From Corallium rubrum (lineage: Eukaryota > Cnidaria > Anthozoa > Scleralcyonacea > Coralliidae): 64,000 nt of DNA. Of the stretch, positions 1 through 64,000 are shown piece after piece (the stretch's first letter is position 1; every line of letters begins with the position of its first letter). Under the pieces are notes generated by a model, which was given only the letters and a program-made list of their open reading frames with translations, ran no database searches and was not told where the DNA came from. The stretch is from contig CAXIUP010000180.1 in the NCBI GenBank assembly GCA_964035015.1, positions 1 through 64,000 of the forward strand, given 5' to 3'. Made by a program: the position numbers and the translations under genes.

Positions 1-1682
1 GGACCCAGTGGAAATTTCTGAGGCTTTTAACAAACACTTTACTGAGGTTGGGCCAAATCTGGCTTCCAAACTCGGAGAGTCAACTAGAAGATATGATGAG
101 TATATTAATGCAGCAAGCAGTGTTTATAATTTGAATTCAATAAGCATCTCTGATGTATTATATCATCTAAAAAATTTATCCATCAACAAAGCTGCTGGGC
201 TTGACAAAATCCCCTGCCGTCTAGTTAAAGTAGCCGCACCAGTAATTGCAGAATCAATTTGTATAATTTTCAATAAGTCAATTGAAACCGGAATATTTCC
301 GTCCGACTGGAAAGCTGCCCGTGTAAACTCCAATTTACAAAAGTGATGAAAAAGACGATCTAAACAAATACAGGCCAATTTCTGTACTTTCACCAATTGC
401 AAAAGTATTTGAAAGGCTTATATACAATCAGTTACACGAGTATTTTTCTGCTAACAATTTATTGTCCAAATATCAATCCGGCTTCAGACAACTCCATTCG
501 ACGACTACTGCAATGTTAGATGCAACAACGGAATGGTTTGTAAACATGGATTAAGGGAAACTTAACTTGGTAGTATTCCTTAATTTATCTAAAGCATTCG
601 ATACAGTTGATCATAAAATTTTACTACATAAATTATCTTTATACGGTATATCTGGTAAATCATTGGAATTCTTTACGTCTTATTTAAATAACCGCAAACA
701 ACAATGTGTTGTGAATGGTCATATTTCAACCCCTAGATCAATCTCTTGCGGAGTTCCTCAGGGGTCTATACTGGGTCCGTTATTGTTCCTTATTTATATT
801 AATGATCTCCCATATTGTTTAGAACACTCCAATCCGCGAATGTATGCGGATGATACAAACACCACAATTGCAGGAAAATCATTAAGTGATATCATCCATT
901 CAACCAATAATGACATGAGAAATATTGGAAATTGGCTGATATCGAATAAATTAAGCTTAAATGTAACAAAAACCGAATATATGTTCATTGGATCTGATGA
1001 CAAGCTTAACAAAATTAAAGATATGCCTTATGTATATGTCAATAAGCAACCGGTTAGAAGGGTTAAATCCAGTAAGTCTCTTGGACTTTATGTTGATGAG
1101 AGACTTGCTTGGGTAGACCAGATAGATAACACTGCAAAGAAAGTTTCATCGGCAATAGGTGGCCTCAAGCAGGCAAGACAATTTATTAACCACTCGACTG
1201 CTATTACTATTTACAAATCTCTGATTCAACCTTTGTTTGATTACTGTGATATTGTTTGGGATAACTGTCCAATTGCACAAAAAACAAGGTTACAAAAGCT
1301 TCAAAATAGAGCTGCTCGAGTTATAACACAACAAGGTTATGACATCAGATCCCATGAAATACGTGAAGAGCTTGGTTGGGTAACTCTTGCCAATAGACGC
1401 TCAAAGAATAAAGCTATAATGATGTATAAGGTTTTGAATGATGCTGCACCCTCTTATCTTAGAGATTTATTTCAAACATATCCAAGTACATTCAACTACT
1501 CTCTAAGAAGTAGAGATACAAATATTTTACTGCCAAAACCCAAAACCGAATACCTCAAAAAGAGTTTCAAATTTTCTGGAGCAAAGCTATGGAATGAGTT
1601 ACCCAATGAAATAAAATTAGAAAATTCCCTAACTTCGTTCAAAAGAAAAGTGTCGTTACACAGTCTCATTCAATCTGATTAG
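1..1682 (+). pseudogene. CR1-like non-LTR retrotransposon ORF2, 3' part, decayed
   Basis: This is the reverse transcriptase and C-terminal part of a LINE ORF2; the reading frame is already open at base 2, so the element continues left of the window. Visible RT motifs include KYRPISVLSPIAK (about 380-420), SGFRQLHSTTTAML, SKAFDTVDH, SCGVPQGSILGP and MYADD (about 840-854). The C-terminal LQKLQNRAARVI motif typical of CR1/L2-type ORF2 follows near 1,290. The copy is dead by three changes: a one-base A gain near 325-327 shifts the frame, a TAA at 552-554 interrupts it, and the motif A catalytic Asp reads Asn (codon 582-584, FLNLSKAFD). Motif C is intact. It is related to, but clearly diverged from, the complete element at 54.2-59.2 kb, so it is another subfamily. 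The superfamily call is firm; the clade is inferred from motif style. Confidence 0.9.
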
Positions 1683-1800
1683 TTAAATTGTAAATAATAT
1701 ATTTTTATTGTTATTGTATATATTTATAAATAATACCTTGTTTCGGCTCACATGAAAAGCAATTTATTGTAAACTGATTGTGATTCCGAAGTTAAATAAA
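1683..1800 (+). other. 3' UTR and end of the left CR1-like element
   Basis: This is AT-rich non-coding sequence after the ORF2 stop, ending with AATAAA at 1,795-1,800, a possible polyadenylation signal. It runs directly into a CT tract and the minisatellite. No poly(A) tail and no clear target-site duplication are visible, so the exact 3' boundary is uncertain. Confidence 0.5.
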
Positions 1801-1806
1801 TTTTTC

Positions 1807-2148
<342 letters not shown>

Positions 2149-2622
2149 TTCGTTGAGTCCATGAGGATGAATGGTTCCAATTTTGAAAATGAGACGCTTT
2201 TCCTGTCGTTTGCGGCTATGATTACCACCGGAAATGGGTGAGATAGCACAAACTTTCGTGTCAGAAATATGATGGTTTACACTATTAAAATGTCGGGCAA
2301 CAGGCTTGTCAACATCATTGTTCCTCACAGAACGAAGATGTTCAGCAAACCTGTCAGATAAACGTCTGCCAGTTTCACCAGTGTAGAGCATGCGGCATTT
2401 ACTGCAAGAAATGCAGTAAATGAGGTTGGAAGAGGTGCGTGTGAAATTATGCCGAATAGTGAAATTAGATTTGGGTCCTGAAATTAATGTGGCCGGACGA
2501 ACATGTGTAGCATCGTGTGCGAGAACAAGAAATGTACCCACATGTGCCTGTAGATTTTCTCTAAGGGCACTGCGTACTAAACTGTCCCGAATGTTTTTAT
2601 TGCATCGAAAAGAGATAAAGGG
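2149..2622 (-). pseudogene. Penelope-like element, GIY-YIG endonuclease domain (left copy)
   Basis: Read on the - strand from 2,622, this is the C-terminal nuclease of a PLE polyprotein. The approach segment NKNIRDSLVRSAL is typical of PLEs, as is SNLIYCISCSKC followed by LYTGETGRRLSDRFAEHL. LYTGE is the GIY-YIG-type core with the conserved downstream Arg and His. It continues through PVARHFNSVNH and ends at HPHGLNE. In PLEs this nuclease nicks the target for reverse transcription. The frame is closed upstream by stops at 2,623-2,628, so it is cut off from any RT domain. Downstream the true terminus is lost and the frame runs into the octamer minisatellite. About 125 bp (2,149-2,273) are duplicated almost exactly at 3,923-4,052. 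Confidence 0.85.
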
Positions 2623-2660
2623 TTATCAGTGAAAATGGCAGATGTTTCAGTTTCTGTCTG

Positions 2661-2696
2661 TCCGTCCGTCCGTCCGTCCGTCCGTCCGTCCGTCCG
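2661..2696. repeat. (TCCG)9 microsatellite at a PLE deletion junction
   Basis: Nine perfect TCCG units lie between the PLE nuclease part (ends 2,622) and the PLE N-terminal ORF part (starts just to the right). A complete PLE would carry its reverse transcriptase domain here, of which I see no trace. The microsatellite therefore marks, or seeded, an internal deletion. Confidence 0.9.
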
Positions 2697-3122
2697 TCGA
2701 ATAAAGTTCGGAATTGAGCAAGCGAATTTTAGTGATAATATCAGTGATCAAAATAGGTGGACAGACCTGGGAAAGAAAAGTTTTACAATGCGAAATATTG
2801 TCATCAGTTTGCTGTATGTGGAGGGACATCGATTGAATGGTCATACGCATCAAACGACGAGAGTGATTCGAACAAGCCGCCAAGATAGAGTTCGAGAAAT
2901 GGCGGTCAATAGTCGGTAAATTATAATGTAGGAGGTTATTAAAGGAAGATTTAAAGCCATAGGGAATAACCCTGCGGTATAAAGAACGACTAATGAAAGC
3001 AATATGACAAGAGAAACGAGTCTTAGATAAAATACGATCAAATAAATGGAGAGATGGTTTACTAATCGACGGTGAGAAAGGAAACAAATGACTTACCATT
3101 TCATGACGGAGACTGTGTGAGA

Positions 3123-3171
3123 ACATCTTGAGGTTAGGCATATGGTCGCAGCAATAATCCAAATAGTGCAA
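3123..3171 (+). repeat. Solo satellite-like monomer inside the PLE ORF
   Basis: About 48 nt match the 53-bp array monomer: ACATCTTGAGGTTAGGCATA, then TGGTCGCAGC, then AATAATCCAAATAGTG. Relative to the array, the five bases GGTGA are missing between GCAGC and AATAATCC, plus a few substitutions. It lies about 880 bp from the start of the main array and is in the same orientation. It could be the ancestral source of the satellite or a stray copy. Confidence 0.85.
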
Positions 3172-3260
3172 TAAAAGTAGTGTGCTGCGTAGGCAGTGTT
3201 GAAACAACAATCGAAATATGGTATAGTAGGTTAATACTGCCGAAACAGAGAACATGAGTG

Positions 3261-3297
3261 GTCTAACGTTTCGAACGAAGGCCCTTCGTCAGAGAGA
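3261..3297 (-). ncRNA. Hammerhead-ribozyme-like motif (type I layout), degenerate
   Basis: On the - strand the core box CTGACGA (3,292-3,286) is followed after 13 nt by GAAAC (3,272-3,268) and then GTT. This fits a type I hammerhead with a two-base-pair stem III (AC/GT) and U at the cleavage position. A short stem I forms from TCT before CTGACGA and AGA after the cleavage site. Stem II between the boxes pairs poorly in the standard register, so activity is doubtful. Hammerheads are known in the terminal repeats of PLEs, and the position just before the PLE ORF supports the call. Confidence 0.45.
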
Positions 3298-3324
3298 AAC
3301 GTAAAGAGCAAAACAAACAACGAG

Positions 3325-3368
3325 CTTATATACGCGAGATAATCACGTCATAAAAAATTAGCCAATCA
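3325..3368 (-). promoter_or_regulatory. Promoter-like block of the PLE: CCAAT box, CRE-like site, TATA box
   Basis: Read on the - strand, three elements come in the usual order: TGATTGG (inverted CCAAT, 3,368-3,362), TGACGTGA (CRE-like, 3,350-3,343) and TATATAAG (3,332-3,325). A start site 25-30 bp after the TATA box would fall near 3,300, immediately before the hammerhead-like motif and about 45 bp before the PLE ATG. Each site alone is weak; the ordered cluster is the evidence. Confidence 0.45.
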
Positions 3369-3374
3369 GATAAA

Positions 3375-3695
3375 GGTAACCATAGTTAATAGAAAATATA
3401 CATGGTTTAGAAACCCGGCAAACTTCAAAGCGGTTAACAATCAAGCTACGATTCATGTTGAAAGGTACATGAAGGTGCCAAATCCTTTGTTTTAGGTTTA
3501 TTAATATTTAAACAGTACAGTTGAGTGATTGAATCCAAACGTTGCTATTGGATGATTGCTTCATTATACTGAAAACACAATATGTTCAGTAACCGTGAAA
3601 GTGCAACAATTTCCATAAACCTGAACAAAAACATAAAACAATGACTTTTGTGAGCTTCCAAACCATGTATATTTTCTATTAACTATGAGGTAACC
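3375..3695. repeat. Inverted repeat within the PLE terminal region
   Basis: The arms are 3,375-3,408 and 3,660-3,695, about 34 nt, nearly identical as reverse complements (GGTAACCATAGTTAATAGAA against its complement, with a two-base difference near one end). The spacer is about 250 bp of non-coding sequence in which I see no gene. AGCCAATCAGA is present in direct orientation outside each arm, so the pair may reflect a small inversion between two PLE terminal repeats. Confidence 0.7.
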
Positions 3696-4050
3696 AAGAC
3701 AAACTAATAATGAGATTAAAAAGAATAAGCCAATCAGAGCAAAGTAACAATAACAAATAAATAACGAGATGCGAAATACATTTGCTATTCTCATCATCGA
3801 TAAGTAAAAAAAGGAAAGTAAAAAATAGAGTAAAGAATGGAGAAGTAACGAGAAAACACTGTTTATGTCTGCCCTTGCTAATACAAAAACAACATCTTCA
3901 GAAGTGTTAAATAAAAGAAAACCGTTCGTTGAGTCCATGAGGATGAATGCCTCCAATTTTGAAAATGAGACGCTTTTCCTGCCGTTTGCGGCTATGATTA
4001 CCACCGGAAATGGGTGAGATAGCACAAACTTTCATGTCAGAAATAAGATG
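3564..4050 (-). pseudogene. Penelope-like element, 3' part (right copy): nuclease C-terminus and 3' region
   Basis: From 4,050 to 3,907 on the - strand this repeats the last part of the GIY-YIG nuclease (ISDMKVCAISPISGG ... HPHGLNERFSFI) and, unlike the left copy, keeps the stop codon at 3,907-3,909. About 340 bp of AT-rich 3' sequence follow, without recognisable coding content. The match to the left copy stops at 4,050, where the 53-bp satellite takes over in mid-domain. With the left copy it forms the head-to-tail order often seen for PLEs, in which a 5'-truncated copy precedes another copy and supplies its promoter. Confidence 0.75.
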
Positions 4051-5199
4051 CAGGGGCGAAATAATCCAAATAGTGGAACTTCTTGAGGTTAGGCATATCA
4101 GCGCAGCGGTGAAATAATCCAAATAGTGTAACTTCTTCAGGTTAGGCATATAGTCGCAGCAGTGACATAATCCAAATAGTGTAACTTCTTGAGGTTAGGC
4201 ATATGGTCACAGCGGTGAAATAATCCAAATATTGTAACTTCTTGAGGTTAGGCATATGGTCGTAGTGGTGACATAATCCAAATAGTGTAACTTCTTGAGG
4301 TTAGGCATATGGTCGCATTGGTGAAATAATCCAAATAGTGTAACTTCTTCAGGTTAGGCACATGGTCGCAGCGGTGAAATAATCCAAATAGTGTAACTTC
4401 TTGAGGTTAGGCATATGGTCGCAGTGGTGAAATAATCCAAATAGTGTAACTTCTTGAGGTTAGGCATATGGTCACAGCGGTGAAATAATCCAAATAGTGT
4501 AACTTCTTGAGGTTAGGCATATGGTCGCAGCGGTGAAATAATCCAAATAGTGTAACTTCTTGAGGTTAGGCATATGGTCGCAGTGGTGAAATAATCCAAA
4601 TAGTGTAACTTCTTGAGGTTAGGCATATGGTCGCATTGGTGAAATAATCCAAATAGTGTAACTTCTTCAGGTTAGGCACATGGTCGCAGCGGTGAAATAA
4701 TCCAAATAGTGTAACATCTTGAGGTTAGGCATATGGTCGCAGTGCTGAAATAATCCAAATAGTGTAACTTCTTGAGGTTGGGCATATGGTCGCAGTGGTG
4801 AAGTAATCCAAATAGTGTAACTTCTTGAGGTTAGCCATATGGTCGCAGCGGTGAAATAATCCAAATAGTGTAACTTCTTGAGGTTAGGCACATGGTCGCA
4901 GCGGTGAAATAATACAAATAGTGTAACTTCTTGACGTTAGGCATATGGTCGCATTGGTGAAATAATCCAAATAGTGTAACTTCTTGAGGTTGGGCATATG
5001 GTCGCAGTGGTGAAATAATCCAAATAGTGTAACTTGTTGAGGTTAGGCACATGGTCGCAGCGGTGAAATAATCCAAATAGTGTAACTTCTTGAGGTTAGG
5101 CATATGGTCGCAGTGGTGAAATAATCCAAATAGTGTAACTTCTTGAGGTTAGGCATATGGTCACAGCGGTGAAATAATGCAAATAGTGTAACTTCTTGA

Positions 5200-8100
5200 G
5201 GTTAGGCATATAGTCACAGCGGTGACATAATCCAAATAGTGTAACTTCTTGAGGTTAGGCATATGGTTGAAGGGGTGAAATAATCCAAATAGTGTAACTT
5301 CTTGAGGTTAGGAATATGGTCGCAGCGGTGAAATAATCCAAATAGTGTAACTTCTGGAGGTTAGGCATATGGGTGCAGTGGTGAAATAATCCAAATAGTG
5401 TAACTTCTTGAGGTTAGCCATATGGTCGCAGTGGTGAAATAATCCAAATAGTGTAACTTCTTGAGGTTAGGCACATGGTCGCAGTGGTGAACTAATCCAA
5501 ATAGTGTAACTTCTTGAGGTTAGGCATATGGTCGCAGTGCTGAAATAACCCAAATAGTGTAACTTCTTGAGGTTAGGCATATGGTCGCAGCGGTGAAATA
5601 ATCCAAATAGTGTAATTTCTTGAGGTTAGGCATATGGTCGCGGCGGTGAAATACTCCAAATAATGTAACTTCTTGAGGTTAGGCATATGGTCGCGGCAGT
5701 GAAATAATCCAAATAGTGTAATTTCTTGAGGTTAGGCATATGGTCACAGCGGTGAAATAATCCAAATAGTGTAACTTCTTGAGGTTAGGCATATGGTCGC
5801 AGTGGTGAAATACTCCAAATAATGTAACTTCTTGAGGTTAGGCATATGATCGCGGAAGTGAAATAATCCAAATAGTGTAACTTCTTGAGGTTAGGCATAT
5901 GGTCGCAGGGGGGAAATAATCCAAATAGTGTAACTTCTTGAGGTTAGGCATATGGTCACAGCGGTGAAATAATGCAAATAGTGTAACTTCTTGAGGTTAG
6001 GCATATAGTCGCAGCGGTGACATAATCCAAATTGTGTAACTTCTTGAGGTTAGGCATATGGTCACAGTGGTGAAATAATCCAAATAGTGTAACTTCTTGA
6101 GGTTAGGCATATGGTCGCAGCGGTGAAATAATCCAAATAGTGTAACTTCTTCAGGTTAGGCATATGGTCGCAGTGGTGAAATAATCCAAATAGTGTAACT
6201 TCTTGAAGTTAGGCACATGGTCGCAGCGGTGAAATAATCCAAATAGTGTAACTTCTTGAGGTTAGGCATATGATCGCAGTGCTGAAATAATCCAAATAGT
6301 GTAACTTCTTGAGGTTGGGCATATGGTCGCAGTGCTGAAATAATCCAAATAGTGTAACTTCCTGAGGTTAGGCATATGGTCGCAGTGGTGAAATAATCCA
6401 AATAGTGTAATTTCTGGAGGTTAGGCATATGGTCGCGGCGGTGAAATACTCAAAATAATGTAACTTCTTGAGGTTAGGCATATGGTCGCAGCAGTGAAAT
6501 AATCAAAATAGTGTAACTTCTTGAGGTTAGGCATATGGTCACAGCGGTGAAAGAATGCAAATAGTGTAACTTCTTGAGGTTAGGCATATAGTCACAGCGG
6601 TGACATAATCCAAATAGTGTAACTTCTTGAGGTTAGGCATATGGTTGAAGGGGTGAAATAATCCAAATAGTGTAACTTCTTGAGGTTAGGCATATGGTCG
6701 CAGCGGTGAAATAATCCAAATAGTGTAACTTCTTGAGGATAGGCACATGGTCGCAGCAGTGAAATAATCCAAATAGTGTAACTTCTTGAGGTTAGGCATA
6801 TGGTCGCAGTGCTGAAATAATCCAAATAGTGTAATTTCTTGAGGTTAGGCATATGGTCGCGGCGGTGAAATGCTCCAAATAATGTAACTTCTTGAGGTTA
6901 GGCATATGGTCGCGGCAGTGAAATAATCCAAATAGTGCAATTTCTTGAGGTTAGGCATATGGTCGCAGCAGTGAAATAATCCAAATAGTGTAACTTCTTG
7001 AGGTTAGGCATATGGTCGCAGTGGTGAAATAATCCAAATAGTGTAACTTCTTGAGGTTAGGCATATGGTCGCAGTGCTGAAATAATCCAAATAGTGTAAC
7101 TTCTTGAGGTTAGGCACATGGTCGCAGCAGTGAAATAATCCAAATAGTGTAACTTCTTGAGGTTAGGCATATGGTCGCAGTGGTGAAATAATCCAAATAG
7201 TGTAACTTCTTGAGGTTAGGCATATGGTCGCAGTGGTGAAATAATCCAAATAGTGTAACTTCTTGAGATTAGACATATGATCGCAGTGCTGAAATAATCC
7301 AAATAGTGTAACTTCTTGAGGTTGGGCATATGGTCGCAGTGGTGAAATAATCCAAATAGTGTAACTTCTTGAGGTTAGCCATATGGTCGCAGCAGTGAAA
7401 TAATCCAAATAGTGTAACTTCTTGAGGTTAGGCACAGATCGCAGTGCTGAATTAATCCAAATAGTGTAACTTCTTGAGGTTAGCCATGTGGTCGCAGCAG
7501 TGAAATAATCCAAATAGTGTAACTTCTTGAGGTTAGGCACAGATGGCAGTGCTGAATTAATCCAAATAGTGTAACTTCTTGAGGTTGGGCATATGGTCGC
7601 AGTGGTGAAATAATCCAAATAGTGTAACTTCTTGAGGTTAGCCATATGGTCGCAGCAGTGAAATAATCCAAATAGTGTAACTTCTTGAGGTTAGGCACAT
7701 GGTCGCAGCGGTGAAATAATCCAAATAGTGTAACTTCTTGAGGTTAGGCATATGGTCGCAGTGCTGAAATAATCCAAATAGTGTAACTTCTTGAGGTTAG
7801 GCATATGGTCGCAGCGGTGAAATAATCCAAATAGTGTAATTTCTTGAGGTTAGGCATATGGTCGCGGCGGTGAAATACTCCAAATAATGTAACTTCTTGA
7901 GGTTAGGCATATGGTCGCGGCAGTGAAATAATCCAAATAGTGTAATTTCTTGAGGTTAGGCATATGGTCGCAGCGGTGAAATAATCCAAATAGTGTAACT
8001 TCTTGAGGTTAGGCATATGGTCGCAGCGGTGAAATAATCCAAATAGTGTAACTTCTTGAGGTTAGGCATATGGTCACAGCGGTGAAATAATGCAAATAGT

Positions 8101-10700
8101 GTAACTTCTTGGGGTTAGGCATATAGTCGCAGCGGTGACATAATCCAAATAGTGTAACTTCTTGAGGTTAGGCATATGGTCACAGCGGTGAAATAATCCA
8201 AATAGTGTAACTTCTTGAGGTTAGGCATATAGTCACAGCGGTGACATAATCCAAATAGTGTAACTTCTTGAGGTTAGCCATATGGTCGCAGTGGTGAAAT
8301 AATCCAAATAGTGTAACTTCTTGAGGTTAGGAATATGGTCGCAGCGGTGAAATAATCCAAATAGTGTAACTTCTGGAGGTTAGGCATATGGGTGCAGTGG
8401 TGAAATAATCCAAATAGTGTAACTTCTTGAGGTTAGCCATATGGTCGCAGTGGTGAAATAATCCAAATAGTGTAACTTCTTGAGGTTAGGCACATGGTCG
8501 CAGTGGTGAACTAATCCAAATAGTGTAACTTCTTGAGGTTAGGCATATGGTCGCAGTGCTGAAATAACCCAAATAGTGTAACTTCTTGTGGTTAGGCATA
8601 TGGTCGCAGCGGTGAAATAATCCAAATAGTGTAATTTCTTGAGGTTAGGCATATGGTCGCGGCGGTGAAATACTCCAAATAATGTAACTTCTTGAGGTTA
8701 GGCATATGGTCGCGGCAGTGAAATAATCCAAATAGTGTAATTTCTTGAGGTTAGGCATATGGTCACAGCGGTGAAATAATCCAAATAGTGTAACTTCTTG
8801 AGGTTAGGCATATGGTCGCAGTGGTGAAATACTCCAAATAATGTAACTTCTTGAGGTTAGGCATATGATCGCGGGGGTGAAATAATCCAAATAGTGTAAC
8901 TTCTTGAGGTTAGGCATATGGTCGCAGGGGGGAAATAATCCAAATAGTGTAACTTCTTGAGGTTAGGCATATGGTCACAGCGGTGAAATAATGCAAATAG
9001 TGTAACTTCTTGAGGTTAGGCATATAGTCGCAGCGGTGACATAATCCAAATTGTGTAACTTCTTGAGGTTAGGCATATGGTCACAGTGGTGAAATAATCC
9101 AAATAGTGTAACTTCTTGAGGTTAGGCATATGGTCGCAGCGGTGAAATAATCCAAATAGTGTAACTTCTTCAGGTTAGGCATATGGTCGCAGTGGTGAAA
9201 TAATCCAAATAGTGTAACTTCTTGAAGGTTAGGCACATGGTCGCAGCGGTGAAATAATCCAAATAGTGTAACTTCTTGAGGTTAGGCATATGATCGCAGT
9301 GCTGAAATAATCGAAATAGTGTAACTTCTTGAGGTTGGGCATATGGTCGCAGTGGTGAAATAATCCAAATAGTGTAACTTCTTGAGGTTAGCCATATGGT
9401 CGCAGTGGTGAAATAATCCAAATAGTGTAACTTCTGGAGGTTAGGCATATGGTCGCGGCGGTGAAATACTCCAAAATAATGTAACTTCTTGAGGTTAGGC
9501 ATATGGTCGCAGCAGTGAAATAATCAAAATAGTGTAACTTCTTGAGGTTAGGCATATGGTCACAGCGGTGAAAGAATGCAAATAGTGTAACTTCTTGAGG
9601 TTAGGCATATAGTCACAGGGGTGACATAATCCAAATAGTGTAACTTCTTGAGGTTAGGCATATGGTTGAAGGGGTGAAATAATCCAAATAGTGTAACTTC
9701 TTGAGGTTAGGCATATGGTCGCAGCGGTGAAATAATCCAAATAGTGTAACTTCTTGAGGTTAGGCACATGGTCGCAGCAGTGAAATAATCCAAATAGTGT
9801 AACTTCTTGAGGTTAGGCATATGATCGCAGTGCTGAAATAATCCAAATAGTGTAACTTCTTGAGGTTGGGCATATGGTCGCAGTGGTGAAATAATCCAAA
9901 TAGTGTAACTTCTTGAGGTTAGCCATATGGTCGCAGCAGTGAAATAATCCAAATAGTGTAACTTCTTGAGGTTAGGCACATGATGGCAGTGCTGAATTAA
10001 TCCAAATAGTGTAACTTCTTGAGGTTGGGCATATGGTCGCAGTGGTGAAATAATCCAAATAGTGTAACTTCTTGAGGTTAGCCATATGGTCGCAGCAGTG
10101 AAATAATCCAAATAGTGTAACTTCTTGAGGTTAGGCACATCGTCGCAGCGGTGAAATAATCCAAATAGTGTAACTTCTTGAGGTTAGGCATATGGTCGCA
10201 GTGCTGAAATAATCCAAATAGTGTAACTTCTTGAGGTTAGGCATATGGTCGCAGCGGTGAAATAATCCAAATAGTGTAATTTCTTGAGGTTAGGCATACG
10301 GTCGCGGCGGTGAAATACTCCAAATAATGTAACTTCTTGAGGTTAGGCATATGGTCGCGGCAGTGAAATAATCCAAATAGTGTAATTTCTTGAGGTTAGG
10401 CATATGGTCGCAGCGGTGAAATAATCCAAATAGTGTAACTTCTTGAGGTTAGGCATATGGTCGCAGCGGTGAAATAATCCAAATAGTGTAACTTCTTGAG
10501 GTTAGGCATATGGTCACAGCGGTGAAATAATGCAAATAGTGTAACTTCTTGGGGTTAGGCATATAGTCGCAGCGGTGACATAATCCAAATAGTGTAACTT
10601 CTTGAGGTTAGGCATATTGTCGCAGCGGTGAAATAATCCAAATAGTGTAACTTCTTGAGGTTAGGCATATGGGCACAGTGGTGAAATAATCCAAATAGTG
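5200..10700 (+). repeat. Higher-order repeat with about 57-monomer offset
   Basis: Rare variants recur about 3.02 kb apart: GGTTGAAGGGG at 6,644 and 9,665 (3,021 bp, exactly 57 monomers), and TTCTGGAGGT at 5,352 and 8,371 (3,019 bp). Blocks between these markers keep the same order of variants, so a 57-monomer segment was duplicated. The outer limits are approximate. Confidence 0.7.
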
Positions 10701-13700
10701 TAACTTCTTGAGGTTAGGCATATGGTCGCAGCGGTGAAATAATCCAAATAGTGTAACTTCTTGAGGTTAGGCACATGGTCGCAGCGGTGAAATAATCGAA
10801 ATAGTGTAACTTCTTGAGGTTAGGCATATGGTCGCAGTGCTGAAATAATCCAAATAGGGCAACTTCTTGAGGTTAGGCATATGGTCGCAGCGGTGAAATA
10901 ATCCAAATAGTGTAATTTCTTGACGTTAGGCATATGGTCGCGGCGGTGAAATACTCCAAATAATGTAACTTCTTGAGGTTAGGCATATGGTCGCGGCAGT
11001 GAAATAATCCAAATAGTGTAATTTCTTGAGGTTAGGCATATGGTTGCAGCGGTGAAATAATCCAAATAGTGTAACTTCTTGAGGTCAGGCATATGGTCAC
11101 AGTGGTGAAATAATCCAAATAGTGTAACTTCTTGAGGTTAGGCATATGGGCACAGTGGTGAAATAATCCAAATAGTGTAACTTCTTGAGGTTAGGCATAT
11201 GGTCGCAGCGGTGAAATAATCCAAATAGTGTAACTTCTTGAGGTTAGGCACATGGTCGCAGCGGTGAAATAATCGAAATAGTGTAACTTCTTGAGGTTAG
11301 GCATATGGTCGCAGTGCTGAAATAATCCAAATAGTGCAACTTCTTGAGGTTAGGCATATGGTCGCAGCGGTGAAATAATCCAAATAGTGTAATTTCTTGA
11401 CGTTAGGCATATGGTCGCGGCGGTGAAATACTCCAAATAATGTAACTTCTTGAGGTTAGGCATATGGTCGTGGCAGTGAAATAATCCAAATAGTGTAATT
11501 TCTTGAGGTTAGGCATATGGTTGCAGCGGTGAAATAATCCAAATAGTGTAACTTCTTGAGGTCAGGCATATGGTCACAGTGGTGAAATAATCCAAATAGT
11601 GTAACTTCTTGAGGTTAGGCATATGGTCACAGCGGTGAAATAATGCAAATAGTGTAACTTCTTGAGATTAGGCATATAGTCGCAGCGGTGACATAATCCA
11701 AATAGTGTAACTTCTTGAGGTTAGGCATATGGTCGCAGCGGTGAAATAATCCAAATAGTGTAACTTCTTGAGGTTAGGCATATGGTCGCAGTGGTGAAAT
11801 AATCCAAATAGTGTAACTTCTTGAGCTTAGGCATATGGCCGCAGTGGTGAAATAATCCAAATAGTGTAACTTCTTCAGGTTAGGCACATGGTCGCAGCGG
11901 TGAAATAATCCAAATAGTGTAACGTCTTGAGGTTGCGCATATGGTCACAGTGGTGAAATAATCCAAATAGTGTAACTTCTTGAGGTTAGCCATACGGTCG
12001 CAGTGGTGAAATAATCCAAATAGTGTAACTTCTTGAGGTTAGGCACATGGTCGCAGTGGTGAAATAATCCAAATAGTGTAACATCTTGAGGTTAGGCATA
12101 TGGTCGCAGTGCTGAAATAATCCAAATAGTGTAACTTCTTGAGGTTAGGCATATGGTCGCAGCGGTGAAATAATACAAATAGTGTAATTTCTTGAGGTTA
12201 GGCATATGGTCGCGGCGGTGAAATACTCCAAATAATGTAACTTCTTGAGGTTAGGCATATGGTCGCGGCAGTGAAATAATCCAAATAGTGTAATTTCTTG
12301 AGGTTAGGCATATGGTCGCAGCGGTGAAATAATCCAAATAGTGTAACTTCTTGAGGTTAGGCATATCGTTGCAGCGGTGAAATAATCCAAATAGTGTAAC
12401 TTCTTGAGGTTGGGCATATGGTCGCAGTGGTGAAATAATCCAAATAGTGTAACTTCTTGAGGTTAGCCATATGGTCGCAGTGGTGAAATAATCCAAATAG
12501 TGTAACTTCTTCAGGTTAGGCACATGGTCGCAGCAGTGAAATAATCCAAATAGTGTAACTTCTTGAGGTTAGGCATATGATCGCAGTGCTGAAATAATCC
12601 AAATAGTGTAACTTCTTGAGGTTGGGCATATGGTCGCAGTGGTGAAATAATCCAAATAGTGTAACTTCTTGAGGTTAGCCATATGGTCGCAGCAGTGAAA
12701 TAATCCAAATAGTGTAACTTCTTGAGGTTAGGCACATGGTCGCAGCGGTGAAATAATCCAAATAGTGTAACTTCTTGAGGTTAGGCATATGGTCGCAGTG
12801 CTGAAATAATCCAAATAGTGTAACTTCTTGAGGTTAGGCATATGGTCGCAACGGTGAAATAATCCAAATAGTGTAATTTCTTGAGGTTAGGCATATGGTC
12901 ACAGCGGTGAAATACTCCAAATAATGTAACTTCTTGAGGTTAGGCATATGGTCGCGGCAGTGAAATAATCCAAATAGTGTAATTTCTTGAGGTTAGGCAT
13001 ATGCTTGCAGTGGTGAAATAATCCAAATAGTGTAACTTCTTGAGGTTAGGCATATGGTCGCAGCGGTGAAATAATCCAAATAGTGTAACTTCTTGAGGTT
13101 AGGCATATGGTCACAGCGGTGAAATAATGCAAATAGTGTAACTTCTTGGGGTTAGGCATATAGTCGCAGCGGTGACAATCCAAATAGTGTAACTTCTTGA
13201 GGTTAGGCATATTGTCGCAGCGGTGAAATAATCCAAATAGTGTAACTTCTTGAGGTTAGGCATATGGGCACAGTGGTGAAATAATTCAAATAGTGTAACT
13301 TCTTGAGGTTAGGCATATGGTCGCAGCGGTGAAATAATCGAAATAGTGTAACTTCTTGAGGTTAGGCATATGGTTGCAGTGCTGAAATAATCCAAATAGT
13401 GCAACTTCTTGAGGTTAGGCATATGGTCGCAGCGGTGAAATAATCCAAATAGTGTAACTTCTTGAGGTTAGGCATATGGTCGCAGCGGTGAAATAATCCA
13501 AATAATGTAACTTCTTGAGGTTAGGCATATGGTCGTGGCAGTGAAATAATCCAAATAGTGTAATTTCTTGAGGTTAGGCATATGGTTGCAGCGGTGAAAT
13601 AATCCAAATAGTGTAACTTCTTGAGGTCAGGCATATGGTCACAGTGGTGAAATAATCCAAATAGTGTAACTTCTTGAGGTTAGGCATATGGGCACAGTGG

Positions 13701-13800
13701 TGAAATAATCCAAATAGTGTAACTTCTTGAGGTTAGGCATATGGTCGCAGTGGTGAAATAATCCAAATAGTGTAACTTCTTGAGGTTAGGCACATGGTCG
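10620..13800 (+). repeat. Short higher-order duplications of 9 and 8 monomers
   Basis: The variant GGGCACAGTGGTG occurs at 10,671 and 11,148 (477 bp, 9 monomers), and again at 13,266 and 13,690 (424 bp, 8 monomers). The neighbouring variants repeat in the same order, which shows local tandem duplication of small blocks. Confidence 0.65.
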
Positions 13801-16539
13801 CAGCGGTGAAATAATCCAAATAGTGTAACTTCTTGAGGTTAGGCATATGGTCGCAGTGCTGAAATAATCCAAATAGTGTAACTTCTTGAGGTTAGGCATA
13901 TGGTCGCAGCGGTGAAATAATCCAAATAGTGTAATTTCTTGACGTTAGGCATATGGTCGCGGCGGTGAAATACTCCAAATAATGTAACTTCTTGAGGTTA
14001 GGCATATGGTCGCGGCAGTGAAATAATCCAAATAGTGTAACTTCTTGAGGTTAGGCATATGGTTGCAGCGGTGAAATAATCCAAATAGTGTAACTTCTTG
14101 AGGTCAGGCATATGGTCACAGTGGTGAAATAATCCAAATAGTGTAACTTCTTGAGGTTAGGCATATGGTCACAGCGGTGAAATAATGCAAATAGTGTAAC
14201 TTCTTGAGATTAGGCATATAGTCGCAGCGGTGACATAATCCAAATAGTGTAACTTCTTGAGGTTAGGCATATGGGCACAGTGGTGAAATAATCCAAATAG
14301 TGTAACTTCTTGAGGTTAGGCATATGGTGGCAGCGGTGAAATAATCCAAATAGTGTAACTTCTTGTGGTTAGGCATATGGTCGCAGCGGTGAAATAATCC
14401 AAATAGTGTAACTTTTTCAGGTTAGGCACATGGTCGCAGCGGTGAAATAATCCAAATAGTGTAACTTCTTGAGGTTAGGCATATGGTCGCAGTGCTGAAA
14501 TAATCCAAATAGTGTAACTTCTTGAGGTTAGGCATATGGTCGCAGCGGTGAAATAATCCAAATAGTGTAATTTCTTGAGGTTAGGCATATGGTCACAGCG
14601 GTGAAATACTCCAAATAATGTAACTTCTTGAGGTTAGGCATATGGTCGCGGCTGTGAAATAATCCAAATAGTGTAATTTCTTGAGGTTAGGCATATGGTC
14701 GCAGCGGTGAAATAATCCAAATAGTGTAACTTCTTGAGGTTAGGCATATGGTCGCAGCGGTGAAATAATCCAAATAGTGTAACTTCTTGAGGTTAGGCAT
14801 ATGGTCGCAGCGGTGAAATAATCCAAATAGTGTAACTTCTTGAGGTTAGGCATATGGTCGCAGCGGTGAAATAATCCAAATAGTGTAACTTCTTGAGGTT
14901 AGGCATATGGTCGCAGCGGTGAAATAATCCAAATAGTGTAACTTCTTGAGGTTAGGCATATGGTCGCAGTGGTGAAATAATCCAAATAGTGTAACTTCTT
15001 GAGGTTAGGCATATGGTTGCCGTGGTAAAATAATCCAAATAGTGTAACTTGTTGAGGTTAGGCATATGGTCGCAGTGGTGAAATAATCCAAATAGTGTAA
15101 CTTCTTGAGGTTAGGCATATGGTCGCAGTGAAATAATCCAAATAGTGTAACTTCTTGAGGTTAGGCATATGGTCGCAGTGGTGAAATAATCCAAATAGTG
15201 TAACTTCTTGAGGTTAGGCATATGGTCGCAGCGGTGAAATAATCCAAATAGTGTAACTTCTTGAGGTTAGGCACATGGTCGCAGCGGTGAAATAATCCAA
15301 ATAGTGTAACTTCTTGAGGTTAGGCATATGGTCGCAGTGGTGAAATAATCCAAATAGTGTAACTTCTTGAGGTTAGGCATATGGTCGCAGCGGTGAAATA
15401 ATCCAAATAGTGTAATTTCTTGAGGTTAGGCATATGGTCGCAGCGGTGAAATAATCCAAATAGTGTAACTTCTTGAGGTTAGGCATATGGTCGCAGTGGT
15501 GAAATAATCCAAATAGTGTAACTTCTTGAGGTTAGGCATATGGTCGCAGCGGTGAAATAATCCAAATAGTGTAACTTCTTGAGGTTAGGCATATGGTCGC
15601 AGCGGTGAAATAATCCAAATAGTGTAACTTCTTGAGGTTAGGCATATGGTCACAGTGGTGAAATAATGCAAATAATGTAACTTCTTGAGGTTAGGCATAT
15701 GGTCGCGGCAGTGAAATAATCCAAATAGTGTAATTTCTTGAGGTTAGGCATATGGTCGCAGCGGTGAAATAATCCAAATAGTGTAACTTCTTGAGGTTAG
15801 GCATATGGTCGCAGCGGTGAAATAATCCAAATAGTGTAACTTCTTGAGGTTAGGCATATGGTCGCAGCGGTGAAATAATCCAAATAGTGTAACTTCTTGA
15901 GGTTAGGCATATGGTCGCAGCGGTGAAATAATCCAAATAGTGTAACTTCTTGAGGTTAGGCATATGGTCGCAGTGGTGAAATAATCCAAATAGTGTAACT
16001 TCTTGAGGTTAGGCATATGGTCGCAGTGGTGAAATAATCCAAATAGTGTAACTTCTTGAGGTTAGGCATATGGTCGCAGCGGTGAAATAATCCAAATAGT
16101 GTAATTTCTTGAGGTTAGGCATATGGTCGCGGCAGTGAAATACTCCAAATAATGTAACTTCTTGAGGTTAGGCATATGGTCGCGGCAGTGAAATAATCCA
16201 AATAGTGTAATTTCTTGAGGTTAGGCATATGGTCGCAGCGGTGAAATAATCCAAATAGTGTAACTTCTTGAGGTTAGGCATATGGTCGCAGTGCTGAAAT
16301 AATCCAAATAGTGTAACTTCTTGAGGTTAGGCATATGGTCGCAGCGGTGAAATAATCCAAATAGTGTAATTTCTTGAGGTTAGGCATATGGTCGCGGCGG
16401 TGAAATACTCCAAATAATGTAACTTCTTGAGGTTAGGCATATGGTCGCGGAAGTGAAATAATCCAAATAGTGTAATTTCTTGAGGTTAGGCATATGGTCG
16501 CAGTGGTGAAATAATCCAAATAGTGTAACTTCTTGAGGT

Positions 16540-19500
16540 TAAGCACATGGTCGCAGCGATGAAATAGTCCAAATAGTGTAACTTCTTGAGGTTAGGCATA
16601 TGGTCGCAGTGCTGAAATAATCCAAATAGTGTAACTTCTTGAGGTTAGGCATATGGTCGCGGTGGTGAAATACTCCAAATAATGTAACTTCTTGAGGTTA
16701 GGCATATGGTCGCGGAAGTGAAATAATCCAAATAGTGTAACTTCTTGAGGTTAGGCATAAGGTCGCAGTGGTGAAATAATCCAAATAGTGTAACTTCTTG
16801 AGGTTAGGCGTAGGGTCGCAGCGTTGAAATAATCCAAATAGTGTAACTTCTTGAGGTTAAGCATATGAAGGCAGCAGTGAAATAATCCAAATAGTGTAAC
16901 TTCTTGAGGTTAGGCATATGGTCGCAGCGGTGAAATAATCCAAATAGTGCAACTTCTTGAGGATAGGCATATGGTCACAGTGGTGAAATAATCCAAATAG
17001 TGTAACTTCTTGAGGTTAGCCATATGGTCGCAGCAGTGAAATAATCCTATAATGTAACTTCTTGATGTTAGGCATATGGTCACAGAGGTGAAATAATCCA
17101 AATAGTGTAACTTCTTGAGGTTAGGCATATGGTCGCAGCGGTGAAACAATCCAAATAGTGTAGCTTCTTGAGGTTAGGCATATGGTCGCAGCGGTGAAAT
17201 AATCCAAATAGTGTAACTTCTTGAGGTTAGGCATATGGTCGCGGTGGTGAAATACTCCAAATAATGTAACTTCTTGAGGTTAGGCATATGGTCGCGGCAG
17301 TGAAATAATCCAAATAGTGTAACTTCTTGAGGTTAGGCATATGGTCGCAGCGGTGAAATAATCCAAATAGTGTAACTTCTTGTGGTTAGGCATATGGTCG
17401 CAGCGGTGAAATAATCCAAATAGTGTAACTTCTTGAGGTTAGGCATATGGTCGCAGCGGTGAAATAATCGAAATAATGTAACTTCTTGAGGTTAGGCATA
17501 TGGTCGCAGCGGTGACATAATCCAAATAGTGTAACTTCTTCAGGTTGGGCATATGGTCACCGCGGTGAAATAATCCAAATAGTGTAACTTCTTGAGGTTA
17601 GGCGTATGGTCACAGCGGTGAAATAATGCAAATAGTGTAACTTCTTGAGGTTAGGCATATAGTCGCAGCGGTGACAAAATCCAAATAGTGTAACTTCTTG
17701 AGGTTAGGCATATGGTTGCAGCGGTGAAATAATCCAAATAGTGAAACTTCTTGAGGTTACGCATATGGTCGCAGCGGTGAAATAATCCAAATAGTGTAAC
17801 TTCTTGAGGTTAGGCATATGGTTGCAGCGGTGAAATAATCCAAATAGTGTAACTTCTTGATGTTAGGCATATGGTTGCAGTGGTGAAATAATCCAAATAG
17901 TGTAACTTCTTGAGGTTAGGCATATGGTCGCAGTGCTGAAATAATCCAAATAGTGTAACTTCTTGAGGTTAGGCATATGGTCGCAGCGGTGAAATAATCC
18001 AAATAGTGTAATTTCTTGAGGTTAGGCATATGGTCGCGGCAGTGAAATACTCCAAATAATGTAACTTCTTGAGGTTAGGCATATGGTCGCGGCAGTGAAA
18101 TAATCCAAATAGTGTAATTTCTTGAGGTTAGGCATATGGTCGCAGCGGTGAAATAATCCAAATAGTGTAACTTCTTGAGGTTAGGCATATGGTCGCAGCG
18201 GTGAAATAATCCAAATAGTGTAACTTCTTGAGGTTAGGCATATGGTCACAGCGGTGAAATAATGCAAATAGTGTAACTTCTTTAGGTAAGGCATATAGTG
18301 GCAGCGGTGACATAATCCAAATAGAGTAACTTCTTGAGGTTAGGCATATGGTCGCAGCGGTGAAATAATCCAAATAGTGTAACTTCTTGAGGTTAGGCAT
18401 ATGGGCGCATTGGTGAAATAATCCAAATAGTGTAACTTCTTGAGGTTAGGCATATGGTCGCAGTGGTGAAATAATCCAAATAGTGTAACTTCTTGAGGTT
18501 AGGCACATGGTCGCAGCGGTGAAATAGTCCAAATAGTGTAACTTCTTGAGGTTAGGCATATGGTCGCAGTGCTGAAATAATCCAAATAGTGTAACTTCTT
18601 GAGGTTAGGCATATGGTCGCGGCAGTGAAATAATCCAAATAGTGTAATTTCTTGAGGTTAGGCATATGGTCGCGGCGGTGAAATAATCGAAATAATGTAA
18701 CTTCTTGAGGTTAGGCATATGGTCGCAGCGGTGACATAATCCAAATAGTGTAACTTCTTCAGGTTGGGCATATGGTCACCGCGGTGAAATAATCCAAATA
18801 GTGTAAGTTCTTGAGGTTAGGCGTATGGTCACAGCGGTGAAATAATGCAAATAGTGTAACTTCTTGAGGTTAGGCATATAGTCGCAGCGGTGACAAAATC
18901 CAAATAGTGTAACTTCTTGAGGTTAGGCATATGGTCGCAGTGGTGAAATAATCCAAATAGTGTAACTTCGTGAGGTTAGGCATATGGTCGCAGCGGTGAA
19001 ATAATCCAAATAGTGTAACTTCTTGAGGTTAGGCATATGAGCGCAGTGGTGAAATAATCCAAATAGTGTAACTTCTTGAGGTTAGGCATATGGTCGCAGT
19101 GGTGAAATAATCCAAATAGTGTAACTTCTTCAGGTTAGGCACATGGTCGCAGCGGTGAAATAATCCAAATAGTGTAACTTCTTGAGGTTAGGCATATGGT
19201 CGCAGTGGTGAAATAATCCAAATAGTGTAACTTCTTGAGGTTAGGCATATGGTTGCCGTGGTAAAATAATCCAAATAGTGTAACTTGTTGAGGTTAGGCA
19301 TATGGTCGCGGTGGTGAAATAATCCAAATAATGTAACTTCTTGAGGTTAGGCATATGGTCGCGGGAGTGAAATAATCCAAACAGTGTAACTTCTTGAGGT
19401 TAGGCATATGGTCGCAGTGGTGAAATAATCCAAAAAGTGTAACTTCTTGAGGTTAGGCCATATGGTCGCAGCGGTGAAATAATCCAAATAGTGTAACTTC

Positions 19501-22500
19501 TTGAGGTTAGGCACATGGTCGCAGCGGTGAAATAATCCAAATAGTGTAACTTCTTGAGGTTAGGCATATGGTCGCAGTGGTGAAATAATCCAAATAGTGT
19601 AACTTCTTGAGGTTAGGCATATGGTCGCAGCGGTGAAATAATCCAAATAGTGTAATTTCTTGAGGTTAGGCATATGGTCGCGGCGGTGAAATACTCCAAA
19701 TAATGTAACTTCTTGAGGTTAGGCATATGGTCGCGTCAGTGAAATAATCCAAATAGTGTAATTTCTTGAGGTTAGGCATATGGTCGCAGCGGTGAAATAA
19801 TCCAAATAGTGTAACTTCTTGAGGTTAGGCATATGGTCGCAGCGGTGAAATAATCCAAATAGTGTAACTTCTTGAGGTTAGGCATATGGTCACAGTGGTG
19901 AAATAATGCAAATAGTGTAACTTCTTGAGGTTAGGCATATGGTCACAGCGGTGAAATAATCCAAATAGTGTAACTTCTTGAGGTTAGGCATATGGTCGCA
20001 GTGGTGAAATAATCCAAATAGTGTAACTTCTTGAGGTTAGGCATATGGTCGCAGCGGTGAAATAATCCAAATAGTGTAACTTCTTGAGGTTAGGCATATG
20101 GTCGCAGCGGTGAAATAATCCAAATAGTGTAACTTCTTGAGGTTAGGCATATGGTTGCAGCGGTGAAATAATCCAAATAGTGTAACTTCTTGATGTTAGG
20201 CATATGGTTGCAGTGGTGAAATAATCCAAATAGTGTAACTTCTTGAGGTTAGGCATATGGTCGCAGTGCTGAAATAATCCAAATAGTGTAACTTCTTGAG
20301 GTTAGGCATATGGTCGCAGCGGTGAAATAATCCAAATAGTGTAATTTCTTGATGTTAGGCATATGGTCGCGGCAGTGAAATACTCCAAATAATGTAACTT
20401 CTTGAGGTTAGGCATATGGTCGCGGCAGTGAAATAATCCAAATAGTGTAATTTCTTGAGGTTAGGCATATGGTCGCAGCGGTGAAATAATCCAAATAGTG
20501 TAACTTCTTGAGGTTAGGCATATGGTCGCAGTGCTGAAATAATCCAAATAGTGTAACTTCTTGAGGGTAGGCATATGGTCGCAGCGGTGAAATAATCCAA
20601 ATAGTGTAATTTCTTGAGGTTAGGCATATGGTCGCGGCGGTGAAATACTCCAAATAATGTAACTTCTTGAGGTTAGGCATATGGTCGCGGAAGTGAAATA
20701 ATCCAAATAGTGTAATTTCTTGAGGTTAGGCATATGGTCGCAGTGGTGAAATAATCCAAATAGTGTAACTTCTTGAGGTTAAGCACATGGTCGCAGCGAT
20801 GAAATAGTCCAAATAGTGTAACTTCTTGAGGTTAGGCATATGGTCGCAGTGCTGAAATAATCCAAATAGTGTAACTTCTTGAGGTTAGGCATATGGTCGC
20901 GGTGGTGAAATACTCCAAATAATGTAACTTCTTGAGGCGAGGCATATGGTCGCGGAAGTGAAATAATCCAAATAGTGTAACTTCTTGAGGTTAGGCATAA
21001 GGTCGCAGTGGTGAAATAATCCAAATAGTGTAACTTCTTGAGGTTAGGCGTAGGGTCGCAGCGTTGAAATAATCCAAATAGTGTAACTTCTTGAGGTTAA
21101 GCATATGAAGGCAGCAGTGAAATAATCCAAATAGTGTAACTTCTTGAGGTTAGGCATATGGTCGCAGCGGTGAAATAATCCAAATAGTGCAACTTCTTGA
21201 GGATAGGCATATGGTCACAGTGGTGAAATAATCCAAATAGTGTAACTTCTTGAGGTTAGCCATATGGTCGCAGCAGTGAAATAATCCTATAATGTAACTT
21301 CTTGATGTTAGGCATATGGTCACAGAGGTGAAATAATCCAAATAGTGTAACTTCTTGAGGTTAGGCATATGGTCGCAGTGGTGAAACAATCCAAATAGTG
21401 TAGCTTCTTGAGGTTAGGCATATGGTCGCAGCGGTGAAATAATCCAAATAGTGTAACTTCTTGAGGTTAGGCATATGGTCGCGGTGGTGAAATACTCCAA
21501 ATAATGTAACTTCTTGAGGTTAGGCATATGGTCGCGGCTGTGAAATAATCCAAATAGTGTAACTTCTTGAGGTTAGGCATATGGTCGCAGCGGTGAAATA
21601 ATCCAAATAGTGTAACTTCTTGTGGTTAGGCATATGGTCGCAGCGGTGAAATAATCCAAATAGTGTAACTTCTTGAGGTTAGGCATATGGTCGCAGCGGT
21701 GAAATAATCCAAATAGTGTAACTTCTTGTGGTTAGGCATATGGTCGCAGCGGTGAAATAATCCAAATAGTGTAACTTCTTGAGGTTAGGCATATGGTCAC
21801 AGTAGTGAAATAATGCAAATAGTGTAACTTCTTGAGGTTAGGCATATAGTCGCAGCGGTGACAGAATCCAAATTGTGTAACTTCTTGAGGTTAGGCACAT
21901 GGTCGCAGCGGTGAAATAATCCAAATAGTGTAACTTCTTGAGGTTAGGCATATGGTCGCGGCGGTGAAATACTCCAAATAATGTAACTTCTTCAGGTTAG
22001 GCATATGGTCGCTGCAGTGAAATAATCCAAATAGTGTAACTTCTTGAGGTTAGGCATATGGTCGCAGCGGTGAAATAATCCAAATAGTGAAACTTCTTGA
22101 GGTTAGGCATATGGTCGCAGGGGGTGAAATAATCCAAATAGTGTAACTTCTTGAGGTTAGGCATATGGCCGCAGCGGTGAAATAATCCAAATAGTGTAAC
22201 TTCTTGAGGATAGGCATATGGCCACAGTGGTGAAATAATCCAAATAGTGTAACTTCTTGAGGTTAGGCATATGGTTGCAGCGGTGAAATAATCCAAATAG
22301 TGAAACTTCTTGAGGTTACGCATATGGTCGCAGCGGTGAAATAATCCAAATAGTGTAACTTCTTGAGGTTAGGCATATGGTTGCAGCGGTGAAATAATCC
22401 AAATAGTGTAACTTCTTGATGTTAGGCATATGGTTGCAGTGGTGAAATAATCCAAATAGTGTAACTTCTTGAGGTTAGGCATATGGTCGCAGTGCTGAAA

Positions 22501-25500
22501 TAATCCAAATAGTGTAACTTCTTGAGGTTAGGCATATGGTCGCAGCGGTGAAATAATCCAAATAGTGTAATTTCTTGAGGTTAGGCATATGGTCGCGGCA
22601 GTGAAATACTCCAAATAATGTAACTTCTTGAGGTTAGGCATATGGTCGCGGCAGTGAAATAATCCAAATAGTGTAATTTCTTGAGGTTAGGCATATGGTC
22701 GCAGCGGTGAAATAATCCAAATAGTGTAACTTCTTGAGGTTAGGCATATGGTCGCAGCGGTGAAATAATCCAAATAGTGTAACTTCTTGAGGTTAGGCAT
22801 ATGGTCACAGCGGTGAAATAATGCAAATAGTGTAACTTCTTTAGGTTAGGCATATAGTGGCAGCGGTGACATAATCCAAATAGAGTAACTTCTTGAGGTT
22901 AGGCATATGGTCGCAGCGGTGAAATAATCCAAATAGTGTAACTTCTTGAGGTTAGGCATATGGGCGCATTGGTGAAATAATCCAAATAGTGTAACTTCTT
23001 GAGGTTAGGCATATGGTCGCAGTGGTGAAATAATCCAAATAGTGTAACTTCTTGAGGTTAGGCACATGGTCGCAGCGGTGAAATAGTCCAAATAGTGTAA
23101 CTTCTTGAGGTTAGGCATATGGTCGCAGTGCTGAAATAATCCAAATAGTGTAACTTCTTGAGGTTAGGCATATGGTCGCGGCAGTGAAATAATCCAAATA
23201 GTGTAATTTCTTGAGGTTAGGCATATGGTCGCGGCCGTGAAATAATCGAAATAATGTAACTTCTTGAGGTTAGGCATATGGTCGCAGCGGTGACATAATC
23301 CAAATAGTGTAACTTCTTCAGGTTGGGCATATGGTCACCGCGGTGAAATAATCCAAATAGTGTAACTTCTTGAGGTTAGGCGTATGGTCACAGCGGTGAA
23401 ATAATGCAAATAGTGTAACTTCTTGAGGTTAGGCATATAGTCGCAGCGGTGACAAAATCCAAATAGTGTAACTTCTTGAGGTTAGGCATATGGTCGCAGT
23501 GGTGAAATAATCCAAATAGTGTAACTTCGTGAGGTCAGGCATATGGTCGCAGCGGTGAAATAATCCAAATAGTGTAACTTCTTGAGGTTAGGCATATGAG
23601 CGCAGTGGTGAAATAATCCAAATAGTGTAACTTCTTGAGGTTAGGCATATGGTCGCAGTGGTGAAATAATCCAAATAGTGTAACTTCTTCAGGTTAGGCA
23701 CATGGTCGCAGCGGTGAAATAATCCAAATAGTGTAACTTCTTGAGGTTAGGCATATGGTCGCAGTGGTGAAATAATCCAAATAGTGTAACTTCTTGAGGT
23801 TAGGCATATGGTTGCCGTGGTAAAATAATCCAAATAGTGTAACTTGTTGAGGTTAGGCATATGGTCGCGGTGGTGAAATAATCCAAATAATGTAACTTCT
23901 TGAGGTTAGGCATATGGTCCGTGGAGTGAAATAATCCAAACAGTGTAACTTCTTGAGGTTAGGCATATGGTCGCAGTGGTGAAATAATCCAAATGTAACT
24001 TCTTGAGTAATGGTTCCAAATAGTGTAGGTTAGGCATATGGTCGCAGCGGTGAAATAATCCAAATAGTGTAACTTCTTGAGGTTAGGCATATGGTCGCAG
24101 TGATGAAATAATCCAAATAGTGTAACTTCTTGAGGTTAGGCATATGGTCGCAGCGGTGAAATAATCCAAATAGTGTAATTTCTTGAGGTTAGGCATATGG
24201 TCGCGGCGGTGAAATACTCCAAATAATGTAACTTCTTTAGGTTAGGCATATGGTCGCGGCAGTGAAATAATCCAAATAGTGTAATTTCTTGAGGTTAGGC
24301 ATATGGTCGCAGTGGTGAAATAATCCAAATAGTGTAACTTCTTGAGGTTAGGCATATGGTCGCAGTGGTGAAATAATCCAAATAGTGTAACTTCTTGAGG
24401 TTAGGCATATGGTCACAGCGGTGAAATAATGCAAATAGTGTAACTTCTTGAGGTTAGGCATATAGTTGCAGACGGTGACATAATCCAAATAGTGTAACTT
24501 CTTGAGGTTAGGCATATGGTCGCAGCGGTGAAATAATCCAAATAGTGTAACCTCTTGAGGTTAGGCATATGGTCGCATTGGGGAAATAATCCAAATAGTG
24601 TAACTTCTTGAGGTTAGGCATATGGTCGCAGTGGTGAAATAATCCAAATAGTGTAACTTCTTGAGGTTAGGCATATGGTCACAGCGGTGAAATAATCCAA
24701 ATAGTGTAACTTCTTGAGGTTAGGCATATGGTCGCAGTGCTGAAATAATCCAAATAGTGTAACTTCTTGAGGTTAGGCATATGGTCGCAGCGGTGAAATA
24801 ATCCAAATAATGTAACTTCTTGAGGTTAGGCATATGGTCACGGCAGTGAAATAATCCAAATAGTGTAATTTCTTGAGGTTAGGCATATGGTCGCGGTGGT
24901 GAAATAATCCAAATAATGTAACTTCTTGAGGTTAGGCATATGGTCGCAGCGGTGAAATAATCCAAATAGTGTAACTTCTTGAGGTTAGGCATATGGTTGC
25001 AGCGGTGAAATAATCCAAATAGTGTAACTTCTTGATGTTAGGCATATGGTTGCAGTGGTGAAATAATCCAAATAGTGTAACTTCTTGAGGTTAGGCATAT
25101 GGTCGCAGTGCTGAAATAATCCAAATAGTGTGACTTCTTGAGGTTAGGCATATGGTCGCAGCGGTGAAATAATCCAAATAGTGTAATTTCTTGAGGTTAG
25201 GCATATGGTCGCAGCGGTGAAATAATCCAAATAGTGTAACTTCTTGAGGTTAGGCATATGGTCGCAGTGCTGAAATAATCCAAATAGTGTAACTTCTTGA
25301 GGTTAGGCATATGGTCGCAGCGGTGAAATAATCCAAATAGTGTAATTTCTTGAGGTTAGGCATATGGTCGCGGCGGTGAAATATTCCAAATAATGTAACT
25401 TCTTGAGGTTAGGCATATGGTCGCAGCGGTGAAATAATCCAAATAGTGTAATTTCTTGAGGTTAGGCATATGGTCGCAGTGGTGAAATAATCCAAATAGT
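16540..25500 (+). repeat. Higher-order repeat with 80-monomer offset (4,240 bp)
   Basis: A distinctive group of variants, including the shortened monomer with AATAATCCTATAATG, occurs near 17,040 and 21,280. Equivalent points at 17,149 and 21,389 are 4,240 bp apart, exactly 80 monomers. Further right, equivalent markers (TTCTTTAGGT followed by TAGTGGCAGCGG) are about 4,559 bp apart, so one copy gained about six monomers. The group recurs near 26.7, 37.6, 40.7 and 53.5 kb. Confidence 0.7.
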
Positions 25501-27899
25501 GTAACTTCTTGAGGTTAAGCACATGGTCGCAGCGATGAAATAGTCCAAATAGTGTAACTTCTTGAGGTTAGGCATATGGTCGCAGTGCTGAAATAATCCA
25601 AATAGTGTAACTTCTTGAGGTTAGGCATATGGTCGCGGTGGTGAAATACTCCAAATAATGTAACTTCTTGAGGTGAGGAATATGGTCGCGGAAGTGAAAT
25701 AATCCAAATAGTGTAACTTCTTGAGGTTAGGCATAAGGTCGCAGTGGTGAAATAATCCAAATAGTGTAACTTCTTGAGGTTAGGCGTAGGGTCGCAGCGG
25801 TGAAATAATCCAAATAGTGTAATTTCTTGAGGTTAGGCATATGGTCGCGGCAGTGAAATACTCCAAATAGTGTAACTTCTTGAGGTTAGGCATATGGTCG
25901 CAGCGGTGAAATAATCCAAATAGTGTAATTTCTTGAGGTTAGGCATATGGTCGCAGCGGTGAAATAATCCAAATAGTGTAACTTCTTGAGGTTAGGCATA
26001 TGGTCGCAGTGCTGAAATAATCCAAATAGTGTAACTTCTTGAGGGTAGGCATATGGTCGCAGCGGTGAAATAATCCAAATAGTGTAATTTCTTGAGGTTA
26101 GGCATATGGTCGCGGTGGTGAAATACTCCAAATAATGTAACTTCTTGAGGTTAGGCATATGGTCGCGGAAGTGAAATAATCCAAATAGTGTAATTTCTTG
26201 AGGTTAGGCATATGGTCGCAGTGGTGAAATAATCCAAATAGTGTAACTTCTTGAGGTTAAGCACATGGTCGCAGCGGTGAAATAGTCCAAATAGTGTAAC
26301 TTCTTGAGGTTAGGCATATGGTCGCAGTGCTGAAATAATCCAAATAGTGTAACTTCTTGAGGTTAGGCATATGGTCGCGGTGGTGAAATACTCCAAATAA
26401 TGTAACTTCTTGAGGTGAGGCATATGGTCGCGGAAGTGAAATAATCCAAATAGTGTAACTTCTTGAGGTTAGGCATAAGGTCGCAGTGGTGAAATAATCC
26501 AAATAGTGTAACTTCTTGAGGTTAGGCGTAGGGTCGCAGCGTTGAAATAATCCAAATAGTGTAACTTCTTGAGGTTAAGCATATGAAGGCAGCAGTGAAA
26601 TAATCCAAATAGTGTAACTTCTTGAGGTTAGGCATATGGTCGCAGCGGTGAAATAATCCAAATAGTGCAACTTCTTGAGGATAGGCATATGGTCACAGTG
26701 GTGAAATAATCCAAATAGTGTAACTTCTTGAGGTTAGCCATATGGTCGCAGCAGTGAAATAATCCTATAATGTAACTTCTTGATGTTAGGCATATGGTCA
26801 CAGAGGTGAAATAATCCAAATAGTGTAACTTCTTGAGGTTAGGCATATGGTCGCAGCGGTGAAACAATCCAAATAGTGTAGCTTCTTGAGGTTAGGCATA
26901 TGGTCGCAGCGGTGAAATAATCCAAATAGTGTAACTTCTTGAGGTTAGGCATATGGTCGCGGTGGTGAAATACTCCAAATAATGTAACTTCTTGAGGTTA
27001 GGCATATGGTCACGGCAGTGAAAATAATCCAAATAGTGTATCTTCTTGAGGTTAGGCATATGGTCGCAGCGGTGAAATAATCCAAATAGTGTAACTTCTT
27101 GTGGTTAGGCATATGGTCGCAGCGGTGAAATAATCCAAATAGTGTAACTTCTTGAGGTTAGGCATATGGTCACAGTAGTGAAATAATGCAAATAGTGTAA
27201 CTTCTTGAGGTTAGGCATATAGTCGCAGCGGTGACAGAATCCAAATTGTGTAACTTCTTGAGGTTAGGCAGATGGTCGCAGCGGTGAAATAATCCAAATA
27301 GTGTAACTTCTTGAGGTTAGGCATATGGTCGCGGCGGTGAAATACTCCAAATAATGTAACTTCTTCAGGTTAGGCATATGGTCGCGGCAGTGAAATAATC
27401 CAAATAGTGTAACTTCTTGAGGTTAGGCATATGGTCGCAGCGGTGAAATAATCCAAATAGTGAAACTTCTTGAGGTTACGCATATGGTCGCAGGGGGGAA
27501 ATAATCCAAATAGTGTAACTTCATGAGGTTAGGCATATGGCCACAGCGGTGAAATAATCCAAATAGTGCAACTTCTTGAGGATAGGCATATGGCCACAGT
27601 GGTGAAATAATCCAAATAGTGTAACTTCTTGAGGTTAGGCATATGGTTGCAGCGGTGAAATAATCCAAATAGTGAAACTTCTTGAGGTTACGCATATGGT
27701 CGCAGCGGTGAAATAATCCAAATAGTGTAACTTCTTGAGGTTAGGCATATGGTTGCAGCGGTGAAATAATCCAAATAGTGTAACTTCTTGATGTTAGGCA
27801 GATGGTTGCAGTGGTGAAATAATCCAAATAGTGTAACTTCTTGAGGTTAGGCATATGGTCGCAGTGCTGAAATAATCCAAATAGTGTAACTTCTTGAGG

Positions 27900-28640
27900 T
27901 TAGGCATATGGTCGCAGCGGTGAAATAATCCAAATAGTGTAATTTCTTGAGGTTAGGCATATGGTCGCGGCAGTGAAATACTCCAAATAATGTAACTTCT
28001 TGAGGTTAGGCATATGGTCGCGGCAGTGAAATAATCCAAATAGTGTAATTTCTTGAGGTTAGGCATATGGTCGCAGCGGTGAAATAATCCAAATAGTGTA
28101 ACTTCTTGAGGTTAGGCATATGGTCACAGCGGTGAAATAATCCAAATAGTGTAACTTCTTGAGGTTAGGCATATGGTCACAGCGGTGAAATAATGCAAAT
28201 AGTGTAACTTCTTTAGGTTAGGCATATAGTGGCAGCGGTGACATAATCCAAATAGAGTAACTTCTTGAGGTTAGGCATATGGTCGCAGCGGTGAAATAAT
28301 CCAAATAGTGTAATTTCTTGAGGTTAGGCATATGGTCGCGGCAGTGAAATACTCCAAATAATGTAACTTCTTGAGGTTAGGCATATGGTCGCGGCAGTGA
28401 AATAATCCAAATAGTGTAATTTCTTGAGGTTAGGCATATGGTCGCAGCGGTGAAATAATCCAAATAGTGTAACTTCTTGAGGTTAGGCATATGGTCACAG
28501 CGGTGAAATAATCCAAATAGTGTAACTTCTTGAGGTTAGGCATATGGTCACAGCGGTGAAATAATGCAAATAGTGTAACTTCTTTAGGTTAGGCATATAG
28601 TGGCAGCGGTGACATAATCCAAATAGAGTAACTTCTTGAG
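27900..28640 (+). repeat. 7-monomer tandem duplication inside the array
   Basis: The marker TTTAGGTTAGGCATATAGTG occurs at about 28,212 and 28,583, exactly 371 bp or 7 monomers apart. The preceding variants are repeated in the same order. This looks like a recent local duplication by unequal exchange or slippage. Confidence 0.75.
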
Positions 28641-28699
28641 GTTAGGCATATGGTCGCAGCGGTGAAATAATCCAAATAGTGTAACTTCTTGAGGTTAGG

Positions 28700-31600
28700 C
28701 ATATGGGCGCATTGGTGAAATAATCCAAATAGTGTAACTTCTTGAGGTTAGGCATATGGTCGCAGTGGTGAAATAATCCAAATAGTGTAACTTCTTGAGG
28801 TTAGGCACATGGTCGCAGCGGTGAAATAGTCCAAATAGTGTAACTTCTTGAGGTTAGGCATATGGTCGCAGTGCTGAAATAATCCAAATAGTGTAACTTC
28901 TTGAGGTTAGGCATATGGTCGCGGCAGTGAAATAATCCAAATAGTGTAATTTCTTGAGGTTAGGCATATGGTCGCGGCGGTGAAATAATCGAAATAATGT
29001 AACTTCTTGAGGTTAGGCATATGGTCGCAGCGGTGACATAATCCAAATAGTGTAACTTCTTCAGGTTGGGCATATGGTCACCGCGGTGAAATAATCCAAA
29101 TAGTGTAACTTCTTGAGGTTAGGCGTATGGTCACAGCGGTGAAATAATGCAAATAGTGTAACTTCTTGAGGTTAGGCATATAGTCGCAGCGGTGACAAAA
29201 TCCAAATAGTGTAACTTCTTGAGGTTAGGCATATGGTCGCAGTGGTGAAATAATCCAAATAGTGTAACTTCGTGACGTTAGGCATATGGTCGCAGCGGTG
29301 AAATAATCCAAATAGTGTAACTTCTTGAGGTTAGGCATATGAGCGCAGTGGTGAAATAATCCAAATAGTGTAACTTCTTGAGGTTAGGCATATGGTCGCA
29401 GTGGTGAAATAATCCAAATAGTGTAACTTCTTCAGGTTAAGCACATGGTCGCAGCGGTGAAATAATCCAAATAGTGTAACTTCTTGAGGTTAGGCATATG
29501 GTCGCAGTGGTGAAATAATCCAAATAGTGTGACTTCTTGAGGTTAGGCATATGGTTGCCGTGGTAAAATAATCCAAATAGTGTAACTTGTTGAGGTTAGG
29601 CATATGGTCGCGGTGGTGAAATAATCCAAATAATGTAACTTCTTGAGGTTAGGCATATGGTCGCGGGAGTGAAATAATCCAAACAGTGTAACTTCTTGAG
29701 GTTAGGCATATGGTCGCAGTGGTGAAATAATCCAAAAGTGTAACTTCTTGAGGTTAGCCATATGGTCGCAGCGGTGAAATAATCCAAATAGTGTAACTTC
29801 TTGAGGTTAGGCACATGGTCGCAGCGGTGAAATAATCCAAATAGTGTAACTTCTTGAGGTTAGGCATATGGTCACAGTGATGAAATAATCCAAATAGTGT
29901 AACTTCTTGAGGTTAGGCATATGGTCGCAGCGGTGAAATAATCCAAATAGTGTAATTTCTTGAGGTTAGGCATATGGTCGCGGCGGTGAAATACTCCAAA
30001 TAATGTAACTTCTTGAGGTTAGGCATATGGTCGCGGCAGTGAAATAATCCAAATAGTGTAACTTCTTGAGGTTAGGCATATGGTCACAGCGGTGAAATAA
30101 TGCAAATAGTGTAACTTCTTTAGGTTAGGCATATAGTGGCAGCGGTGACATAATCCAAATAGAGTAACTTCTTGAGGTTAGGCATATGGTCGCAGCGGTG
30201 AAATAATCCAAATAGTGTAACTTCTTGAGGTTAGGCATATGGGCGCATTGGTGAAATAATCCAAATAGTGTAACTTCTTGAGGTTAGGCATATGGTCGCA
30301 GTGGTGAAATAATCCAAATAGTGTAACTTCTTGAGGTTAGGCACATGGTCGCAGCGGTGAAATAGTCCAAATAGTGTAACTTCTTGAGGTTAGGCATATG
30401 GTCGCAGTGCTGAAATAATCCAAATAGTGTAACTTCTTGAGGTTAGGCATATGGTCGCGGCAGTGAAATAATCCAAATAGTGTAATTTCTTGAGGTTAGG
30501 CATATGGTCGCGGCGGTGAAATAATCGAAATAATGTAACTTCTTGAGGTTAGGCATATGGTCGCAGCGGTGACATAATCCAAATAGTGTAACTTCTTCAG
30601 GTTGGGCATATGGTCACCGCGGTGAAATAATCCAAATAGTGTAACTTCTTGAGGTTAGGCGTATGGTCACAGCGGTGAAATAATGCAAATAGTGTAACTT
30701 CTTGAGGTTAGGCATATAGTCGCAGCGGTGACAAAATCCAAATAGTGTAACTTCTTGAGGTTAGGCATATGGTCGCAGTGGTGAAATAATCCAAATAGTG
30801 TAACTTCGTGACGTTAGGCATATGGTCGCAGCGGTGAAATAATCCAAATAGTGTAACTTCTTGAGGTTAGGCATATGAGCGCAGTGGTGAAATAATCCAA
30901 ATAGTGTAACTTCTTGAGGTTAGGCATATGGTCGCAGTGGTGAAATAATCCAAATAGTGTAACTTCTTCAGGTTAGGCACATGGTCGCAGCGGTGAAATA
31001 ATCCAAATAGTGTAACTTCTTGAGGTTAGGCATATGGTCGCAGTGGTGAAATAATCCAAATAGTGTGACTTCTTGAGGTTAGGCATATGGTTGCCGTGGT
31101 AAAATAATAATCCAAATAGTGTAACTTGTTGAGGTTAGGCATATGGTCGCGGTGGTGAAATAATCCAAATAATGTAACTTCTTGAGGTTAGGCATATGGT
31201 CGCGGGAGTGAAATAATCCAAACAGTGTAACTTCTTGAGGTTAGGCATATGGTCGCAGTGGTGAAATAATCCAAAAAGTGTAACTTCTTGAGGTTAGCCA
31301 TATGGTCGCAGCGGTGAAATAATCCAAATAGTGTAACTTCTTGAGGTTAGGCACATGGTCGCAGCGGTGAAATAATCCAAATAGTGTAACTTCTTGAGGT
31401 TAGGCATATGGTCACAGTGATGAAATAATCCAAATAGTGTAACTTCTTGAGGTTAGGCATATGGTCGCAGCGGTGAAATAATCCAAATAGTGTAATTTCT
31501 TGAGGTTAGGCATATGGTCGCGGCGGTGAAATACTCCAAATAATGTAACTTCTTGAGGTTAGGCATATGGTCGCAGCGGTGAAATAATCCGAAATAGTGT
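28700..31600 (+). repeat. 29-monomer higher-order repeat, two copies
   Basis: GGGCGCATTGG at 28,705 and 30,241 are 1,536 bp apart, that is 29 monomers less one base. The missing base is visible as CCAAAAGTG in the first copy against CCAAAAAGTG in the second. The second copy also carries a three-base gain (AAATAATAATCC) near 31,105. The run of variants between the markers is the same in both copies. Confidence 0.75.
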
Positions 31601-33359
31601 AATTTCTTGAGGTTAGGCATATGGTCGCAGCGGTGAAATAATCCAAATAGTGTAACTTCTTGAGGTTAGGCATATGGTCGCAGCGGTGAAATAATCCAAA
31701 TAGTGTAACTTCTTGAGGTTAGGCATATGGTCACAGTGGTGAAATAATGCAAATAATGTAACTTCTTGAGGTTAGGCATATGGTCGCGGCAGTGAAATAA
31801 TCCAAATAGTGTAATTTCTTGAGGTTAGGCATATGGTCGCAGCGGTGAAATAATCCAAATAGTGTAACTTCTTGAGGTTAGGCATATGGTCGCAGCGGTG
31901 AAATAATCCAAATAGTGTAACTTCTTGAGGTTAGGCATATGGTTGCAGCGGTGAAATAATCCAAATAGTGTAACTTCTTGAGGTTAGGCATATGGTCGCA
32001 GCGGTGAAATAATCCAAATAGTGTAATTTCTTGAGGTTAGGCATATGGTCGCAGTGAAATACTCCAAATAATGTAACTTCTTGAGGTTAGGCATATGGTC
32101 GCGGCAGTGAAATAATCCAAATAGTGTAATTTCTTGAGGTTAGGCATATGGTCGCAGCGGTGAAATAATCCAAATAGTGTAACTTCTTGAGGTTAGGCAT
32201 ATGGTCGCAGTGCTGAAATAATCCAAATAGTGTAACTTCTTGAGGTTAGGCATATGGTCGCAGCGGTGAAATAATCCAAATAGTCTAATTTCTTGAGGTT
32301 AGGCATATGGTCGCGGCGGTGAAATACTCCAAATAATGTAACTTCTTGAGGTTAGGCATATGGTCGCGGAAGTGAAATAATCCAAATAGTGTAATTTCTT
32401 GAGGTTAGGCATATGGTCGCAGTGGTGAAATAATCCAAATAGTGTAACTTCTTGAGGTTAAGCACATGGTCGCAGCGATGAAATAGTCCAAATAGTGTAA
32501 CTTCTTGAGGTTAGGCATATGGTCGCAGTGCTGAAATAATCCAAATAGTGTAACTTCTTGAGGTTAGGCATATGGTCGCGGTGGTGAAATACTCCAAATA
32601 ATGTAACTTCTTGAGGCGAGGCATATGGTCGCGGAAGTGAAATAATCCAAATAGTGTAACTTCTTGAGGTTAGGCATAAGGTCGCAGTGGTGAAATAATC
32701 CAAATAGTGTAACTTCGTGACGTTAGGCATATGGTCGCAGCGGTGAAATAATCCAAATAGTGTAACTTCTTGAGGTTAGGCATATGAGCGCAGTGGTGAA
32801 ATAATCCAAATAGTGTAACTTCTTGAGGTTAGGCATATGGTCGCAGTGGTGAAATAATCCAAATAGTGTAACTTCTTCAGGTTAGGCACATGGTCGCAGC
32901 GGTGAAATAATCCAAATAGTGTAACTTCTTGAGGTTAGGCATATGGTCGCAGTGGTGAAATAATCCAAATAGTGTGACTTCTTGAGGTTAGGCATATGGT
33001 TGCCGTGGTAAAATAATCCAAATAGTGTAACTTGTTGAGGTTAGGCATATGGTCGCGGTGGTGAAATAATCCAAATAATGTAACTTCTTGAGGTTAGGCA
33101 TATGGTCGCGGGAGTGAAATAATCCAAACAGTGTAACTTCTTGAGGTTAGGCATATGGTCGCAGTGGTGAAATAATCCAAAAGTGTAACTTCTTGAGGTT
33201 AGCCATATGGTCGCAGCGGTGAAATAATCCAAATAGTGTAACTTCTTGAGGTTAGGCACATGGTCGCAGCGGTGAAATAATCCAAATAGTGTAACTTCTT
33301 GAGGTTAGGCATATGGTCACAGTGATGAAATAATCCAAATAGTGTAACTTCTTGAGGTT

Positions 33360-36300
33360 AGGCATATGGTCGCAGCGGTGAAATAATCCAAATAGTGTAA
33401 CTTCTTGAGGTTAGGCATATGGTCGCGGCGGTGAAATACTCCAAATAATGTAACTTCTTGAGGTTAGGCATATGGTCGCGGCAGTGAAATAATCCGAATA
33501 GTGTAATTTCTTGAGGTTAGGCATATGGTCGCAGCGGTGAAATAATCCAAATAGTGTAACTTCTTGAGGTTAGGCATATGGTCGCAGCGGTGAAATAATC
33601 CAAATAGTGTAACTTCTTGAGGTTAGGCATATGGTCACAGTGGTGAAATAATGCAAATAATGTAACTTCTTGAGGTTAGGCATATGGTCGCGCAGTGAAA
33701 TAATCCAAATAGTGTAATTTCTTGAGGTTAGGCATATGGTCGCAGCGGTGAAATAATCCAAATAGTGTAACTTCTTGAGGTTAGGCATATGGTCGCAGCG
33801 GTGAAATAATCCAAATAGTGTAACTTCTTGAGGTTAGGCATATGGTTGCAGCGGTGAAATAATCCAAATAGTGTAACTTCTTGAGGTTAGGCATATGGTC
33901 GCAGCGGTGAAATAATCCAAATAGTGTAATTTCTTGAGGTTAGGCATATGGTCGCGGCAGTGAAATACTCCAAATAATGTAACTTCTTGAGGTTAGGCAT
34001 ATGGTCGCGGCAGTGAAATAATCCAAATAGTGTAATTTCTTGAGGTTAGGCATATGGTCGCAGCGGTGAAATAATCCAAATAGTGTAACTTCTTGAGGTT
34101 AGGCATATGGTCGCAGTGCTGAAATAATCCAAATAGTGTAACTTCTTGAGGGTAGGCATATGGTCGCAGCGGTGAAATAATCCAAATAGTCTAATTTCTT
34201 GAGGTTAGGCATATGGTCGCGGCGGTGAAATACTCCAAATAATGTAACTTCTTGAGGTTAGGCATATGGTCGCGGAAGTGAAATAATCCAAATAGTGTAA
34301 TTTCTTGAGGTTAGGCATATGGTCGCAGTGGTGAAATAATCCAAATAGTGTAACTTCTTGAGGTTAAGCACATGGTCGCAGCGATGAAATAGTCCAAATA
34401 GTGTAACTTCTTGAGGTTAGGCATATGGTCGCAGTGCTGAAATAATCCAAATAGTGTAACTTCTTGAGGTTAGGCATATGGTCGCGGTGGTGAAATACTC
34501 CAAATAATGTAACTTCTTGAGGCGAGGCATATGGTCGCGGAAGTGAAATAATCCAAATAGTGTAACTTCTTGAGGTTAGGCATAAGGTCGCAGTGGTGAA
34601 ATAATCCAAATAGTGTAACTTCTTGAGGTTAGGCGTAGAGTCGCAGCGTTGAAATAATCCAAATAGGGTAACTTCTTGAGGTTAAGCATATGAAGGCAGC
34701 AGTGAAATAATCCAAATAGTGTAACTTCTTGAGGTTAGGCATATGGTCGCAGCGGTGAAATAATCCAAATAGTGTAATTTCTTGAGGTTAGGCATATGGT
34801 CGCGGCGGTGAAATACTCCAAATAATGTAACTTCTTGAGGTTAGGCATATGGTCGCGGCAGTGAAATAATCCGAATAGTGTAATTTCTTGAGGTTAGGCA
34901 TATGGTCGCAGCGGTGAAATAATCCAAATAGTGTAACTTCTTGAGGTTAGGCATATGGTCGCAGCGGTGAAATAATCCAAATAGTGTAACTTCTTGAGGT
35001 TAGGCATATGGTCACAGTGGTGAAATAATGCAAATAATGTAACTTCTTGAGGTTAGGCATATGGTCGCGGCAGTGAAATAATCCAAATAGTGTAATTTCT
35101 TGAGGTTAGGCATATGGTCGCAGCGGTGAAATAATCCAAATAGTGTAACTTCTTGAGGTTAGGCATATGGTCGCAGCGGTGAAATAATCCAAATAGTGTA
35201 ACTTCTTGAGGTTAGGCATATGGTTGCAGCGGTGAAATAATCCAAATAGTGTAACTTCTTGAGGTTAGGCATATGGTCGCAGCGGTGAAATAATCCAAAT
35301 AGTGTAATTTCTTGAGGTTAGGCATATGGTCGCGGCAGTGAAATACTCCAAATAATGTAACTTCTTGAGGTTAGGCATATGGTCGCGGCAGTGAAATAAT
35401 CCAAATAGTGTAATTTCTTGAGGTTAGGCATATGGTCGCAGCGGTGAAATAATCCAAATAGTGTAACTTCTTGAGGTTAGGCATATGGTCGCAGTGCTGA
35501 AATAATCCAAATAGTGTAACTTCTTGAGGGTAGGCATATGGTCGCAGCGGTGAAATAATCCAAATAGTCTAATTTCTTGAGGTTAGGCATATGGTCGCGG
35601 CGGTGAAATACTCCAAATAATGTAACTTCTTGAGGTTAGGCATATGGTCGCGGAAGTGAAATAATCCAAATAGTGTAATTTCTTGAGGTTAGGCATATGG
35701 TCGCAGTGGTGAAATAATCCAAATAGTGTAACTTCTTGAGGTTAAGCACATGGTCGCAGCGATGAAATAGTCCAAATAGTGTAACTTCTTGAGGTTAGGC
35801 ATATGGTCGCAGTGCTGAAATAATCCAAATAGTGTAACTTCTTGAGGTTAGGCATATGGTCGCGGTGGTGAAATACTCCAAATAATGTAACTTCTTGAGG
35901 CGAGGCATATGGTCGCGGAAGTGAAATAATCCAAATAGTGTAACTTCTTGAGGTTAGGCATAAGGTCGCAGTGGTGAAATAATCCAAATAGTGTAACTTC
36001 TTGAGGTTAGGCGTAGAGTCGCAGCGTTGAAATAATCCAAATAGGGTAACTTCTTGAGGTTAAGCATATGAAGGCAGCAGTGAAATAATCCAAATAGTGT
36101 AACTTCTTGAGGTTAGGCATATGGTCGCAGCGGTGAAATAATCCAAATAGTGTAATTTCTTGAGGTTAGGCATATGGTCGCGGCGGTGAAATACTCCAAA
36201 TAATGTAACTTCTTGAGGTTAGGCATATGGTCGCGGCAGTGAAATAATCCGAATAGTGTAATTTCTTGAGGTTAGGCATATGGTCGCAGCGGTGAAATAA

Positions 36301-37520
36301 TCCAAATAGTGTAACTTCTTGAGGTTAGGCATATGGTCGCAGCGGTGAAATAATCCAAATAGTGTAACTTCTTGAGGTTAGGCATATGGTCACAGTGGTG
36401 AAATAATGCAAATAATGTAACTTCTTGAGGTTAGGCATATGGTCGCGGCAGTGAAATAATCCAAATAGTGTAATTTCTTGAGGTTAGGCATATGGTCGCA
36501 GCGGTGAAATAATCCAAATAGTGTAACTTCTTGAGGTTAGGCATATGGTCGCAGCGGTGAAATAATCCAAATAGTGTAACTTCTTGAGGTTAGGCATATG
36601 GTTGCAGCGGTGAAATAATCCAAATAGTGTAACTTCTTGAGGTTAGGCATATGGTCGCAGCGGTGAAATAATCCAAATAGTGTAATTTCTTGAGGTTAGG
36701 CATATGGTCGCGGCAGTGAAATACTCCAAATAATGTAACTTCTTGAGGTTAGGCATATGGTCGCGGCAGTGAAATAATCCAAATAGTGTAATTTCTTGAG
36801 GTTAGGCATATGGTCGCAGCGGTGAAATAATCCAAATAGTGTAACTTCTTGAGGTTAGGCATATGGTCGCAGTGCTGAAATAATCCAAATAGTGTAACTT
36901 CTTGAGGGTAGGCATATGGTCGCAGCGGTGAAATAATCCAAATAGTCTAATTTCTTGAGGTTAGGCATATGGTCGCGGCGGTGAAATACTCCAAATAATG
37001 TAACTTCTTGAGGTTAGGCATATGGTCGCGGAAGTGAAATAATCCAAATAGTGTAATTTCTTGAGGTTAGGCATATGGTCGCAGTGGTGAAATAATCCAA
37101 ATAGTGTAACTTCTTGAGGTTAAGCACATGGTCGCAGCGATGAAATAGTCCAAATAGTGTAACTTCTTGAGGTTAGGCATATGGTCGCAGTGCTGAAATA
37201 ATCCAAATAGTGTAACTTCTTGAGGTTAGGCATATGGTCGCGGTGGTGAAATACTCCAAATAATGTAACTTCTTGAGGCGAGGCATATGGTCGCGGAAGT
37301 GAAATAATCCAAATAGTGTAACTTCTTGAGGTTAGGCATAAGGTCGCAGTGGTGAAATAATCCAAATAGTGTAACTTCTTGAGGTTAGGCGTAGAGTCGC
37401 AGCGTTGAAATAATCCAAATAGGGTAACTTCTTGAGGTTAAGCATATGAAGGCAGCAGTGAAATAATCCAAATAGTGTAACTTCTTGAGGTTAGGCATAT
37501 GGTCGCAGCGGTGAAATAAT
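33360..37520 (+). repeat. 26-monomer higher-order repeat, three consecutive copies (1,378 bp each)
   Basis: The marker AAGCACATGGTCGCAGCGAT sits at equivalent points 34,364, 35,742 and 37,120, each 1,378 bp apart (26 x 53). A second marker, AATAATCCGAATAG, sits at 33,496, 34,873 and 36,251. The first copy is one base short because of GTCGCGCAGTG near 33,689. The third copy diverges at about 37,530, where GTGCAACTTCTTGAGGATAG appears. A fourth copy lies at about 39.19-40.56 kb with the same 869-bp marker spacing, and a fifth near 52.0-53.3 kb with two extra monomers. Confidence 0.88.
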
Positions 37521-40500
37521 CCAAATAGTGCAACTTCTTGAGGATAGGCATATGGTCACAGTGGTGAAATAATCCAAATAGTGTAACTTCTTGAGGTTAG
37601 CCATATGGTCGCAGCAGTGAAATAATCCTATAATGTAACTTCTTGATGTTAGGCATATGGTCACAGAGGTGAAATAATCCAAATAGTGTAACTTCTTGAG
37701 GTTAGGCATATGGTCGCAGCGGTGAAACAATCCGAATAGTGTAGCTTCTTGAGGTTAGGCATATGGTCGCAGCGGTGAAATAATCCAAATAGCGTAACTT
37801 CTTGACGTTAGGCATATGGTCGCGGTGGTGAAATACTCCAAATAATGTAACTTCTTGAGGTTAGGCATATGGTCGCGGCAGTGAAATAATCCAAATAGTG
37901 TAACTTCTTGAGGTTAGGCATATGGTCGCAGCGGTGAAATGATCCAAATAGTGTAACTTCTTGTGGTTAGGCATATGGTCGCATGGTGAAATAATCCAAA
38001 TAGTGTAACTTCTTGAGGTTAGGCATATGGTCGCAGCGGTGAAATAATCCAAATAGTGTAACTTCTTGTGGTTAGGCATATGGTCGCAGCGGTGAAATAA
38101 TCCAAATAGTGTAACTTCTTGAGGTTAGGCATATGGTCACAGTAGTGAAATAATGCAAATAGTGTAACTTCTTGAGGTTAGGCATATAGTCGCAGCGGTG
38201 ACAGAATCCAAATTGTGTAACTTCTTGAGGTTAGGCAGATGGTCGCAGCGGTGAAATAATCCAAATAGTGTAACTTCTTGAGGTTAGGCATATGGTCGCG
38301 GCGGTGAAATACTCCAAATAATGTAACTTCTTCAGGTTAGGCATATGGTCGCGGCAGTGAAATAATCCAAATAGTGTAACTTCTTGAGGTTAGGCATATG
38401 GTCGCAACGGTGAAATAATCCAAATAGTGAAACTTCTTGAGGTTAGGCATATGGTCGCAGGGGGGAAATAATCCAAATAGTGTAACTTCATGAGGTTAGG
38501 CATATGGCCACAGCGGTGAAATAATCCAAATAGTGCAACTTCTTGAGGATAGGCATATGGCCACAGTGGTGAAATAATCCAAATAGTGTAACTTCTTGAG
38601 GTTAGGCATATGGTTGCAGCGGTGAAATAATCCAAATAGTGAAACTTCTTGAGGTTACGCATATGGTCGCAGCGGTGAAATAATCCAAATAGTGTAACTT
38701 CTTGAGGTTAGGCATATGGTTGCAGCGGTGAAATAATCCAAATAGTGTAACTTCTTGATGTTAGGCATATGGTCGCAGTGGTGAAATAATCCAAATAGTG
38801 TGACTTCTTGAGGTTAGGCATATGGTTGCCGTGGTAAAATAATCCAAATAGTGTAACTTGTTGAGGTTAGGCATATGGTCGCGGTGGTGAAATAATCCAA
38901 ATAATGTAACTTCTTGAGGTTAGGCATATGGTCGCGGGAGTGAAATAATCCAAACAGTGTAACTTCTTGAGGTTAGGCATATGGTCGCAGTGGTGAAATA
39001 ATCCAAAAAGTGTAACTTCTTGAGGTTAGCCATATGGTCGCAGCGGTGAAATAATCCAAATAGTGTAACTTCTTGAGGTTAGGCACATGGTCGCAGCGGT
39101 GAAATAATCCAAATAGTGTAACTTCTTGAGGTTAGGCATATGGTCACAGTGATGAAATAATTCAAATAGTGTAACTTCTTGAGGTTAGGCATATGGTCGC
39201 AGCGGTGAAATAATCCAAATAGTGTAATTTCTTGAGGTTAGGCATATGGTCGCGGCGGTGAAATACTCCAAATAATGTAACTTCTTGAGGTTAGGCATAT
39301 GGTCGCGGCAGTGAAATAATCCGAATAGTGTAATTTCTTGAGGTTAGGCATATGGTCGCAGCGGTGAAATAATCCAAATAGTGTAACTTCTTGAGGTTAG
39401 GCATATGGTCGCAGCGGTGAAATAATCCAAATAGTGTAACTTCTTGAGGTTAGGCATATGGTCACAGTGGTGAAATAATGCAAATAATGTAACTTCTTGA
39501 GGTTAGGCATATGGTCGCGGCAGTGAAATAATCCAAATAGTGTAATTTCTTGAGGTTAGGCATATGGTCGCAGCGGTGAAATAATCCAAATAGTGTAACT
39601 TCTTGAGGTTAGGCATATGGTCGCAGCGGTGAAATAATCCAAATAGTGTAACTTCTTGAGGTTAGGCATATGGTTGCAGCGGTGAAATAATCCAAATAGT
39701 GTAACTTCTTGAGGTTAGGCATATGGTCGCAGCGGTGAAATAATCCAAATAGTGTAATTTCTTGAGGTTAGGCATATGGTCGCGGCAGTGAAATACTCCA
39801 AATAATGTAACTTCTTGAGGTTAGGCATATGGTCGCGGCAGTGAAATAATCCAAATAGTGTAATTTCTTGAGGTTAGGCATATGGTCGCAGCGGTGAAAT
39901 AATCCAAATAGTGTAACTTCTTGAGGTTAGGCATATGGTCGCAGTGCTGAAATAATCCAAATAGTGTAACTTCTTGAGGGTAGGCATATGGTCGCAGCGG
40001 TGAAATAATCCAAATAGTCTAATTTCTTGAGGTTAGGCATATGGTCGCGGCGGTGAAATACTCCAAATAATGTAACTTCTTGAGGTTAGGCATATGGTCG
40101 CGGAAGTGAAATAATCCAAATAGTGTAATTTCTTGAGGTTAGGCATATGGTCGCAGTGGTGAAATAATCCAAATAGTGTAACTTCTTGAGGTTAAGCACA
40201 TGGTCGCAGCGATGAAATAGTCCAAATAGTGTAACTTCTTGAGGTTAGGCATATGGTCGCAGTGCTGAAATAATCCAAATAGTGTAACTTCTTGAGGTTA
40301 GGCATATGGTCGCGGTGGTGAAATACTCCAAATAATGTAACTTCTTGAGGCGAGGCATATGGTTGCGGAAGTGAAATAATCCAAATAGTGTAACTTCTTG
40401 AGGTTAGGCATAAGGTCGCAGTGGTGAAATAATCCAAATAGTGTAACTTCTTGAGGTTAGGCGTAGAGTCGCAGCGTTGAAATAATCCAAATAGGGTAAC

Positions 40501-43079
40501 TTCTTGAGGTTAAGCATATGAAGGCAGCAGTGAAATAATCCAAATAGTGTAACTTCTTGAGGTTAGGCATATGGTCGCAGCGGTGAAATAATCCAAATAG
40601 TGCAACTTCTTGAGGATAGGCATATGGTCACAGTGGTGAAATAATCCAAATAGTGTAACTTCTTGAGGTTAGCCATATGGTCGCAGCAGTGAAATAATCC
40701 TATAATGTAACTTCTTGATGTTAGGCATATGGTCACAGAGGTGAAATAATCCAAATAGTGTAACTTCTTGAGGTTAGGCATATGGTCGCAGCGGTGAAAC
40801 AATCCGAATAGTGTAGCTTCTTGAGGTTAGGCATATGGTCGCAGCGGTGAAATAATCCAAATAGTGTAACTTCTTGACGTTAGGCATATGGTCGCGGTGG
40901 TGAAATACTCCAAATAATGTAACTTCTTGAGGTTAGGCATATGGTCGCGGCAGTGAAATAATCCAAATAGTGTAACTTCTTGAGGTTAGGCATATGGTCG
41001 CAGCGGTGAAATAATCCAAATAGTGTAACTTCTTGTGGTTAGGCATATGGTCGCAGCGGTGAAATAATCCAAATAGTGTAACTTCTTGAGGTTAGGCATA
41101 TGGTCGCAGCGGTGAAATAATCCAAATAGTGTAACTTCTTGTGGTTAGGCATATGGTCGCAGCGGTGAAATAATCCAAATAGTGTAACTTCTTGAGGTTA
41201 GGCATATGGTCACAGTAGTGAAATAATCCAAATAGTGTAACTTCTTGAGGTTAGGCATATAGTCGCAGCGGTGACAGAATCCAAATTGTGTAACTTCTTG
41301 AGGTTAGGCAGATGGTCGCAGCGGTGAAATAATCCAAATAGTGTAACTTCTTGAGGTTAGGCATATGGTCGCGGCGGTGAAATACTCCAAATAATGTAAC
41401 TTCTTCAGGTTAGGCATATGGTCGCGGCAGTGAAATAATCCAAATAGTGTAACTTCTTGAGGTTAGGCATATGGTCGCAACGGTGAAATAATCCAAATAG
41501 TGAAACTTCTTGAGGTTAGGCATATGGTCGCAGGGGGGAAATAATCCAAATAGTGTAACTTCATGAGGTTAGGCATATGGCCACAGCGGTGAAATAATCC
41601 AAATAGTGCAACTTCTTGAGGATAGGCATATGGCCACAGTGGTGAAATAATCCAAATAGTGTAACTTCTTGAGGTTAGGCATATGGTTGCAGCGGTGAAA
41701 TAATCCAAATAGTGAAACTTCTTGAGGTTACGCATATGGTCGCAGCGGTGAAATAATCCAAATAGTGTAACTTCTTGAGGTTAGGCATATGGTTGCAGCG
41801 GTGAAATAATCCAAATAGTGTAACTTCTTGATGTTAGGCATATGGTTGCAGTGGTGAAATAATCCAAATAGTGTAACTTCTTGAGGTTAGGCATATGGTC
41901 GCAGTGCTGAAATAATCCAAATAGTGTAACTTCTTGAGGTTAGGCATATGGTCGCAGCGGTGAAATAATCCAAATAGTGTAATTTCTTGAGGTTAGGCAT
42001 ATGGTCGCGGCAGTGAAATACTCCAAATAATGTAACTTCTTGAGGTTAGGCATATGGTCGCGCCAGTGAAATAATCCAAATAGTGTAATTTCTTGAGGTT
42101 AGGCATATGGTCGCAGCAGTGAAATAATCCAAATAGTGTAACTTCTTGAGGTTAGGCATATGGTCGCAGCGGTGAAATAATCCAAATAGTGTAACTTCTT
42201 GAGGTTAGGCATATGGTCACAGCGGTGAAATAATGCAAATAGTGTAACTTCTTTAGGTTAGGCATATAGTGGCAGCGGTGACATAATCCAAATAGAGTAA
42301 CTTCTTGAGGTTAGGCATATGGTCGCAGCGGTGAAATAATCCAAATAGTGTAACTTCTTGAGGTTAGGCATATGGGCGCATTGGTGAAATAATCCAAATA
42401 GTGTAACTTCTTGAGGTTAGGCATATGGTCGCAGTGGTGAAATAATCCAAATAGTGTAACTTCTTGAGGTTAGGCACATGGTCGCAGCGGTGAAATAGTC
42501 CAAATAGTGTAACTTCTTGAGGTTAGGCATATGGTCGCAGTGCTGAAATAATCCAAATAGTGTAACTTCTTGAGGTTAGGCATATGGTCGCGGCAGTGAA
42601 ATAATCCAAATAGTGTAATTTCTTGAGGTTAGGCATATGGTCGCGGCCGTGAAATAATCGAAATAATGTAACTTCTTGAGGTTAGGCATATGGTCGCAGC
42701 GGTGACATAATCCAAATAGTGTAACTTCTTCAGGTTGGGCATATGGTCACCGCGATGAAATAATCCAAATAGTGTAACTTCTTGAGGTTAGGCGTATGGT
42801 CACAGCGGTGAAATTATGCAAATAGTGTAACTTCTTGAGGTTAGGCATATAGTCGCAGCGGTGACAAAATCCAAATAGTGTAACTTCTTGAGGTTAGGCA
42901 TATGGTCGCAGTGGTGAAATAATCCAAATAGTGTAACTTCGTGAGGTTAGGCATATGGTCGCAGCGGTGAAATAATCCAAATAGTGTAACTTCTTGAGGT
43001 TAGGCATATGAGCGCAGTGGTGAAATAATCCAAATAGTGTAACTTCTTGAGGTTAGGCATATGGTCGCAGTGGTGAAAT

Positions 43080-45980
43080 AATCCAAATAGTGTAACTTCT
43101 TCAGGTTAGGCACATGGTCGCAGCGGTGAAATAATCCAAATAGTGTAACTTCTTGACGTTAGGCATATGGTCGCGGTGGTGAAATACTCCAAATAATGTA
43201 ACTTCTTGAGGTTAGGCATATGGTCGCGGCAGTGAAATAATCCAAATAGTGTAACTTCTTGAGGTTAGGCATATGGTCGCAGCGGTGAAATAATCCAAAT
43301 AGTGTAACTTCTTGAGGTTAGGCATATGGTCGCAGCGGTGAAATAATCCAAATAGTGTAACTTCTTGAGGTTAGGCATATGGTCGCAGCGGTGAAATAAT
43401 CCAAATAGTGTAACTTCTTGTGGTTAGGCATATGGTCGCAGCGGTGAAATAATCCAAATAGTGTAACTTCTTGAGGTTAGGCATATGGTCACAGTAGTGA
43501 AATAATGCAAATAGTGTAACTTCTTGAGGTTAGGCATATAGTCGCAGCGGTGACAGAATCCAAATTGTGTAACTTCTTGAGGTTAGGCAGATGGTCGCAG
43601 CGGTGAAATAATCCAAATAGTGTAACTTCTTGAGGTTAGGCATATGGTCGCGGCGGTGAAATACTCCAAATAATGTAACTTCTTCAGGTTAGGCATATGG
43701 TCGCGGCAGTGAAATAATCCAAATAGTGTAACTTCTTGAGGTTAGGCATATGGTCGCAACGGTGAAATAATCCAAATAGTGAAACTTCTTGAGGTTAGGC
43801 ATATGGTCGCAGGGGAAATAATCCAAATAGTGTAACTTCATGAGGTTAGGCATATGGCCACAGCGGTGAAATAATCCAAATAGTGCAACTTCTTGAGGAT
43901 AGGCATATGGCCACAGTGGTGAAATAATCCAAATAGTGTAACTTCTTGAGGTTAGGCATATGGTTGCAGCGGTGAAATAATCCAAATAGTGAAACTTCTT
44001 GAGGTTACGCATATGGTCGCAGCGGTGAAATAATCCAAATAGTGTAACTTCTTGAGGTTAGGCATATGGTTGCAGCGGTGAAATAATCCAAATAGTGTAA
44101 CTTCTTGATGTTAGGCATATGGTTGCAGTGGTGAAATAATCCAAATAGTGTAACTTCTTGAGGTTAGGCATATGGTCGCAGTGCTGAAATAATCCAAATA
44201 GTGTAACTTCTTGAGGTTAGGCATATGGTCGCAGCGGTGAAATAATCCAAATAGTGTAAATTCTTGAGGTTAGGCATATGGTCGCGGCAGTGAAATACTC
44301 CAAATAATGTAACTTCTTGAGGTTAGGCATATGGTCGCGGCAGTGAAATAATCCAAATAGTGTAATTTCTTGAGGTTAGGCATATGGTCGCAGCAGTGAA
44401 ATAATCCAAATAGTGTAACTTCTTGAGGTTAGGCATATGGTCGCTGTGGTGAAATAATCCAAATAGTGTAACTTCTTGAGGTTAGGCATATGGTCGCAGT
44501 GGTGAAATAATCCAAATAGTGTAACTTCTTCAGGTTAGGCACATGGTCGCAGCGGTGAAATAATCCAAATAGTGTAACTTCTTGACGTTAGGCATATGGT
44601 CGCGGTGGTGAAATACTCCAAATAATGTAACTTCTTGAGGTTAGGCATATGGTCGCGGCAGTGAAATAATCCAAATAGTGTAACTTCTTGAGGTTAGGCA
44701 TATGGTCGCAGCGGTGAAATAATCCAAATAGTGTAACTTCTTGTGGTTAGGCATATGGTCGCAGCGGTGAAATAATCCAAATAGTGTAACTTCTTGAGGT
44801 TAGGCATATGGTCGCAGCGGTGAAATAATCCAAATAGTGTAACTTCTTGTGGTTAGGCATATGGTCGCAGCGGTGAAATAATCCAAATAGTGTAACTTCT
44901 TGAGGTTAGGCATATGGTCACAGTAGTGAAATAATGCAAATAGTGTAACTTCTTGAGGTTAGGCATATAGTCGCAGCGGTGACAGAATCCAAATTGTGTA
45001 ACTTCTTGAGGTTAGGCAGATGGTCGCAGCGGTGAAATAATCCAAATAGTGTAACTTCTTGAGGTTAGGCATATGGTCGCGGCGGTGAAATACTCCAAAT
45101 AATGTAACTTCTTCAGGTTAGGCATATGGTCGCGGCAGTGAAATAATCCAAATAGTGTAACTTCTTGAGGTTAGGCATATGGTCGCAACGGTGAAATAAT
45201 CCAAATAGTGAAACTTCTTGAGGTTAGGCATATGGTCGCAGGGGGGAAATAATCCAAATAGTGTAACTTCATGAGGTTAGGCATATGGCCACAGCGGTGA
45301 AATAATCCAAATAGTGCAACTTCTTGAGGATAGGCATATGGCCACAGTGGTGAAATAATCCAAATAGTGTAACTTCTTGAGGTTAGGCATATGGTTGCAG
45401 CGGTGAAATAATCCAAATAGTGAAACTTCTTGAGGTTACGCATATGGTCGCAGCGGTGAAATAATCCAAATAGTGTAACTTCTTGAGGTTAGGCATATGG
45501 TTGCAGCGGTGAAATAATCCAAATAGTGTAACTTCTTGATGTTAGGCATATGGTTGCAGTGGTGAAATAATCCAAATAGTGTAACTTCTTGAGGTTAGGC
45601 ATATGGTCGCAGTGCTGAAATAATCCAAATAGTGTAACTTCTTGAGGTTAGGCATATGGTCGCAGCGGTGAAATAATCCAAATAGTGTAATTTCTTGAGG
45701 TTAGGCATATGGTCGCGGCAGTGAAATACTCCAAATAATGTAACTTCTTGAGGTTAGGCATATGGTCGCGGCAGTGAAATAATCCAAATAGTGTAATTTC
45801 TTGAGGTTAGGCATATGGTCGCAGCAGTGAAATAATCCAAATAGTGTAACTTCTTGAGGTTAGGCATATGGTCGCAGCGGTGAAATAATCCAAATAGTGT
45901 AACTTCTTGAGGTTAGGCATATGGTCACAGCGGTGAAATAATGCAAATAGTGTAACTTCTTTAGGTTAGGCATATAGTGG
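43080..45980 (+). repeat. 27-monomer higher-order repeat, two copies
   Basis: CTTCTTCAGGTTAGGCACAT near 43,096 and 44,525 are 1,429 bp apart, which is 27 monomers less the two bases missing at GCAGGGGAAAT near 43,810. A second marker pair further right is exactly 1,431 bp apart (44,012 and 45,443). The same block occurs at about 38.4 and 41.5 kb. Confidence 0.75.
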
Positions 45981-48900
45981 CAGCGGTGACATAATCCAAA
46001 TAGAGTAACTTCTTGAGGTTAGGCATATGGTCGCAGCGGTGAAATAATCCAAATAGTGTAACTTCTTGAGGTTAGGCATATGGGCGCATTGGTGAAATAA
46101 TCCAAATAGTGTAACTTCTTGAGGTTAGGCATATGGTCGCAGTGGTGAAATAATCCAAATAGTGTAACTTCTTGAGGTTAGGCACATGGTCGCAGCGGTG
46201 AAATAGTCCAAATAGTGTAACTTCTTGAGGTTAGGCATATGGTCGCAGTGCTGAAATAATCCAAATAGTGTAACTTCTTGAGGTTAGGCATATGGTCGCG
46301 GCAGTGAAATAATCCAAATAGTGTAATTTCTTGAGGTTAGGCATATGGTCGCGGCCGTGAAATAATCGAAATAATGTAACTTCTTGAGGTTAGGCATATG
46401 GTCGCAGCGGTGACATAATCCAAATAGTGTAACTTCTTCAGGTTGGGCATATGGTCACCGCGGTGAAATAATCCAAATAGTGTAACTTCTTGAGGTTAGG
46501 CATATGGTCACAGCGGTGAAATAATGCAAATAGTGTAACTTCTTGAGGTTAGGCATATAGTCGCAGCGGTGACATAATCCAAATAGTGTAACTTCTTGAG
46601 GTTAGGCATATGGTCGCAGTGGTGAAATAATCCAAATAGTGTAACTTCGTGAGGTTAGGCATATGGCCGCAGCGGTGAAATAATCCAAATAGTGTAACTT
46701 CTTGAGGTTAGGCATATGAGCGCAGTGGTGAAATAATCCAAATAGTGTAACTTCTTGAGGTTAGGCATATGGTCGCAGTGGTGAAATAATCCAAATAGTG
46801 TAACTTCTTTAGGTTAGGCACATGGTCGCAGCGGTGAAATAATCCAAATAGTGTAACTTCTTGAGGTTAGGCATATGGTCGCAGTGGTGAAATAATCCAA
46901 ATAGTGTAACTTCTTGAGGTTAGGCATATGGTTGCCGTGGTAAAATAATCCAAATAGTGTAACTTGTTGAGGTTAGGCATATGGTCGCGGTGGTGAAATA
47001 ATCCAAATAATGTAACTTCTTGAGGTTAGGCATATGGCCGCGGGAGTGAAATAATCCAAACAGTGTAACTTCTTGAGGTTAGGCATATGGTCGCAGTGGT
47101 GAAATAATCCAAAAAGTGTAACTTCTTGAGGTTAGCCATATGGTCGCAGCGGTGAAATAATCCAAATAGTGTAACTTCTTCAGGTTAGGCACATGGTCGC
47201 AGCGGTGAAATAATCCAAATAGTGTAACTTCTTGAGGTTAGGCATATGGTCGCAGTGATGAAATAATCCAAATAGTGTAACTTCTTGAGGTTAGGCATAT
47301 GGTCGCAGCGGTGAAATAATCCAAATAGTGTAATTTCTTGAGGTTAGGCATATGGTCGCGGCGGTGAAATACTCCAAATAATGTAACTTCTTGAGGTTAG
47401 GCATATGGTCGCGGCAGTGAAATAATCCGAATAGTGTAATTTCTTAAGGTTAGGCATATGGTCGCAGCGGTGAAATAATCCAAATAGTGTAAATTCTTGA
47501 GGTTAGGCATATGGTCGCAGCGGTGAAATAATCCAAATAGTGTAACTTCTTGAGGTTAGGCATATGGTCACAGTGGTGAAATAATGCAAATAGTGTAACT
47601 TCTTGAGGTTAGGCATATAGTTGCGACGGTGACATAATCCAAATAGAGTAACTTCTTGAGGTTAGGCATATGGTCGCAGCGGTGAAATAATCCAAATAGT
47701 GTAACCTCTTGAGGTTAGGCATATGGGCGCATTGGTGAAATAATCCAAATAGTGTAACTTCTTGAGGTTAGGCATATGGTCGCAGTGGTGAAATAATCCA
47801 AATAGTGTAACTTCTTGAGGTTAAGCACATGGTCGCAGCGGTGAAATAGTCCAAATAGTGTAACTTCTTGAGGTTAGGCATATGGTCGCAGTGCTGAAAT
47901 AATCCAAATAGTGTAACTTCTTGAGGTTAGGCATATGGTCGCAGCGGTGAAATACTCCAAATAATGTAACTTCTTGAGGTTAGGCATATGGTCACGGCAG
48001 TGAAATAATCCAAATAGTGTAATTTCTTGAGGTTAGGCATATGGTCGCGGCGGTGAAATAATCCAAATAATGTAACTTCTTGAGGTTAGGCATATGGTCG
48101 CAGCGGTGAAATAATCCAAATAGTGTAACTTCTTGAGGTTAGGCATATGGTTGCAGCGGTGAAATAATCCAAATAGTGTAACTTCTTGATGTTAGGCATA
48201 TGGTTGCAGTGGTGAAATAATCCAAATAGTGTAACTTCTTGAGGTTAGGCATATGGTCGCAGTGCTGAAATAATCCAAATAGTGTAACTTCTTGAGGTTA
48301 GGCATATGGTCGCAGCGGTGAAATAATCCAAATAGTGTAATTTCTTGAGGTTAGGCATATGGTCGCGGCAGTGAAATACTCCAAATAATGTAACTTCTTG
48401 AGGTTAGGCATATGGTCGCGGCAGTGAAATAATCCAAATAGTGTAATTTCTTGAGGTTAGGCATATGGTCGCAGCGGTGAAATAATCCAAATAGTGTAAC
48501 TTCTTGAGGTTAGGCATATGGTCGTAGTGCTGAAATAATCCAAATAGTGTAACTTCTTGAGGGTAGGCATATGGTCGCAGCGGTGAAATAATCCAAATAG
48601 TGTAATTTCTTGAGGTTAGGCATATGGTCGCAACGGTGAAATAATCCAAATAGTGAAACTTCTTGAGGTTAGGCATATGGTCGCAGGGGGGAAATAATCC
48701 AAATAGTGTAACTTCATGAGGTTAGGCATATGGCCACAGCGGTGAAATAATCCAAATAGTGCAACTTCTTGAGGATAGGCATATGGCCACAGTGGTGAAA
48801 TAATCCAAATAGTGTAACTTCTTGAGGTTAGGCATATGGTTGCAGCGGTGAAATAATCCAAATAGTGAAACTTCTTGAGGTTACGCATATGGTCGCAGCG

Positions 48901-51900
48901 GTGAAATAATCCAAATAGTGTAACTTCTTGAGGTTAGGCATATGGTTGCAGCGGTGAAATAATCCAAATAGTGTAACTTCTTGATGTTAGGCATATGGTT
49001 GCAGTGGTGAAATAATCCAAATAGTGTAACTTCTTGAGGTTAGGCATATGGTCGCAGTGCTGAAATAATCCAAATAGTGTAACTTCTTGAGGTTAGGCAT
49101 ATGGTCGCAGCGGTGAAATAATCCAAATAGTGTAATTTCTTGAGGTTAGGCATATGGTCGCGGCAGTGAAATACTCCAAATAATGTAACTTCTTGAGGTT
49201 AGGCATATGGTCGCGGCAGTGAAATAATCCAAATAGTGTAATTTCTTGAGGTTAGGCATATGGTCGCAGCAGTGAAATAATCCAAATAGTGTAACTTCTT
49301 GAGGTTAGGCATATGGTCGCAGCGGTGAAATAATCCAAATAGTGTAACTTCTTGAGGTTAGGCATATGGTCACAGCGGTGAAATAATGCAAATAGTGTAA
49401 CTTCTTTAGGTTAGGCATATAGTGGCAGCGGTGACATAATCCAAATAGAGTAACTTCTTGAGGTTAGGCATATGGTCGCAGCGGTGAAATAATCCAAATA
49501 GTGTAACTTCTTGAGGTTAGGCATATGGGCGCATTGGTGAAATAATCCAAATAGTGTAACTTCTTGAGGTTAGGCATATGGTCGCAGTGGTGAAATAATC
49601 CAAATAGTGTAACTTCTTGAGGTTAGGCACATGGTCGCAGCGGTGAAATAGTCCAAATAGTGTAACTTCTTGAGGTTAGGCATATGGTCGCAGTGCTGAA
49701 ATAATCCAAATAGTGTAACTTCTTGAGGTTAGGCATATGGTCGCAGCAGTGAAATAATCCAAATAGTGTAATTTCTTGAGGTTAGGCATATGGTCGCGGC
49801 CGTGAAATAATCGAAATAATGTAACTTCTTGAGGTTAGGCATATGGTCGCAGCGGTGACATAATCCAAATAGTGTAACTTCTTCAGGTTGGGCATATGGT
49901 CACCGCGGTGAAATAATCCAAATAGTGTAACTTCTTGAGGTTAGGCGTATGGTCACAGCGGTGAAATAATGCAAATAGTGTAACTTCTTGAGGTTAGGCA
50001 TATAGTCGCAGCGGTGACAAAATCCAAATAGTGTAACTTCTTGAGGTTAGGCATATGGTCGCAGTGGTGAAATAATCCAAATAGTGTAACTTCGTGAGGT
50101 TAGGCATATGGCCGCAGCGGTGAAATAATCCAAATAGTGTGACTTCTTGATGTTAGGCATATGGTTGCAGTGGTGAAATAATCCAAATAGTGTAACTTCT
50201 TGAGGTTAGGCATATGGTCGCAGTGCTGAAATAATCCAAATAGTGTAACTTCTTGAGGTTAGGCATATGGTCGCAGCGGTGAAATAATCCAAATAGTGTA
50301 ATTTCTTGAGGTTAGGCATATGGTCGCGGCAGTGAAATACTCCAAATAATGTAACTTCTTGAGGTTAGGCATATGGTCGCGGCAGTGAAATAATCCAAAT
50401 AGTGTAATTTCTTGAGGTTAGGCATATGGTCGCAGCGGTGAAATAATCCAAATAGTGTAACTTCTTGAGGTTAGGCATATGGTCACAGCGGTGAAATAAT
50501 CCAAATAGTGTAACTTCTTGAGGTTAGGCATATGGTCACAGCGGTGAAATAATGCAAATAGTGTAACTTCTTTAGGTTAGGCATATAGTGGCAGCGGTGA
50601 CATAATCCAAATAGAGTAACTTCTTGAGGTTAGGCATATGGTCGCAGCGGTGAAATAATCCAAATAGTGTAACTTCTTGAGGTTAGGCATATGGGCGCAT
50701 TGGTGAAATAATCCAAATAGTGTAACTTCTTGAGGTTAGGCATATGGTCGCAGTGGTGAAATAATCCAAATAGTGTAACTTCTTGAGGTTAGGCACATGG
50801 TCGCAGCGGTGAAATAGTCCAAATAGTGTAACTTCTTGAGGTTAGGCATATGGTCGCAGTGCTGAAATAATCCAAATAGTGTAACTTCTTGAGGTTAGGC
50901 ATATGGTCGCGGCAGTGAAATAATCCAAATAGTGTAATTTCTTGAGGTTAGGCATATGGTCGCGGCGGTGAAATAATCGAAATAATGTAACTTCTTGAGG
51001 TTAGGCATATGGTCGCAGCGGTGACATAATCCAAATAGTGTAACTTCTTCAGGTTGGGCATATGGTCACCGCGGTGAAATAATCCAAATAGTGTAACTTC
51101 TTGAGGTTAGGCGTATGGTCACAGCGGTGAAATAATGCAAATAGTGTAACTTCTTGAGGTTAGGCATATAGTCGCAGCGGTGACAAAATCCAAATAGTGT
51201 AACTTCTTGAGGTTAGGCATATGGTCGCAGTGGTGAAATAATCCAAATAGTGTAACTTCTTGAGGTTAGGCATATGGTCGCAGCGGTGAAATAATCCAAA
51301 TAGTGTAACTTCTTGAGGTTAGGCATATGAGCGCAGTGGTGAAATAATCCAAATAGTGTAACTTCTTGAGGTTAGGCATATGGTCGCAGTGGTGAAATAA
51401 TCCAAATAGTGTAACTTCTTCAGGTTAGGCACATGGTCGCAGCGGTGAAATAATCCAAATAGTGTAACTTCTTGAGGTTAGGCATATGGTCGCAGTGGTG
51501 AAATAATCCAAATAGTGTGACTTCTTGAGGTTAGGCATATGGTTGCCGTGGTAAAATAATCCAAATAGTGTAACTTGTTGAGGTTAGGCATATGGTCGCG
51601 GTGGTGAAATAATCCAAATAATGTAACTTCTTGAGGTTAGGCATATGGTCGCGGGAGTGAAATAATCCAAACAGTGTAACTTCTTGAGGTTAGGCATATG
51701 GTCGCAGTGGTGAAATAATCCAAAAAGTGTAACTTCTTGAGGTTAGCCATATGGTCGCAGCGGTGAAATAATCCAAATAGTGTAACTTCTTGAGGTTAGG
51801 CACATGGTCGCAGCGGTGAAATAATCCAAATAGTGTAACTTCTTGAGGTTAGGCATATGGTCACAGTGATGAAATAATCCAAATAGTGTAACTTCTTGAG

Positions 51901-54238
51901 GTTAGGCATATGGTCGCAGCGGTGAAATAATCCAAATAGTGTAATTTCTTGAGGTTAGGCATATGGTCGCGGCGGTGAAATACTCCAAATAATGTAACTT
52001 CTTGAGGTTAGGCATATGGTCGCGGCAGTGAAATAATCCGAATAGTGTAATTTCTTGAGGTTAGGCATATGGTCGCAGCGGTGAAATAATCCAAATAGTG
52101 TAACTTCTTGAGGTTAGGCATATGGTCGCAGCGGTGAAATAATCCAAATAGTGTAACTTCTTGAGGTTAGGCATATGGTCACAGTGGTGAAATAATGCAA
52201 ATAATGTAACTTCTTGAGGTTAGGCATATGGTCGCGGCAGTGAAATAATCCAAATAGTGTAATTTCTTGAGGTTAGGCATATGGTCGCAGCGGTGAAATA
52301 ATCCAAATAGTGTAACTTCTTGAGGTTAGGCATATGGTCGCAGCGGTGAAATAATCCAAATAGTGTAACTTCTTGAGGTTAGGCATATGGTTGCAGCGGT
52401 GAAATAATCCAAATAGTGTAACTTCTTGATGTTAGGCATATGGTTGCAGTGGTGAAATAATCCAAATAGTGTAACTTCTTGAGGTTAGGCATATGGTCGC
52501 AGTGCTGAAATAATCCAAATAGTGTAACTTCTTGAGGTTAGGCATATGGTCGCAGCGGTGAAATAATCCAAATAGTGTAATTTCTTGAGGTTAGGCATAT
52601 GGTCGCGGCAGTGAAATACTCCAAATAATGTAACTTCTTGAGGTTAGGCATATGGTCGCGGCAGTGAAATAATCCAAATAGTGTAATTTCTTGAGGTTAG
52701 GCATATGGTCGCAGCGGTGAAATAATCCAAATAGTGTAACTTCTTGAGGTTAGGCATATGGTCGCAGTGCTGAAATAATCCAAATAGTGTAACTTCTTGA
52801 GGGTAGGCATATGGTCGCAGCGGTGAAATAATCCAAATAGTCTAATTTCTTGAGGTTAGGCATATGGTCGCGGCGGTGAAATACTCCAAATAATGTAACT
52901 TCTTGAGGTTAGGCATATGGTCGCGGAAGTGAAATAATCCAAATAGTGTAATTTCTTGAGGTTAGGCATATGGTCGCAGTGGTGAAATAATCCAAATAGT
53001 GTAACTTCTTGAGGTTAAGCACATGGTCGCAGCGATGAAATAGTCCAAATAGTGTAACTTCTTGAGGTTAGGCATATGGTCGCAGTGCTGAAATAATCCA
53101 AATAGTGTAACTTCTTGAGGTTAGGCATATGGTCGCGGTGGTGAAATACTCCAAATAATGTAACTTCTTGAGGCGAGGCATATGGTCGCGGAAGTGAAAT
53201 AATCCAAATAGTGTAACTTCTTGAGGTTAGGCATAAGGTCGCAGTGGTGAAATAATCCAAATAGTGTAACTTCTTGAGGTTAGGCGTAGAGTCGCAGCGT
53301 TGAAATAATCCAAATAGGGTAACTTCTTGAGGTTAAGCATATGAAGGCAGCAGTGAAATAATCCAAATAGTGTAACTTCTTGAGGTTAGGCATATGGTCG
53401 CAGCGGTGAAATAATCCAAATAGTGCAACTTCTTGAGGATAGGCATATGGTCACAGTGGTGAAATAATCCAAATAGTGTAACTTCTTGAGGTTAGCCATA
53501 TGGTCGCAGCAGTGAAATAATCCTATAATGTAACTTCTTGATGTTAGGCATATGGTCACAGAGGTGAAATAATCCAAATAGTGTAACTTCTTGAGGTTAG
53601 GCATATGGTCGCAGCGGTGAAACAATCCGAATAGTGTAGCTTCTTGAGGTTAGGCATATGGTCGCAGCGGTGAAATAATCCAAATAGTGTAACTTCTTGA
53701 CGTTAGGCATATGGTCGCGGTGGTGAAATACTCCAAATAATGTAACTTCTTGAGGTTAGGCATATGGTCGCGGCAGTGAAATAATCCAAATAGTGTAACT
53801 TCTTGAGGTTAGGCATATGGTCGCAGCGGTGAAATAATCCAAATAGTGTAACTTCTTGTGGTTAGGCATATGGTCGCAGCGGTGAAATAATCCAAATAGT
53901 GTAACTTCTTGAGGTTAGGCATATGGTCGCAGCGGTGAAATAATCCAAATAGTGTAACTTCTTGTGGTTAGGCATATGGTCGCAGCGGTGAAATAATCCA
54001 AATAGTGTAACTTCTTGAGGTTAGGCATATGGTCACAGTAGTGAAATAATGCAAATAGTGTAACTTCTTGAGGTTAGGCATATAGTCGCAGCGGTGACAG
54101 AATCCAAATTGTGTAACTTCTTGAGGTTAGGCAGATGGTCGCAGCGGTGAAATAATCCAAATAGTGTAACTTCTTGAGGTTAGGCATATGGTCGCGGCGG
54201 TGAAATACTCCAAATAATGTAACTTCTTCAGGTTAGGC

Positions 54239-54258
54239 ATAGATAGATAGATAGATAG
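54239..54258. repeat. (ATAG)n tail at the retrotransposon 3' end
   Basis: Five tandem ATAG units directly join satellite and element. On the element's sense strand this is a CTAT-type repeat at the extreme 3' end. Short tandem repeats instead of poly(A) are usual 3' tails in CR1-related elements. Confidence 0.85.
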
Positions 54259-54426
54259 AAAACTTTATTTAAACACGCTGACCCCGTCAACCGAAGCTGA
54301 TTTCCACGAGGGGCGTGTGTGAAAGAAGTGTACAAGTATAGTATAAAAAATTATTTACAAGATATAAGATATAGTATTAAGTAAGTTAGTAACGAAATTA
54401 TCTAATAGTAATGTTCTAAAATTATC

Positions 54427-54541
54427 TACACTGTTAATTTCAAGGAGTCAGTCCAACTCCAAAAGGAGTCACTCTGAACCTAATTTAGGTTCAGAATAAC
54501 TCCCCCCGGAGTCAAACTAACTCCCCGAAATCAACAGTGTA
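54427..54541 (-). repeat. 115-bp foldback in the 3' UTR (possible palindromic MITE or RNA hairpin)
   Basis: Two 57-bp arms surround a single central base (54,484). The innermost 11 bp (TCTGAACCTAA and its complement) are perfect. Across the arms there are 13 differences and no gaps. Every one is A against C or C against A on the + strand, so in the retrotransposon's sense RNA (- strand) every one is a G.U wobble and the whole arm can pair. The termini are TA-CACTGTT and AACAGTG-TA, which also fits a small palindromic transposon with TA target duplication inserted in the 3' UTR. I infer a hairpin in the mRNA; which origin is right is open. Confidence 0.85.
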
Positions 54542-54593
54542 ATAGTAATTATCTAATAGTAGTTATCTAATAGTAATGTATTTACAGGTACAT

Positions 54594-57476
54594 CTATTTA
54601 CATTTACTATCTATGTGAGTAGCGATTTTCTTTCGAAAGGAAGAAAGAGATTTGCTTTCCCTAATTTCTTTTGGAACCGAATTCCAGAGGTATGCTCCGT
54701 CGTACATGAAACTTTTTTTCATATTGTTAGTACGAGGTTTTGGTAAAGAAAGACTACTGGAAATGTCGCGAAGATTATAATTTGTCATCTCACCTTTATA
54801 TGTGAAAAGATTAGTGAGTGACTCAGGACCCATTTTGTTTAATAATTTGTACATCATTTTTGCTTTAGCTTTCTTCCTTTCTGTTTTAAGTGTCTTCCAG
54901 CCCAGTGCTTGTAAAGCAACGGAATGATCTATGTCATTGCTCATATTCATAATAATTCGAGCAGCTCTATTTTGGAGTTTTTGGAGTCGTTTTGATTGTG
55001 TTTCACCAAACACATCCCATACTTCACAGCAGTAATCAAAGTATGGGCGAACAATAGCATTATAAACAGCAAGAAGTGTTTGCTTATTAGCAAATTCTTT
55101 TAAACGTCGAAGAGCCGAAATTCCTGCTGTTATTTTCTTGCAAATATTTTCAGTATTACTCTTCCAAGACAAATGCTGGTCAACTGTCACTCCAAGAGTT
55201 TTACATTCATAAACTTGTTTAACCGGTTTATTTTCAATCTCAATATTTGGTTGTAAACTTTTTATCATTTGTTTTGAACCAATTAACATAAATTCAGTCT
55301 TCGCTACATTTAGGCTAAGTTTGTTAGCAATTAACCATTTTCTAAGGTTTTCCAAATCAGAATTCACTGCAGCTTCAAGATGAGTTATAGAGTCTCCAGA
55401 AGCTGTTAGGTTTGTGTCGTCAGCAAACAATCGCGGTTTTGTTTCATACAGACATTGAGGTAAATCATTAATATATAATAGAAAGAATAGTGGCCCTAAA
55501 ATAGAGCCTTGTGGTACTCCACATTTAATCAATTTCTCTGATGAAGTAGATCCTTTTATTTGGCATTTTTGACCTCGATTTGAGAGATAAGATTTGAGAA
55601 ATGATACAGCTTGTCCTTTTACCCCATAAAGCTCCAATTTCCTCAATAGAATTTGATGATCAACAGTATCAAATGCTTTTTTTAAGTCAATTAAGACTAC
55701 TAGATTAAACATTTTCCTGTCTAAATTAACATACCAATCATTAGTACAGTCCAGTAATGCTGTAGCTGTAGAGTGAGATTTTCGAAACCCAAATTGACAA
55801 TCACTTAAAATTCCAAATTTGGTTAGATAGTTATACAGTTGATCATACAGAATTCGTTCCATAATTTTGCTAATGGCCGGCAAAACTGAAATTGGTCTGT
55901 AATTTCCTGCCACATTTCGTTGACCATTTTTGTAAAGAGGCATTACTCTAGCCATTTTCCATTCATCAGGGAAAGAGGATAGAGCAACTGCCTGATTAAA
56001 AATATGTGTCAGTGAATCTGAGATGGCAGGTGCAGCTATTTTAATAATTTTACAAGAAATTTTATCAACGCCAGTGGCTTTATTGCTAGAAAGACCATTC
56101 AGGAGATGGTAGACATGACTGATGGTAACCGGCTGAAATGCAGCGAACTCTGATTTGGAATTCTTGACATACGTTTCAAAGTTGTTATTTGAAGTCTCAA
56201 TTTTGCTAGCTAAATCAGGGCCAATATTGGAAAAATACTCATTAAAGCCCTCTGCAATATCTTTGGGATTTGTTAAACTATTTTCACCTAGTTTTAGCTC
56301 ATTCACCACTGTTGGTTTGTTTTGCCTACCTAATAAATTGTTTATAGTTTTCCAAGCCTCTTTAGGATCGCATTTTTGACCAGCAATTTTCATGGAATAA
56401 TAATCTTTTTTGGCATTTCTTAGTTCTATATTCACTTTATTTCTAGTTGTTTTATAGTTTAACCAATCATTTTCTAGGTTTGTAATAATGGCTTTTCTTT
56501 TTAATTTGTCCCTTGTATTTATAAGTTCCTTTATAGCACTTGTAATCCAAGGATTTTTTTTTGCCCTAATCCTTTTGTGTTGAAGTGGTGCATGTTTATC
56601 TAGAACCTCTAAAAATAATTGCTTCCAAATTTCCCACTTTGTATTTGGATTTTCAGCAAAAAAATACACATTTTCCCAGTGTTGTTGCTTCAGATCCTCA
56701 ATAAATTTTTGGTTATCAAATTTTTTCATATTTCTAATCTCAACAGTGTTTTCTTGTTTTTTAATAACAGAAATTTTCCTGATTGCAAATACTAAACTAT
56801 GGTCGCTTATACCTGTATGGATAACGCCAGAATCAGAAACTTTCTCTGGAGTATTAGTTACTATATGATCAATTTGGCTGGAGGTTGTCATAGTTATCCG
56901 CGTAGCTTCATCGATCAATTGTGATAATTGATACAATTCATATAAAGATTTAATTTTCTTTGTTGGCATATTTGAATCTTCACCTGATTTTAGCATATCA
57001 CAGTTTAGATCACCAAGAATATACATTTCTTTATTTTCATCATCAATGGCTTTGATTAATTTTTCCAAATGATCAAAGAATTCAGATGATGCATTGGGTG
57101 GTCTATAAACTGTTGTAACAATGAATGGTCTGCTATGAGGTTTTATTATTTCTATACAAACAGCCTCTAGTTCAGTCGAAACAAGATCAAACCTTATTTT
57201 GTGATTGATGGAGTTACGTAAATAAATACAAACTCCACCCCCATTTCTTGACCGGTCCTTCCTAATAATATCGTAACCATCTATGTGGATCAAGTTATCG
57301 TTTATACTTGAATCTAGTCTGGTCTCATTAAACGCTATCAAATCAATGTTTTTGTTTGACATAGAATAACGAATTTCATCAATTTTTTTGGGCAAACTAA
57401 CAATGTTTAGAAAAGCCATTTTAAAACCTTTCTTTTTAGAAACAGATTGAAGTGCTGTGAAAAAATCGCCACTCAC
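54594..57476 (-). CDS. ORF2: endonuclease-reverse transcriptase of the CR1-like element
   Basis: About 960 codons without interruption. N-terminal APE-type endonuclease: AFLNIVSLPK, NETRLD (Glu51), VYRPP (about 124), GDLN (Asp156), SDHSL (Asp225-His226). Reverse transcriptase: NYRPISVLPAISK (about 526), FGFRKSHST, LIDLKKAFD (motif A Asp597), CGVPQGSILGP (652-662) and FADD (684-687). The C-terminal part carries RLQKLQNRAARII and a final WNSVPKEIRE segment. The protein nicks target DNA and copies the element RNA there (target-primed reverse transcription). The listed 5' limit is a GTG; the frame stays open upstream into the end of ORF1, and the first in-frame ATG is at 57,419, just before the nuclease. 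Translation probably uses reinitiation after ORF1 or that ATG. All catalytic motifs checked are intact. Confidence 0.93.
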   Translation of the reverse strand: MSGDFFTALQSVSKKKGFKMAFLNIVSLPKKIDEIRYSMSNKNIDLIAFNETRLDSSINDNLIHIDGYDIIRKDRSRNGGGVCIYLRNSINHKIRFDLVSTELEAVCIEIIKPHSRPFIVTTVYRPPNASSEFFDHLEKLIKAIDDENKEMYILGDLNCDMLKSGEDSNMPTKKIKSLYELYQLSQLIDEATRITMTTSSQIDHIVTNTPEKVSDSGVIHTGISDHSLVFAIRKISVIKKQENTVEIRNMKKFDNQKFIEDLKQQHWENVYFFAENPNTKWEIWKQLFLEVLDKHAPLQHKRIRAKKNPWITSAIKELINTRDKLKRKAIITNLENDWLNYKTTRNKVNIELRNAKKDYYSMKIAGQKCDPKEAWKTINNLLGRQNKPTVVNELKLGENSLTNPKDIAEGFNEYFSNIGPDLASKIETSNNNFETYVKNSKSEFAAFQPVTISHVYHLLNGLSSNKATGVDKISCKIIKIAAPAISDSLTHIFNQAVALSSFPDEWKMARVMPLYKNGQRNVAGNYRPISVLPAISKIMERILYDQLYNYLTKFGILSDCQFGFRKSHSTATALLDCTNDWYVNLDRKMFNLVVLIDLKKAFDTVDHQILLRKLELYGVKGQAVSFLKSYLSNRGQKCQIKGSTSSEKLIKCGVPQGSILGPLFFLLYINDLPQCLYETKPRLFADDTNLTASGDSITHLEAAVNSDLENLRKWLIANKLSLNVAKTEFMLIGSKQMIKSLQPNIEIENKPVKQVYECKTLGVTVDQHLSWKSNTENICKKITAGISALRRLKEFANKQTLLAVYNAIVRPYFDYCCEVWDVFGETQSKRLQKLQNRAARIIMNMSNDIDHSVALQALGWKTLKTERKKAKAKMMYKLLNKMGPESLTNLFTYKGEMTNYNLRDISSSLSLPKPRTNNMKKSFMYDGAYLWNSVPKEIRESKSLSSFRKKIATHIDSKCK

Positions 57477-57508
57477 ATCTTTGTTTGCTACATCATTTAC
57501 CGATATTT

Positions 57509-58954
57509 CTATTTCATTACTTTGTTTACATACTCCAGATACATTGTCCAGTCTCTCCTCTGATGTCCATGAGCTGCACGAAAAAAATGTTCATTGTTCT
57601 TAGCAGGTACTGACTCTACTCTATCTGATTTTAGGTAAGTGCAGAAAGCACTCCCTAAAACCCTGTCTCCATTTCGATTTAAATGTAAATTTGACCTGTT
57701 CAATAATGACTGACCTATGCAATCATTATCAATAAATGTGATACTATGACTGAAACATAAATCATGTAATAAACTATTATATCGGTTGATCTTACTTGTT
57801 TGGACTTTACCATCATACCTTCTCACCACGCTGGATAATGCGATTTTCTTAGCGTGAGGTTTTATATCATCGATCAATCTTTCCATTTCCTTCGCAACTT
57901 CTTCTGGTTGTTTATGTACCAGGTCATTAGTGCCAACATGAACAACCACAGAGTCATAATCTTGTTCTTCGCACCAATCACTTTGTATTTTTTGTTTCAG
58001 TTGATCCACAGTTGCACCACTGTAAGAGTGGCAAACCGCCTTTCCTCGTGCTGCCCTTTCGACTTTTTGGTTGTCAATATGTTTGACCATTGAGTCACCT
58101 ATGACAAGTACTTTTTTTGTTTGGTTGGGTTTGATGTTGTTTCTGATTTTGCTTTTCTTGGATATTGGATCAGTCTGGCTTTTCCTTGAATTTATAAATT
58201 TAGATTTTTGTTTGGATCGATAGTCCAGAATTTGTGGGTCCACTTTATTTTTATCCTCAGTGGACACTCGAGAGCTGGAGTCGCTTCCTTCCACAGGGAG
58301 TATGTTGAAGCGGTTCTGATTTGTATATTTGGTAGAATAAAAACTAGAATTGGTAGAATCAGGATTTCTCTCACCTTCTACGGGATTTCTCTCGCCTTTT
58401 ACTTTCTCTGTTTTAGGTGTTTTCTTGGTTTCTATCTTAGTCCAGTCATTTTGTTTGATATCAAGAAATCGCCTGATAATTTTGTTTTCGCTCGTCAGTT
58501 CCTCGACGGTTGATTTGAGCGAGGCAATTTCATCCGCCATCTTGTTATTGCTTTCAAGAAGAGATCTTATATTGGCGTCGCTTTCTTCCGCTTTTGAAGT
58601 AATATTTTGAGCATCTTCTTGCTGTTTCTTTTGGATTTCCTTTACCGTAGTTATTATTTTGGTAATTTCTACCTTATAATGTTCACAATGTTCGCACGAA
58701 ATATCGTGAGCATCTTCTGCTTTGGTATCAACAACAACCACGTGTTCGATATCTTCGGCATCGGAAACTTCGCTTGTAATGGTTTCGTGGAGCGATTTGT
58801 GGGCATTACTCGCCAAAGCAGTTGAGAAGTACGTTTCGGCATCATCTTTCTTCATGATAGTTGAAGTATTCTTTCCAGTAGCTTTCGTAGTCAAGGTTCT
58901 TCTAGGAGCTTTTCCACCGATGGATTTACGAGCGGTTAGCTTGGTTCGAGCCAT
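57509..58954 (-). CDS. ORF1: histone H3 tail-like N-terminus, coiled coil and SGNH/GDSL esterase domain
   Basis: 481 residues. I chose the ATG at 58,954-58,952 over a GTG two codons earlier: this is a eukaryote and the context (AGCATGG) is good. After Met the protein reads ARTKLTARKSIGGKAPRR, then TLTTKATGKN. Against H3 residues 1-28 about 20 of 28 are the same, with the positions of R2, K4, R8, K9, S10, K14, R17, K23 and K27 kept. Next come a Cys/His motif CEHCEH (about 87-92), a coiled coil (about 95-165) and a basic, polar linker. A SGNH hydrolase follows: VIGDSMVKH (Ser288), SGATVDQL (block II Gly), VGTNDL (Asn343) and LHLNRNG (His424). The usual Asp three residues before that His is Ser. 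Esterase-type ORF1 proteins of CR1 elements bind RNA or lipid-related partners in the ribonucleoprotein. The H3-like tail is unexpected; chromatin docking is my inference. Confidence 0.9.
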   Translation of the reverse strand: MARTKLTARKSIGGKAPRRTLTTKATGKNTSTIMKKDDAETYFSTALASNAHKSLHETITSEVSDAEDIEHVVVVDTKAEDAHDISCEHCEHYKVEITKIITTVKEIQKKQQEDAQNITSKAEESDANIRSLLESNNKMADEIASLKSTVEELTSENKIIRRFLDIKQNDWTKIETKKTPKTEKVKGERNPVEGERNPDSTNSSFYSTKYTNQNRFNILPVEGSDSSSRVSTEDKNKVDPQILDYRSKQKSKFINSRKSQTDPISKKSKIRNNIKPNQTKKVLVIGDSMVKHIDNQKVERAARGKAVCHSYSGATVDQLKQKIQSDWCEEQDYDSVVVHVGTNDLVHKQPEEVAKEMERLIDDIKPHAKKIALSSVVRRYDGKVQTSKINRYNSLLHDLCFSHSITFIDNDCIGQSLLNRSNLHLNRNGDRVLGSAFCTYLKSDRVESVPAKNNEHFFRAAHGHQRRDWTMYLEYVNKVMK

Positions 58955-59162
58955 GCTCACGAATCACGAGAAAGGCTCCAAAATAATAACTAAAACTTTC
59001 ACGTATGCTTTCTTCAACAAGTAACTAAGTATAATATTGTAAATTACTCTAAAAGGAGCGAAAATTTCTTCAGAAATTGCGCTTTTTGAAGAAGAATATT
59101 TTGAACATGCTTTATTGACTTATTAATCTTCTCCGATTTCCACTGGCTAGTCATTCAGGTAT
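58955..59162 (-). other. 5' UTR and promoter region of the CR1-like element
   Basis: About 200 bp of AT-rich sequence lie between the satellite junction and ORF1. It contains a short self-complementary stretch (TTCTTCA ... TGAAGAA, about 59,068-59,096). I see no TATA box placed for a start outside the element, as expected for LINEs with internal promoters. Its presence argues that the copy is not strongly 5'-truncated. Confidence 0.55.
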
Positions 59163-62100
59163 ATATGGTCGCGGCAGTGAAATAATCCAAATAGTGTAAC
59201 TTCTTGAGGTTAGGCATATGGTCGCAGCGGTGAAATAATCCAAATAGTGAAACTTCTTGAGGTTAGGCATATGGTCGCAGGGGGGAAATAATCCAAATAG
59301 TGTAACTTCATGAGGTTAGGCATATGGCCGCAGCGGTGAAATAATCCAAATAGTGCAACTTCTTGAGGATAGGCATATGGCCACAGTGGTGAAATAATCC
59401 AAATAGTGTAACTTCTTGAGGTTAGGCATATGGTTGCAGCGGTGAAATAATCCAAATAGTGAAACTTCTTGAGGTTACGCATATGGTCGCAGCGGTGAAA
59501 TAATCCAAATAGTGTAACTTCTTGAGGTTAGGCATATGGTTGCAGCGGTGAAATAATCCAAATAGTGTAACTTCTTGATGTTAGGCATATGGTTGCAGTG
59601 GTGAAATAATCCAAATAGTGTAACTTCTTGAGGTTAGGCATATGGTCGCAGTGCTGAAATAATCCAAATAGTGTAACTTCTTGAGGTTAGGCATATGGTC
59701 GCAGCGGTGAAATAATCCAAATAGTGTAATTTCTTGAGGTTAGGCATATGGTCGCGGCAGTGAAATACTCCAAATAATGTAACTTCTTGAGGTTAGGCAT
59801 ATGGTCGCGGCAGTGAAATAATCCAAATAGTGTAATTTCTTGAGGTTAGGCATATGGTCGCAGCAGTGAAATAATCCAAATAGTGTAACTTCTTGAGGTT
59901 AGGCATATGGTCGCAGCGGTGAAATAATCCAAATAGTGTAACTTCTTGAGGTTAGGCATATGGTCACAGCGGTGAAATAATGCAAATAGTGTAACTTCTT
60001 TAGGTTAGGCATATAGTGGCAGCGGTGACATAATCCAAATAGAGTAACTTCTTGAGGTTAGGCATATGGTCGCAGTGGTGAAATAATCCAAATAGTGTAA
60101 CTTCTTGAGGTTAGGCATATGGGCGCATTGGTGAAATAATCCAAATAGTGTAACTTCTTGAGGTTAGGCATATGGTCGCAGTGGTGAAATAATCCAAATA
60201 GTGTAACTTCTTGAGGTTAGGCACATGGTCGCAGCGGTGAAATAGTCCAAATAGTGTAACTTCTTGAGGTTAGGCATATGGTCGCAGTGCTGAAATAATC
60301 CAAATAGTGTAACTTCTTGAGGTTAGGCATATGGTCGCGGCAGTGAAATAATCCAAATAGTGTAATTTCTTAAGGTTAGGCATATGGTCGCGGCCGTGAA
60401 ATAATCGAAATAATGTAACTTCTTGAGGTTAGGCATATGGTCGCAGCGGTGACATAATCCAAATAGTGTAACTTCTTCAGGTTGGGCATATGGTCACCGC
60501 GGTGAAATAATCCAAATAGTGTAACTTCTTGAGGTTAGGCGTATGGTCACAGCGGTGAAATAATGCAAATAGTGTAACTTCTTGAGGTTAGGCATATAGT
60601 CGCAGCGGTGACAAAATCCAAATAGTGTAACTTCTTGAGGTTAGGCATATGGTCGCAGTGGTGAAATAATCCAAATAGTGTAACTTCGTGAGGTTAGGCA
60701 TATGGTCGCAGCGGTGAAATAATCCAAATAGTGTAACTTCTTGAGGTTAGGCATATGAGCGCAGTGGTGAAATAATCCAAATAGTGTAACTTCTTGAGGT
60801 TAGGCATATGGTCGCAGTGGTGAAATAATCCAAATAGTGTAACTTCTTCAGGTTAGGCACATGGTCGCAGCGGTGAAATAATCCAAATAGTGTAACTTCT
60901 TGAGGTTAGGCATATGGTCGCAGTGGTGAAATAATCCAAATAGTGTAACTTCTTGAGGTTAGGCATATGGTTGCCGTGGTAAAATAATCCAAATAGTGTA
61001 ACTTGTTGAGGTTAGGCATATGGTCGCGGTGGTGAAATAATCCAAATAATGTAACTTCTTGAGGTTAGGCATATGGCCGCGGGAGTGAAATAATCCAAAC
61101 AGTGTAACTTCTTGAGGTTAGGCATATGGTCGCAGTGGTGAAATAATCCAAAAAGTGTAACTTCTTGAGGTTAGCCATATGGTCGCAGCGGTGAAATAAT
61201 CCAAATAGTGTAACTTCTTGAGGTTAGGCACATGGTCGCAGCGGTGAAATAATCCAAATAGTGTAACTTCTTGAGGTTAGGCATATGGTCGCAGTGATGA
61301 AATAATCCAAATAGTGTAACTTCTTGAGGTTAGGCATATGGTCGCAGCGGTGAAATAATCCAAATAGTGTAATTTCTTGAGGTTAGGCATATGGTCGCGG
61401 CGGTGAAATACTCCAAATAATGTAACTTCTTGAGGTTAGGCATATGGTCGCGGCAGTGAAATAATCCGAATAGTGTAATTTCTTGAGGTTAGGCATATGG
61501 TCGCAGCGGTGAAATAATCCAAATAGTGTAAATTCTTGAGGTTAGGCATATGGTCGCAGCGGTGAAATAATCCAAATAGTGTAACTTCTTGAGGTTAGGC
61601 ATATGGTCACAGTGGTGAAATAATGCAAATAGTGTAACTTCTTGAGGTTAGGCATATAGTTGCGACGGTGACATAATCCAAATAGAGTAACTTCTTGAGG
61701 TTAGGCATATGGTCGCAGTGGTGAAATAATACAAATAGTGTAAGTTCTTGAGGTTAGGCATATGCTCGCAGCGGTGAAATAATCCAAAGAGTGTAATTTC
61801 TTGAGCTTAGGCATATGGTCGCAGCGGTGAAATAATCCAAATAGTGTAACCTCTTGAGGTTAGGCACATGGTCGCAGCGGTGAAATAATCCAAATAGTGT
61901 AACTTCTTGAGGTTAGGCATATGGTCGCAGTGATGAAATAATCCAAATAGTGTAACTTCTTGAGGTTAGGCATATGGTCGCAGCGGTGAAATAATCCAAA
62001 TAGTGTAATTTCTTGAGGTTAGGCATATGGTCGCGGCGGTGAAATACTCCAAATAATGTAACTTCTTGAGGTTAGGCATATGGTCGCGGCAGTGAAATAA

Positions 62101-64000
62101 TCCGAATAGTGTAATTTCTTGAGGTTAGGCATATGGTCGCAGCGGTGAAATAATCCAAATAGTGTAAATTCTTGAGGTTAGGCATATGGTCGCAGCGGTG
62201 AAATAATCCAAATAGTGTAACTTCTTGAGGTTAGGCATATGGTCACAGTGGTGAAATAATGCAAATAGTGTAACTTCTTGAGGTTAGGCATATAGTTGCG
62301 ACGGTGACATAATCCAAATAGAGTAACTTCTTGAGGTTAGGCATATGGTCGCAGTGGTGAAATAATACAAATAGTGTAAGTTCTTGAGGTTAGGCATATG
62401 CTCGCAGCGGTGAAATAATCCAAAGAGTGTAATTTCTTGAGCTTAGGCATATGGTCGCAGCGGTGAAATAATCCAAATAGTGTAACCTCTTGAGGTTAGG
62501 CGTATGGTCGCAGCATTGAAGTAATCCAAATAGTGTAATTTCTTGAGGTTAAGCATATGATCGCAGCAGTGAAATAATCCAAATAGTGTAACTTCTTGAG
62601 GTTAGGCATAAGGTCGCAGGAGTGAAATAATCCAAATAGCGTAATTTCTTGAGGTTAGGAATATGGCCGCAGCAGTGAAATAATCCAAATAGTGCAACTT
62701 CTTGAGGATAGGCATATGGTCACAGTGGTGAAATAATCCAAATAGTGTAACTTCTTGGGGTTAGCCATATGGTCGCAGCAGTGAAATAATCCTATAATGT
62801 AACTTCTTGATGTTAGGCATATGGTCACAGTGGTGAAATAATCCAAATAGTGTAACTTCATGAGGTTAGGCATATGGTCGCAGCGGTGAAATAATCCAAA
62901 TAGTGTAACTTCTTGAGGTTAGGCATATGGCCGCAGCGGTGAAATAATCCAAATAGTGTAACTTCATGAGGTTAGGCATATGGTCGCAGGGGGGAAATAA
63001 TCCAAATAGTGTAACTTCATGAGGTTAGGCATATGGCCGCAGCGGTGAAATAATCCAAATAGTGCAACTTCTTGAGGATAGGCATATGGTCACAGTGGTG
63101 AAATAATCCAAATAGTGTAACTTCTTGAGGTTAGCCAATATGGTCGCAGCAGTGAAATAATCCTATAATGTAACTTCTTGATGTTAGGCATATGGTCACA
63201 GTGGTGAAATAATCCAAATAGTGTAACTTCTTGAGGTTAGGCATATGGTCGCTGTGGTGAAATAATCCAAATAGTGTAACTTCTTGAGGTTAGGCATATG
63301 GTCGCAGTGCTGAAATAATCCAAATTGTGTAGCTTCTTGAGGTTAGGCATATGGTCGCAGCAGTGAAATAATCCAAATAGTGGAACTTCTTCAGGTTAGG
63401 CATATGGTCGCTGCGGTAAAATAATCCAAACAGTGTAACTTCTTGACGTTAGGCATATGGTCGCAGCAGTGAAATAATCCAAATAGTGTAACTTCTTGAT
63501 GTTAGGCATATGGTGGCAGCGATGAAATAATCCAAATAGTGTAACTTCTTGAATTAGGCATATGGCCGCAGCGGTGAAATAATCCAAATAGTGCAACTTC
63601 TTGAGGATAGGCATATTGTCACAGTGGTGAAATAATCCATATAGTGTAACTTCTTGAGGTTAGCCATATGGTCGCAGCAGTGAAATAATCCAAATAGTGT
63701 AACTTCTTGATGTTAGGCATATTGTCACAGCGGTGAAATAATCCAAATAGTGTAACTTCTTCAGGTTGTAGGGCATATGGTTGCAGTGGTGAAATAATCC
63801 AAATAGTGTAACTTCTTGAGGTTAGGCATATGATCACAGCGGTGAAATAATCCAAATAATGTAACTTCTTGAGGATAGGCATATGGTCACAGTGGTGAAA
63901 TAATCCAAATAGTGTAACTTCTTGAGGTTAGCCATATGGTAGCAGCGGTGAAATAATCCAAATATTGTAACTTCTTGATGTTAGGCATATGGTCACAGCG
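59163..64000 (+). repeat. 53-bp satellite array, right block (about 91 monomers, continues beyond the window)
   Basis: Same monomer, orientation and variant order as the main block. The first monomers (GTCGCGGCAG, GTCGCAGCGG with GTGAAACTTC, GTCGCAGGGGGG) continue the series broken by the retrotransposon. A 12-monomer duplication is marked by GCTCGCAGCGG at 61,764 and 62,400 (636 bp). From about 62.5 kb the monomers are more diverse (for example CTTGAATTAGGC, CAGGTTGTAGGGC), which may mean the array edge is near. Confidence 0.97.

Follow-up and report, generated by a model that had tools for sequence, protein, structure and literature searches.

A LINE family in Corallium rubrum whose ORF1 begins with a histone H3-derived tail

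The first open reading frame (ORF1) of a retrotransposon in the genome of Corallium rubrum opens with a segment of 32 residues that, judging from codon-by-codon comparison, derives from a histone H3 gene of the replication-dependent type in the same animal genome. Related elements of this genome have another N-terminal domain at the same place, and the H3 tail has replaced it. The overall architecture of the element is that of known LINEs; its N-terminal module is of a new kind. In our judgement, the chances are evenly balanced that its ORF1 protein is a functional H3-tail mimic, which would dock on those host proteins that bind the H3 tail, in the first place an import receptor and in the second place chromatin readers.

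Architecture of the element and its copies

The window (the whole stretch of DNA that was analysed, positions 1-64000, 64,000 nucleotides) contains a LINE of about 4.9 kb, located on the minus strand and embedded in a 53-bp satellite (Table 1). Twenty-six Wnt-family matches show the genome to be that of an animal, and its H3 types look metazoan. The second open reading frame of the element (ORF2) has the sequence signatures of a non-LTR retrotransposon with an APE endonuclease. The ORF2 product matches Pfam families PF03372 (E = 4.7e-12) and PF00078 (E = 3.1e-34), as well as the LINE-1 and R2 ORF2 structures in PDB (LINE-1 ORF2 at E = 3.1e-18); at the genome level, the copies are interspersed, share their 3' end and are truncated to different extents at the 5' end, as in the usual picture of a LINE. 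The label CR1-like, which we take over from an earlier sequence-only reading of the window, is presumptive. ORF1 belongs, by sequence similarity, to the esterase-type class, on account of an SGNH esterase domain at residues 281-435 that is matched by Pfam PF13472 (E = 5e-10) and by PDB entry 4c1b, itself an ORF1-encoded protein (E = 9.6e-7). The putative coiled coil ahead of the esterase gave only weak Pfam matches of the coiled-coil type. Neither Pfam nor PDB sequence searches returned a match to an RRM in ORF1, and there was no PHD finger among Pfam matches up to E = 1.

Table 1. Features of the LINE and of its surroundings in the window
Feature	Position	Strand	Basis or remark
53-bp satellite, 3' side of the insertion	4050..54241	.	
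3' end: TTTAAATAAAGTTT, then (TCTA)n microsatellite tail	54240..54259	-	
Palindromic element in the 3'UTR, 57-nt arms, 77% complementary	54427..54541	.	
ORF2, endonuclease and reverse transcriptase, FADD at 684	54594..57476	-	Pfam, PDB structures
ORF1, 481 aa and stop	57509..58954 (coding 58954-57512; stop codon 57511-57509)	-	
SGNH/GDSL esterase domain, ORF1 residues 281-435, motifs at 286, 339 and 422	57650..58114	-	Pfam, PDB
Coiled-coil-like region, ORF1 residues ~100-180	58415..58657	-	Weak Pfam matches and conserved block in alignment A1; nature and extent presumed
H3-derived segment of ORF1, Met and H3 residues 1-32, ARTKLTARKSIGGKAPRRTLTTKATGKNTSTI	58856..58954	-	Codon-by-codon comparison with H3 genes
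H3 residues 1-24, best-preserved part, 20/24 amino acids unchanged	58880..58951	-	
5'UTR	58955..59103	-	127 nt adjoining ATG (58955-59081) identical in 6/6 copies
62-nt filler at the 5' junction	59104..59165	-	62/62 identical to C28:13495534-13495595
53-bp satellite, 5' side of the insertion	59163..64000	.	

Parts of the 62-nt filler also turn up, at 83-89%, in another 11 places (13 matches including the filler itself), and the filler is thus a member of a small dispersed repeat. Three Rfam matches on this junction all scored below the gathering scores, and we consider them to be chance. Pieces similar to the palindromic element of the 3'UTR are found elsewhere in the genome in both orientations.

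When the genome was queried with ORF1, at least 92 matches were found, six of them beginning at residue 1 (89 of 1279 candidates scored). The full 341-nt 3' query was matched at 96-100% identity in at least 15 places (40 of 588 candidates scored). Since 3' ends outnumber ORF1 starts, and since two family copies, L022 and L037, are known to lack their 5' part, the copies beyond those with an ORF1 start are probably 5'-truncated as well. The family is thus of low copy number. Of the six copies that have the ORF1 start, four have ORF1 in full length (481 aa), and in four ORF2 is open over 998-999 codons. Among individual copies, L024 ends at its 3' side in a TCTA tract that has expanded, L064 adjoins a 6-bp microsatellite, and L063 adjoins a few short GC-rich units.

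Origin of the tail and the domain that it replaced

In minus-strand translation, the N-terminus of ORF1 reads MARTKLTARKSIGGKAPRRTLTTKATGKNTSTI. The Met codon (58954-58952) directly precedes the codon of the alanine that corresponds to H3 residue 1 (58951-58949), as had been pointed out in the sequence-only reading, and there is no upstream ATG within 128 nt 5' of the start (context AGCATGG) in any of the six copies. The H3-like peptide is in register, and could form a free N-terminus. The identity of about 20 in 28 residues that was noted at the outset holds against canonical H3 (20 of residues 1-28), and rises to 21/28 against the replication-dependent H3 of the host, because the latter also has Thr19. 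Relative to host H3, the segment carries 11 changes, namely Q5L, T11I, K18R, A21T, A25T, R26G, S28N, A29T, P30S, A31T and T32I. Thus the sites R2, K4, R8, K9, S10, K14, R17, K23 and K27 are all in register, in agreement with the sequence-only reading, but the losses are not limited to K18 and S28, which it had named: T11 has become Ile, and R26 has become Gly. With R26 replaced by Gly, the ARKS motif around K27 has disappeared (TGKN), and the combination of R26G and S28N destroys the K27 motif. Similarity to H3 extends to codon 32 (2/3 nt) and falls to background from codon 33; codons 33-39 match H3 at 4 of 21 nucleotides, so that the boundary of homology is sharp. No histone fold follows the tail in the comparison with host H3 genes, since H3 homology stops at codon 33.

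The resemblance to H3 is not fortuitous. In a phmmer search with the whole ORF1 against 177,635 PDB sequences, histone H3 matched residues 1-32 with E = 7.4e-5 and was the second-best match, after the LINE ORF1 esterase 4c1b. In the opposite direction, an H3 query of the 474-Mb genome gave 14 matches up to E = 10, which consist of five H3 genes of the replication-dependent type, one of the H3.3 type, two divergent exons in C51, and the six ORF1 starts, at E values between 0.0016 and 0.006. Taken together, these E values rule out chance. A query with the tail only gave 12 matches, the same six ORF1 starts and six histone genes.

Codons of the tail were compared with the five replication-dependent H3 genes and the one H3.3-type gene of the same genome. 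Over Met and 28 codons, 67 of 87 nucleotides are shared with the nearest H3 gene; of these 29 codons, 14 are identical, eight are synonymous, and seven encode a different residue. This alignment at the DNA level marks the tail as a capture. Position 19 is Thr in all five replication-dependent genes and in the tail, and Gln in canonical H3 and in the H3.3-type gene. H3.3 was therefore rejected as the donor (61/87 nt and Gln19, versus 65-67/87 nt and Thr19 for the five replication-dependent genes). The sequence-only reading had named, as the case against itself, a one-off capture of a host H3 gene in this copy. The DNA indeed aligns to a host H3 gene; the capture, however, is not confined to a single copy, because all six copies found with an ORF1 start have the tail and are identical over 211 of 211 nucleotides, comprising 127 nt of 5'UTR and 84 nt of coding sequence.

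Outside their own family, relatives of this ORF1 in the genome have 35-58% identity to it (matches of the ORF1 query, with own copies and fragments excluded). For a comparison of N-termini, 40 loci were fetched (L019-L058), and a profile of the N-terminal domain of the relatives (A2), built from 12 of them, was run against ORFs of at least 100 codons. Of these loci, 26 have ORFs that match the profile. None of the five tail ORFs in the set does so, and the window's own tail ORF, the sixth, is not part of the set. The other nine loci are the two truncated family copies, L022 and L037; four relatives whose upstream part is interrupted, truncated or rearranged (L026, L043, L045, L050); and L044, L057 and L058, which have yet another N-terminus. 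In alignment A1, the tail family and the relatives become homologous again from about residue 34, so the H3 tail occupies the site of the domain of the relatives. As their ORF1s hold another N-terminal domain exactly where the tail stands, we conclude that this domain has been replaced, and that the tail is not ancestral to the whole group of LINEs.

The displaced domain is predicted to be folded. In the structural model of the L038 domain (12 sequences, pTM 0.61), the order of predicted strands and helices is E-E-H-E-E-E-H-E-H; ten-residue mean pLDDT is 85-91 in residues 31-110, and residues 1-30 are modelled with low confidence. A Pfam search with N-termini of three relatives and a profile search of PDB gave nothing above cut-off, and a DEAD-box match at E = 0.028 is considered chance. 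Outside this genome, searches of viral contigs and genome contigs for relatives returned pattern matches, none of them confirmed, and the DNA pattern of the tail had no match in viral contigs.

The likely origin of the tail is a template jump, in which the reverse transcriptase of the element would have left the LINE RNA and continued on the 5' part of an H3 mRNA. LINE reverse transcriptases are described as switching templates and fusing host RNAs (PMC2104539). We favour this route because at their 5' ends copies of the family bear sequence that is foreign or has been exchanged: besides the filler from another locus in the window copy, two other heads occur, one shared by L019 and L020 and found only there, the other shared by L021, L023 and L024. 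The 149-nt 5'UTR of the element, compared by blastn-short with 1500 nt upstream of each of the six H3 genes, has nothing significant adjoining their start codons; its best match (16/17 nt, E = 0.015) lies about 1.1 kb upstream of one H3 gene, and the best match of a reversed-sequence control was 11 nt (E = 0.24). With no convincing match upstream of the H3 genes, co-capture of the 5'UTR with the H3 codons is unsupported. The leader of the donor transcript appears to be missing, as the 5'UTR of the element is unlike that of the H3 genes, and a later exchange of the 5' head, after the capture, therefore has to be supposed.

Constraint on the tail and its possible function

Constraint on H3 residues 1-24 is likely, albeit not proven. 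It is suggested by the distribution of changes, which affect four of 24 residues in this part versus seven of eight in residues 25-32 (20/5000 in a permutation that scans for the breakpoint). When the tail is compared with the five H3 genes, NG86 omega is 0.11-0.155 (unpolarised). In neutral simulation with 20 nucleotide differences, seven or fewer amino acid changes were seen in 0.22% of 5000 runs; with fewer differences assigned to the side of the element, the proportion increases to 5.5% (16 differences) and 26% (13 differences), and significance is lost. At 10 of the 11 changed sites, all six H3 genes of the host have the same residue (the exception is residue 31, Ala in five genes and Ser in H3.3), and for this reason the 11 changes are most simply placed on the side of the element. 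With H3.3 as outgroup, polarisation assigns 9-10 nonsynonymous and 4-7 synonymous substitutions in codons 1-31 to the tail branch, which is not far from neutral. The neutral probability for codons 1-17 comes to 0.0025 when all 10 differences are counted as element-side, and to 0.19 when only five are. The dN/dS comparison of the tail with the H3 genes favours constraint in its unpolarised form and not in the polarised one, and the gradient of amino acid changes vanishes when only residues 1-27 are counted (2131/5000). A comparison within the family has no power to show selection, since the six copies hardly differ: the tail is invariant, and ORF1 outside it has only 22 differences.

The same numbers bear on the possibility that the tail is a neutral relic, i.e., that ORF1 obtained its start codon when the 5' end of the element was fused by accident to an H3 transcript, and that the tail has since been idle and drifting. 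Near-neutral substitution on the polarised branch fits this account, and so does the change of nearly every one of residues 25-32. The family is also young, aligned pieces of its copies being 97.9-99.9% identical to the window copy at the DNA level, so that hitch-hiking would be enough to explain the identical tails. Against a relic speak the low unpolarised omega, the uneven distribution of changes along the tail, and the survival of 20 of the first 24 residues at approximately 23% nucleotide divergence (20/87 nt). We consider a relic unlikely.

A different proposal, that of the sequence-only reading, was that the tail recruits HP1, PHD or tudor readers, or modifiers, and thereby steers integration into satellite heterochromatin or protects it there. 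It has in its favour that the K4/K9/S10/K14 region is intact and in register. The surroundings of 14 copies were examined (the window copy, L019-L024, L037 and L061-L066), and three of them are inside long tandem arrays, namely the window copy (53-bp units), L023 (36-bp) and L037 (19-bp). Among 13 related insertions (L025-L036 and L038), TRF rows show none with one array on both sides, although tandem repeats flank five of them (L025, L026, L033, L035, L036) on one side or both. Conversely, 11 of the 14 copies are outside long arrays, with the 3' flank covered only up to about 160 nt for six of these (L061-L066), and just one of the 14 is in the 53-bp satellite, in a sample that is small. Three copies in 14 do not make a rule; satellite targeting is left unsupported, and we regard this proposal as very doubtful.

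It has also to be asked whether charge would suffice. The H3 tail could have served as a ready-made basic and disordered N-terminus with affinity for RNA, membranes or other acidic surfaces, in the manner of L1ORF1p. With the tail, the N-terminal 35 residues carry a net charge of +10, compared with -5 to +4 in 14 other aligned N-termini, and in L044, another family, the N-terminus is basic and the usual domain is missing. Human L1ORF1p is reported to require positive N-terminal charges irrespective of their identity (PMC5940361), and the authors of the study of ZfL2-1, finding esterase-type ORF1 proteins without RNA-binding domains, propose basic peptides in their stead (PMC3905857). On the other hand, 12 of the 14 aligned relatives have an N-terminal net charge of at most +3 (the L042 and L047 rows are incomplete), and the identities of Lys and Arg are preserved in the tail apart from K18R and R26G. 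The non-basic residues are unchanged at nine of 11 positions in 1-17 versus four of 11 in 18-32, with a Fisher p of only 0.08. An effect of charge without regard to sequence is, to our mind, a minor but appreciable possibility.

We favour, at even odds, the tail as a functional H3-tail mimic because the import signal and the reader motifs are both retained in residues 1-24, and because a coiled coil, if present, would multiply the tail. These residues contain A1-R2-T3-K4 and A7-R8-K9-S10, which we take to be the motifs that reader domains bind; Q5L and T11I presumably alter contacts with such domains. Residues 1-28 of H3 are described as a nuclear localization signal, in which K14 and K23 bind Kap123, with the consensus small-K-small-(6 or more)-K (PMC5677370). 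The element keeps G13-K14-A15 and, at least six residues away, K23, which fits the requirement of the two lysine pockets of Kap123.

If residues 1-24 were retained for use as a genuine H3-tail mimic, the initiator Met would be removed to leave a free H3-like N-terminus, and the ORF1 protein would multimerise by means of its putative coiled coil, as the coiled coil of ZfL2-1 is reported to dimerise (PMC3905857), so as to display several H3 tails. The displayed tails might then dock on H3-tail-binding host proteins, through which the LINE particle would enter the nucleus and reach chromatin. Among these proteins, a histone import receptor of the Importin-4/Kap123 type would be the likeliest partner, followed by proteins that read the K4/K9 region in its unmodified or methylated state. 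The complete scenario of histone mimicry, in which a tail was captured, a domain was swapped, residues 1-24 are kept, multimeric tails are imported, modified and read by the host as histone, and the particle is delivered to chromatin, is a tentative one, to which we give somewhat less than even weight.

Relation to known systems

A literature search of openly licensed PMC papers found no transposon with an H3 tail, and among the H3-tail mimics of genomic parasites that we know of, this one would be the longest. Outside the histones, tail mimics such as the ARTK site of G9a and the tail of influenza NS1 are H3-like peptides of a few residues in a host or parasite protein, whereas here a homologous stretch of 32 codons was captured at the N-terminus of a transposon protein. 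If the tail is functional, the nuclear entry of a LINE and its finding of chromatin become testable with one short peptide, as does the question of whether a fully displayed H3 tail can hijack modifiers and readers of the host. Even if inert, it is a record of a host histone coding segment captured by a LINE, and the displaced domain is still present in sister families. PHD fingers are a class of domains that read the H3 tail, and a LINE that carries the tail itself would mirror the ORF1s that have PHD fingers.

The closest described architecture is that of the esterase-type element ZfL2-1 of Danio (PMC3905857; PDB structure: 4c1b), placed by its authors in the CR1 clade. As far as its description goes, it shares with the coral element an ORF2 with endonuclease and reverse transcriptase, the SGNH esterase, a region before the esterase that in the coral protein is putatively coiled-coil-like, the lack of an RRM match, and a microsatellite 3' end. 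It differs in that the coral ORF1 opens with the 32-residue H3 tail, while relatives in the same coral genome have another, unnamed domain. As to their distribution, esterase-type ORF1s are found only in vertebrate groups in the sample of one survey (PMC4120745), and cnidarians and sponges are also named in the account of ZfL2-1 (PMC3905857).

Human L1ORF1p likewise has a disordered and strongly basic N-terminus before its coiled coil; there, as reported (PMC5940361), charge suffices and sequence is irrelevant, and here the sequence is that of H3. With the H3 import signal recognised by Kap123/Importin-4, as described in PMC5677370, the coral tail shares residues 1-24, including K14, K23 and their small neighbours, but it stands on a LINE ORF1 protein with no histone fold, and 4/24 of these residues are changed. 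Modular ORF1s, and among them those bearing PHD fingers, are already known (PMC4120745). The PHD-finger ORF1s of elements from the CR1 and L2 lineages, as presented in that survey, resemble the coral ORF1 in having an N-terminal module connected with the H3 tail and in the modular, reticulate mode of their evolution. Those proteins have a possible reader of the tail; the coral LINE, in whose ORF1 the Pfam search found no PHD finger, carries the tail itself.

Palindromic element in the 3'UTR of the LINE

The 3'UTR of the LINE contains a palindromic element, found in at least 15 genome copies, which are the full matches to the 341-nt 3' query (40 of 588 candidates scored), and similar pieces also occur at other genome sites. 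At positions 4903542-4903773 of another contig, C52, both flanks of the element abut directly, with 96-98% identity; judged by its sequence, this place is an empty site for the palindromic element. The empty site suggests that the LINE family has been mobile in this genome both before and after insertion of the palindrome.

Variation in ORF1 proteins

In ORF1 of the LINE, a tandem duplication repeats the GERNP stretch of the protein; this repeat was not found in the 14 rows of other families aligned with the tail-family ORF1.

The N-terminal domain of relatives, displaced in the LINE by the H3 tail, is confidently predicted to adopt a small mixed alpha/beta fold, and matched nothing above cut-off in Pfam (three N-termini searched) or in a profile search of PDB sequences. 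In one relative (L026), a tandem repeat reading GRHTTGRHTT opens the ORF1 frame and takes the place of this domain. A third kind of N-terminus, basic, unlike H3, and beginning with MSRRTRNSLASISEEDVERL, occurs in a related LINE (L044) found at two places in the genome. This hints that ORF1 N-termini have been exchanged more than once among these LINEs.

Features discussed in this section, in the window unless a locus of the same assembly is named
Feature	Position	Strand	Remark
Partial LINE-type reverse transcriptase frame	567-1679	plus	RVT_1, E 6.9e-19
ORF with GIY-YIG match below cut-off	1792-2541	minus	E 0.0048
Array of 8-bp TCTGCCCG units	1821-2115		adjoins GIY-YIG-like ORF
Palindromic element	54427-54541		57-nt arms
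Tandem duplication	58362-58402		21 bp
Tandem repeat at ORF1 start of relative	L026:5364-5468		15 bp
Displaced N-terminal domain of relatives	L038:5310-5639
ORF1 with third kind of N-terminus	L044:1870-3291

Other frames in the window, COX1 and host histones

The GIY-YIG-like ORF near the start of the window may be a Penelope-like remnant.

Contig C129 carries a full-length COX1 frame (L059) for which the standard code suffices, with no TGA for Trp, as well as additional COX1 matches, some with stops, and, on the opposite strand, a frame judged by eye to be NAD6-like. Such a contig is unusual for an animal mitochondrion, and the source is perhaps a passenger organism.

Instead of the Gln19 of canonical H3, all five replication-dependent-type H3 genes of the host (L009-L013) specify Thr19 (PRKTLATK); the host H3.3-type gene (L014) retains Gln19.
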